Shown piece after piece: positions 1 through 64,000 of a stretch of 64,000 bases of DNA (the stretch's first letter is position 1; each line of letters begins with the position of its first letter). This stretch comes from Atherinomorus stipes (taxonomy: Eukaryota; Chordata; Actinopteri; Atheriniformes; Atherinidae): positions 1-64,000 of the forward strand of contig JALJCO010003942.1 in NCBI GenBank assembly GCA_023101725.1, in the 5' to 3' direction. Below the pieces are notes generated by a model. The model had not been told where the DNA came from, ran no database searches, and saw nothing but the letters and a program-made list of their open reading frames with translations. Both the position numbers and the translations under genes were made by a program.

Positions 1-639
1 CAGGAATTCGTCCTGGCTTTTAGTAATTCAAAATGACAGTGAGGGTAACAGACTCACATAAAGTAATAATTTTAGTAATAAATGTATGTATAATTATTCA
101 TATAGAATCCTAATAATATAATTACAACAGTAGATGAAACAATACAACGTGGAGAAACTGTTTAGAATGAATAGTAGTACTTTCCTTCAGAGACTAAATT
201 CCCCTGAGAGACTGTATATTCATACAAATTGTGCAGGGTTGATATCCAGGCATTGCGGCACATTGTCGGGATCTGTACGTGTGTTTACTGTGGGATTATC
301 AAAATAAACATTTCATTTATCCGTTTCAAGGGGCTCTCTAAAGTCATCAGCGCATTAGTCGCTGACGACTCGGAGGGGGGGGGTAGAGAACTACGGTACA
401 AAACCAAAGTTATAAACGTTTCTCATTTTCAACATCGTCATGTTACTTTCTTTCACCACAAAATACATTACCTCATCGCTACTCATCCTTCCCACAGCCA
501 CTGGAAACAGGAATGTAGTTCAATCCAACTGCAGTCGACCGGTATATCAGGATTTTACGACGCTCTGCGCTGTTTTTACGGCGCTCTGCGCTGGTCCTCA
601 TGGGAAATGAGGTCTTCCTTCAGGCAAAACAATACCGCT
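1..639. other. No gene recognised
   Basis: I see no supported gene, RNA or repeat here. The open frame at 229-738 on the plus strand has no recognisable motif and overlaps the antisense LINE debris that follows. A short near-duplicate (acggcgctctgcgct-like) occurs around 558-592. Confidence 0.5.
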
Positions 640-1393
640 TTTGTCCACTGGCGCCGCCAAAATCGACCAAAACTGAGAGTTCTTAAGTACTGCTTTAAAC
701 TTTCTAAATGTTCTCTTAAACATAACATTCTGACCTGATTTAGGTACCTTCATCATCCTTTTAGCAGCAATTAGGTTACGATCACTAAAGACAGCACATG
801 TGAACATGAATCAGTCATATTAGTAAAAATCACCTCAATAAGAGCTGCTGAATATGTACCATCGGCTTTATAATTTAACCTTGTAAAATCCTTAACTATT
901 AGAGATGAGTTACACATATCAGCAAAAGACAGCAATTTGTTTTGTGATGCACACCGCTCAGACCTCCAATCAATGTTGAACTCTCCAAGAAAGTAAATCT
1001 CATGTTCAGTTTCACATACTTTCTCCAACATCTCCTAAATCTGATCTAAATACATCACAGTCGCACTCGGTGGTCCGTAACCCAACACGGACGGACGGAC
1101 ATCAGGCAGTTGGAGCTGTAGCCATGTCATTTCTATTTCTGATATGTCAAGATCATTTCTTACTTCTACTTGAATATGGCTGCTCACATAACAGGCTACC
1201 CCCCCCCCCCCCAAAGTATTTTCCTGTTCTTTCTATAAAAATCATATCCCTCTATATTTAGTACAGGACTACTAATAGACTCATTTAAATGCGTCTCTGA
1301 AATAGCTAAGAACTGTAAATTATATTTCTGCAACATCACATTCAGATGAGCTATTTTTAGCCCCCCTCCATCTGCCCAGAAAATTGTTTTCAA
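640..1393 (-). pseudogene. LINE endonuclease-domain fragment, broken
   Basis: On the minus strand three pieces in different frames read in the order of an apurinic-type endonuclease (EEP fold) of an L2/Rex-like non-LTR retrotransposon. At 1393-1196 is an N-terminal segment with KIAHLNV, ISETHLNESI and an IEGYDFYRKNR-like motif. At 1031-771 is a middle segment with GEFNIDW, where the family usually has GDFN. At about 807-640 is SDRNLIAAKR followed by KVPKSG, where the family usually has SDH, so the catalytic His is replaced by Arg. A 14-base C run (1199-1212) sits at the first frame break. Frameshifts and the altered active site mark it as dead. The exact LINE clade is inferred, not proved. 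Confidence 0.7.
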
Positions 1394-1728
1394 TCATGTA
1401 GCACATGCTTAACCATCATACCTTTCCCCTTAATTTTATATTAAAAAACTGTTGATTTAATCTCCACACCGCTCATACACCACACACCCCCACACCCCCA
1501 CACTCACTCCACAGAGATATCACCTCCCTGTAAAACACTAACAACATAAAGAATCTGCAGCCGAGCTCCTCACGACAGTCATACATCTCCACAAGCTTCA
1601 TATTTGCAAGGTGGAAATAAACTCAATAACATAATATCCGACATGTCTGCAGAGCAGACTAATCTGTAACCTACTTTCTTAAGAAAAGTGATCGATCTCA
1701 GTCCTGTTTCATCCAATCAAAGCTTCAC
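1394..1728. other. No gene recognised
   Basis: AT-rich sequence with a short CACACCCC-rich stretch near 1480-1505. Nothing else is supported. Confidence 0.5.
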
Positions 1729-2332
1729 AGGCTTAAAAAACCACGAAAACGTGTCAATATTCCTCCGTACTGCTCGTCCAATGTAATCCAAGTGTCCTGA
1801 GTGGGTAGCGTCCAGAATTTACTGGAAACCATCATTTAGTAGATTTTAGAGACTAAACAGTAGAACATCAGTACTACATCAGTACTACATCGTACTTTCA
1901 CAAAGCGCGCATATGTGCATTCACGAAACTACAGAAGCCTCGGCGTTCAGAGCCTACTCTGCAGATAATGCAAGCGTAGAAGAAGAAATTCACCGTTTAC
2001 ATTGTGCTAAGAGCGACAGAGCTGCAGACAAACACAAGAGGGGTTGATGTTGATTTAAGACAAAGAAAGAAAGAGAAAGAGAACGCGTGATCTCGTCTGA
2101 TGCAGCTTACGTAGTTTCATGAACGTGCATCAGCGTGCTCACAGGAGATGTGATGTAGTACTGATGTAGTACTGATGTAGTACTGATGTTCTACTGTTTA
2201 GTCTCTAAAATCTACTAAATGACGTCGTTTCCAGTAAATTCTGGACGCTACCCACTCAGGACACTTGGATTACATTGGACGAGCAGTATGGAGGAATATT
2301 GACACGTTTTTGTGGACTTTAAGGACCTTTTT
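1729..2332. mobile_element. Foldback / MITE-like element with long inverted arms
   Basis: The arm at about 1729-1945 is the near-perfect reverse complement of the arm at about 2105-2332. Both hold the block with cgtgtcaatattcctccgta, then gtgtcctgagtgggtagcgt, then tctaaaatctactaaat in the opposite sense, and a small internal repeat of agtactgatgt. The arms are about 200 bp and the loop about 160 bp. No transposase is encoded. Long terminal inverted repeats around a short non-coding centre are typical of MITEs and foldback elements. I could not identify a target-site duplication or a family. Confidence 0.75.
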
Positions 2333-3189
2333 GGCTCGGACCCCGGTGAACTCCATTAAAGTTGGGGGGAAACGAGAAGCCTTCCTGATCACCGGCTGCA
2401 TTTGAGATATTAAAAAAAAGTGCTGCAGAGTCTTTCTCACCATCAGGGGGGATGGAAGATAAAGTTACATCATTCTGTGGTGGACTATTCCTTTAACAAG
2501 CTCGTGACAGCCTCTAGTTTGTCCCTCGTGAGTCCCGGCCTGACAGTGTCATCAGTTTCACACGTCCACTCGTACATGCAGAAATGTCTTTTGTTCGGTT
2601 GTCCTGTTCATCAACCCCACATTCAGCTCTTCTCTCATTATCTCTCATTAGCTCCGAGTTCTCCTGCACATCGATCTCTGCAGCTGCCACGTCCTCCATA
2701 TTACTCGTTCCCCCATGTTCAGACTTCTTCAGACTTCCACACCACCATGCAGCACAGTTTATCCAACTTGTCGGAGCTCGGCGTCCAGCGCTTGCACATG
2801 CTCACTCTAAGTGTCTGCTCTGCCATCACAGCTGTTCCTGCTGGTGAGGGAGCTCCTCCATGGAGGGGGGTGGACATGTGAGAGTGCAGCAGTCTCCTTC
2901 CAGTCCTGCAGCATGAGTACTTGTTCAGGAGGAGGTAAGATCATGTCTTAGCTAGTCTGCTGCACAAACTGAGAACGACCTTAACTGCAGGTACCAATAA
3001 TAGGACGGGTCAGACTGAAACTTATTGGTCCAGGTGGACCATTGGACTCGGCCCCGGCGCCATTTTGATACCAGGTGTCTGTTCCCATCCCTCTTGCTAA
3101 CCGCTACCTGGTGAAATAGTGATAGTATTGATCATAAAGTCATGTTTTCTTAAGATAAACATCCCTCCACAACATGGCGGCTGCGTGGC
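2333..3189. other. Unassigned sequence, possible old repeat
   Basis: The overlapping open frames on both strands (2420-2881 plus, 2514-2699 minus) show no domain I recognise. The minus-strand reading is Glu/Asp-rich and resembles the low-complexity open frames seen in fish interspersed repeats, but this is only an impression. I looked here for class II alpha2 or transmembrane exons on the minus strand and found none. Confidence 0.4.
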
Positions 3190-4099
3190 TGCAGGACCGT
3201 CCCATCCCTGCAGGACCGTCCCATCCCTGCAGGACCGTCCCATCCCTGCAGGACCGTCCCATCCCTGCAGGACCGTCCCATCCCTGCATACCGTCCCATC
3301 CCTGCATACCGTCCCATCCCTGCAGGACCGTCCCATCCCTGCATACCGTCCCATCCCTGCATACCGTTCCATCCCTGCAGGACCGTCCCATCCCTGCATA
3401 CCGTCCAATCCCTGCATACCGTCCCATTCCTGCATACCGTCCCATCCCGGCATACCGTCCCATCCCTGCAGGACCGTCCCATCCCTGCAGGACCGTCCCA
3501 TCCCTGCATACCGTCCCATCCCTGCATACCGTCCCATCCCTGCATACCGGAGCATCCCTGCATACCGTCCCATCCCTGCATACCGTCCCATCCCTACATA
3601 CCGTCCCATCCCTGCAGGACCGTCCCATCCCTGCATACCGTCCCATCCCTGCTAGACCGTCCCATCCCTAGAGGACCGTCCCATCCCTGCATACCGTCCC
3701 ATCCCTGCAGGACCGTCCCATCCCTGCATACCGTCCCATCCCTGCAGGACCGTCCCATCCCTACATACCGTCCCATCCCTGCAGGACCGTCCCATCCCTG
3801 CAGGACCGTCCCATCCCTGCATACCGTCCCATCCCTGCATACCGTCCCATCCCTGCATACCGTCCCATCCCTACATACCGTCCCATCCCTGCATACCGTC
3901 CCATCCCTGCAGGACCGTCCCATCCCTACATACCGTCCCATCCCTGCAGGACTGTCCCATCCCTGCATACCATTCCATCCCTGCATACCGGAGCATCCCT
4001 GCAGGACCGTCCCATCCCTGCAGGACCGTCCCATCCCTGCATACCGTCCCATCCCTGCAGGACCGTCCCATCCCTACATACCGTCCCATCCCTGCAGGA

Positions 4100-5560
4100 C
4101 TGTCCCACCCCTGCATACCGGAGCATCCCTGCAGGACCGTCCCATCCCTGCATACCGTCCCATCCCTGCATACCGGAGCATCCCTGCAGGACCGTCCCAT
4201 CCCTGCATACCGGGGCATCCCTGCAGGACCGTCCCATCCCTGCAGGACCGTCCCATCCCTGCATACCGTCCCATCCCTGCAGGACTGTCCCATCCCTGCA
4301 TACCGTCCCATCCCTGCATACCGTCCCATTCCTGCAGGACTGTCCCATCCCTGCATACCGGAGCATCCCTGCATACCAGAGCATCCCTGCAGGACCGTCC
4401 CATCCCTGCATACCGGAGCATCCCTGCAGGACCGTCCCATCCCTACATACCGTCCCATCCCTGCAGGACCGTCCCGTCCCTGCATACCGTCCCATCCCTG
4501 CAGGACTGTCCCATCCCTGCATACCGGAGCATCCCTGCATACCGGAACATCCCTGCAGGACCGTCCCATCCCTGCATACCGTCCCATCCCTGCATACCGT
4601 CCCATCCCTGCATACCGGAGCATCCCTGCAGGACCGTCCCATCCCTACATACCGTCCCATCCCTGCAGGACCGTCCCATCCCTGCAGGACCGTCCCATCC
4701 CTGCAGGACCGTCCCATCCCTGCATACCGTCCCATCCCTGCATACCGTCCCATCCCCTGCATACCGTCCCATCCCTACATACCGTCCCATCCCCTGCATA
4801 CCGTCCCATCCCTGCATACCGTCCCATCCCTGCAGGACCGTCCCATCCCTACATACCGTCCCATCCCTGCAGGACTGTCCCATCCCTGCATACCGTCCCA
4901 TCCCTGCATACCGTCCCATCCCTACATACCGTCCCATCCCTACATACCGTCCCATCCCTGCATACCGTCCCATCCCTGCAGGACCGTCCCATCCCCTGCA
5001 TACCGTCCCATCCCTGCAGGACCGTCCCATCCCTACACACCGTCCATCCCTGCAGGACTGTCCCACCCCTGCATACCGGAGCATCCCTGCAGGACCGTCC
5101 CATCCCTGCATACCGTCCCATCCCTGCATACCGGAGCATCCCTGCAGGACCGTCCCATCCCTGCATACCGGGGCATCCCTGCAGGACCGTCCCATCCCTG
5201 CAGGACCGTCCCATCCCTGCATACCGTCCCATCCCTGCAGGACTGTCCCATCCCTGCATACCGTCCCATCCCTGCAGGACTGTCCCATCCCTGCATACCG
5301 GAGCATCCCCTGCATACCAGAGCATCCCTGCAGGACCGTCCCATCCCTGCATACCGGAGCATCCCTGCAGGACCGTCCCATCCCTACATACCGTCCCATC
5401 CCTGCAGGACCGTCCCGTCCCTGCATACCGTCCCATCCCTGCAGGACTGTCCCATCCCTGCATACCGGAGCATCCCTGCATACCGGAGCGACCCTGCAGG
5501 ACCGTCCCATCCCTGCATACCGGAACATCCCTGCAGGACCGTCCCATCCCAGCATACCGT
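4100..5560. repeat. About 958-bp tandem duplication inside the 18/19-bp array
   Basis: Rare variants recur at a constant offset: tgtcccacccctg at 4101 and 5059, and cggggcatcc at 4211 and 5169, both shifted 958 bp. The duplicated blocks run approximately 4100-4560 and 5059-5520. Small unit insertions and deletions occur between the copies. Confidence 0.75.
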
Positions 5561-6609
5561 CCCATCCCTGCAGGACCGTCCCATCCCTGCATACCGTCCC
5601 ATCCCTGCATACCGTCCCATCCCCTGCAGGACCGTCCCATCCCTGCATACCGTCCCATCCCTGCATACCGTCCCATCCCTGCAGGACCGTCCCATCCCTG
5701 CATACCGTCCCATCCCCTGCATACCGTCCCATCCCTGCATACCGGAGCATCCCTGCATACCGTCCCATCCCTGCAGGACCGTCCCATCCCTGCATACCGT
5801 CCCATCCCTGCATACCGTCCCATCCCTGCAGGACCGTCCCATCCCTGCATACCGTCCCATCCCTGCATACCGTCCCATCCCTGCAGGACCGTCCCATCCC
5901 TGCATACCGTCCCATCCCTGCAGGACCGTCCCATCCCTGCATACCGTCCCATCCCTGCATACCGTCCCATCCCTGCAGGACCGTCCCATCCCTGCATACC
6001 GTCCCATCCCTGCATACCGTCCCATCCCTGCATACCGGAGCATCCCTGCATACCGTCCCATCCCTGCAGGACCGTCCCATCCCTGCATACCGTCCCATCC
6101 CTGCATACCGGAGCATCCCTACATACCGTCCCATCCCTGCAGGACCGTCCCATCCCTGCATACCGTCCCATCCCTGCAGGACTGTCCCATCCCTGCATAC
6201 CGGAGCATCCCTGCATACCGGAGCGTCCCTGCAGGACCGTCCCATCCCTGCATACCGGAACATCCCTGCAGGACCGTCCCATCCCTGCATACCGTCCCAT
6301 CCCTGCAGGACCGTCCCATCCCTGCATACCGTCCCATCCCTGCATACCGTCCCATCCCTGCAGGACCGTCCCATCCCTGCATACCGTCCCATCCCTGCAT
6401 ACCGTCCCATCCCTGCAGGACCGTCCCATCCCTGCATACCGTCCCATCCCTGCATACCGTCCCATCCCTGCAGGACCGTCCCATCCCTGCATACCGTCCC
6501 ATCCCTGCATACCGTCCCATCCCTGCATACCGGAGCATCCCTGCATACCGTCCCATCCCCTGCATACCGGAGCATCCCTGCATACCGTCCCATCCCTGCA
6601 GGACCGTCC

Positions 6610-9600
6610 CATCCCTGCATACCGGAGCATCACTGCATACCGTCCCATCCCTGCAGGACCGTCCCATCCCTGCATACCGTCCCATCCCTGCATACCGGAG
6701 CATCACTGCATACCGTCCCATCCCTGCATACCGTCCCATCCCTGCATACCGTCCCATCCCTGCATACCGTCCCATCCCTGCAGGACCGTCCCATCCCTGC
6801 AGGACCGTCCCATCCCTGCATACCGGAGCATCCCTGCATACCGTCCTATCCCTGCAGGACAGTCACATCCCTGCAGGACCGTCCCATCCCTGCATACCGT
6901 CCCATCCCTGCATACCGTCCCATCCCTGCAGGACCGTCCCATCCCTGCATACCGGAGCATCCCTGCAGGACCGTCCCATCCCTGCATACCGTCCCATCCC
7001 TGCAGGACCGTCCCATCCCTGCATACCGGAACATCCCTGCAGGACCGTCCCATCCCTGCATACCGTCCCATCCCTGCAGGACCGTCCCATCCCTGCATAC
7101 CGGAGCATCCCTGCAGGACCGTCCCATCCCTGCATACCGGAGCATCCCTGCAGGACCGTCCCATCCCTGCAGGACCGTCCCATCCCTGCATACCGTCCCA
7201 TCCCTGCAGGACCGTCCCATCCCTGCATACCGGAGCATCCCTGCAGGACCGTCCCATCCCTGCATACCGTCCCATCCCTGCAGGACCGTCCCATCCCTGC
7301 ATACCGGAGCATCCCTGCATACCGGAGCATCCCTGCATACCGTCCCATCCCTGCATACCGGAGCATCCCTGCATACCGGAGCATCCCTGCATACCGTCCC
7401 ATCCCTGCATACCGTACCATCCCTGCATACCGGAGCATCCCTGCATACCGTCCCATCCCTGCATACCGGAGCATCCCTGCATACCGGAGCATCCCTGCAT
7501 ACCGTCCCATCCCTGCATACCGGAGCATCCCTGCATACCGTCCCATCCCTGCATACCGGAGCATCCCTGCATACCGGAGCATCCCTGCAGGACCGTCCCA
7601 TCCCTGCATACCGGAGCATCCCTGCATACTGTCCCATCCCTGCATACCGGAGCATCCCTGCATACCGTCCCATCCCTGCATACCGGAGCATCCCTGCATA
7701 CCGTCCCATCCCTGCATACCGGAGCATCCCTGCATACCGGAGCATCCCTGCATACCGTCCCATCCCTGCATACTGTCCCATCCCTGCATACCGTCCCATC
7801 CCTGCATACCGGAGCATCCCTGCATACCGTCCCATCCCTGCATACCGTCCCATCCCTGCATACCGTCCCATCCCTGCATACAGGAGCATCCCTGCATACC
7901 GTCCCATCCCTGCATACCGGAGCATCCCTGCATACCGGAGCATCCCTGCATACCGTCCCATCCCTGCATACCGGAGCATCCCTGCATACCGTCCCATCCC
8001 TGCACACCGGAGCATCCCTGCATACCGTCCCATCCCTGCATACCGGAGCATCCCTGCATACCGGAGCATCCCTGCATACCGTCCCATCCCTGCATACCGG
8101 AGCATCCCTGCATACCGTCCCATCCCTGCATACCGGAGCATCCCTGCATACCGTCCCATCCCTGCATACCGTCCCATCCCTGCATACCGGAGCATCCCTG
8201 CATACCGGAGCATCCCTGCATACCGTCCCATCCCTGCATACCGGAGCATCCCTGCATACCGGAGCATCCCTGCATACCGGAGCATCCCTGCATACCGTCC
8301 CATCCCTGCATACCGTCCCATCCCTGCATACCGTCCCATCCCTGCATACTGGAGCATCCCTGCATACCGGAGCATCCCTGCATACCGTCCCATCCCTGCA
8401 TACCGGAGCATCCCTGCATACCGGAGCATCCCTGCATACCGTCCCATCCCTGCATACCGTCCCATCCCTGCATACCGTCCGATCCCTGCAGGACCGTCCC
8501 ATCCCTGCAGGACCGTCCCATCCCTGCATACCGTCCCATCCCTGCATACCGTCCCATCCCTGCATACCGTCCGATCCCTGCAGGACCGTCCCATCCCTGC
8601 ATTCCGTCCCATCCCTGCATACCGTCCCATCCCTGCATACCGTCCCATCCCTGCATACCGTCCCATCCCTGCATACCGTCCCATCCCTGCATACCGGAGC
8701 ATCCCTGCATACCGGAGCATCCCTGCATACCGGAGCATCCCTGCATACCGTCCCATCCCTGCATACCGGAGCATCCCTGCATACCGGAGCATCCCTGCAT
8801 ACCGGAGCATCCCTGCATACCGTCCCATCCCTGCATACCGTCCCATCCCTGCATACCGGAGCATCCCTGCATACCGGAGCATCCCTGCATACCGGAGCAT
8901 TCCTGCATACCGTTCCATCCCTGCATACCGGAGCATTCCTGCAGGACCGTCCCATCCCTGCATACCGGAGCATCCCTGCATACCGTCCCATCCCTGCATA
9001 CCGTCCCATCCCTGCATACCGGAGCATCCCTGCATACCGTCCCATCCCTGCATACCGTCCCATCCCTGCATACCGGAGCATCCCTGCATACCGTCCCATC
9101 CCTGCATACCGGAGCATCCCTGCATACCGTCCCATCCCTGCATACCGTCCCATCCCTGCATACCGGAGCATCCCTGCATACCGGAGCATCCCTGCATACC
9201 GAAACATTCCTGCAGGACCGTCCCATCCCTGCATACCGTCCCATCCCTGCATACCGGAGCATTTCTGCATACCGTTCCATCCCTGCATACCGGAGCATTC
9301 CTGCAGGACCGTCCCATCCCTGCAGGACCGTCCCATCCCTGCAGGACCGTCCCATCCCTGCATACCGTCCCATCCCTGCATAGCGTCCCATCCCTGCAGG
9401 ACCGTCCCATCCCTGCATACCGTCCCATCCCTGCAGGACCGTCCCATCCCTGCATACCGTCCCATCCCTGCATACCGTCCCATCCCTGCATACCGGAGCA
9501 TCCCTGCATACCGTCCCATCCCTGCATACCGGAGCATCCCTGCATACCGTCCCATCCCTGCAGGACCGTCCCATCCCTGCATACCGGAGCATCACTGCAT

Positions 9601-12600
9601 ACCGTCCCATCCCTGCAGGACCGTCCCATCCCTGCATACCGTCCCATCCCTGCATACCGGAGCATCACTGCATACCGTCCCATCCCTGCATACCGTCCCA
9701 TCCCTGCATACCGTCCCATCCCTGCATACCGTCCCATCCCTGCAGGACCGTCCCATCCCTGCAGGACCGTCCCATCCCTGCATACCGGAGCATCCCTGCA
9801 TACCGTCCTATCCCTGCAGGACAGTCACATCCCTGCAGGACCGTCCCATCCCTGCATACCGTCCCATCCCTGCAGGACCGTCCCATCCCTGCATACCGGA
9901 GCATCCCTGCAGGACCGTCCCATCCCTGCATACCGTCCCATCCCTGCAGGACCGTCCCATCCCTGCATACCGGAGCATCCCTGCAGGACCGTCCCATCCC
10001 TGCATACCGTCCCATCCCTGCATACCGGAGCATCCCTGCAGGACCGTCCCATCCCTGCATACCGGAGAATCCCTGCAGGACCGTCCCATCCCTGCAGGAC
10101 CGTCCCATCCCTGCATACCGTCCCATCCCTGCAGGACCGTCCCATCCCTGCATACCGGAGCATCCCTGCAGGACCGTCCCATCCCTGCATACCGTCCCAT
10201 CCCTGCAGGACCGTCCCATCCCTGCATACCGGAGCATCCCTGCATACCGGAGCATCCCTGCATACCGTCCCATCCCTGCATACCGGAGCATCCCTGCATA
10301 CCGGAGCATCCCTGCATACCGTCCCATCCCTGCATACCGTACCATCCCTGCATACCGGAGCATCCCTGCATACCGTCCCATCCCTGCATACCGGAGCATC
10401 CCTGCATACCGGAGCATCCCTGCATACCGTCCCATCCCTGCATACCGGAGCATCCCTGCATACCGTCCCATCCCTGCATACCGGAGCATCCCTGCATACC
10501 GGAGCATCCCTGCAGGACCGTCCCATCCCTGCATACCGGAGCATCCCTGCATACTGTCCCATCCCTGCATACCGGAGCATCCCTGCATACCGTCCCATCC
10601 CTGCATACCGGAGCATCCCTGCATACCGTCCCATCCCTGCATACCGGAGCATCCCTGCATACCGGAGCATCCCTGCATACCGTCCCATCCCTGCATACTG
10701 TCCCATCCCTGCATACCGTCCCATCCCTGCATACCGGAGCATCCCTGCATACCGTCCCATCCCTGCATACCGTCCCATCCCTGCATACCGTCCCATCCCT
10801 GCATACAGGAGCATCCCTGCATACCGTCCCATCCCTGCATACCGGAGCATCCCTGCATACCGGAGCATCCCTGCATACCGTCCCATCCCTGCATACCGGA
10901 GCATCCCTGCATACCGTCCCATCCCTGCACACCGGAGCATCCCTGCATACCGTCCCATCCCTGCATACCGGAGCATCCCTGCATACCGGAGCATCCCTGC
11001 ATACCGTCCCATCCCTGCATACCGGAGCATCCCTGCATACCGTCCCATCCCTGCATACCGGAGCATCCCTGCATACCGTCCCATCCCTGCATACCGTCCC
11101 ATCCCTGCATACCGGAGCATCCCTGCATACCGGAGCATCCCTGCATACCGTCCCATCCCTGCATACCGGAGCATCCCTGCATACCGGAGCATCCCTGCAT
11201 ACCGGAGCATCCCTGCATACCGTCCCATCCCTGCATACCGTCCCATCCCTGCATACCGTCCCATCCCTGCATACTGGAGCATCCCTGCATACCGGAGCAT
11301 CCCTGCATACCGTCCCATCCCTGCATACCGGAGCATCCCTGCATACCGGAGCATCCCTGCATACCGTCCCATCCCTGCATACCGTCCCATCCCTGCATAC
11401 CGTCCCATCCCTGCAGGACCGTCCCATCCCTGCAGGACCGTCCCATCCCTGCATACCGTCCCATCCCTGCATACCGTCCCATCCCTGCATACCGTCCGAT
11501 CCCTGCAGGACCGTCCCATCCCTGCATTCCGTCCCATCCCTGCATACCGTCCCATCCCTGCATACCGTCCCATCCCTGCATACCGTCCCATCCCTGCATA
11601 CCGTCCCATCCCTGCATACCGGAGCATCCCTGCATACCGGAGCATCCCTGCATACCGGAGCATCCCTGCATACCGTCCCATCCCTGCATACCGGAGCATC
11701 CCTGCATACCGGAGCATCCCTGCATACCGGAGCATCCCTGCATACCGTCCCATCCCTGCATACCGTCCCATCCCTGCATACCGGAGCATCCCTGCATACC
11801 GGAGCATCCCTGCATACCGGAGCATTCCTGCATACCGTTCCATCCCTGCATACCGGAGCATTCCTGCAGGACCGTCCCATCCCTGCATACCGGAGCATCC
11901 CTGCATACCGTCCCATCCCTGCATACCGTCCCATCCCTGCATACCGGAGCATCCCTGCATACCGTCCCATCCCTGCATACCGTCCCATCCCTGCATACCG
12001 GAGCATCCCTGCATACCGTCCCATCCCTGCATACCGGAGCATCCCTGCATACCGTCCCATCCCTGCATACCGTCCCATCCCTGCATACCGGAGCATCCCT
12101 GCATACCGGAGCATCCCTGCATACCGAAACATTCCTGCAGGACCGTCCCATCCCTGCATACCGTCCCATCCCTGCATACCGGAGCATTTCTGCATACCGT
12201 TCCATCCCTGCATACCGGAGCATTCCTGCAGGACCGTCCCATCCCTGCAGGACCGTCCCATCCCTGCAGGACCGTCCCATCCCTGCATACCGTCCCATCC
12301 CTGCATAGCGTCCCATCCCTGCAGGACCGTCCCATCCCTGCATACCGTCCCATCCCTGCAGGACTGTCCCATCCCTGCATACCGTCCCATCCCTCCATAC
12401 CGTCCCATCCCTGCATACCGTCCCATCCCTGCAGGACCGTCCCATCCCTGCATACCGTCCCATCCCTGCATACCGGAGCATCCCTGCAGGACCGTCCCAT
12501 CCCTGCATACCGGAGCATTCCTGCATACCGTCCCATCCCTGCATACCGGAGCATCCCTGCATACCATCCCATCCCTGCATACCGGAGCATCCCTGCAGGA
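6610..12600. repeat. About 2.95-kb tandem duplication inside the 18/19-bp array
   Basis: Private variants recur in order: the agcatcactgc form near 6626 and 9590; ccgtcctatccctg at 6841 and 9803 (offset 2962); gaaacattcctg at 9201 and 12126 (offset 2925); tgcatagcgtccc at about 9380 and 12303. The 37-bp change of offset equals one 18-bp plus one 19-bp unit. A partial third copy of the distal part lies near 14061-14560 (cattccgtcc and agcatttctgcat variants). Confidence 0.85.
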
Positions 12601-15600
12601 CCGTCCCATCCGTGCATACCGGAGCATCCCTGCATACCGTCCCATCCCTGCATACCGGAGCATCCCTGCATACCGTCCCATCCCTGCATACCGGAGCATC
12701 CCTGCATACCGTCCCATCCCTGCATACCGGAGCATCCCTGCATACCGTCCCATCCCTGCATACCGGAGCATCCCTGCAAGACCGTCCCATCCCTGCATAC
12801 CGTCCCATCCCTGCATACCGTCCCATCCCTGCAGGACCGTCCCATCCCTGCATACCGTCCCATCCCTGCATACCGTCCCATCCCTGCATTCCGGAGCATC
12901 CATGTTACCGTCCCATCCCTGCATACCGGAGCATCCCTGCATACCGTCCCATCCCTGCATACTGTCCCATCCCTGCATACCATCCCATCCCTGCATACCG
13001 TCCCATCCCTGCATACCGTCCCATCCCTGCATACCGTCCCATCCCTGCATACCGTCCCATCCCTGCATACAGGTGCATCCCTGCATACCGTCCCATCCCT
13101 GCATACCGGAGCATCCCTGCATACCGGAGCATCCCTGCATACCGTCCCATCCCTGCATACCGTCCCATCCCTGCATACCGTCCCATCCCTGCATACAGGT
13201 GCATCCCTGCATACCGTCCCATCCCTGCATACCGGAGCATCCCTGCATACCGGAGCATCCCTGCATACCGTCCCATCCCTGCATACCGGAGCATCCCTGC
13301 ATACCGTCCCATCCCTGCATACCGTCCCATCCCTGCATACCGTCCCATCCCTGCATACCGGAGCATCCCTGCATACCGGAGCATCCCTGCATACCGTCCC
13401 ATCCCTGCATACCGGAGCATCCCTGCATACCGTCCCATCCCTGCATACCGTCCCATCCCTGCATACCGGAGCATCCCTGCATACCGTCCCATCCCTGCAG
13501 GACCGTCCCATCCCTGCATACCGTCCCATCCCTGCAGGACCGTCCCATCCCTGCATACCGTCCCATCCCTGCATACCGTCCCATCCCTGCATACTGGAGC
13601 ATCCCTGCATACCGTCCCATCCCTGCATACCGGAGCATCCCTGCATACCGTCCCATCCCTGCATACCGTCCCATCCCTGCATACCGTCCCATCCCTGCAT
13701 ACTGGAGCATCCCTGCATACCGTCCCATCCCTGCATACCGGAGCATCCCTGCATACCGTCCCATCCCTGCATACCGGAGCATCCCTGCATACCGGAGCAT
13801 CCCTGCATACTGGAGCATCCCTGCATACCGGAGCATCCCTGCATACTGGAGCATCCCTGCATACCGGAGCATCCCTGCATACCGTCCCATCCCTGCATAC
13901 CGTCCCATCCCTGCATACCGTCCCATCCCTGCATACCGTCCGATCCCTGCAGGACCGTCCCATCCCTGCAGGACCGTCCCATCCCTGCATACCGTCCCAT
14001 CCCTGCATACCGTCCCATCCCTGCATACCGTCCGATCCCTGCAGGACCGTCCTATCCCTGCATTCCGTCCCATCCCTGCATACCGTCCCATCCCTGCATA
14101 CCGGAGCATCCCTGCATACCGGAGCATCCCTGCATACCGGAGCATTCCTGCATACCGTTCCATCCCTGCATACCGGAGCATTCCTGCAGGACCGTCCCAT
14201 CCCTGCATACCGGAGCATCCCTGCATACCGTCCCATCCCTGCATGCCGTCCCATCCCTGCATACCGGAGCATCCCTGCATACCGTCCCATCCCTGCATAC
14301 CGGAGCATCCCTGCATACCGTCCCATCCCTGCATACCGTCCCATCCCTGCATACCGGAGCATCCCTGCATACCGTCCCATCCCTGCATACCGTCCCATCC
14401 CTGCATACCGGAGCATCCCTGCATACCGGAGCATCCCTGCATACCGGAGCATCCCTGCAGGACCGTCCCATCCCTGCATACCGTCCCATCCCTGCATACC
14501 GGAGCATTTCTGCATACCGTTCCATCCCTGCATACCGGAGCATTCCTGCAGGACCGTCCCATCCCTGCAGGACCGTCCCATCCCTGCAGGACCGTCCCAT
14601 CCCTGCATACCGTCCCATCCCTGCATACCGTCCCATCCCTGCAGGACCGTCCCATCCCTGCATACCGTCCCATCCCTGCAGGACCGTCCCATCCCTGCAT
14701 ACCGTCCCATCCCTGCATACCGTCCCATCCCTGCATACCGCCCCATCCCTGCAGGACCGTCCCATCCCTGCATACCGTCCCATCCCTGCATACCGGAGCA
14801 TCCCTGCAGGACCGTCCCATCCCTGCATACCGGAGCATTCCTGCATACCGTCCCATCCCTGCATACCGTCCCATCCCTGCAGGACCGTCCCATCCCTGCA
14901 TACCGTCCCATCCCTGTATACCGGAGCATCCCTGCAGGACCGTCCCATCCCTGCATACCGGAGCATCCCTGCAGGACCGTCCCATCCCTGCATACCGTCC
15001 CATCCCTGCATACCGTCCCATCCCTGCAGGACCGTCCCATCCCTGCATACCGTCCCATCCCTGCATACTGTCCCATCCCTGCATACCGTCCCATCCCTGC
15101 ATACCGTCCCATCCCTGCAGGACCGTCCCATCCCTGCATACCGGAGCATCCCTGCATACCGTCCCATCCCTGCATACCGTCCCATCCCTGCATACCGTCC
15201 CATCCCTGCAGGACCGTCCCATCCCTGCATACCGTCCCATCCCTGCATACCGTCCCATCCCTGCAGGACCGTCCCATCCCTGCATACCGTCCCATCCCTG
15301 CAGGACCGTCCCATCCCTGCATACCGTCCCATCCCTGCATACCGTCCCATCCCTGCATACCGTCCCATCCCTGCAGGACCGTCCCATCCCTGCATACCGT
15401 CCCATCCCTGCATACCGGAGCATCCCTGCAGGACCGTCCCATCCCTGCATACCGGAGCATCCCTGCATACCGTCCCATCCCTGCATACCGTCCCATCCCT
15501 GCAAGACCGTCCCATCCCTGCATACCGTCCCATCCCTGCAGGACCGTCCCATCCCTGCATACCGTCCCATCCCTGCAGGACCGTCCGATCCCTGCAGGAC

Positions 15601-17200
15601 CGTCCCATCCCTGCAGGACCGTCCCATCCCTGCATACCGTCCCATCCCTGCAGGACCGTCCCATCCCTTCAGGACCATCCCATCACTGCAGGACCGTCCC
15701 ATCCCTGCATCCCGTCCCATCCCTGCATACCGTCCCATCCCTGCATACCGTCCCATCCCTGCAGGACCGTCCCATCCCTGCATACCGTCCCATCCCTGCA
15801 TACCGTCCCATCCCTGCATACCCTCCCATCCCTGCATACCGGAGCATCCCTGCATACCGTCCCATCCCTGCAGGACCGTCCCATCCCTGCATACCGGAGC
15901 ATCCCTGCAGGACCGTCCCATCCCTGCAGGACCGTCCCATCCCTGCATACCGGAGCATCCCTGCATACCGTCCCATCCCTGCATACCGGAGCATCCTTGC
16001 ATACCGTCCCATCCCTGCAGGACCGTCCCATCCCTGCATACCGTCCCATCCCTGCAGGACCGTCCCATCCCTGCATACCGGAGCATCCCTGCATACCGTC
16101 CCATCCCTGCAGGACCGTCCCATCCCTGCATACCGTCCCATCCCTGCAGGACCGTCCCATCCCTGCATACCGGAGCATCCCTGCAGGACCGTCCCATCTC
16201 TGCATACCGTCCCATCCCTGCATACCGTCCCATCCCTGCATACCGGAGCATCCCTGCAGGACCGTCCCATCCCTGCAGGACCGTCCCATCCCTGCATACT
16301 GTCCCATCCCTGCATACCGGAGCATCCCTGCAGGACCGTCCCATCCCTGCATACTGTCCCATCCCTGCATACCGGAGCATCCCTACATACCGTCCCATCC
16401 CTGCAGGACCGTCCCATCCCTGCATACCGTCCCATCCCTGCAGGACCGTCCCATCCCTGCATACCGTCCCATCCCTGCAGGACCGTCCCATCCCTGCATA
16501 CCGTCCCATCCCTGCAGGACCGTCCCATCCCTGCATACCGTCCCATCCCTGCAGGACCGTCCCATCCCTGCATACCGTCCCATCCCTGCATACCGGAGCA
16601 TCCCTGCATACCGGAGCATCCCTGCAGGACCGTCCCATCCCTGCAGGACCGTCCCATCCCTGCATACCGTCCCATCCCTGCAGGACCGTCCCATCCCTGC
16701 ATACCGGAGCATCCCTGCATACCGTCCCATCCCTGCAGGACCGTCCCATCCCTGCATACCGTCCCATCCCTGCAGGACCGTCCCATCCCTGCATACCGGA
16801 GCATCCCTGCAGGACCGTCCCATCTCTGCATACCGTCCCATCCCTGCATACCGGAGCATCCCTGCATACCGTCCCATCCCTGCAGGACCGTCCCATCCCT
16901 GCATACCGTCCCATCCCTGCAGGACCGTCCCATCCCTGCATACCGGAGCATCCCTGCAGGACCGTCCCATCCCTGCAGGACCGTCCCATCCCTGCATACT
17001 GTCCCATCCCTGCATACCGTCCCATCCCTGCAGGACCGTCCCATCCCTGCATACCGTCCCATCCCTGCAGGACTGTCCCATCCCTGCATACCGGAGCATC
17101 CCTACAGGACCGTCCCATCCCTGCAGGACCGTCCCATCCCTGCATACCATCCCATCCCTGCATACCGTCCCATCCCTGCATACCGGAGCATCCCTGCATA

Positions 17201-17516
17201 CTGGCTCTGCTAGCTCGTACCGACACCCGGGCTCTGCAGGACTCTGTGGTCCAGGACCTGGACTCTGGGATTCTGGAGGTGACATCATCCAGAAGTAAGA
17301 CGTATGATTGGAAGAAAGTTTCTCTGTGGCAAACTGATCAGTTATTGATCAGTAATGATCAGTTCTAGACCTTCAGACTCTGGAAACATCCAGATAATCT
17401 CATCAATCTCCAACAGCTGATCATGTTTGACTGCGTTTCCATGGAAACCAGCTCCATGTGTCAGATCATGACATCACCCTCGTTTCTATAGGAGGAAGAT
17501 GAAGATCAGAGCTTAC
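17201..17516 (-). other. Start of class II alpha intron 2
   Basis: Non-repetitive sequence between the minisatellite edge and the alpha1 exon. On the minus strand it begins with the 5' splice site gtaagc next to the exon at 17517. No alpha2-type Ig exon, with its Cys-Trp-Cys pattern, is found here. Confidence 0.6.
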
Positions 17517-17762
17517 CGTGTTCCACAGGAATGTCCTTCATGCCAACACGGGAATTCTTCAGGTTTGACTTGCAGATCTGTTGATTCCCCACAGCTTGTT
17601 CATAACCTCCTGGGTAGCTGATATGATGTACAAACGGAGGCTGAGGATCGACTCCTTTCCCCTGCTGGAAGTCAGCGTACCACACCTCCTCTCCTTCCAG
17701 AGTGTACATGAGCTCTCCATCAGAAGCTGAACATCCATTGATAGCGAGGTCCTCATGTAGAA
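17517..17762 (-). CDS. DAA: MHC class II alpha exon 2 (alpha1 domain)
   Basis: 246 nt, the usual length for this exon. The acceptor is tgttgcag ending at 17763 and the donor gtaagc begins at 17516. The frame is open throughout, and C30, C83, N79 and N86 are present. There is no N-glycosylation sequon in this domain. Confidence 0.93.
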
Positions 17763-20700
17763 CTGCAACACATAGAAGATGATTGTTTACCTGCTCTGTT
17801 TGTTTGTTTACCAGCCAGTAAACATCTGGCACCTGCATCATAAACAGTCAGTAAACATCTGGTACCTGGATCATAAACAGTCAGTAAACATCTGGTACAT
17901 GATTCATAAACAGTCGGTAAACATCTGGTTCATAAACAGTCAGTAAACACCTGGAACCTAGATCATAAACAGTCAGTAAACATCTGGATCATAAACAGTC
18001 AGTAAACATCTGGGTCATAAACAGTCAGTAAACATCTGGTACCTGGATCATAAACAGTCAGTTAACATCTGGTACCTCGTTCATAAACAGTCAGTAAACA
18101 TCTGGTACCTGGATCATAAACAGTCAGTAAACATCTGGGTCATAAACAGTCAGTAAACATCTGGTACCTGGATCATAAACAGTCAGTAAACATCTGGAAC
18201 CTGGATCATAAACAGTCAGTAAACATCTGGTACCTGGTTCATAAACAGTCAGTAAACATCTGGAACCTGGATCATAAACAGTCAGTAAACATCTGGTACC
18301 TGGTTCATAAACAGTCAGTAAACATCTGGATCATAAACAGTCAGTAAACATCTGGTACCTGGATCATAAACAGTCAGTAAACATCTGGTACCTGGATCAT
18401 AAACAGTCAGTAAACATCTGGAACCTGGATCATAAACAGTCAGTAAACATCTGATACCTGGTTCATAAACAGTCAGTAAACATCTGGAACCTGGATCATA
18501 AACAGTCAGTAAACATCTGGTACCTGGTTCATAAACAGTCAGTAAACATCTGGATCATAAACAGTCAGTAAACATCTGGTACCTGGATCATAAACAGTCA
18601 GTAAACATCTGGTACCTGGATCATAAACAGTCGGTAAACATCTGGATCATAGACAGTCGGTAAACATCTGGTATCTGGATCATAAACAGTCAGTAAACAT
18701 CTGGTACCTGGATCATAAACAGTCGGTAAACATCTGGTACCTGGATCATAAACAGTCAGTAAACATCTGGTACCTGGATCATAAACAGTCGGTAAACATC
18801 TGGTACCTGGATCATAAACAGTCAGTAAACATCTGGAACCTGGGTCATTAACAGTCAGTAAACATCTGGTACCTGGATCATAAACAGTCAGTAAACCTCT
18901 GGTACCTGGATCATAAACAGTCAGTAAACATCTGGTACCTGGTTCATAAACAGTCAGTAAACATCTGGTATCTGGATCATAAACAGTCAGTAAACATCTG
19001 GTACCTGGATCATAAACAGTCAGTAAACATCTGGTACCTGGATCATAAACAGTCAGTAATCATCTGGTACCTGGATCATAAACAGTCAGTAAACATCTGG
19101 ATCATAAACAGTCAGTAAACATCTGGTACCTGGATCATAAACAGTCAGTAAACATCTGGTACCTGGGTCATAAACAGTCAGTAAACATCTGGGTCATAAA
19201 CAGTCAGTAAACATCTGGTATCTGGATCATAAACAGTCAGTAAACATCTGGTACCTGGATCATAAACAGTCAGTAAACATCTGGTATCTGGATCATAAAC
19301 AGTCAGTGAACATCTGGTACCTGGATCATAAACAGTCAGTAAACATCTGGGTCATAAACAGTCAGTAAACATCTGGTATCTGGATCATAAACAGTCAGTA
19401 AACATCTGGTACCTGGATCATAAACAGTCAGTAAACATCTGGTATCTGGATCATAAACAGTCAGTAAACATCTGGTACCTGGATCATAAACAGTCAGTAA
19501 ACATCTGGGTCATAAACAGTCAGTAAACATCTGGTATCTGGATCATAAACAGTCAGTAAACATCTGGTACCTGGATCATAAACAGTCAGTAAACATCTGG
19601 TATCTGGATCATAAACAGTCAGTAAACATCTGGTACATGGATCATAAACAGTCAGTAAACATCTGGAACCTGGATCATAAACAGTCAGTAAACATCTGGT
19701 ACCTGGATCATAAACAGTCAGTAAACATCTGGTATCTGGATCATAAACAGTCAGTAAACATCTGGTACCTGGTTCATAAACAGTCAGTAAACATCTGGAA
19801 CCTGGATCATAAACAGTCAGTAAACATCTGGTACCTGGTTCATAAACAGTCAGTAAACATCTGGATCATAAACAGTCAGTAAACATCTGGTACCTGGATC
19901 ATAAACAGTCAGTAAACATCTGGAACCTGGATCATAAACAGTCAGTAAACATCTGGTACCTGGTTCATAAACAGTCAGTAAACATCTGGAACCTGGATCA
20001 TAAACAGTCAGTAAACATCTGGTACCTGGTTCATAAACAGTCAGTAAACATCTGGATCATAAACAGTCAGTAAACATCTGGTACCTGGATCATAAACAGT
20101 CAGTAAACATCTGGTACCTGGATCATAAACAGTCGGTAAACATCTGGATCATAAACAGTCGGTAAACATCTGGTATCTGGATCATAAACAGTCAGTAAAC
20201 ATCTGGTACCTGGATCATAAACAGTCGGTAAACATCTGGTACCTGGATCATAAACAGTCAGTAAACATCTGGTACCTGGATCATAAACAGTCGGTAAACA
20301 TCTGGTACCTGGATCATAAACAGTCAGTAAACATCTGGAACCTGGGTCATTAACAGTCAGTAAACATCTGGTACCTGGATCATAAACAGTCCGTAAACCT
20401 CTGGTACCTGGGTCATAAACAGTCAGTAAACATCTGGTACCTGGTTCATAAACAGTCAGTAAACATCTGGTATCTGGATCAAAAACAGTCAGTAAACATC
20501 TGGTACCTGGATCATAAACAGTCAGTAAACATCTGGTACCTGGATCATAAACAGTCAGTAATCATCTGGTACCTGGATCATAAACAGTCAGTAAACATCT
20601 GGATCATAAACAGTCAGTAAACATCTGGTACCTGGATCATAAACAGTCAGTAAACATCTGGTACCTGGGTCATAAACAGTCAGTAAACATCTGGGTCATA

Positions 20701-21418
20701 AACAGTCAGTAAACATCTGGTATCTGGATCATAAACAGTCAGTAAACATCTGGTACCTGGATCATAAACAGTCAGTAAACATCTGGTATCTGGATCATAA
20801 ACAGTCATTGAACATCTGGTACCTGGGTCATAAACAGTCAGTAAACATCTGGGTCATAAACAGTCAGTAAACATCTGGTATCTGGATCATAAACAGTCAG
20901 TAAACATCTGGTACCTGGATCATAAACAGTCAGTAAACATCTGGTATCTGGATCATAAACAGTCAGTAAACATCTGGTACCTGGGTCATAAACAGTCAGT
21001 AAACATCTGGGTCATAAACAGTCAGTAAACATCTGGTACCTGGATCATAAACAGTCAGTTAACATCTGGTACCTCGTTCATAAACAGTCAGTAAACATCT
21101 GGTACCTGGATCATAAACAGTCAGTAAACATCTGGGTCATAAACAGTCAGTAAACATCTGGTACCTGGATCATAAACAGTCAGTAAACATCTGGAACCTG
21201 GATCATAAACAGTCAGTAAACATCTGGTACCTGGTTCATAAACAGTCAGTAAACATCTGGAACCTGGATCATAAACAGTCAGTAAGCATCTGGTTCATAA
21301 ACAGTCAGTAAACACCTGGTACCTGGATCATAAACAGTCAGTAAACAGTCAACAACTCACCGTCAGCAGAGACCCGGAGGAGCCAGCAGAGGAAGAGGAG
21401 CAGCTTCATCTTCATCAT
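17517..21418 (-). CDS. DAA: MHC class II alpha chain, exons 1-2 only (partial gene)
   Basis: The gene would encode the alpha subunit of an MHC class II heterodimer, which presents endosomal peptides to CD4 T cells at the antigen-presenting cell surface. Joining 21418-21361 to 17762-17517 (304 nt) gives a signal peptide (residues 1-18, MKLLLFLCWLL core) and a complete alpha1 domain. C30 and C83 form the alpha1 disulphide pair typical of teleost classical alpha chains. The WYADF motif is at 47-51. N79 and N86, seven apart, match human DRA N62 and N69, which bind the peptide backbone. The phase-1 junctions are standard for class II genes. The alpha2, transmembrane and tail exons should lie at lower coordinates; none is found between 17516 and 1. 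Either intron 2 exceeds 17.5 kb or the gene is truncated. The DA lineage assignment is likely but inferred. Confidence 0.9.
17811..21345. repeat. 33/26-bp minisatellite filling alpha intron 1
   Basis: Roughly 110 units built on cataaacagtcagtaaacat, followed by either ctggtacctggat (33-bp unit) or ctggat (26-bp unit). Substitutions such as ggtatctgg, ggaacctgg and ggttcat recur in blocks; for example the run near 18500-19100 is repeated near 20000-20600. It occupies nearly all of the 3.6-kb intron between the two alpha exons. An 81-codon plus-strand open frame inside it (19637-19882) is repeat, not a gene. Confidence 0.97.
21361..21418 (-). CDS. DAA: MHC class II alpha exon 1 (signal peptide)
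   Basis: 58 nt coding for MMKMKLLLFLCWLLRVSAD plus one base. Start choices are 21418 or 21415, two ATGs in a row; the longer is reported. The donor is g|gtgagt at 21360. The hydrophobic core and small residues before D19 fit a cleaved signal peptide. Confidence 0.9.
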
Positions 21419-21470
21419 GTGGTGGACTGACTGAAAGTCCTGCAGCAGCTCAGCTCTTACTGACTCAGCA

Positions 21471-21514
21471 GCCAATCACAGAGAGGAGAGGCAGTGATGT
21501 CATCAGTGTCCAGG
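21471..21514 (-). promoter_or_regulatory. Class II alpha X-Y promoter module
   Basis: Read on the minus strand, an X1/X2-like element (cctggacactgatgacatca, 21514-21495) is followed about 15-20 bp later by a Y box, tgtgattggc (21480-21471), an inverted CCAAT. The order, orientation and spacing match the SXY module bound by RFX, CREB/ATF and NF-Y and driven by CIITA. It lies 53-96 bp upstream of the start codon. Confidence 0.75.
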
Positions 21515-21779
21515 TAGACTCAGTCAGCAGCTGAAGACAGATGGAGACACAGATTATTGATCAGTAATCAATAATCTGTCTGATGGAGTTTAATGGAGAT
21601 AAATGTTTACATGATCAATAACAGGAAATACTACAGATTTAGATTCATTATAGTAACTCTGGTATTTATAAATATTTATATTGATATTTCTGATAGTTAT
21701 AAATATTTGTAATCATACTTCTGACACATCTGTCTAGAGGGAATAGAACTGATCAGATCAATAAACCGGTAGCAGTGAT

Positions 21780-21950
21780 GTAACAGCAACTTTTTTTGTT
21801 CTTCACTTTTCCTAGTATTTAAGTTTGCATTTTATGTTTCGCATTGTTGTCTCTTTTTCTGTTACCCTGCTGTAAAGCACTTTGTGTGTCCAATGGGTGC
21901 TGGAAAGGGCTATATAAATAAATTTGATTTGATTTGATTTTCCAGCTCTA
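21780..21950 (+). mobile_element. LINE 3' end with ATTTG tail
   Basis: The sequence around gtaaagcactttgtg and gctatataaataaa, followed by tandem tttgatttgatttga, is the standard 3' UTR end of fish L2/Rex-type non-LTR retrotransposons. Only the 3' end is present, as expected for 5' truncation. Confidence 0.75.
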
Positions 21951-22403
21951 CCTGATCAGAGTATTGATGAGATCAGGAGGTGATCAGAACCAGTATTTGT
22001 TATCAGTGACGGAGCTCTGACATCATTCCAGATAGTTATTGATTAGATCTGATCGGTTTCATTATAAGTGAATATGAAGCAGCTGGTTACAGTGGTGAGT
22101 TATAACTGTGATTATTGATCTGTGATCAGCGTGTCAGAAATGGGAACCTGTATGTTTAGGAAGGGTTCTATGAGACTGCAGTCTGAGAGGAACCGGGTTC
22201 CTGCTGGAGAACATGTTACATATTTATGTACATCTATAACATTTTATGCATCAGATATATTCACCTTTTATTTTCATTACTTATTATAAATCATTCCTGT
22301 ATAAATGTCCGTTAGAACCTGCAGAACCTGCAGAACCTGCAGAACGTTCTCTAACTCCACACTCTAACTTGTCTCTGCTGCTGCCTCCAGCCAGCGTGTT
22401 CTA

Positions 22404-22426
22404 CCCGGTAACAGATGATGCAGTCA
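22404..22426 (+). promoter_or_regulatory. Class II beta X box
   Basis: cccggtaacagatg (X1, RFX-type) is followed directly by atgcagtca (X2-like), 72-94 bp upstream of the beta start codon. It closely matches the mammalian X box. No good Y box (ATTGG) follows at the normal distance; the best partial match is gactgg near 22466. Confidence 0.7.
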
Positions 22427-22497
22427 TGTGACCCGTCCTCTGGTTTTTACAGCGAGTCTCAGTCAGACTGGATCAGTTTGAATCTGGACTCAGAGAC

Positions 22498-22552
22498 ATG
22501 GCTTCATCCTTCCTCCTCCTCACCCTCCTCTTCATCACCGTCTACCCAGCAG
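22498..22552 (+). CDS. DAB: MHC class II beta exon 1 (signal peptide)
   Basis: 55 nt starting at the first ATG after the X box (cagagacATG). It encodes a hydrophobic leader with an LLLTLLF core ending YPA. The donor is cag|gtagga. Confidence 0.9.
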
Positions 22553-25500
22553 GTAGGATCAATACTCACTGATCACTGATCAATATGTTATTGGTACTTC
22601 ACGACTTTATCCAGCTGCTGGCAGTAGGCTGATCAATACTCTGATCAATGAGCTGCAGGTGGTTTATGATCAGGAGGAACTTGTTCACTGATCACTGATC
22701 AATGATAGATAATCAATACTCTGATCAATGAGCTGCAGGTGGTTTATGATCAGGAGGAACTTGTTTATTTATCACTGATCACTGATAGATAATCAATACT
22801 CTGATCAATGAGCTGCAGGTGGTTTATGATCAGGAGGAACTTGTTTATTTATCACTGATCAATGATAGATAATCAATACTCTGATCAATATTCTGGTTCC
22901 TGATGAATGAATGTTCAGCATCAGTAATGTGATCAGAGATCAATACTGAGCTTGTTTCTGTTCCAGATGGATTTGAAGAGTATACAGTGAATCGGTGTGT
23001 GTTTAACTCCACTGATCTGAACGACATCGAGTACATCTACTCACATTACTACCAGAAGAAGGAGTACGCCAGGTTCAGCAGCAGCGTGGGGAAGTACGTA
23101 GGATACACGGAGTTTGGAGTGAAGAACGCTGCACGCTGGAACAATGATCCTTCAGAACTGGCTGCCAGAAAAGCTCAGAAGGAGGCGTACTGCCAACACA
23201 ACATTGGGAACTGGTACAGCAACATTCTGACTAAATCAGGTGAGTGTTCCATCCTCTTCCTCGTCATGATGAAGATCAGACTGCACCTGTGACCTCAGAT
23301 CAGCTGCTGGTCTGGTTTCATCTCCAGGATCCAGGATTTGAACCAGAAACTGGTTCCCAGACCAGATCCTGTCCTAAAGATCTGATCCAGATCTGGGATC
23401 CAGTTCTACCTCTGATCCAGGTTTCTGGGTCCAAACCTTTGAAATGAGACCCAGAAACCTGGATCACTGTGATCCTGAAGACTGGAACCAGATCAGAGGA
23501 CCTGGATCTAGTCTTTTATCAGTTCCAGTGTCAGAACCAGACCTGGATCTGGTCTTTTATCAGTTCCAGAACCAGAACCAGACCTGGATCTGGTCTTTTA
23601 TCAGTTCCCAGAGTCAGAACCAGACCTGGATCTAGTCTTTTATCAGTTCCAGAGTCAGAACCAGACCTGGATCCGGTCTTTCATCAGTTTCAGAGTCAGA
23701 ACCAGACCTGGATCCGGTCTTTTTATCAGTTCCCAGAGTCAGAACCAGACCTGGATCCGGTCTTTTTATCAGTTCCAGAGTCAGAACCAGACCTGGATCC
23801 GGTCTTTTTATCAGTTCCCAGAGTCAGAACCAGACCTGGATCCGGTCTTTTATCAGTTCCCAGAGTCAGAACCAGACCTGGATCTGGTCTTTTATCAGTT
23901 CCAGAGTCAGAACCAGACCTGGATCCGGTCTTTTATCAGTTCCAGAGTCAGAACCAGACCTGGATCCGGTCTTTTATCAGTTCCAGAGTCAGAACCAGAC
24001 CTGGATCCGGTCTTGTATCAGTTCCAGAGTCAGAACCAGACCTGGATCCGGTCTTTTATCAGTTCCCAGAGTCAGAACCAGACCTGGATCCGGTCTTTTA
24101 TCAGTTCCAGAATCAGAACCAGACCTGGATCTGGTCTTTTATCAGTTCCAGAGTCAGAACCAGACCTGGATCCGGTCTTTTATCAGTTCCAGAGTCAGAA
24201 CCAGACCTGGATCCGGTCTTTTATCAGTCCCAGAGTCAGAACCAGACCTGGATCCGGTCTTTTATCAGTTCCAGAGTCAGAACCAGACCTGGATCCGGTC
24301 TTTTATCAGTTCCCAGAGTCAGAACCAGACCTGGATCCGGTCTTTTATCAGTTCCAGAATCAGAACCAGACCTGGATCTGGTCTTTTATCAGTTCCAGAG
24401 TCAGGACCAGACCTGGATCCGGTTTTTTATCAGTTCCAGAATCAGAACCAGACCTGGATCCGGTCTTTTATCAGTTCCAGAGTCAGAACCAGACCTGGAT
24501 CCGGTGTTTTATCAGTTCCAGAGTCAGAACCAGACCTGGATCCGGTCTTGTATCAGTTCCAGAGTCAGAACCAGACCTGGATCCGGTCTTTTATCAATTC
24601 CAGAATCAGGACCAGACCTGGATCTGGTCTTTTATCAGTTCCAGTGTCAGAACCAGACCTGGATCTGGTCTTGTATCAGTTCCAGAGTCAGAACCAGACC
24701 TGGATCTGGTCTTTTATCAGTTCCAGAGTCAGAACCAGACCTGGATCCGGTCTTTTATCAGTTCCAGTGTCAGAACCAGACCTGGATCTGGTCTTTTATC
24801 AGTTCCAGTGTCAGAACCAGACCTGGATCTGGTCTTGTATCAGTTCCAGAACCAGAACCAGACCTGGATCAGCTGCGTTCAGCTTCTATGCTCCACATGT
24901 CTGGAACAAACTCCCAGAAAGTCTCAGATCAGTTGGAGCAGTTTATTTTAATCCAGATTAAAGACTCACCTGTTCTCAGCTGCATCTGCAGAGATTTTAC
25001 TCAAAAGTTAAAATCCACACGACTCTATATTCTCTCTTTTTAAACTTAAATATTTTTATGTTTTTAATCTTAAGTCATGCTTCTACTTTCTTGTTCTTTT
25101 TCCCTTCTGCACTCCGCTGTAATGTTTATAATGTTTTATGTGAAGCACTATGAATCGTCCTGTACATGAAATGTGCTGTGCAGATAAACTTGCCTTGCTT
25201 TTGACTTGTAGAAATGCTGAGAATCATGACTAACAATCAGGGGCCGGTATGTAGAAGCCAATGTTTATAAGACAGTCCATAAGTCTATAAGACAGGAAGT
25301 GATGTGTGTATTGGTGTGTGTTTCACCTGAATGGCACGTTGGGTTTGACCGCTTGGCCAGGAACTCTATCACCACAGCTTGTGTTTGTATGATGTTTTGC
25401 TGATGAGGAAGTCAAAGGAAGAATAAAACAGCTTTTGGCTGCTAGAACAGCGTCTGGATGTTCCTTTTTATCACCAAACGGTTCTGGTGTAAGACCCTCC

Positions 25501-28500
25501 AGAGGCTTTATGTGTCGGCTTCGCCCTGTACCAACCGTGTGACCCTAAAACGATACGTTGTACAGTTCTACTATGAAATAGTGATGAATACCCTCGTCTG
25601 TGTTCCAGCTGAACCCTACGTCCGGCTGTACTCCACCACGCCCCCTGCTGGTCGTCATCCTGCCATGCTGGTCTGCAGAGTCTACGACTTCTACCCCAAA
25701 ACCATCAAGGTCACCTGGCTCAGAGACGGACAGGAGGTCACCTCTGATGTCACTTCCACCGATGAGATGGAGGACGGGGACTGGTACTACCAGATCCAGT
25801 CCCACCTGGAGTACACGCCCAGGTAAGACCAGATCCAGTCCCACCTGGAGTACACACCCAGGTAAGACCAGATCCAGTCCCACCTGTAGTACACACCCAG
25901 GTAAGACCAGATCCAGTCCCACCTGGAGTAAACACCCAGGTAATACCAGATCCAGTCCCACCTGGAGTATACACCCAGGTAAGACCAGATCCAGTCCCAC
26001 CTGGAGAACACACCCATGTAAGTCCCACCTGGAGTACACACCCATGTAAGACCAGATCCAGTCCCACCTGGAGTACACACCCATGTAAGACCAGATCCAG
26101 TCCCACCTGGAGTACACACCCAGGTAAGACCAGATCCAGTCCCACCTGGAGTACACACCCAGGTAAGACCAGATCTAGTCCCACCTGGAGTACACACCCA
26201 GGTAAGACCAGACCAGATCCAGTCCCACCTGGAGTACACACCCATGTAAGACCAGATCCAGTCCCACCTGGAGTACACACCCAGGTAAGACCAGATCCAG
26301 TCCCACCTGGAGTACACACCCAGGTAAGACCAGATCTAGTCCCACCTGGAGTATACACCCAGGTAAGACCAGATCCAGTCCCACCTGGAGAACACACCCA
26401 GGTAAGACCAGATCCAGTCCCACCTGGAGTACACACCCAGGTAAGACCAGATCCAGTCCCACCTGGAGTACACACCCAGGTAAGACCAGATCTAGATCCA
26501 GTCCCACCTGGAGTACACCACCCAGGTAAGACCAGATCCAGTCCCACCTGGAGTTCACACCCAGGTAAGAACAGATCCAGTCCCACCTGGAGTACACTCC
26601 CAGGTAAGACCAGATCCAGTCCCACCTGGAGTACACACCCAGGTAAGACCAGATCCAGTCCCACCTGGAGTACACACCCAGGTAAGACCAGATCCAGTCC
26701 CACCTGGAGTACACGCCCAGGTAAGACCAGATCCAGTCCCACCTGGAGAACACACCCATGTAAGACCAGATCCAGTCCCACCTGGAGTTCACACCCAGGT
26801 AAGACCAGATCCAGTCCCACCTGGAGTACACACCCAGGTAAGACCAGATCCAGTCTCACCTGGAGTTACACCCAGGTAAGACCAGATCTAGATCCAGTCC
26901 CACCTGGAGTACACACCCATGTAAGACCAGATCCAGTCCCACCTGGAGAACACACCCAGGTAAGACCAGATCCAGTCCCACCTGGAGTACACGCCCAGGT
27001 AAGACCAGATCCAGTCCCACCTGGAGTACACGCCCAGTTAAGACCAGATCCAGTCCCACCTGGAGTATACACCCAGGTAAGACCAGATCCAGTCCCACCT
27101 GGAGTACACGCCCAGGTAAGACCAGATCCAGTCCCACCTGGAGTACACACCCATGTAAGACCAGATCCAGTCCCACCTGGAGTACACACCCATGTAAGAC
27201 CAGATCCAGTCCCACCTGGAGTACACACCCAGGTAAGACCAGATCCAGTCCCACCTGGAGTACACGCCCAGGTAAGACCAGATCCAGTCCCACCTGGAGT
27301 ACACACCCAGGTAAGACCAGATCCAGTCCCAACTGGAGTACACACCCAGGTAAGACCAGATCCAGTCCCACCTGGAGAACACACCCAGGTAAGACCAGAT
27401 CCAGTCCCACCTGGAGTACACGCCCAGGTAAGACCAGATCCAGTCCCACCTGGAGTTCACACCCAGGTAAGACCAGATCCAGTCCCACCTGGAGAACACA
27501 CCCAGGTAAGACCAGATCCAGTCCCACCTGGAGAACACACCCAGGTAAGACCAGATCCAGTCCCACCTGGAGAACACACCCAGGTAAGACCAGATCCAGT
27601 CCCACCTGGAGAACACACCCAGGTAAGACCAGATCCAGTCCCACCTGGAGAACACACCCAGGTAAGACCAGATCCAGTCCCACCTGGAGTACACACCCAG
27701 GTAAGACCAGATCCAGTCCCACCTGGAGTACACGCCCAGGTAAGACCAGATCCAGTTCCACCTGGAGAACACACCCAGGTAAGACCAGATCCAGTCCCAC
27801 CTGGAGAACACACCCAGGTAAGACCAGATCCAGTCCCACCTGGAGTACACACCCAGGTAAGACCAGATCCAGTCCCATCTGGACAACACACCCAGGTAAG
27901 ACCAGATCTAGATCCAGTCCCACCTGGAGTATACACCCAGGTAAGACCAGATCCAGTCCCACCTGGAGTACACGCCCAGGTAAGACCAGATCCAGTCCCA
28001 CCTGGAGAACACACCCATGTAAGACCAGATCCAGTCCCACCTGGAGTTCACACCCAGGTAAGACCAGATCCAGTCCCACCTGGAGTACACACCCAGGTAA
28101 GACCAGATCCAGTCTCACCTGGAGTTACACCCAGGTAAGACCAGATCTAGATCCAGTCCCACCTGGAGTACACACCCATGTAAGACCAGATCCAGTCCCA
28201 CCTGGAGAACACACCCAGGTAAGACCAGATCCAGTCCCACCTGGAGTACACGCCCAGGTAAGACCAGATCCAGTCCCACCTGGAGTACACGCCCAGTTAA
28301 GACCAGATCCAGTCCCACCTGGAGTATACACCCAGGTAAGACCAGATCCAGTCCCACCTGGAGTACACGCCCAGGTAAGACCAGATCCAGTCCCACCTGG
28401 AGTACACACCCAGGTAAGACCAGATCCAGTCCCACCTGGAGTACACACCCATGTAAGACCAGATCCAGTCCCACCTGGAGTACACACCCATGTAAGACCA

Positions 28501-31500
28501 GATCCAGTCCCACCTGGAGTACACACCCAGGTAAGACCAGATCCAGTCCCACCTGGAGTACACGCCCAGGTAAGACCAGATCCAGTCCCACCTGGAGTAC
28601 ACACCCAGGTAAGACCAGATCCAGTCCCAACTGGAGTACACACCCAGGTAAGACCAGATCCAGTCCCACCTGGAGAACACACCCAGGTAAGACCAGATCC
28701 AGTCCCACCTGGAGTACACGCCCAGGTAAGACCAGATCCAGTCCCACCTGGAGTTCACACCCAGGTAAGACCAGATCCAGTCCCACCTGGAGAACACACC
28801 CAGGTAAGACCAGATCCAGTCCCACCTGGAGAACACACCCAGGTAAGACCAGATCCAGTCCCACCTGGAGAACACACCCAGGTAAGACCAGATCCAGTCC
28901 CACCTGGAGAACACACCCAGGTAAGACCAGATCCAGTCCCACCTGGAGAACACACCCAGGTAAGACCAGATCCAGTCCCACCTGGAGTACACACCCAGGT
29001 AAGACCAGATCCAGTCCCACCTGGAGTACACGCCCAGGTAAGACCAGATCCAGTCCCATCTGGACAACACACCCAGGTAAGACCAGATCTAGATCCAGTC
29101 CCACCTGGAGTATACACCCAGGTAAGACCAGATCTAGATCCAGTCCCACCTGGAGTATACACCCAGGTAAGACCAGATCCAGTCCCACCTGGAGTACACA
29201 CCCAGGTAAGACCAGATCCAGTCCCACCTGGAGTACACACCCAGGTAAGACCAGATCCAGTCCCACCTGGAGTACACAGCAAGGTAAGACCAGATCCAGT
29301 CCCACCTGGAGTACACAGCAAGGTAAGACCAGATCCAGTCTCACCTGGAGTACACACCCAGGTAAGACCAGATCCAGTCCCACCTGGAGTTCACACCCAG
29401 GTAAGACCAGATCCAGTCCCACCTGGAGTAAACACCCAGGTAAGACCAGATCCAGTCCCACCTGGAGTAAACACCCAGGTAAGACCAGATCCAGTCCCAC
29501 CTGGAGTACACACCCAGGTAAGACCAGATCCAGTCCCACCTGGAGTACACACCCAGGTAAGACCAGATCCAGTCCCACCTGGAGTACACACCCAGGTAAG
29601 ACCAGATCCAGTCCCACCTGGAGTAAACACCCAGGTAAGACCAGATCCAGTCCCACCTGGAGTATACACCCAGGTAAGACCAGATCCAGTCCCACCTGGA
29701 GTACACACCCAGGTAAGACCAGATCCAGTCCCACCTGGAGTAAACACCCAGGTAAGACCAGATCCAGTCCCACCTGGAGTACACACCCAAGTAAGACCAG
29801 ACCAGATCCAGTCCCACCTGGAGTACACAGCCAGGTAAGACCAGATCCAGTCCCACCTGGAGTACACACCCAGGTAAGACCAGATCCAGTCCCACCCGGA
29901 GTACAAACCCAGGTAAGACCAGATCCAGTCCCACCTGGAGTACACACCCAGGTAAGACCAGATCCAGTCCCACCTGGAGTATACACCCAGGTAAGACCAG
30001 ATCCAGTCCCACCTGGAGTACACACCCAGGTAAGACCAGATCCAGTCCCACCTGGAGTACACACCCAGGTAATACCAGATCCAGTCCCACCTGGAGTACA
30101 CAGCCAGGTAAGACCAGATCCAGTCCCACCTGGAGTACACAGCCAGGTAAGACCACATCCAGTCCCACCTGGAGTACACACCCAGGTAAGACCAGATCCA
30201 GCCCCACCTGGAGTATATACCCAGGTAAGACCAGATCCAGTCCCACCTGGAGTAAACACCCAGGTAAGACCTGATCCAGTCCCACCTGGAGTACACACCC
30301 AGGTAAGACCAGATCCAGTCCCACCTGGAGTACACACCCAGGTAAGACCAGATCTAGTCTCACCTGGAGTGTCAGGTACAAAAAAAGGCTACTCTTGAAA
30401 TAAGTTTAAAAAGATGTTTTGCTTGATTTAAGCAAAAAAAAAAATTGCCAATAGAACGAGTAAAATTTTCTTGCCAAGGTTTCTTGAAATCAGATGCATT
30501 TGTCTCAAAACAAGTTCCTTTATCTCACTGAAATGTTTCTCTTTAGGTGATTTGTCTGATTTGAGTGTGATGGGATATTTGGGGTAGAAATTACAATAAT
30601 ATGCTTGCTAAGATTTGAGTTTTTGCAGTGACACCTTTGCAAAAACGTGATTTAATGAACTTATTAGTTGAAAATCTATGGCAGTGGCACTCAGAGAGCC
30701 GTCCTTTTTTACCAACTCTTTATTTCTTAGAGCACATGAGCCATTGACGTGTCCGCTTCCAGCAGATGGTCTGGCTCTGTTGGGTGTAGTGGGCTTTATT
30801 GTAGCCTGCAGCAGGTAGAGGAGAAACCGGGTCGGGACTAACCTGGTCTGGCTGCATTTACATGGCAGAGATTAGCAGCACCTACAGCAGCGTTCAGTAA
30901 CCAGTTATTCTCCTCGTCTCTGTCTGGTCTTTTTGCTCCTGAAGCAACAGTTCTGAGTGTTTCTAACTGCTGTAGCTGCTCCACATCGTTTAAAACTCCC
31001 ACTGATCCGCTGTTAAACTTGTCTGCTTCAGCCTGGAGGCCGTTAACTCCCCACGTTACCCTGCTGAGGTGAAGCAGACTCTGCTGCAGCTGCAGGAGCT
31101 GTGTGCTGGTTAGCTGTGAAGCTGGAAGTAAAACATTCAGTCAAACAGCTGAAATATGGATGCATGCTCCTCAGGAACTCATTAGATTAAAGGAGCCCTA
31201 TCATGAAAAATGGACTTTAAGAGCTTTTCAGCATGTCAGTGTCTTATTTCCTCATCAAGAAATGATTTAAATCGTTGTTTTCTTCATTCATGCATATTTG
31301 AGTAATCTACATGAATATTTAAACCAAGCGCTACCTCCCTGCAAACGGCTGACTACCCACCCCGTTACGTATGAACGTGGCACCAATCACGAAGTGACAA
31401 ACACGCATGTGCAGCATCGTAGCCAGACGCCCTCTTTGTGGAACAGAAACTCTTAGAGAATCCTAACATATACACACTCTCTGAGGAAGAAACTAACAGC

Positions 31501-34500
31501 TGCAGGAAGATTTCCTCACAGACAAACAGCCATCAGCTAACAGACATTTCATCCAGATTCAGGAGGTTTTTTTTAGCTCTAGAGGACGGAGAGTTGGTAA
31601 AAATGTGTTTGTGTTCAGCGTGGGAGTTTATTTGTTGTTCTGGATGAATCGACTCCAGAAGTGGTTGGATTCTAACTTCAGGAGCAGAAAAAAACCTCAA
31701 CTTTGTGTGTGAACTTCACTCCTGACAACTTCATGAATGTCGGGTAGTAAAGTGTTTTTTTCTTGGGGATTACTTCTGAAACCTGACGCAGTTCCTGCTA
31801 TAAAAACGCCTCATGGACAGACAACAGCACTGGTGAGAGAAAACGTCTCCCAGCTCAATGCTAACTGTTAGCCGTTGATTTGTTCGCTAATTTACTTTCT
31901 TGTCAGGGTCTCTGTGCTACTTCTGTGGTACTTCTGTGGTACTGCGTGTACTTCTGTGGTACTTCTTTGGTACTGCGTGTACTTAACTCCATATCAGATC
32001 TGGGTGGAGCATACAGCTCCATAACAGGCTGCTCCATTTTATCCCGTCGATCAAAGTCCGATTATCCATCAATATTTACAAAAAACGTCCATGTGAGCTG
32101 CCGGTGTTAAGAACAATTCTGTTACCGTCAGAATCTGTGTCTCTTCCGGGGCGACGTCATGAAATGGACGTAAAACATGTTGCAATTGGTGGAGAGCTCC
32201 GTGGATCAGGACAGTCAGACATCTTACTTCCATGTTGGAAATTAGACGCATAAAAAACTAATATTTACACCAGATTAGTTTCTATGGTAACGATGGAACA
32301 TGTTTAGATTATAAATGCCTGTTTTTGACTTTTGGAACGTTTGAAAAGCTGATACAGCTGCTTTAAGTTAGGGGTTCCCCAGGGTTCAATCTTAGGCCCA
32401 ATACTTTTTAAACTGCACATGTTGACTTGGGGACGTCATCAGGAGACACTGAAGTTCACCCCTATGCTGATGATACCCAGCTTTACATCACTGTGTCTCC
32501 TGATGACCTGGAGCCAGTTAACAGCTATGCTGATGATACCCAGCTTTACATCACCGTGTCTCCTGATGACCTGGAGCCAGTTAACAGCTATGCTGATGAT
32601 ACCCAGCTTTACATCACTGTGTCTCCTGATGACCTGGAGCCAGTTAACAGCTATGCTGATGATACCCAGCTTTACATCACCGTGTCTCCTGATGACCTGG
32701 AGCCAGTTAACAGCTATGCTGATGATACCCAGCTTTACATCACCGTGTCTCCTGATGACCTGGAGCCAGTTAACAGCTATGCTGATGATACCCAGCTTTA
32801 CATCACCGTGTCTCCTGATGACCTGGAGCCAGTTAACAGCTATGCTGATGATACCCAGCTTTACATCGCCGTGTCTCCTGATGACCTGGAGCCAGTTAAC
32901 ACCCTTTAACTGGATCTTAGATATACAGATGTGGGCATGAAAAAGTTCCTCCTTTTTCTGCCAGAAGTGGTGCGGTAACAGTGCACCATTACTGCACTAT
33001 CACTGGCTGAATGATTTGTCCCGCGAATACGTCATCACGGACTGTGTCCAAACTTGGCGTGTGGAAATGTCCTTGTTCCGGGCGTTAATTTATGCTCTGA
33101 AATCGTTTCCCCTGGCACCCAGGTGTTTCTCTGTGCGACTGAATTAGCAGACAAGTCACTGGTAAGTGGCTGGTATGTGGCTGGCAGTCGGCTGAAAGGG
33201 GAACTTTTTCATGCTCACATCTGTAAAGTCATGGATGGAAGAACTTCTTCCAACCAGGACAAGACTGAAGTTTTAATCATGGTCCTGAAGAGGACGGAGA
33301 TTATTTTACCTGAATTACAGAGATTTAATCCTTCTCAGTGTGAAAAACCTTGGTGTTCTCTAGAGTCTGGGGGGGGGGGGGGGTGTTATTCCACACATCA
33401 GAAACATCACAAAGATTTTATCATCTTAAAAACATCCCAGAGTTCGTCCCTCGTCGATTCAGGATTGATTTTAAGCTTCTTCTGGTGGTTTAGAAATGTC
33501 TTCATGGTCTTGGACCTTCTTATTATCTGACCTGCTTCTAAATTTTGAGTCCTCGTGGACCCTGAGATCCTCTGGTACTGGTCTTTCAGTTGATCCTAAA
33601 GTCAGGACAGAAACCTACAGTGAAGCTTCATTCCACCATCATGGTCCTGGTCTATGGACCATCTATGGACCAGTTTAAAACAATATTAGACCAGTATAGA
33701 ACCAGATCCTGGTCTATGGACCATCTATGGACCAGTTTAAAACAAGATTAGACCAGTTTAAAACCAGGTCCTGGTCTATGGACCATCTATGGACCAGTTT
33801 AAAACAAGATTAGATCAGTATAAAACCAGGTCCTGGTCTACGGACCAGTTTAAAACAAGATTAGACCAGTATAAAACCAGGTCTTGGTCTATGGACCACC
33901 TATGGACCAGTTTAAAACAAGATTAGACCAGTATAAAACCAGATCCTGGTCTATGGACCATCTATGGACCAGTTTAAAACAAGATTAGACCAGTTTAAAA
34001 CCAGGTCCTGGTCTAAGGACCATCTATGGACCAGTTTAAAACAAGATTAGACCAGTATAAAACCAGGTCCTGGTCTATGGACCATCTATGGACCAGTTTA
34101 AAACAAGATTAGACCAGTATAAAACCAGGTCCTGGTCTATGGACCATCTATGGACCAGTTTAAAACAAGATTAGACCAGTATAAAACCAGGTCCTGGTCC
34201 ATGGACCATCTATGGACCAGTTTAAAACAAGATTAGTCCAGTATAAAACCAGGTCCTGGTCTATGGACCATCTATGGACCAGTTTAAAACAAGATTAGAC
34301 CAGTATAAAACCAGGTCCTGGTCTATGGACCATCTATGGACCAGTTTAAAACAAGATTAGACCAGTATAAAACCAGGTCCTGGTCTATGGACCATCTATG
34401 AACCAGTTTAAAACAAGATTAGACCAGTATAAAACCAGGTCCTGGTCTATGGACCATCTATGGACCAGTTTAAAAACCAAGATTAGACCAGTATAAAACC

Positions 34501-36177
34501 AGGTCCTGGTCTATAGACCAGTTTAAAACAAGATTAGACCAGTATAAAACCAGGTCCTGGTCTATGCCAGAGAACCTGCAGAGGCTGTTGATGCTTTTAA
34601 AAGAGGCTAAAGACTTTTTCATTAAGCATTTTATTAATAAGTTTTATATTTTATATAGTTTTGACTCTGATAAGCGGAAGAAGATGGATGGATGGTTTTG
34701 ATTTTACTGAAACACGTCGTATTAGTTGTTTTTATTGCTCTTCTGTCCATATTTCAATAATTCCTGCAAAGTTCTTATTTGTTCTTATTGATGTTCATTT
34801 ACTCTTTAACATCAACTCCAGTGTTTTCCTCATGGGGGGCATCCACGCTGGGAGCTTTGGTTTTTGGTCTGGGGGCTTGCTGCCATCGAGGGGTTCTTGT
34901 TGGGGTGGGTGGGGGTCCTGCACTACAACATGATGGTTGTGGTCTGGGCCCTGGTCTGCCCAGATCTAGGGGGTCCTTCTGGTGGCAGCTTCTGAGAGCA
35001 TGATAGAACCGTTCTATCATGGTACATGGGTTCTATATGGGTTCTACCTGGACTCTACTTTAGCACTACATGGGTTCTACCTGGTTCTACCTGGTTCTAC
35101 CTGGACTCTACTTTAGCACTACATGGGTTCTACCTGGTTCTACCTGGTTCTGCATGGGTTCTACCTGGTTCTACCTGGTTCTACCTGGTTCTATCTGGTT
35201 CTACCTGGTTCTACCTGGTTCTACGTAGGTTTTTTCCGGGTTTACAGAGTTTGTGTTTAAGTTCCATATCAGTGATGCTGGTTTGTGTTGCAGGTCTGGA
35301 GAGAAAATCTCCTGCAAGGTGGAACACGCCAGTCTGAAGGAACCTCTGATTACTGACTGGGGTAAACACCTGTCCTACATCTGTCTGTCCTACACCTGTC
35401 TCTCTCACCTGTCTGTCTCTAACCTGTCTGTCTCACCTGTGTGTCCCCAGACCCGTCCATGCCTGAGTCAGAGAGAAACAAGATTGCCATCGGAGCTTCA
35501 GGACTGATCCTGGGTCTGGTCTTATCTCTGGCTGGATTCATCTATTACAGGAGGAAGGCCCAAGGTCAGTCCAGTTTAAACCAATTCAGACCACTTTAAA
35601 ACAAAATTAAACCAGCAGAAAAACAAGTTTAGACCAGTATGAAATAAAATTAAACCTGTACAAAACAAGGTCAGTCTAGTTCAAAACCGTTTACACCAGT
35701 TTAGACCAGTATAAAACAATGTTAGACCAGTTTAAAACCAGATTAGACCAGTTTTAATCCAAATTAAACCAGTTTAAACAAGATTAGACCAGTTTAAAAC
35801 CAGATAAAACCAGTTTAAAAACAAAATTATACCAGTTTAAAACCAGATAAGGCCAGTTTTAAACCAGATTAGACCAGTTAAAAACAAGATTAGACCAGTT
35901 TAAAACCAGATTAGACCAGTTTAAACCAGATTAGACCAGTTAAAAACAAGATTAGACCAGTTTAAACCAGATTAGACCAGTTTCAAACAAGGTTAGACCA
36001 GTTTAAAACCAGATTTAATTTAAAACAATCAATTTAAAACAAGGTTATGCCATTTTAAACTGGTCTTATCTGATATAAGACCAGTTTGGACCAGTTCAGG
36101 GGAGTGTGAGCCGGTTCAATGTTGTTTATTCTGTCCTTTCTCCTTTCTCAGGTCGTATTCTGGTTCCGACCAACTGA
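22498..36177 (+). CDS. DAB: MHC class II beta chain, complete six-exon gene
   Basis: The beta subunit of the peptide-presenting class II heterodimer, a type I membrane glycoprotein. The exons are 22498-22552, 22967-23239, 25609-25822, 35294-35361, 35451-35564 and 36152-36177, totalling 750 nt (249 codons plus stop). Domains: signal 1-18; beta1 19-109 with the C29-C94 bridge and an N-glycosylation site at N32; Ig-type beta2 110-203 with C132, W146 and C188 in SCKVEH; connecting peptide; transmembrane segment about 214-236 with small-residue spacing (G218, G221, G225, G232); short basic tail. W76, H96 and N97 match human DRB W61, H81 and N82, which supports a classical chain. All introns begin GT and end AG. 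The gene spans 13.7 kb, mainly because introns 2 and 3 are swollen by tandem repeats. The DA lineage label is inferred. Confidence 0.95.
22553..22966 (+). repeat. Beta intron 1 with an 80-bp tandem repeat
   Basis: A 414-bp intron. The block starting aatactctgatcaatgagct begins at 22635, 22715 and 22795, with a partial copy at 22875, so the period is exactly 80 bp. The intron is rich in TGATCA palindromes. Confidence 0.85.
22967..23239 (+). CDS. DAB: MHC class II beta exon 2 (beta1 domain)
   Basis: 273 nt after the acceptor ctgttccag, with donor g|gtgagt. It encodes the polymorphic peptide-groove half: C29/C94, the NST sequon at N32, RWNND around W76, and YCQHN at 93-97. Phase 1 at both ends. 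Confidence 0.95.
23501..24870. repeat. 41-bp minisatellite in beta intron 2
   Basis: About 33 units with parts gttccagagtcagaaccaga, cctggatccggtc and ttttatca. Some units gain one or two bases, so open frames switch. The open frames of up to 524 codons (23469-25043) are repeat read-through. In the sense strand each unit carries a pyrimidine run followed by ttccag, like a weak 3' splice site. Confidence 0.96.
24871..25205 (+). mobile_element. 5'-truncated LINE 3' end in beta intron 2
   Basis: Directly abutting the array, the plus strand encodes FSFYAPHVWNKLPESLRSVG, the usual C-terminal reverse-transcriptase/ORF2 ending of L2-like fish LINEs. It is followed by a 3' UTR with gtgaagcactatgaat, gaaatgtgctgtgcagataaa and a cttgccttgc end. 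The element is truncated upstream, so it is not active. Confidence 0.8.
25206..25608 (+). other. End of beta intron 2
   Basis: Unique sequence between the LINE tail and exon 3. An aataaaa motif near 25422 and its flanks could be an LTR remnant, but I cannot support that. It ends with the acceptor gtctgtgttccag at 25608. Confidence 0.5.
25609..25822 (+). CDS. DAB: MHC class II beta exon 3 (beta2 domain, first part)
   Basis: 214 nt encoding AEPYVRLYSTTPP through HLEYTPR, with Ig C1-set landmarks C132, FYP and W146. The donor is cccag|gtaagacc at 25823. The last 35 coding bases are themselves the first unit of the 39-bp minisatellite that follows. Confidence 0.95.
25788..30368 (+). repeat. 39-bp minisatellite made of the exon 3 end plus its splice donor
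   Basis: About 117 units. Each has gtaagaccagatccagtccc, then acctggagtacacacccag. The second part and most of the first are the 3' end of exon 3, and gtaaga is the intron 3 donor. Variants include cccatgtaag, cccagttaag, gcaaggtaag and a 6-bp insertion (agatctagatcc). Long minus-strand open frames (up to 740 codons, 28115-30337) arise because 39 is divisible by three and the reverse frame lacks stops. Confidence 0.97.
26850..29130. repeat. About 1.26-kb duplication inside the 39-bp array
   Basis: The private variant agtctcacctggagttacac occurs at about 26852 and again at about 28111 (offset 1259). The unit with ccatctggacaacac occurs near 27876 and 29056. The order of intermediate variants is shared, so a block of about 32 units was duplicated recently. 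Confidence 0.8.
30369..31186. other. Beta intron 3, unique part with a possible DNA-transposon remnant
   Basis: The stretch 30375-30632 ends with gagtttttgcagtgaca, a terminus I associate with short fish inverted-repeat elements; the left end is unclear. The remainder (30640-31186) shows no gene or repeat I can name. Confidence 0.4.
31187..32366. mobile_element. 1.18-kb inverted-repeat element flanked by TTAA
   Basis: The left end ttaaaggagccctatcatg (31187) and the right end, read in reverse complement as ttaaagcagctgtatcag (32366), match at about 14 of 18 positions. Both sit on TTAA. TTAA target duplication is characteristic of piggyBac-type transposons. No transposase is present, so it would be non-autonomous. 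The internal open frames at 31438-31647 and 31880-32110 have no recognisable domain. Confidence 0.55.
32367..33480 (+). pseudogene. L2-like LINE reverse-transcriptase fragment, broken
   Basis: The plus strand reads GVPQGSILGPILFKLHM (RT motif just before the active site), then YADDTQLYITVSPDD (motif C, catalytic YADD), here in seven tandem copies, then a degraded LFNWILDIQMW segment. After about 300 bp of unrelated sequence (32930-33235) come NQDKTEVLIMVLKR and, past a 15-G run at 33369, HTSETSQRFYHLKNI in another frame. This order matches the palm-to-thumb part of an L2/CR1-type ORF2. The amplification, insertion and frameshift make it non-functional. Confidence 0.8.
32463..32900 (+). repeat. 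63-bp in-frame tandem repeat of the RT active site (7 copies)
   Basis: Units start at 32463, 32526, 32589, 32652, 32715, 32778 and 32841 with tatgctgatgatacccagct. Each encodes 21 residues, including YADD and SPDDLEPVN. The copies differ at only a few positions (actgtg/accgtg, and one atcgcc), so the expansion is young. Confidence 0.95.
33640..34570 (+). repeat. 62-bp minisatellite in beta intron 3
   Basis: About 15 units with ggtcctggtctatggaccat, then ctatggaccagtttaaaaca, then agattagaccagtataaaacca. Most units are full length; a few lack the atggaccatct segment. Confidence 0.95.
34571..34720 (+). mobile_element. LINE 3' remnant after the 62-bp array
   Basis: gaggctgttgatgctttt and aaagaggctaaagac encode EAVDAFKRG-like residues, the usual C-terminal end of L2-type ORF2. 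It is followed by gcggaagaagatggatggat, a common fish repeat tail. It is probably the other end of the LINE at 32367-33480, split by the 62-bp array. Confidence 0.55.
34721..35293 (+). repeat. End of beta intron 3 with an 11-bp tandem repeat
   Basis: Copies of ttctacctggt (11 bp) fill about 35027-35225, with a duplicated longer block containing ctctactttagcactacatg at about 35053 and 35106. The intron ends in the acceptor gtgttgcag at 35293. Confidence 0.8.
35294..35361 (+). CDS. DAB: MHC class II beta exon 4 (beta2 domain, second part)
   Basis: 68 nt encoding SGEKISCKVEHASLKEPL to W203. It supplies the second Ig cysteine (C188) and the conserved VEH motif. Joined to exon 3 it gives 282 nt, the length of the single beta2 exon in other vertebrates. 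The donor is g|gtaaac. Confidence 0.95.
35451..35564 (+). CDS. DAB: MHC class II beta exon 5 (connecting peptide and transmembrane)
   Basis: 114 nt after the acceptor gtgtccccag; the preceding intron is only 89 bp. It encodes DPSMPESERNK, then the hydrophobic helix IAIGASGLILGLVLSLAGF, then YYRRKAQ as a stop-transfer sequence. The donor is aag|gtcagt. Confidence 0.95.
35577..36080 (+). repeat. Degenerate 21-bp repeat in beta intron 5
   Basis: Copies of accagtttaaaaccagatta with variants such as aaaacaagattag fill most of the 587-bp intron between exons 5 and 6. The motif is the same as part of the 62-bp unit in intron 3. Confidence 0.85.
36152..36177 (+). CDS. DAB: MHC class II beta exon 6 (cytoplasmic tail end)
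   Basis: 26 coding nt after the acceptor cctttctcag: the split G242 codon, then RILVPTN and TGA. This gives a short tail typical of fish class II beta. Confidence 0.88.
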
Positions 36178-36600
36178 GACCAGATCCTGACTCTAGTCCT
36201 GGTCCAGTTCTGGGCTATGGCCTTGTTCCTTGTCGGGGTCCTCATCCTAGCTCTGGTCCTGGTCCCGGTCTGGGTCATGTGGGCCCCCCTCCTGCTTTAA
36301 CCTGCCTCCTGCTCAGCCCACACATGATCCTGTTTGAACCGGACTGCTGTAAACCTGATCCAGAACTGGACTCAGCAGGTCTGAACCTGGTCCAGGACCC
36401 TCCCAGTGGTCCTCCATCAGGACTGAGTCCTGGACCAGGTGTGATCTGGAGTCTGGTGTGTGAGCTGCTTCTCTGTATAAATCAGTGTGTGAATGTAGAA
36501 CTGCTGTTCAATCACATGTAATCACATCTATTGATTATCAGCTTCATTCAGTCATTAATGGATGTTTTCAGTCTTTAATAAAAGTCACAAACTCACCGGG
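36178..36600 (+). terminator. Beta 3' UTR and polyadenylation signal
   Basis: aataaa at 36577-36582, 400 bp after the stop codon, followed by a sequence suitable for cleavage near 36595-36605. The 80-codon open frame at 36279-36521 lies in this UTR and has no recognised domain. Confidence 0.75.
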
Positions 36601-37800
36601 TTCACTGTCTCTGATTCACCAGCAGTAGAGTCTGGATCCAGACCAGGTCTGCAGGGTTTTATAATCCTCCTGGATCCAGACCAGACCAGGTCAGGATCCA
36701 GACCAGGGCTGGATCCAGACCAGGTCTGGATCACCTGCTTGGACTCTCATCACATGATTAAATGGACATCATCGGTGCATTATCAGCCTCTTCGTATGGA
36801 CCAGTCGGCCCCCCTCTTCCTCCCAGTAGGTCCAGTAGGTTTACATTTCAGAGGAATTATTTTATTCAGAATTAAAGGAAAAATAAACACCAATTTGTTC
36901 ATAATTAAGTTTTATTGGGAGATATGCAGGAGTTAAAGTCTGGACGAGCCTCTGGAACCTAAGACGACAAAATATGAGTGGAAGTCAAAGGTCAGAAAAT
37001 ATTTCAGGAGTCAGGAAATGTTTGTTTCCATTACGCCGATATGGCAAGCGTCACTCGCGGAGAGTGACATCATCACTCGCGGTGAGAGAAGCGCACAAAG
37101 CAGCTTCAAGTATTTCAAAGCCCTAGAAAAGCCTTCACAGCAATAATCAGTTCTATTTTCTGGTTATAATCCTCCTGATTCAGCTTCTCTAAGTTTTTCT
37201 TTCTTCTTTTCCGGTTTGAATGGTCTGTGCAACGCTGAAGTGGTAATTTACAGCTTGTTTTACTGAATCACCCTAAATAAACTGATATATTTAGTATTTC
37301 TTCTCATAGATCAGTCTGGTAGTTCTGAATTTGTAGTTCGGCTCTACAATATCTATGAAATATGAAGCGGTAATATGTTTTATGAACCCTTTCTTGTATT
37401 GCAACACAGGCCTAAGTACCAAACTGAAACGACGTAATTAATTATACAATTCTCATTCACAAATACATTATTTAACCTGCATTGTATTAACATGAGTCAT
37501 CGATAAATAACGTACCCAACAATTCAGTTTTATTATGAATTTGATCGAAGAAATATTTTTTCACAACCCTCACTTTAAAAACAATTAAACTACAACTTTG
37601 GCGCAGACTTCCCTTCAACAACATGGTGACGCTGAAGGGAATTGTAGTCTTTACATAATAAGTACATTTACAGTTTTAACAATATTAATAATTCATGACA
37701 TTCATGTGAGGCTGAAAGCCTGATTTTATACACACATGTAGGATCAGCAGTCTGTTACAGGATCAATGAAGGAAATTACATAAAAGTACTTTATTTATCT
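36601..37800. other. Intergenic, small local repeat
   Basis: Imperfect copies of ggatccagaccaggtctg occur at 36635-36735, and a doubled cactcgcgg motif near 37051-37081. Otherwise AT-rich, with no gene recognised. Confidence 0.5.
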
Positions 37801-37817
37801 CAGAAGGAAAATTCAAC

Positions 37818-37935
37818 ACAGAGGAGGTCTCAGGATGTCCTGATGTGGAGACAGAGGAGGTCTCAGGATGTCCTGATGTGGAGACAGAGGAGGTCTCAGG
37901 ATGTCCTGATGTGGAGACAGAGGAGGTCTCGATGA
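37818..37935. repeat. Short tandem repeat, about 3.5 copies
   Basis: The block cagaggaggtctcaggatgt followed by cctgatgtggaga repeats three times with a partial fourth, with a 33-bp period. Confidence 0.9.
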
Positions 37936-38875
37936 ACTGAATAATCCAGGTGTGTGTGATCTCAGTAACTGGTCAGACACACCTGGATTAATCAGTTTGT
38001 CCAGTAATGAAACAGGAAATAGTGGAGCCGTGCATGGAGCCCATTAGACGGTTTCTATTTGGAAAATGGTTCCTGGATGGTTTGTTTTTATTTTTAGAAA
38101 TAGTTTCTAATACAGTTTTATTCATTTGTCTGAAATACATATTTCATCTCTGAAAGCCAGAAAAACAAGTTTCCTGGTGCATCCATTTTGGTATTAAAAC
38201 TTTCAAAAATCTTGGACATGATGTCATTCCCAGATGCAACTTTCTATCTGAGAGTCAAAGTTAGCACAGAATTATAAACTCACAGATTCATCAACACAGA
38301 CGTAGACAGACCAAGAGGGAGCGCTCGCTTCCTCTAAGTGGATCGTTGGGGGAACAGATGCTGCTCTGTGGGGGCCGTTCAATGTTGCTGCATTCCTTGT
38401 TTCAGTCTTTTGTTTGCGTTTGCCGCTTGCTTCAACAATCTTACAGCAACGTCCCGTCCATCTGAGGATCTAAACAAACATAGTTCTTATTTTCTATTTT
38501 ATTTGTGATGGTAACACAACCAGAAATGATCAGCATTACCCATCTTTTAAAGATAGAGTCTGAAGCCCCCCCCCTACCGTTTCTGTTTGCAAACAGTATC
38601 AAACTGACCCCTCCCTCTCAGACTAACGGCCGCCTTCTTCAGCCTGTTCAGCTTCAACGACTCCTTCAGAGCTCAGAAGCAGTAAAAGCCAAACTAACAT
38701 GAACCTGGTTTTCCAACGTGCATCTAAAGCTCCTACCTTTTTCTTTGTAGTTCCACGTTTTCGTGTCTTTCAGTTGATCTGGATCGTTTGCTGACGGCAG
38801 AATAATCCATAACTATCGCTTACAGTGTTTGAATTTACCGTGACGTCTTCTTCCTGCATCAGAACTGTGGATGTA
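37936..38875. other. Intergenic, no gene recognised
   Basis: Nothing is supported here. The 65-codon open frame at 38505-38702 shows no domain. The sequence just before 38876 (tgacgtcttcttcctgcatc) already holds a lone TGACGTC and may be the seed of the array that follows. Confidence 0.45.
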
Positions 38876-41800
38876 GCATCAATGACGTCACGTCTGCAGC
38901 ATCAATGACGTCACGTCTGCAGCGTTAATGACGTCACGTCTGCAGCGTTAATGACGTCACGTCTGCAGCATCAATGACGTCACGTCTGCAGCATCAATGA
39001 CGTCACGTCTGCAGCATCAATGACGTCACGTCTGCAGCATCAATGACGTCACGTCTGCAGCGTTAATGACGTCACGTCTGCAGCATCAATGACATCACGT
39101 CTGCAGCATCAATGACGTCACGTCTGCAGCATTAATGACGTCACGTCTGCAGCATCAATGACGTCACGTCTGCAGCATCAATGACGTCACGTCTGCAGCA
39201 TCAATGACGTCACGTCTGCAGCATCAATGACATCACGTCTGCAGCATCAATGACGTCACGTCTGCAGCGTTAATGACGTCACGTCTGCAGCATCAATGAC
39301 GTCACGTCTGCAGCATCAATGACGTCACGTCTGCAGCGTTAATGACGTCACGTCTGCAGCGTTAATGACGTCACGTCTGCAGCATCAATGACGTCACGTC
39401 TGCAGCGTCAATGACGTCACGTCTGCAGCATCAATGACGTCACGTCTGCAGCTTTAATGACGTCACGTCTGCAGCGTTAATGACGTCACGTCTGCAGCAT
39501 CATTGGACGTCACGTCTGCAGCATCATTGGACGTCACGTCTGCAGCATCATTGGACGTCACGTCTGCAGCATCATTGGACGTCACGTCTGCAGCATCATT
39601 GGACGTCACGTCTGCAGCATCAATGACGTCACGTCTGCAGCGTCAATGACGTCACGTCTGCAGCATCAATGACGTCACGTCTGCAGCATCAATGACGTCA
39701 CGTCTGCAGCGTTAATGACGTCACGTCTGCAGCGTTAATGACGTCACGTCTGCAGCATCAATGACGTCACGTCTGCAGCGTTAATGACGTCACGTCTGCA
39801 GCGTTGATGACGTCACGTCTGCAGCATCAATGACGTCACGTCTGCAGCGTTAATGACGTCACGTCTGCAGCGTTAATGACGTCACGTCTGCAGCATCAAT
39901 GACGTCACGTCTGCAGCGTTAATGACGTCACGTCTGCAGCGTTGATGACGTCACGTCTGCAGCGTTGATGACGTCACGTCTGCAGCGTCAATGACGTCAC
40001 GTCTGCAGCGTCAATGACGTCACGTCTGCAGCGTCAATGACGTCACGTCTGCAGCGTCAATGACGTCACGTCTGCAGCGTCAATGACGTCACGTCTGCGG
40101 CGTCAATGACGTCACGTCTGCAGCGTTAATGACGTCACGTCTGCAGCGTTAATGACGTCACGTCTGCAGCATCAATGACGTCACGTCTGCAGCATCAATG
40201 ACGTCACGTCTGCAGCATCAATGACGTCACGTCTGCAGCGTTAATGACGTCACGTCTGCAGCGTTAATGACGTCACGTCTGCAGCATCAATGACGTCACG
40301 TCTGCAGCATCAATGACGTCACGTCTGCAGCATCAATGACGTCACGTCTGCAGCATCAATGACGTCATGTCTGCAGCGTTAATGACGTCACGTCTGCAGC
40401 GTAAATGACGTCACGTCTGCAGCATCAATGACGTCACGTCTGCAGCATCAATGACGTCACGTCTGCAGCGTCAATGACGTCACGTCTGCAGCATCAATGA
40501 CGTCACGTCTGCAGCGTTAATGACGTCACGTCTGCAGCATCAATGACGTCACGTCTGCAGCATCAATGACGTCACGTCTGCAGCGTCAATGACGTCACGT
40601 CTGCAGCATCAATGACGTCACGTCTGCAGCGTTAATGATGTCACGTCTGCAGCGTTAATGACGTCACGTCTGCAGCATCAATGACGTCACGTCTGCAGCG
40701 TTAATGACGTCACGTCTGCAGCATCAATGACGTCACGTCTGCAGCATCAATGACATCACGTCTGCAGCGTAAATGACGTCACGTCTGCAGCATCAATGAC
40801 GTCACGTCTGCAGCGTCAATGACGTCACGTCTGCAGCATCAATGACGTCACGTCTGCAGCATCAATGACGTCACGTCTGCAGCATCAATGACGTCACGTC
40901 TGCAGCATCAATGACGTCACGTCTGCAGCATCAATGACGTCACGTCTGCAGCGTTAATGACGTCACGTCTGCAGCATCAATGACGTCACGTCTGCAGCAT
41001 CAATGACGTCACGTCTGCAGCATCAATGACGTCACGTCTGCAGCATCAATGACGTCACGTCTGCAGCATCAATGACGTCACGTCTGCAGCGTTAATGACG
41101 TCACGTCTGCAGCATCAATGACGTCACGTCTGCAGCATCAATGACGTCACGTCTGCAGCGTAAATGACGTCACGTCTGCAGCATCAATGACGTCACGTCT
41201 GCAGCGTCAATGACGTCACGTCTGCAGCATCAATGACGTCACGTCTGCAGCATCAATGACGTCACGTCTGCAGCGTCAATGACGTCACGTCTGCAGCATC
41301 AATGACGTCACGTCTGCAGCATCAATGACGTCACGTCTGCAGCGTCAATGACGTCACGTCTGCAGCTTCAATGACGTCACGTCTGCAGCGTCGATGACGT
41401 CACGTCTGCAGCGTCAATGACGTCACGTCTGCAGCATCAATGACGTCACGTCTGCAGCGTTAATGACGTCACGTCTGCAGCATCAATGACGTCACGTCTG
41501 CAGCATCAATGACGTCACGTCTGCAGCGTCAATGACGTCACGTCTGCAGCATCAATGACGTCACGTCTGCAGCGTCAATGACGTCACGTCTGCAGCATCA
41601 ATGACGTCACGTCTGCAGCGTCAATGACGTCACGTCTGCAGCGTCAATGACGTCACGTCTGCAGCATCAATGACGTCACGTCTGCAGCATCAATGACGTC
41701 ACGTCTGCAGCGTCAATGACGTCACGTCTGCAGCGTCAATGACGTCACGTCTGCAGCATCAATGACGTCACGTCTGCAGCGTTAATGACGTCACGTCTGC

Positions 41801-44800
41801 AGCGTCAATGACGTCACGTCTGCAGCGTCAATGACGTCACGTCTGCAGCATCAATGACGTCACGTCTGCAGCATCAATGACGTCACGTCTGCAGCATCAA
41901 TGACGTCACGTCTGCAGCGTCAATGACGTCACGTCTGCAGCATCAATGACGTCACGTCTGCAGCGTTAATGACGTCACGTCTGCAGCGTCAATGACGTCA
42001 CGTCTGCAGCATCAATGACGTCACGTCTGCAGCATCAATGACGTCACGTCTGCAGCGTCAATGACGTCACTTCTGCAGCATCAATGACGTCACGTCTGCA
42101 GCGTCAATGACGTCACGTCTGCAGCATCAATGACGTCACGTCTGCAGCGTCAATGACGTCACGTCTGCAGCGTCAATGACGTCACGTCTGCAGCGTCAAT
42201 GACGTCACGTCTGCAGCATCAATGACGTCACGTCTGCAGCGTCAATGACGTCACGTCTGCAGCATCAATGACGTCACGTCTGCAGCGTCAATGACGTCAC
42301 GTCTGCAGCGTCAATGACGTCACGTCTGCAGCATCAATGACGTCACGTCTGCAGCGTTAATGACGTCACGTCTGCAGCATCAATGACGTCACGTCTGCAG
42401 CATCAATGACGTCACGTCTGCAGCGTCAATGACGTCACGTCTGCAGCATCAATGACGTCACGTCTGCAGCGTCAATGACGTCACGTCTGCAGCATCAATG
42501 ACGTCACGTCTGCAGCGTCAATGACGTCACGTCTGCAGCGTCAATGACGTCACGTCTGCAGCATCAATGACGTCACGTCTGCAGCATCAATGACGTCACG
42601 TCTGCAGCGTCAATGACGTCACATCTGCAGCATCAATGACGTCACGTCTGCAGCGTTAATGACGTCACGTCTGCAGCGTCAATGACGTCACGTCTGCAGC
42701 GTCAATGACGTCACGTCTGCAGCATCAATGACGTCACGTCTGCAGCATCAATGACGTCACGTCTGCAGCATCAATGACGTCACGTCTGCAGCGTCAATGA
42801 CGTCCACGTCTGCAGCATCAATGACGTCACGTCTGCAGCGTTAATGACGTCACGTCTGCAGCGTCAATGACGTCACGTCTGCAGCATCAATGACGTCACG
42901 TCTGCAGCATCAATGACGTCACGTCTGCAGCATCAATGACGTCACGTCTGCAGCGTCAATGACGTCACTTCTGCAGCATCAATGACGTCACGTCTGCAGC
43001 GTCAATGACGTCACGTCTGCAGCATCAATGACGTCACGTCTGCAGCGTCAATGACGTCACGTCTGCAGCGTTAATGACGTCACGTCTGCAGCATCAATGA
43101 CGTCACGTCTGCAGCATCAATGACGTCACGTCTGCAGCGTTAATGACGTCACGTCTGCAGCATCAATGACGTCACGTCTGCAGCGTCAATGACGTCACGT
43201 CTGCAGCATCAATGACGTCACGTCTGCAGCGTCAATGACGTCACGTCTGCAGCGTCAATGACGTCACGTCTGCAGCGTCAATGACGTCACGTCTGCAGCA
43301 TCAATGACGTCACGTCTGCAGCGTTAATGACGTCACGTCTGCAGCGTCAATGACGTCACGTCTGCAGCGTCAATGACGTCACGTCTGCAGCGTCAATGAC
43401 GTCACGTCTGCAGCATCAATGACGTCACGTCTGCAGCATCAATGACGTCACGTCTGCAGCGTCAATGACGTCACGTCTGCAGCATTAATGACGTCACGTC
43501 TGCAGCATCAATGACGTCACGTCTGCAGCGTTAATGACGTCACGTCTGCAGCATCAATGACGTCACGTCTGCAGCATCAATGACGTCACGTCTGCAGCAT
43601 CAATGACGTCACGTCTGCAGCATCAATGACGTCACGTCTGCAGCATCAATGACGTCACGTCTGTAGCATCAATGACGTCACGTCTGCAGCATCAATGACG
43701 TCACGTCTGCAGCATCAATGACGTCACGTCTGCAGCGTAAATGACGTCACGTCTGCAGCATCAATGACGTCACGTCTGCAGCATCAATGACGTCACGTCT
43801 GCAGCGTCAATGACGTCACGTCTGCAGCATCAATGACGTCACGTCTGCAGCATCAATGACGTCACGTCTGCAGCGTCAATGACGTCACGTCTGTAGCATC
43901 AATGACGTCACGTCTGCAGCATCAATGACGTCACGTCTGCAGCATCAATGACGTCACGTCTGCAGCGTTAATGACGTCACGTCTGCAGCGTCAATGACGT
44001 CACGTCTGCAGCATCAATGACGTCACGTCTGCAGCGTTAATGATGTCACGTCTGCAGCGTCAATGACGTCACGTCTGCAGCGTCAATGACGTCACGTCTG
44101 CAGCGTTAATGACGTCACGTCTGCAGCATTAATGACGTCACGTCTGCAGCATCAATGACGTCACGTCTGCAGCATCAATGACGTCACGTCTGCAGCATCA
44201 ATGACGTCACGTCTGCAGCATCAATGACGTCACGTCTGCAGCATCAATGACGTCACGTCTGCAGCGTCAATGACGTCACGTCTGCAGCATCAATGACGTC
44301 ACGTCTGCAGCATCAATGACGTCACGTCTGCAGCATCAATGACGTCACGTCTGCAGCGTCAATGACGTCACGTCTGCAGCATCAATGACGTCACGTCTGC
44401 AGCGTTAATGACGTCACGTCTGCAGCGTCAATGACGTCACGTCTGCAGCATCAATGACGTCACGTCTGCAGCGTTAATGATGTCACGTCTGCAGCGTCAA
44501 TGACGTCACGTCTGCAGCGTCAATGACGTCACGTCTGCAGCGTAAATGACGTCATGTCTGCAGCATCAATGACGTCACGTCTGCAGCATCAATGACGTCA
44601 CGTCTGCAGCGTTAATGACGTCACGTCTGCAGCATCAATGACGTCACGTCTGCAGCGTCAATGACGTCACGTCTGCAGCGTCAATGACGTCACGTCCGCA
44701 GCATCAATGACGTCACGTCCGCAGCATCAATGACGTCACGTCCGCAGCATCTATGACGTCACGTCTGCAGCATCAATGACGTCACGTCTGCAGCGTCAAT

Positions 44801-47800
44801 GACGTCACGTCTGCAGCATCAATGACGTCACGTCTGCAGCGTTAATGACGTCACGTCTGCAGCATCAATGACGTCACGTCTGCAGCGTCAATGACGTCAC
44901 GTCTGCAGCGTCAATGACGTCACGTCTGCAGCGTTAATGACGTCACGTCTGCAGCATCAATGACGTCACGTCTGCAGCGTTAATGACGTCACGTCTGCAG
45001 CATCAATGACGTCACGTCTGCAGCATCAATGACGTCACGTCTGCAGCGTCAATGACGTCACGTCTGCAGCATCAATGACGTCACGTCTGCAGCATCAATG
45101 ACGTCACGTCTGCAGCATCAATGACGTCACGTCTGCAGCATCAATGACGTCACGTCTGCAGCATCAATGACGTCACGTCTGCAGCGTTAATGACGTCACG
45201 TCTGCAGCATCAATGACGTCACGTCTGCAGCATCAATGACGTCACGTCTGCAGCATCAATGACGTCACGTCTGCAGCGTTAATGACGTCACGTCTGCAGC
45301 ATCAATGACGTCACGTCTGCAGCGTTAATGACGTCACGTCTGCAGCATCAATGACGTCACGTCTGCAGCGTTAATGACGTCACGTCTGCAGCGTCAATGA
45401 CGTCACGTCTGCAGCGTCAATGACGTCACGTCTGCAGCGTAAATGACGTCACGTCTGCAGCATCAATGACGTCACGTCTGCAGCATCAATGACGTCACGT
45501 CTGCAGCGTTAATGACGTCACGTCTGCAGCATCAATGACGTCACGTCTGCAGCGTCAATGACGTCACGTCTGCAGCGTCAATGACGTCACGTCTGCAGCA
45601 TCAATGACGTCACGTCTGCAGCATCAATGACGTCACGTCTGCAGCATCAATGACGTCACGTCTGCAGCGTCAATGACGTCACGTCTGCAGCGTCAATGAC
45701 GTCACGTCTGCAGCATCAATGACGTCACGTCTGCAGCGTCAATGACGTCACGTCTGCAGCGTTAATGACGTCACGTCTGCAGCGTCAATGACGTCACGTC
45801 TGCAGCATCAATGACGTCACGTCTGCAGCGTTAATGACGTCACGTCTGCAGCATCAATGACGTCACGTCTGCAGCGTCAATGACGTCACGTCTGCAGCAT
45901 CAATGACGTCACGTCTGCAGCGTCAATGACGTCACGTCTGCAGCGTCAATGACGTCACGTCTGCAGCGTCAATGACGTCACGTCTGCAGCGTCAATGACG
46001 TCACGTCTGCAGCGTTAATGACGTCACGTCTGCAGCGTTAATGACGTCACGTCTGCAGCGTCAATGACGTCACGTCTGCAGCATCAATGACGTCACGTCT
46101 GCAGCATCAATGACGTCACGTCTGCAGCATCAATGACGTCACGTCTGCAGCGTCAATGACGTCACGTCTGCAGCATCAATGACGTCACGTCTGCAGCATC
46201 AATGACGTCACGTCTGCAGCATCAATGACGTCACGTCTGCAGCGTAAATGACGTCACGTCTGCAGCATCAATGACGTCACGTCTGCAGCGTTAATGACGT
46301 CACGTCTGCAGCATTAATGACGTCACGTCTGCAGCGTCAATGACGTCACGTCTGCAGCATCAATGACGTCACGTCTGCAGCATCAATGACGTCACGTCTG
46401 CAGCGTTAATGACGTCACGTCTGTAGCATCAATGACGTCACGTCTGCAGCATCAATGACGTCACGTCTGCAGCATCAATGACGTCACGTCTGCAGCGTTA
46501 ATGACGTCACGTCTGCAGCGTCAATGACGTCACGTCTGCAGCATCAATGACGTCACGTCTGCAGCGTTAATGATGTCACGTCTGCAGCGTCAATGACGTC
46601 ACGTCTGCAGCGTCAATGACGTCACGTCTGCAGCGTAAATGACGTCATGTCTGCAGCATCAATGACGTCACGTCTGCAGCATCAATGACGTCACGTCTGC
46701 AGCATCAATGACGTCACGTCTGCAGCATCAATGACGTCACGTCTGCAGCATCAATGACGTCACGTCTGCAGCATCAATGACGTCACGTCTGCAGCGTCAA
46801 TGACGTCACGTCTGCAGCATCAATGACGTCACGTCTGCAGCATCAATGACGTCACGTCTGCAGCATTAATGACGTCACGTCTGCAGCGTTAATGACGTCA
46901 CGTCTGCAGCGTCAATGACGTCACGTCTGCAGCATCAATGACGTCACGTCTGCAGCGTTAATGATGTCACGTCTGCAGCGTCAATGACGTCACGTCTGCA
47001 GCGTCAATGACGTCACGTCTGCAGCGTAAATGGCGTCACGTCTGCAGCATCAATGACGTCACGTCTGCAGCATCAATGACGTCACGTCTGCAGCGTTAAT
47101 GGCGTCACGTCTGCAGCATCAATGGCGTCACGTCTGCAGCGTTAATGACGTCACGTCTGCAGCGTCAATGGCGTCACGTCTGCAGCATCAATGACGTCAC
47201 GTCTGCAGCATCAATGGCGTCACGTCTGCAGCATCAATGACGTCACGTCTGCAGCATCAATGACGTCACGTCTGCAGCGTCAATGACGTCACGTCTGCAG
47301 CGTCAATGACGTCACGTCTGCAGCGTTAATGACGTCACGTCTGCAGCGTTAATGACGTCACGTCTGCAGCATCAATGACGTCACGTCTGCAGCATCAATG
47401 ACGTCACGTCTGCAGCATCAATGACGTCACGTCTGCAGCGTCAATGACGTCACGTCTGCAGCGTCAATGACGTCACGTCTGCAGCGTAAATGACGTCACG
47501 TCTGCAGCGTTAATGACGTCACGTCTGCAGCATCAATGACGTCACGTCTGCAGCATCAATGACGTCACGTCTGCAGCATCAATGACGTCACGTCTGCAGC
47601 GTTAATGACGTCACGTCTGCAGCATCAATGACGTCACGTCTGCAGCGTCAATGACGTCACGTCTGCAGCGTCAATGACGTCACGTCTGCAGCATCAATGA
47701 CGTCACGTCCGCAGCATCAATGACGTCACGTCCGCAGCATCAATGATGTCACGTCCGCAGCATCAATGACGTCACGTCTGCAGCATCAATGACGTCACGT

Positions 47801-47875
47801 CTGCAGCATCAATGACGTCACGTCTGCAGCATCAATGACGTCACGTCTGCAGCATCAATGACGTCACGTCTGCAG
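38876..47875. repeat. 9-kb, 23-bp minisatellite with a CRE palindrome per unit
   Basis: About 390 units of atgacgtcacgtctgcag preceded by a variable 5-bp part: gcatca, gcgtca, gcgtta or gcgtaa before atgacg. Nearly every unit holds TGACGTCA, the consensus CREB/ATF site, and CTGCAG. Each unit has two or three CpGs. A minority are altered: tgatgtca, tgacatca, tggcgtca, cgtccgcag, and five consecutive 24-bp units with attggacgtca at about 39500-39610. It contains no long open frame. Confidence 0.97.
43860..47000. repeat. Higher-order duplications inside the 23-bp array
   Basis: The rare variant ctgtagcatc occurs at 43891 and 46421 (offset 2530, exactly 110 units). The variant run ttaatgatgtca, then two normal units, then gtaaatgacgtcatg occurs near 44473-44560 and 46566-46650 (offset about 2093, 91 units). 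The array therefore grew partly by duplicating multi-unit blocks. Confidence 0.75.
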
Positions 47876-48269
47876 GGCAGCGCGGGAAATTCAGACACCG
47901 AATTGCAGCTTTATGCAGCACACAGCCTGTTCAAGGCAACGGAGAGAAACGTGGTGGAAACGTTATGTTTGGTATTCAGCGCTTCATCACCCATTAGTAT
48001 GAAAAACACGGACACGCATGTTTGTTTAAATTCCTGCCTCTGGTCCCTTTAAATGTTGACCTTTATGTTGCTAAAACACATGCGCTGCACTCACGCAGAA
48101 CAGTTCATACATTCACCTTTTATCTTCTCTCTGAATCATCACTGACCCTCCTCATCATCACATGTTCTCTTCTCACCTGCTCTTCTCATTATTTGCTCTT
48201 CTTTTTCTTCCTAATTTGTTCTCTTCTCCTCATCACTTGTTCTCCTTTTCTTCTCATTTTCTCCTCATT
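47876..48269. other. Intergenic, no gene recognised
   Basis: The start is unique sequence; 48120-48268 is a pyrimidine-rich tract with repeated cttctc and catcac motifs. The open frames at 47858-48052 and 48022-48291 show no domain. Confidence 0.45.
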
Positions 48270-49315
48270 TACAGTTTTTCTCAGTTGCTAAAACACTAAA
48301 TCCCATTCTCAAAGCCAATTTTTCAGAAGCCTAAACCACGGTATCAAATCGGTCCTCTTGTGATCAAAACCGAAAGCACCTTTCACATCATTAGACACTG
48401 CTTGCAAACACATTTGCATTGTGATGCACTTGCTGTGCAAAATGGTGAACACATGCTGCACACTTTGATCACAACTAAGACACAGTTGTCAGCAGGTAAA
48501 CACAGTGACTCAAAATTGATTTCACCTTTGGCTGATGAGGGAACCAGTATAAACCAGTTGAGGAAGCTCTGGGAGGTCAAGATTTGCAATGGATAGAGGA
48601 AATCAGAGAGGAAGAGTACGCATAAGAGGTGGTCAAGGATGAGGACATAAGGGGACAAAATCAGGTCCGACGCAGAGCCTTGATTTCAGGTGAAATCCGT
48701 GCAACTGTGCTCTGCCATGTTACAGTATTACCTCCACCAAGGAGGTTATGTTTTTGATGCGTTGGTTTGTTTATCAGTCTGTCAGCAACTTTACGGAAAA
48801 AGTTCTGGACGGATTGACCAGAAATTTTCACCAGTCATGAGCCTCAGCCCAAAAACGAACACATTACATTTTGGTGGTGATCCAGATCATCTTCTGGATC
48901 CATGAATTTTTTGAAGGATTCTTTATCATTGCGAGTTCTGCTTGGCAGACGTCTGCGCTCTAGTACTTTATGATATGAGTTCTCTGTGTTGTGACATGAT
49001 GCATTTGGCCTGATGTAAATAAAAAAAACATACATTTAGACAGCATGATGTTCTGAGAACTCTGTTTTCCTTTTTTCCTTCTAGTGTTTCCTGATCGCTC
49101 TGTAGTGTTTTACATTTTGCTGCACTTGGGGCATGATTTGACAATAGTGTCTCTTTCTGAGGCCATGTGATGCTGTTTTGAGTCAATAACTTCCTTTTGC
49201 AGCAAGAAAAAGAGGTTTTGGGAAAGTGGTTTGAGTTTGGGGTTTAGTGTTTAAAGCTGTGAAAAACTGAGGGGACATTTCAAAAATTGTGTTTTAGCAA
49301 TTGAGAAAAACTGTA
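48270..49315 (+). mobile_element. Tc1/mariner-superfamily element, internally deleted
   Basis: The ends are inverted repeats: tacagtttttctcagttgct at 48270, and the same with one change (caattgct) read in reverse from 49315, each flanked by TA. Inside, the plus strand from about 48590 reads MDRGNQRGRVRIRGGQ and, after breaks, an SGEIRATV-like segment. This resembles the Arg/Gly-rich start of a transposase common in fish of the IS630/Tc1/mariner type. The rest of the transposase is missing. A second repeat is nested at about 48727-48977. Confidence 0.65.
48727..48977. mobile_element. Nested short inverted-repeat element
   Basis: It begins tacctccaccaaggaggtta and ends with the inverse-like gcttggcagacgtctgcgct. 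The interior (tttggtggtgatccagatca, ggatccatgaatttttt) matches a repeat I know from many animal genomes by its 'caccaaggaggttatg' opening. It lies inside the Tc1-like element, so it is the younger insertion. Confidence 0.55.
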
Positions 49316-50289
49316 TTCATTTATAGGTTTCATAAATCAGAAACAGAGCTTTAATTAATCTACAGTCCCTAAAAAAACATCTGAGTTTAGGTCTGAAAGT
49401 CTACGTGTTCTAGTTTTCACACAACCTCGTTAAATGTTGTCAGTAGAAAATTATTTGAGTGGAATTCCCTTTAAGCCAAAATCTAACCAGAAGCTGGGAA
49501 AGGAGTTGCTGCTAACTTCAGCCTCGTTTTTTATGTTGGGGGGGGGGGGGATTTCATGTTGACTTTTTCATGTTGTTTTTAAGGATAAAAATAGCGTCAC
49601 CACTCTGATCTACCTTCTACTTTCCTGCTTAAAGCTGAGGATGTATCTGTGCTTTCTCATATCTTCTGTCTGATCATCTGCTGATACTTTAATCTGATGC
49701 TGCTCTCCTGCACATGCTCACACGGAGCTGACAAACTTACTTTAGCTTCGTCTGACAACAGATGGGGGGCTAATCAGACCTCGGACTTCACACACACACA
49801 TACACACATGCTCACCCACACACCACACCAACGAGAGCTAGGCTGAACCTGCGCATTCATGGTGCGTTCAAGTGCTGGTACAAAGCTGGGCCATTTGGGT
49901 TTTCATCGGACTTTTTTCAGGAAAAGGTTAAACAGTAAATTCATACCCGCGGCGAGACTCAAAACATCCGGGGCTGAAGCCGCGGGGAAACCGGCTGGCA
50001 ACGCCGCTGGTCTGGATTCTGTTCCAGTTCTGCAGAGCAGTCGGCCTCTGAGATCCAGGTCGGCATCTCTGAGAAGTTCAGATCTGATCCACTCCATCTC
50101 TTCTCACTGGGCTGTTTTCCTCCATGTCAAGCAGGGAGCTGTTCATTCTAAGAAAGTCTGAACGTAAACATGATGAAACATCTTTCACAGATTCCATAAA
50201 GATCAGCATCAGATAAAGACGGCGAACTTACTCTGTTCCAGATCTGTGAGTTACAAAAGCACAGCACAAGAACCACGACTGACCGTGCT
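49316..50289. other. Intergenic, no gene recognised
   Basis: It contains a 13-G run at 49538-49550 and a CA-rich microsatellite at 49790-49830. The open frame at 49859-50161 shows no known domain. Confidence 0.45.
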
Positions 50290-50850
50290 AGACATTAGGG
50301 AGGCATGATGTTGGAAATTAGGCCGATAACCGATATTTTAAACTCATGTGGCCGATAAACGATATTTTAAACTCATGTGGCCGATAAACGATATTTTAAA
50401 ACTCATGTGGCCGATAACTGATACCAATACCGACATTAAAGCTGAAAAATAAATGATGTCATATTCAGTCCTCGTGCAAAATTAGAAAATACCTCAAATT
50501 GTGTTTATGTGGAACAAGTCAAATTTAATGACAGTTCAAACGAAACTAACAGGATATGTGCGTGATATCGTAGAATGACCTGGATTTACTTCTCGCTGAG
50601 AGAGAGACGGAGATGTTTGGTTATTTCCACAAACGGCGTGTTTACACTCTGCTCACACAGAACATCCTAAAAGACACCTGTCTTTACAAGCTTTAATATC
50701 TGTAGAAGATAAATGTTTGAAGAAGAAGTTTTTGGGTTTTATAGACTTTAGAAACAGCAGCCTGATCGCTTAAATATCGGTTAAATATTGGTTAAATATC
50801 GGGTAAATATCGCTAAAATATCGGGTAAATATCGTTTACCCAAAATGTTA
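50290..50850. mobile_element. Probable AT-rich interspersed repeat with gataaacgatat repeats
   Basis: Three tandem copies of catgtggccgataaacgata with a following ttttaaact lie at about 50325-50420, and a run of taaatatcgg variants at about 50770-50835. The two ends are partly complementary (ccgatattt and aaatatcgg). This suggests an old inverted-repeat element of unknown family. Confidence 0.4.
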
Positions 50851-51312
50851 ATTCCAGGCCCCTCCAGGCTGGAATTAGCAGGAACGATGGAAAACTTTAC
50901 AGACATCACAAAACTTCACAAATGGAATATGATATGATCACATTTTTACATTAAATATATCTACGTATATATCAGTATGTGTTTGACTTCTTCTGCTTTT
51001 TCGTGCATTGTTTGGTGCCTCTGAGGACAGATGTGAGATCTTAGACGTGAACGTTTTTCTGCTTTGTCCGGTTTTTGGAAGGTTTACATCTGCAAAAAAA
51101 AGTCTTATTTAATTACATAAACCAATTTGTTCATGCACAACTCCATAAATATGACATTATATTTTTATTATTTCTTTTTTTTTAATTTTATAATTATGAA
51201 TAGTTTATACAACAGTGAACAAAGCGAGGTCAGTAGATTTCCTCCGTCCGTAGTGGAGAAGAGCATCAGAAAGCAGGTCAGATGGACTCGTCTCCTGAGA
51301 AAAGCCTCTCCA

Positions 51313-51347
<35 letters not shown>

Positions 51348-51477
51348 ATCTGTGAGCCCAAACCTGAGCCGCCCGGTGCTGCAACAGCAGCAAAGTCATA
51401 ACGTATCACAGAGATCAACAAAACCCGTCACCAGTCGCCACCTGGAGTTAAATAAGCACACAGATTTGTTTGTGGAG
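50851..51477. other. Intergenic with a 34-base poly-C tract
   Basis: No gene. C34 lies at 51314-51347 and creates proline- or glycine-rich open frames on the two strands (51127-51483 plus, 51205-51399 minus) that are not taken as genes. Confidence 0.6.
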
Positions 51478-52062
51478 CGATGAAGAAGGTCATGTGGTCT
51501 GAGTCCAGATTTACCTGTTCCAGAGTGACGGACCAATCAGGGTACGAAGAGAGGCAGCATCATGCCTAGTGCTACTGTATGAGCCTGTGGGGGCAGTGTG
51601 ATGATCTGGGGTTGCTGCAGTTGCTCAGGTCCAGGTTCAGCAACAGTATGAGCTCAGATAATGAGGTCAGCTGATACCTGAATATACTGAATGAGCAGGT
51701 TATTCCATCAATGGATGTTTCTTTCCTGATGGCACGGCCATATTCCAAGATGACCGTGCCAGAATTTATCGGGCTCAGATTGTGAAAGATGGTTCAGGGA
51801 TCATCAGACATCATTTTCACACATGGATTGGCCCCCACAGAGTCCAGACCTGAACCCCATTGAGAATCTTTGGGATGTGCTGTGGTCAGACTCTACAATC
51901 ATCATCAAGATCTTGGTGAAAAATTGATGCAACAGGATGCAAATAAATCTGGTGACATTGCAGAAGCTTCTGGAAACACAGCGAATGCTGCCGCAATCAA
52001 AGCTAAAGGCTCCAACAAAGTATTAGAGTCAATGACCTTTTTTTGGGCCAGGCAGTGTAAAT
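51478..52062 (+). pseudogene. Tc1-like transposase remnant with 3' terminal repeat
   Basis: In shifting frames the plus strand reads VMWSESRFT, RVTDQSGYEER, GGQCDDLG, then FQDDRAR-like residues and a [20 protein letters not shown] segment (ccccattgagaatctttggg). These are the catalytic-core landmarks of Tc1-family DDE transposases. It ends in ttttttgggccaggcagtg, the usual Tc1-type terminal repeat. Several frameshifts and stops mean it is dead. The N-terminal half and the left terminal repeat are not found. Confidence 0.8.
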
Positions 52063-53165
52063 AATGACGAACCAACATCATTATTATTATAAATATCAAC
52101 AAAATCAATAATATAATTTTCAGTAACTGCTATCTTCTTCTTTTAAGGAGTGTGTATAAGTAGGAAAATAAAAGCAGAGTAAAGAGAAAATGAATGCTTC
52201 TGCAGATGCTTTTATTGCATAAATCCACAGACATTAGCTGCATGCAAGCTTGTGTCCATACATGTGAGAAGCTGGCAGAGCTGAGATGCTGGGAGGTACC
52301 CCCCCCCCCCCCATTTCTGCTAGAACAGAATGGCAGTTTTCAGGTACAAATGAATGTCTTTTAGAGAAAAACATATCTAACAGCTTCGTACAGGAGATGT
52401 GAGCTGTTCTCACATCCAGATGAGGCAGCTACACGGGCAGCATGGTGAACTCGCCGCAGGTGCTCGTTCTTCCTCGTACATGTTTGAAGCAGCTCATCAA
52501 TCACACAGAGGGGACAGGCGAACCTAAACCACCACAGATACGGGGATCATGGTCCACTATGCTGTGGTCATTCCACGAATCTCCATTTTTATCTGGAATG
52601 CTGAGCTAAAGGTCAAAGATTTGCTATTATTTATGACTTGCTGTTCTCCTTGGCTCATGCTGGCAAACCTGAGACGTATTTCATGACAACAGGAGGCTCC
52701 AAATACTCCTGTAATTCCAGCCTTAAAGTTACTGCGGTTACGGATTACGAAAAACTATAAATGTTCATGGAAAGAAATGTAGTTTTCTGTTGGTTAAACT
52801 TAGTTTATCAGTTCTAACAAAATACTGTGTCACTGTGTGACCTCATGAGGATTGTTAGGATGTGAAAGTAGCAACAAGCATGCGGGGGCCGTGTAGGGGC
52901 TGAGCTGGGCTTGTCCCTGCAGCTTTGTTTCCTCACAGGGCTGCAGTTTGCATCCAGGGAAACGATCATACGACCATCTACCTGGAAACACAGACACGTG
53001 CCCCCACATTCACACCCACATATGGCTGCGGGGACGATGCTGTTAGTTTTACTCTAAGTGCTCGTGTTTCATACGTGGATTCAACTCGATCATTTCATGA
53101 AGCTGAAACCGAGGACTCTAACGTGAACTAAAGTCGAGGTAGAACCCACCTTTGGACCTGTGGGA
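52063..53165. other. Intergenic, no gene recognised
   Basis: It holds a 14-C run at 52299-52312. The open frame at 52925-53131 shows no domain. The right edge (tgggacatgtcgtcagggac) passes directly into the 50-bp array. Confidence 0.45.
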
Positions 53166-56100
53166 CATGTCGTCAGGGACGGTACAGAGACGTCCTGCTG
53201 CAGAGACTTCAGGTTCATGTCATCAGGGACGGTACAGAGACGTCCTGCTGCAGAGACTTCAGGTTCATGTCATCAGGGACGGTACAGAGACGTCCTGCTG
53301 CAGAGACTTCAGGTTCATGTCATCAGGGACGGTACAGAGACGTCCTGCTGCAGAGACTTCAGGTTCATGTCATCAGGGACGGTACAGAGACGTCCTGCTG
53401 CAGAGACTTCAGGTTCATGTCATCAGGGACGGTACAGAGACGTCCTGCTGCAGAGACTTCAGGTTCATGTCATCAGGGACGGTACAGAGACGTCCTGCTG
53501 CAGAGACTTCAGGTTCATGTCATCAGGGACGGTACAGAGACGTCCTGCTGCAGAGACTTCAGGTTCATGTCATCAGGGACGGTACAGAGACGTCCTGCTG
53601 CAGAGACTTCAGGTTCATACATGTCATCAGGGACGGTACAGAGACGTCCTGCTGCAGAGACTTCAGGTTCATGTCATCAGGGACGGTACAGAGACGTCCT
53701 GCTGCAGAGACTTCAGGTTCATGTCATCAGGGACGGTACAGAGACGTCCTGCTGCAGAGACTTCAGGTTCATGTCATCAGGGACGGTACAGAGACGTCCT
53801 GCTGCAGAGACTTCAGGTTCATGTCATCAGGGACGGTACAGAGACGTCCTGCTGCAGAGACTTCAGGTTCATGTCATCAGGGACGGTACAGAGACGTCCT
53901 GCTGCAGAGACTTCAGGTTCATGTCATCAGGGACGGTACAGAGACGTCCTGCTGCAGAGACTTCAGGTTCACATGTCATCAGGGACGGTACAGAGACGTC
54001 CTGCTGCAGAGACTTCAGGTTCATGTCATCAGGGACGGTACAGAGACGTCCTGCTGCAGAGACTTCAGGTTCATGTCATCAGGGACGGTACAGAGACGTC
54101 CTGCTGCAGAGACTTCAGGTTCATGTCATCAGGGACGGTACAGAGACGTCCTGCTGCAGAGACTTCAGGTTCATGTCATCAGGGACGGTACAGAGACGTC
54201 CTGCTGCAGAGACTTCAGGTTCATACATGTCATCAGGGACGGTACAGAGACGTCCTGCTGCAGAGACTTCAGGTTCATGTCATCAGGGACGGTACAGAGA
54301 CGTCCTGCTGCAGAGACTTCAGGTTCATGTCATCAGGGACGGTACAGAGACGTCCTGCTGCAGAGACTTCAGGTTCATGTCATCAGGGACGGTACAGAGA
54401 CGTCCTGCTGCAGAGACTTCAGGTTCATGTCATCAGGGAGGGTGAAGAGACGCCCTGCTGCAGAGACTTCAGGTTCATGTCATCAGGGACGGTACAGAGA
54501 CGTCCTGCTGCAGAGACTTCAGGTTCATGTCATCAGGGACGGTACAGAGACGTCCTGCTGCAGAGACTTCAGGTTCATGTCATCAGGGACGGTACAGAGA
54601 CGTCCTGCTGCAGAGACTTCAGGTTCATGTCATCAGGGACGGTACAGAGACGTCCTGCTGCAGAGACTTCAGGTTCATGTCATCAGGGACGGTACAGAGA
54701 CGTCCTGCTGCAGAGACTTCAGGTTCATGTCATCAGGGACGGTACAGAGACGTCCTGCTGCAGAGACTTCAGGTTCATGTCATCAGGGACGGTACAGAGA
54801 CGTCCTGCTGCAGAGACTTCAGGTTCATACATGTCATCAGGGACGGTACAGAGACGTCCTGCTGCAGAGACTTCAGGTTCATGTCATCAGGGACGGTACA
54901 GAGACGTCCTGCTGCAGAGACTTCAGGTTCATGTCATCAGGGACGGTACAGAGACGTCCTGCTGCAGAGACTTCAGGTTCATGTCATCAGGGACGGTACA
55001 GAGACGTCCTGCTGCAGAGACTTCAGGTTCATGTCATCAGGGACGGTACAGAGACGTCCTGCTGCAGAGACTTCAGGTTCATGTCATCAGGGACGGTACA
55101 GAGACGTCCTGCTGCAGAGACTTCAGGTTCATGTCATCAGGGACGGTACAGAGACGTCCTGCTGCAGAGACTTCAGGTTCACATGTCATCAGGGACGGTA
55201 CAGAGACGTCCTGCTGCAGAGACTTCAGGTTCATGTCATCAGGGACGGTACAGAGACGTCCTGCTGCAGAGACTTCAGGTTCATGTCATCAGGGACGGTA
55301 CAGAGGCGTCCTGCTGCAGAGACTTCAGGTTCATGTCATCAGGGACGGTACAGAGACGTCCTGCTGCAGAGACTTCAGGTTCATGTCATCAGGGACGGTA
55401 CAGAGACGTCCTGCTGCAGAGACTTCAGGTTCATACATGTCATCAGGGACGGTACAGAGACGTCCTGCTGCAGAGACTTCAGGTTCATGTCATCAGGGAC
55501 GGTACAGAGACGTCCTGCTGCAGAGACTTCAGGTTCATGTCATCAGGGACGGTACAGAGACGTCCTGCTGCAGAGACTTCAGGTTCATGTCATCAGGGAC
55601 GGTACAGAGACGTCCTGCTGCAGAGACTTCAGGTTCATGTCATCAGGGACGGTACAGAGACGTCCTGCTGCAGAGACTTCAGGTTCATGTCATCAGGGAC
55701 GGTACAGAGACGTCCTGCTGCAGAGACTTCAGGTTCATGTCATCAGGGACGGTACAGAGACGTCCTGCTGCAGAGACTTCAGGTTCATGTCATCAGGGAC
55801 GGTACAGAGACGTCCTGCTGCAGAGACTGTTCAGGTTCATGTCATCAGGGACGGTACAGAGACGTCCTGCTGCAGAGACTTCAGGTTCATGTCATCAGGG
55901 ACGGTACAGAGACGTCCTGCTGCAGAGACTTCAGGTTCATGTCATCAGGGACGGTACAGAGACGTCCTGCTGCAGAGACTTCAGGTTCATGTCATCAGGG
56001 ACGGTACAGAGACGTCCTGCTGCAGAGACTTCAGGTTCATGTCATCAGGGACGGTACAGAGACGTCCTGCTGCAGAGACTTCAGGTTCATGTCATCAGGG

Positions 56101-59100
56101 ATCGGTACAGAGACGTCCTGCTGCAGAGACTTCAGGTTCATGTCATCAGGGACGGTACAGAGACGTCCTGCTGCAGAGACTTCAGGTTCATGTCATCAGG
56201 GACGGTACAGAGACGTCCTGCTGCAGAGACTTCAGGTTCATGTCATCAGGGACGGTACAGAGACGTCCTGCTGCAGAGACTTCAGGTTCATGTCATCAGG
56301 GACGGTACAGAGACGTCCTGCTGCAGAGACTTCAGGTTCATGTCATCAGGGACGGTACAGAGACGTCCTGCTGCAGAGACTTCAGGTTCATGTCATCAGG
56401 GACGGTACAGAGACGTCCTGCTGCAGAGACTTCAGGTTCATGTCATCAGGGACGGTACAGAGACGTCCTGCTGCAGAGACTTCAGGTTCACATGTCATCA
56501 GGGACGGTACAGAGACGTCCTGCTGCAGAGACTTCAGGTTCATGTCATCAGGGACGGTACAGAGACGTCCTGCTGCAGAGACTTCAGGTTCATGTCATCA
56601 GGGACGGTACAGAGACGTCCTGCTGCAGAGACTTCAGGTTCATGTCATCAGGGACGGTACAGAGACGTCCTGCTGCAGAGACTTCAGGTTCATGTCATCA
56701 GGGACGGTACAGAGACGTCCTGCTGCAGAGACTTCAGGTTCATGTCATCAGGGACGGTACAGAGACGTCCTGCTGCAGAGACTTCAGGTTCATGTCATCA
56801 GGGACGGTACAGAGACGTCCTGCTGCAGAGACTTCAGGTTCATGTCATCAGGGACGGTACAGAGACGTCCTGCTGCAGAGACTTCAGGTTCATGTCATCA
56901 GGGACGGTACAGAGACGTCCTGCTGCAGAGACTTCAGGTTCATACATGTCATCAGGGACGGTACAGAGACGTCCTGCTGCAGAGACTTCAGGTTCATGTC
57001 ATCAGGGACGGTACAGAGACGTCCTGCTGCAGAGACTTCAGGTTCATGTCATCAGGGACGGTACAGAGACGTCCTGCTGCAGAGACTTCAGGTTCATGTC
57101 ATCAGGGACGGTACAGAGACGTCCTGCTGCAGAGACTTCAGGTTCATGTCATCAGGGACGGTACAGAGACGTCCTGCTGCAGAGACTTCAGGTTCATGTC
57201 ATCAGGGACGGTACAGAGACGTCCTGCTGCAGAGACTTCAGGTTCATGTCATCAGGGACGGTACAGAGACGTCCTGCTGCAGAGACTTCAGGTTCATGTC
57301 ATCAGGGACGGTACAGAGACGTCCTGCTGCAGAGACTTCAGGTTCATGTCATCAGGGACGGTACAGAGACGTCCTGCTGCAGAGACTTCAGGTTCATGTC
57401 ATCAGGGACGGTACAGAGACGTCCTGCTGCAGAGACTTCAGGTTCATGTCATCAGGGACGGTACAGAGACGTCCTGCTGCAGAGACTTCAGGTTCACGTC
57501 ATCAGGGACGGTACAGAGACGTCCTGCTGCAGAGACTTCAGGTTCATGTCATCAGGGACGGTACAGAGACGTCCTGCTGCAGAGACTTCAGGTTCATGTC
57601 ATCAGGGACGGTACAGAGACGTCCTGCTGCAGAGACTTCAGGTTCATGTCATCAGGGACGGTACAGAGACGTCCTGCTGCAGAGACTTCAGGTACATGTC
57701 ATCAGGGACGGTACAGAGACGTCCTGCTGCAGAGACTTCAGGTTCATGTCATCAGGGACGGTACAGAGACGTCCTGCTGCAGAGACTTCAGGTTCATGTC
57801 ATCAGGGACGGTACAGAGACGTCCTGCTGCAGAGACTTCAGGTTCATGTCATCAGGGACGGTACAGAGACGTCCTGCTGCAGAGACTTCAGGTTCACATG
57901 TCATCAGGGACGGTACAGAGACGTCCTGCTGCAGAGACTTCAGGTTCATGTCATCAGGGACAGTACAGAGACGTCCTGCTGCAGAGACTTCAGGTTCATG
58001 TCATCAGGGACGGTACAGAGACGTCCTGCTGCAGAGACTTCAGGTTCATGTCATCAGGGACGGTACAGAGACGTCCTGCTGCAGAGACTTCAGGTTCATG
58101 TCATCAGGGACGGTACAGAGACGTCCTGCTGCAGAGACTTCAGGTTCATGTCATCAGGGACGGTACAGAGACGTCCTGCTGCAGAGACTTCAGGTTCATG
58201 TCATCAGGGACGGTACAGAGACGTCCTGCTGCAGAGACTTCAGGTTCATGTCATCAGGGACGGTACAGAGAGACGTCCTGCTGCAGAGACTTCAGGTTCA
58301 TGTCATCAGGGACGGTACAGAGACGTCCTGCTGCAGAGACTTCAGGTTCACATGTCATCAGGGACGGTACAGAGACGTCCTGCTGCAGAGACTTCAGGTT
58401 CATGTCATCAGGGACGGTACAGAGACGTCCTGCTGCAGAGACTTCAGGTTCATGTCATCAGGGACGGTACAGAGACGTCCTGCTGCAGAGACTTCAGGTT
58501 CATGTCATCAGGGACGGTACAGAGACGTCCTGCTGCAGAGACTTCAGGTTCATGTCATCAGGGACGGTACAGAGACGTCCTGCTGCAGAGACTTCAGGTT
58601 CATGTCATCAGGGACGGTACAGAGACGTCCTGCTGCAGAGACTTCAGGTTCATGTCATCAGGGACGGTACAGAGACGTCCTGCTGCAGAGACTTCAGGTT
58701 CATGTCATCAGGGACGGTACAGAGACGTCCTGCTGCAGAGACTTCAGGTTCATGTCATCAGGGACGGTACAGAGACGTCCTGCTGCAGAGACTTCAGGTT
58801 CATACATGTCATCAGGGACGGTACAGAGACGTCCTGCTGCAGAGACTTCAGGTTCATGTCATCAGGGACGGTACAGAGACGTCCTGCTGCAGAGACTTCA
58901 GGTTCATGTCATCAGGGACGGTACAGAGACGTCCTGCTGCAGAGACTTCAGGTTCATGTCATCAGGGACGGTACAGAGACGTCCTGCTGCAGAGACTTCA
59001 GGTTCATGTCATCAGGGACGGTACAGAGACGTCCTGCTGCAGAGACTTCAGGTTCATGTCATCAGGGACGGTACAGAGACGTCCTGCTGCAGAGACTTCA

Positions 59101-62100
59101 GGTTCATGTCATCAGGGACGGTACAGAGACGTCCTGCTGCAGAGACTTCAGGTTCACATGTCATCAGGGACGGTACAGAGACGTCCTGCTGCAGAGACTT
59201 CAGGTTCATGTCATCAGGGACGGTACAGAGACGTCCTGCTGCAGAGACTTCAGGTTCATGTCATCAGGGACGGTACAGAGACGTCCTGCTGCAGAGACTT
59301 CAGGTTCATGTCATCAGGGACGGTACAGAGACGTCCTGCTGCAGAGACTTCAGGTTCATGTCATCAGGGACGGTACAGAGACGTCCTGCTGCAGAGACTT
59401 CAGGTTCATGTCATCAGGGACGGTACAGAGACGTCCTGCTGCAGAGACTTCAGGTTCATGTCATCAGGGACGGTACAGAGACGTCCTGCTGCAGAGACTT
59501 CAGGTTCATGTCATCAGGGACGGTACAGAGACGTCCTGCTGCAGAGACTTCAGGTTCATGTCATCAGGGACGGTACAGAGACGTCCTGCTGCAGAGACTT
59601 CAGGTTCATGTCATCAGGGACGGTACAGAGACGTCCTGCTGCAGAGACTTCAGGTTCATGTCATCAGGGACGGTACAGAGACGTCCTGCTGCAGAGACTT
59701 CAGGTTCATGTCATCAGGGACGGTACAGAGACGTCCTGCTGCAGAGACTTCAGGTTCATGTCATCAGGGACGGTACAGAGACGTCCTGCTGCAGAGACTT
59801 CAGGTTCACATGTCATCAGGGACGGTACAGAGACGTCCTGCTGCAGAGACTTCAGGTTCATGTCATCAGGGACGGTACAGAGACGTCCTGCTGCAGAGAC
59901 TTCAGGTTCATGTCATCAGGGACGGTACAGAGACGTCCTGCTGCAGAGACTTCAGGTTCATGTCATCAGGGACGGTACAGAGACGTCCTGCTGCAGAGAC
60001 TTCAGGTTCATGTCATCAGGGACGGTACAGAGACGTCCTGCTGCAGAGACTTCAGGTTCATGTCATCAGGGACGGTACAGAGACGTCCTGCTGCAGAGAC
60101 TTCAGGTTCATGTCATCAGGGACGGTACAGAGACGTCCTGCTGCAGAGACTTCAGGTTCATACATGTCATCAGGGACGGTACAGAGACGTCCTGCTGCAG
60201 AGACTTCAGGTTCATGTCATCAGGGACGGTACAGAGACGTCCTGCTGCAGAGACTTCAGGTTCATGTCATCAGGGACGGTACAGAGACGTCCTGCTGCAG
60301 AGACTTCAGGTTCATGTCATCAGGGACGGTACAGAGACGTCCTGCTGCAGAGACTTCAGGTTCATGTCATCAGGGACGGTACAGAGACGTCCTGCTGCAG
60401 AGACTTCAGGTTCATGTCATCAGGGACGGTACAGAGACGTCCTGCTGCAGAGACTTCAGGTTCATGTCATCAGGGACGGTACAGAGACGTCCTGCTGCAG
60501 AGACTTCAGGTTCATGTCATCAGGGACGGTACAGAGACGTCCTGCTGCAGAGACTTCAGGTTCATGTCATCAGGGACGGTACAGAGACGTCCTGCTGCAG
60601 AGACTTCAGGTTCATGTCATCAGGGACGGTACAGAGACGTCCTGCTGCAGAGACTTCAGGTTCATGTCATCAGGGACGGTACAGAGACGTCCTGCTGCAG
60701 AGACTTCAGGTTCATGTCATCAGGGACGGTACAGAGACGTCCTGCTGCAGAGACTTCAGGTTCATGTCATCAGGGACGGTACAGAGACGTCCTGCTGCAG
60801 AGACTTCAGGTTCATGTCATCAGGGACGGTACAGAGACGTCCTGCTGCAGAGACTTCAGGTTCATGTCATCAGGGACGGTACAGAGACGTCCTGCTGCAG
60901 AGACTTCAGGTTCATGTCATCAGGGACGGTACAGAGACGTCCTGCTGCAGAGACTTCAGGTTCATGTCATCAGGGACGGTACAGAGACGTCCTGCTGCAG
61001 AGACTTCAGGTACATGTCATCAGGGACGGTACAGAGACGTCCTGCTGCAGAGACTTCAGGTTCATGTCATCAGGGACGGTACAGAGACGTCCTGCTGCAG
61101 AGACTTCAGGTTCATGTCATCAGGGACGGTACAGAGACGTCCTGCTGCAGAGACTTCAGGTTCATGTCATCAGGGACGGTACAGAGACGTCCTGCTGCAG
61201 AGACTTCAGGTTCACATGTCATCAGGGACGGTACAGAGACGTCCTGCTGCAGAGACTTCAGGTTCATGTCATCAGGGACGGTACAGAGACGTCCTGCTGC
61301 AGAGACTTCAGGTTCATGTCATCAGGGACGGTACAGAGACGTCCTGCTGCAGAGACTTCAGGTTCATGTCATCAGGGACGGTACAGAGACGTCCTGCTGC
61401 AGAGACTTCAGGTTCATGTCATCAGGGACGGTACAGAGACGTCCTGCTGCAGAGACTTCAGGTTCATGTCATCAGGGACGGTACAGAGACGTCCTGCTGC
61501 AGAGACTTCAGGTTCATGTCATCAGGGACGGTACAGAGACGTCCTGCTGCAGAGACTTCAGGTTCATGTCATCAGGGACGGTACAGAGACGTCCTGCTGC
61601 AGAGACTTCAGGTTCATGTCATCAGGGACGGTACAGAGACGTCCTGCTGCAGAGACTTCAGGTTCACATGTCATCAGGGACGGTACAGAGACGTCCTGCT
61701 GCAGAGACTTCAGGTTCATGTCATCAGGGACGGTACAGAGACGTCCTGCTGCAGAGACTTCAGGTTCATGTCATCAGGGACGGTACAGAGACGTCCTGCT
61801 GCAGAGACTTCAGGTTCATGTCATCAGGGACGGTACAGAGACGTCCTGCTGCAGAGACTTCAGGTTCATGTCATCAGGGACGGTACAGAGACGTCCTGCT
61901 GCAGAGACTTCAGGTTCATGTCATCAGGGACGGTACAGAGACGTCCTGCTGCAGAGACTTCAGGTTCATGTCATCAGGGACGGTACAGAGACGTCCTGCT
62001 GCAGAGACTTCAGGTTCATGTCATCAGGGACGGTACAGAGACGTCCTGCTGCAGAGACTTCAGGTTCATGTCATCAGGGACGGTACAGAGACGTCCTGCT

Positions 62101-62854
62101 GCAGAGACTTCAGGTTCATGTCATCAGGGACGGTACAGAGACATCCTGCTGCAGAGACTTCAGGTTCATGTCATCAGGGACGGTACAGAGACGTCCTGCT
62201 GCAGAGACTTCAGGTTCATGTCATCAGGGACGGTACAGAGACGTCCTGCTGCAGAGACTTCAGGTTCATGTCATCAGGGACGGTACAGAGACGTCCTGCT
62301 GCAGAGACTTCAGGTCCATGTCATCAGGGACGGTACAGAGACGTCCTGCTGCAGAGACTTCAGGTTCATGTCATCAGGGACGGTACAGAGACGTCCTGCT
62401 GCAGAGACTTCAGGTCCATGTCATCAGGGACGGTACAGAGACGTCCTGCTGCAGAGACTTCAGGTTCATGTCATCAGGGACGGTACAGAGACGTCCTGTT
62501 GCAGAGACTTCAGGTTCATGTCATCAGGGACGGTACAGAGACGTCCTGCTGCAGAGACTTCAGGTTCATGTCATCAGGGGACGGTACAGAGACGTCCTGC
62601 TGCAGAGACTTCAGGTTCATGTCATCAGGGACGGTACAGAGACGTCCTGCTGCAGAGACTTCAGGTTCATACATGTCATCAGGGACGGTACAGAGACGTC
62701 CTGCTGCAGAGACTTCAGGTTCATGTCATCAGGGACGGTACAGAGACGTCCTGCTGCAGAGACTTCAGGTTCATGTCATCAGGGACGGTACAGAGACGTC
62801 CTGCTGCAGAGACTTCAGGTTCATGTCATCAGGGACGGTACAGAGACGTCCTGC
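53166..62854. repeat. 9.7-kb, 50-bp minisatellite
   Basis: About 193 nearly identical units with cagggacggtacagagacgt, cctgctgcagagacttcagg and ttcatgtcat. Because 50 is not a multiple of three and the unit has no stop in any plus frame, open frames of 3242, 3233 and 2781 codons overlap on the plus strand. Length variants add 4 bp (ttcatacatg), 2 bp (ttcacatg or gactgttcagg) or 1 bp, and shift the frame. There is no splice or start context suggesting a gene. The array ends in gtcctgcaaaataaaaatga. Confidence 0.97.
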
Positions 62855-63418
62855 AAAATAAAAATGAAATAAAAACATAAACCTCCTAAAACCTCGGCTT
62901 TATTTCTTTCTGCATTTTTATTTCTATCATGTTTGAAGAGAGTATGGGCATCATAACATAAATGAATTTTTTCTTGGTAAAATAATTAATTTCTGAGAAT
63001 AATATGTCTCATAAGTGGACAGCGGCTCAATGTTCATAGATTAAATTAAAAATTTATCAGAGGAACAATCAATGAAACTCCTGTACAATAAGTGTCAAAT
63101 GTAACAGTTCAACAAAATATGATATTTCACCTGCACATCAGACGTTCCTGCACAGTCCTGAACATGACACCATGTCAGAGAGTTCATGTTCCCGAAATAA
63201 GGAAAGCTGCAGAGATGACACACGTAAAGGAGACATCTCAATGTCTGAATGAGGAATTACAGAACTTCCTACATTCACTGATTTATTTCACTCAGACCAC
63301 AAATGAAAAAGAACGCGTGTATTTCAGCGTACTTATGCTTGCAAATAACAAAAGTACTTTTCCCCATCATTTGGATTTTTACATGTAATCCTCTTCCATT
63401 TTTCCGTCTTTGCAACTC
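62855..63418. other. No plus-strand gene; possible minus-strand 3' UTR
   Basis: The minus strand carries aataaa at about 62903-62898 (plus tttatt), close to the array edge. That fits a polyadenylation site for the tentative exon at 63419-63478. The plus-strand open frame at 63092-63388 has no recognised domain. Confidence 0.35.
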
Positions 63419-63478
63419 TTACTGGATTTGGATCTGATGCTCCATGAAGGATTTCACAGCTGAAGCACATTTACTTAC
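63419..63478 (-). CDS. Tentative terminal coding exon of an unknown gene
   Basis: The minus strand has a strong 3' splice site: a pyrimidine-rich cttttattttttttacag ending at 63479, with a ttctaaac branch-like motif before it. It is followed by 19 codons in phase 0, VSKCASAVKSFMEHQIQIQ, and TAA. A minus-strand aataaa lies about 520 bp downstream. I do not recognise the peptide and see no further exon up to 64000. It could be chance. Confidence 0.3.
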   Translation of the reverse strand, partial: VSKCASAVKSFMEHQIQIQ

Positions 63479-64000
63479 CTGTAAAAAAAATAAAAGTTTA
63501 GAAGCTCAAGAAAGTATTTTGCAAATACTGTGCAAAATGTGGGATGAAAGATGTTTTAGTCTTATTTCTATGGTGCATTTCCTGTTCTTGAGTAACATTC
63601 TTACTGTGACACCGGACTAAAGTTTCCTGAGATACATCATGGACATGTTCTGTCCCGGAGTAAAACAAGAAGCAGCTACTGGATCAACCAGGTCCAAAAA
63701 CAGCTTCATAGTTTGAATTGTCCCTTTAGTTTGGACGTTCAGTAGGAGCTCATCACCCCATTTAACAAGCCAACGCCGCCCACTCGCATGTGGGAGCGTA
63801 CAACATGGTCACATGATGCTCTCAGACGTTTGTCCGTGTTGGATCGCTGCTGCAGATGACTCAGACGGTTCAGCATGAACTCATGATGCAGCAGAATTTC
63901 TCATCAAATCACCGTTTCATCATCTCTGATGATGCTGATGTGGGTCTGCTTTCATCATTCTGCCACAAGCCAGCTTTTGGTGACCCATCATAGATCACAT
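63479..64000. other. No gene recognised
   Basis: Mostly unique sequence. Near 63900-63960 there are clustered atgatg/catcat motifs. No exon with a recognisable domain was found on either strand. Confidence 0.45.

Follow-up and report, generated by a model that had tools for sequence, protein, structure and literature searches.

A minisatellite carrying about a hundred splice donors in intron 3 of an MHC class II beta gene of Atherinomorus stipes

The class II beta gene and its 39-bp array

The window, a stretch of 64,000 nucleotides from Atherinomorus stipes, carries on its plus strand an MHC class II beta gene whose joined reading frame comprises six exons, 750 coding bases, and 249 residues. 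Exon 1 (22498 to 22552) encodes the leader, and 5' of it, at 22410, stands AACAGATGA, which we take to be an X-box-like motif. Exon 2 (22967 to 23239) encodes the beta1 domain, exon 3 (25609 to 25822; 214 bp) the first part of the beta2 domain, exon 4 (35294 to 35361) the second part of beta2 with C188, exon 5 (35451 to 35564) the connecting peptide and the membrane anchor, the latter read off the sequence, and exon 6 (36152 to 36177) the coding end with the stop codon TGA. All six exons follow from the joined frame, exon 2 also from Pfam PF00969 and the closest proteins and exon 3 from the Pfam C1-set domain PF07654. On the minus strand, in head-to-head orientation with the beta gene, is a class II alpha gene (exon 1, 21418 to 21361; exon 2, 17762 to 17517).

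The joined frame, the Pfam domains of the predicted protein (MHC_II_beta and C1-set), and the closest proteins agree on a class II beta gene, as an earlier sequence-only reading had proposed, and the position given there for C188 is right in precursor numbering. The gene has the beta1 domain, C1-set domain, split beta2 domain, membrane anchor, and intact frame of a classical teleost MHC class II B gene. In a search of 5.8 billion sequences, class II beta chains of fish matched best, and the first four of them (Melanotaenia, Chaetodon, Odontesthes, and Leuresthes) aligned over the full length at 81 to 82% identity. An arbitrarily rooted tree was built from the query and 29 of the 120 homologs listed. 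One of its splits (96/91) separated 18 rows from 12, the larger side holding the query together with silversides, rainbowfish, ricefish, killifish, livebearers, and a damselfish, presumably the Ovalentaria; no smaller starred set includes the query. Cichlid class IIB genes likewise have six exons, the first five of 55, 273, 214, 69, and 114 bp against 55, 273, 214, 68, and 114 bp here (PMC5310070).

Intron 3 of the window gene measures 9,471 bp, and 48% of it is a 39-bp array. This minisatellite runs on the plus strand from 25789 to 30378, where wrap-around alignment resolved 117 units, the last partial; TRF reported 25789 to 30370, with a period of 39, 116.6 copies, and 93% matches. The first unit straddles the exon boundary, consisting of the final 34 coding bases of exon 3 (25789 to 25822) and the GTAAG of the true donor. 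The true 5' splice site, CAG/GTAAGA (25820 to 25828; the slash marks the junction), recurs in identical sequence in 96 downstream copies, so that the donor at 25823 is, as previously read, the first of a ladder of strong tandem donors that mostly have one core. Exact CAGGTAAG occurs 97 times with the true donor included; every plus-strand copy in the window lies inside the array, and one copy lies on the minus strand. The donor positions comprise 97 with CAGGTAAG, 12 with CATGTAAG, 2 with CAGGTAAT, 2 with AAGGTAAG, 1 with CAAGTAAG (114 of 116 with GT), and 2 with CAGTTAAG; GTAA is kept at 114 of them, and TTAA stands at 2. The donor ladder is far beyond chance: of the 1292 plus-strand GT sites lying outside the six largest arrays, a single one matches CAGGTAAGA in strength of U1 pairing.

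Across 114 units having no more than one gap (three gapped units excluded), mean pairwise divergence is 4.2% and 27 unit types are present; the exonic unit is matched exactly by 12 other units. The array also contains a large internal duplication of about 1.3 kb, shown by two exact repeats, one of 646 bp at offset 1298 and one of 480 bp at offset 1259.

A second locus and the repeat-rich surroundings

A search of the source genome (1.18 Gb, 7656 contigs) with two repeat units, in which counts are lower bounds, located the 39-bp array on two contigs only, that of the window (C2036) and a second one, C6622. C6622 is collinear with the window across the alpha-beta pair, and window bases 1 to 2814 had no match on it. 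The beta gene on C6622 matches the window gene in exon lengths and donor sequences, has an intact 750-base frame encoding 249 residues, and likewise reads into TAA directly after the donor. Its array comprises 101 units, the last partial, with 88 exact cores, 91 GTAA donors including the true one, and a mean divergence of 4.9%. The internal order differs from that of the window array, the commonest unit is the same, and 7 unit types are common to both (27 types in the window, 36 on C6622). A second array of another length and unit order, in a gene of intact frame, shows that the array genuinely exists, that it varies, and that a gene can stay intact with it; this supports tolerance by the host gene.

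Differences between the two loci, summed by hand with gaps excluded, amount to 262 of 6711 bases in aligned non-repeat noncoding stretches, 43 of 273 in exon 2, 8 of 214 in exon 3, and 1 of 208 in exons 4 to 6, behind the array. MHC alleles usually diverge strongly in beta1 and hardly in exons 4 to 6, and C6622 may be the other haplotype of the window locus or, as near-identical pairs of this kind were absent among the other class II loci in the assembly search list, a recent paralog of it. The intron beside exon 4 also differs only slightly (at 6 of 258 bases over three stretches, 34567 to 35293), so the conservation of exons 4 to 6 counts for little near exon 4, and recent exchange between the loci could explain part of it. 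The only exon difference that falls inside the unit is G or A at exon base 209, a variant also present within both arrays.

Tandem repeats with a period of at least 7 account for 70.5% of the bases in the window and for 66.7% of those in C6622. Around 21 other class II beta hits they make up 2.7% of 67.9 kb, a figure that excludes the five hits on C2036 and C6622 and comes mostly from one of the 21, adjoining a class II alpha array; five further 4-kb stretches are together 20% repeat, one of them almost entirely. The array thus lies in a repeat-rich region, perhaps a repeat-rich genome, in which minisatellites expand freely, and this favors the reading of the donor copies as by-products. Palindromic units were rejected as a general cause of the regional arrays, since only 4 of 12 units stood out when folded as DNA: of 300 dinucleotide shuffles, 4 scored at or below A39 (the donor-bearing unit), 3 at or below A62, 9 at or below A80, and 17 at or below A41, and the other eight units gave 50 to 241. 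When ten array units were compared with the window outside the listed arrays in a search for other junction-born arrays, no match exceeded 32 bases, and matches to exons were of 10 to 15 bases. A C6622 array near class IIA exon 3 was set aside as a junction-born candidate because it starts within the intron, and viral contigs gave no match. Three other class II beta-like beta2 exons (at two places on C1671 and on C6438) are all unsplit, one of them frameshifted, and three class II beta-like hits on C4803 are also unbroken across the junction.

Donor choice and its predicted consequences

Between 25801 and 30400, 101 sites are donor-like by the threshold of a U1 duplex at or below -8 kcal/mol. 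In predicted read-through the first of them yields the 249-residue protein, and all of the other 100 end at codon 182, which bears out the earlier expectation that any downstream donor would bring in a premature stop. The responsible TAA occupies intron bases 2 to 4 (25824 to 25826, plus strand), and reading past the true donor gives EYTPR followed by that stop. Because exon 3 ends two bases into a codon, GTAA is read as TAA; the stop is thus explained by phase, and selection is not needed to explain it. The companion claim that downstream donors keep the frame proved mostly wrong, as only 38 of the 101 sites do so, the true one included. The other sites lose the frame through indels, a loss that leaves the product unchanged because each of the 100 extended forms reaches the TAA beforehand. 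Only three sites, again including the true donor, would give exons no longer than 300 nt, and with donor 2 the stop would lie some 217 nt ahead of the last exon junction.

Each of the 97 CAGGTAAGA sites forms a U1 duplex of -11.0 kcal/mol; 96 copies equal the true donor in sequence and therefore in U1 pairing too. Selection on the donors was considered and rejected: the donor columns vary roughly like the rest of the unit (2.1 variants per column against 2.8 in the window array, 2.0 against 2.7 in the C6622 array) and are not specially conserved, ranking 25 among 39 circular windows, with C6622 alike. In a comparison directed at recursive splice sites (AG/GT zero-length exons), which would call for a strong pyrimidine tract ahead of AG/GT, the pyrimidine fraction before CCCAG/GTAAG was 0.53, and those of the five true acceptors were 0.71, 0.76, 0.53, 0.76, and 0.94.

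The unit is a quasi-palindrome, CCAGGT..GAC..GATC..GTC..ACCTGG, and as RNA it is predicted to be more stable than every one of 500 shuffled versions. Against shuffles that also break the repetition, two array stretches reach folding z scores of -9.0 and -13.7. The end of the exon and the first 10 intron bases form a predicted donor hairpin that 24 of 1000 shuffles equalled in stability. With 40 bases of context on each side, opening the true donor costs 10.5 against a mean of 12.8 for the copies, and 13 of the 95 copies open more easily; once the context is 60 to 120 bases, 28 to 36 of them do. The idea that structure hides the copies was therefore dropped, the true donor's advantage with short context fading with wider context. 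From 5 to 35 C the predicted opening cost of the true donor falls from 15.4 to 9.8 kcal/mol, and those of the exon 2 and exon 4 donors fall less; over that range, 24 sampled copies showed no consistent difference in opening from the true donor. Neither donor sequence nor predicted folding clearly singles out the first site, which leaves position or the order of synthesis as the expected basis of the choice. Scanning is, however, only one of several models of donor choice set out in PMC2423196.

Origin and interpretation of the array

The unit encodes part of YYQIQSHLEYTP/R, a conserved stretch at which the first beta2 half ends. The junction pattern fits 118 of the 120 listed homologs (1180 were matched), and by hand count SHLEYTP precedes the junction in 105 of these and IQSHLEYTP in 7. 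The exonic part of the unit is thus conserved coding sequence, which indicates that copying ran from exon to intron, and the proposal of a minisatellite seeded at an exon-intron junction stands, unit 1 being the end of exon 3 plus the donor. The intron between the beta2 exons measures 86 bp in miiuy croaker (PMC3162010); in Midas cichlid, one sequenced allele has an intron 3 of 405 bp, and draft contigs show lengths from 155 bp to 5 kb (PMC5310070). Intron 3 of the window gene is therefore not new, and its length varies widely among fish class IIB genes.

We consider it probable that the array is a junction-born minisatellite that is spliced out with its intron, the first donor winning by position. 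A short repeat, GTAAGACCAG, at the start of the ancestral intron could have seeded slippage; the 39-bp stretch of 34 coding bases and GTAAG would have been duplicated and then expanded through slippage or unequal exchange, probably before the window locus and C6622 separated, and the donor copies would be by-products of that expansion. Nearly all splicing most likely goes through the most upstream donor, which is synthesized first and yields the shortest exon (214 nt). Given the intact second copy and the F7 precedent described below, the array would be removed inside the 9.5-kb intron, leaving a normal 249-residue protein.

Intron 7 of human F7, the gene for coagulation factor VII, is the direct precedent, having tandem donor repeats of which the first holds the true donor and a small number of copies, about 5 to 8. 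As in F7, the first repeat here holds the true donor and the rest follow within the intron, and copy number varies, here 117 against 101 units at two loci of one assembly that are alleles or paralogs. According to a review, only the most upstream 5' splice site of the 37-bp F7 repeats is normally used, and mutation of that first site led to exon skipping and to use of downstream intronic cryptic sites, which are not said to be repeat copies (PMC6627357). By analogy, we infer first-donor use in this gene. The present case differs from F7 in gene and vertebrate, in its 117 and 101 units against the small human number, in the 9.5-kb intron, and perhaps in a unit that takes in 34 coding bases. We class the array with the F7 type of junction-born minisatellite; it is very large and sits in an immune gene, the kind being known and the copy number extreme.

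Other systems share single features with it. In brook charr a cis-acting minisatellite is likewise tied to an MH class II beta gene, whose expression it is reported to modulate with temperature and repeat length; the part of that report drawn on here mentions neither a junction origin nor donors (PMC3891768). Repeats also drive intron length in cichlid class IIB genes, there in intron 2, as a 42-mer, a 21-mer, and a 127-mer, and the corresponding part of that report describes no exon-derived array (PMC5310070). Tandem duplication spanning an intron-exon boundary or AGGT is likewise described for intron gain or change, in potato RdRp and in the Rogers model (PMC4974935). Intron gain of the Rogers type was rejected here, as no new intron has appeared: intron 3 splits beta2 in croaker and cichlid too (exact positions uncompared) and is far longer here. 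No splice-donor array in an MHC gene was described in the titles and abstracts surveyed, which cover few subscription journals.

Might so many donors nevertheless act on the gene? Competition among them, with downstream use leading to the TAA at codon 182 and to degradation of the transcript, would turn copy number into a brake on, or a rheostat for, surface class II. Ninety-seven equally strong donors, a stop in all 100 extended forms that for donor 2 falls upstream of the last exon junction, and the temperature-sensitive minisatellite said to affect class II beta expression in brook charr (PMC3891768) speak for this reading, but normal use of the first donor alone in F7 (PMC6627357), the intact state of both gene copies at 117 and 101 units, the three donors only that give exons of 300 nt or less, and the lack of special conservation at the donors make it unlikely. 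The same intact C6622 gene, the single difference in 208 bases of exons 4 to 6, the unconserved donor columns, and the F7 precedent argue against a damaging switch, and a role as off switch or U1 decoy, as the sequence alone might suggest, is disfavored. Splicing from other donors and slower splicing likewise find no support here; a brake, decoy, or helper role would be possible.

The array could conversely be a landing platform, the copies 39 and 78 nt downstream binding U1, helping to define exon 3, and so aiding the true donor. Engineered U1 directed to intron positions 27 to 63 promoted definition of a mutated F9 exon 5 (PMC6627357), a result indicating that extra U1 sites need not harm. 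Engineered U1 differs, however, from natural U1 at a functional donor, and the donor columns again lack special conservation, so we regard a platform as quite improbable. We hold equally little expectation of a tuning dependent on copy number and temperature, in which a ladder of about 100 foldable donors, each in the predicted RNA stem of its unit and with an opening cost that falls on warming, would govern the amount of U1 bound by the first donor and by its neighbors, and array turnover could rewrite the end of exon 3, unit 1 being coding. An array inflated or misplaced in assembly might be suspected from the exact internal repeats (646 and 480 bp) and from the repeat-rich contigs, but the second contig has the array at the same place with another unit order, the units are heterogeneous (27 types), and the window contains no N; an error of this kind is very improbable, the exact copy number still being assembly-dependent.

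The locus is a natural experiment in which one donor is picked among about 100 of equal sequence, similar predicted folding, and different position. Use of the first donor only would be evidence that fish, too, choose by position or order, as reported for human F7, and use of later donors would tie minisatellite length to antigen presentation. In either case, coding sequence of an immune gene sits inside an expanding minisatellite.

Arrays within the class II beta gene

The 39-bp donor array of intron 3 is one of several tandem repeats in the introns of the class II beta gene. A 41-bp array occupies 23499-24870 in intron 2, with 33 copies in the window versus 154 in the second intact beta gene copy, on contig C6622 of the same genome. 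The arrays at 33643-34566 and 35566-36015, which lie in two different introns of the gene, have related units (up to approximately 80% identity across 102 bases), as if a minisatellite had spread from intron to intron. Intron 3 also contains seven copies of a 63-bp unit (32462-32901), of which copies 1 to 3 each translate to YADDTQLYITVSPDDLEPVNS, presumably a fragment of a LINE-type reverse transcriptase that became a minisatellite.

Arrays around the class II alpha gene

Large arrays also lie near the exons of the minus-strand class II alpha gene. A 33-bp array (17812-21347) begins 13 bases inside alpha intron 1 and contains CAGGTACCA 57 times on the sense strand of the gene. Past exon 2, on its far side, approximately 767 copies of an 18-bp unit extend over 14 kb (3196-17201), and because of this position the array probably lies within alpha intron 2; on C6622, alpha exon 3 was found across a comparable gap. 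There (C6622:49711-62571; loci L013, L044, and L045), the exon 3 match ends at 49938 and is followed, from 49964, by 381 copies of a 33-bp unit. A third contig, C3067 (locus L031), has a stretch and an array related to these, at 94% identity.

A CRE/X2-box core and coding remnants

The 23-bp array at 38875-47875 (391 copies) contains TGACGTCA, the CRE/X2-box core, 371 times, and the motif occurs nowhere else in the window. The consensus of the C6622 array (1-8789) does not have this palindrome intact, which speaks against a required function. A coding remnant at 51550-52060, interrupted by stops, includes a peptide typical of Tc1-type transposases. Elsewhere in the genome, an unsplit beta2 exon of a class II beta-like locus (L023, C1671:589552-589770) contains a frameshift, and the locus is therefore likely a pseudogene.

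A possible abundance of tandem repeats across the genome

Tandem repeats, chiefly of an 18-bp unit, account for 3949 of the 4000 bases in a stretch chosen without regard to repeat content (L049, C5933:100001-104000), and giant minisatellites may therefore be common across the genome of Atherinomorus stipes.
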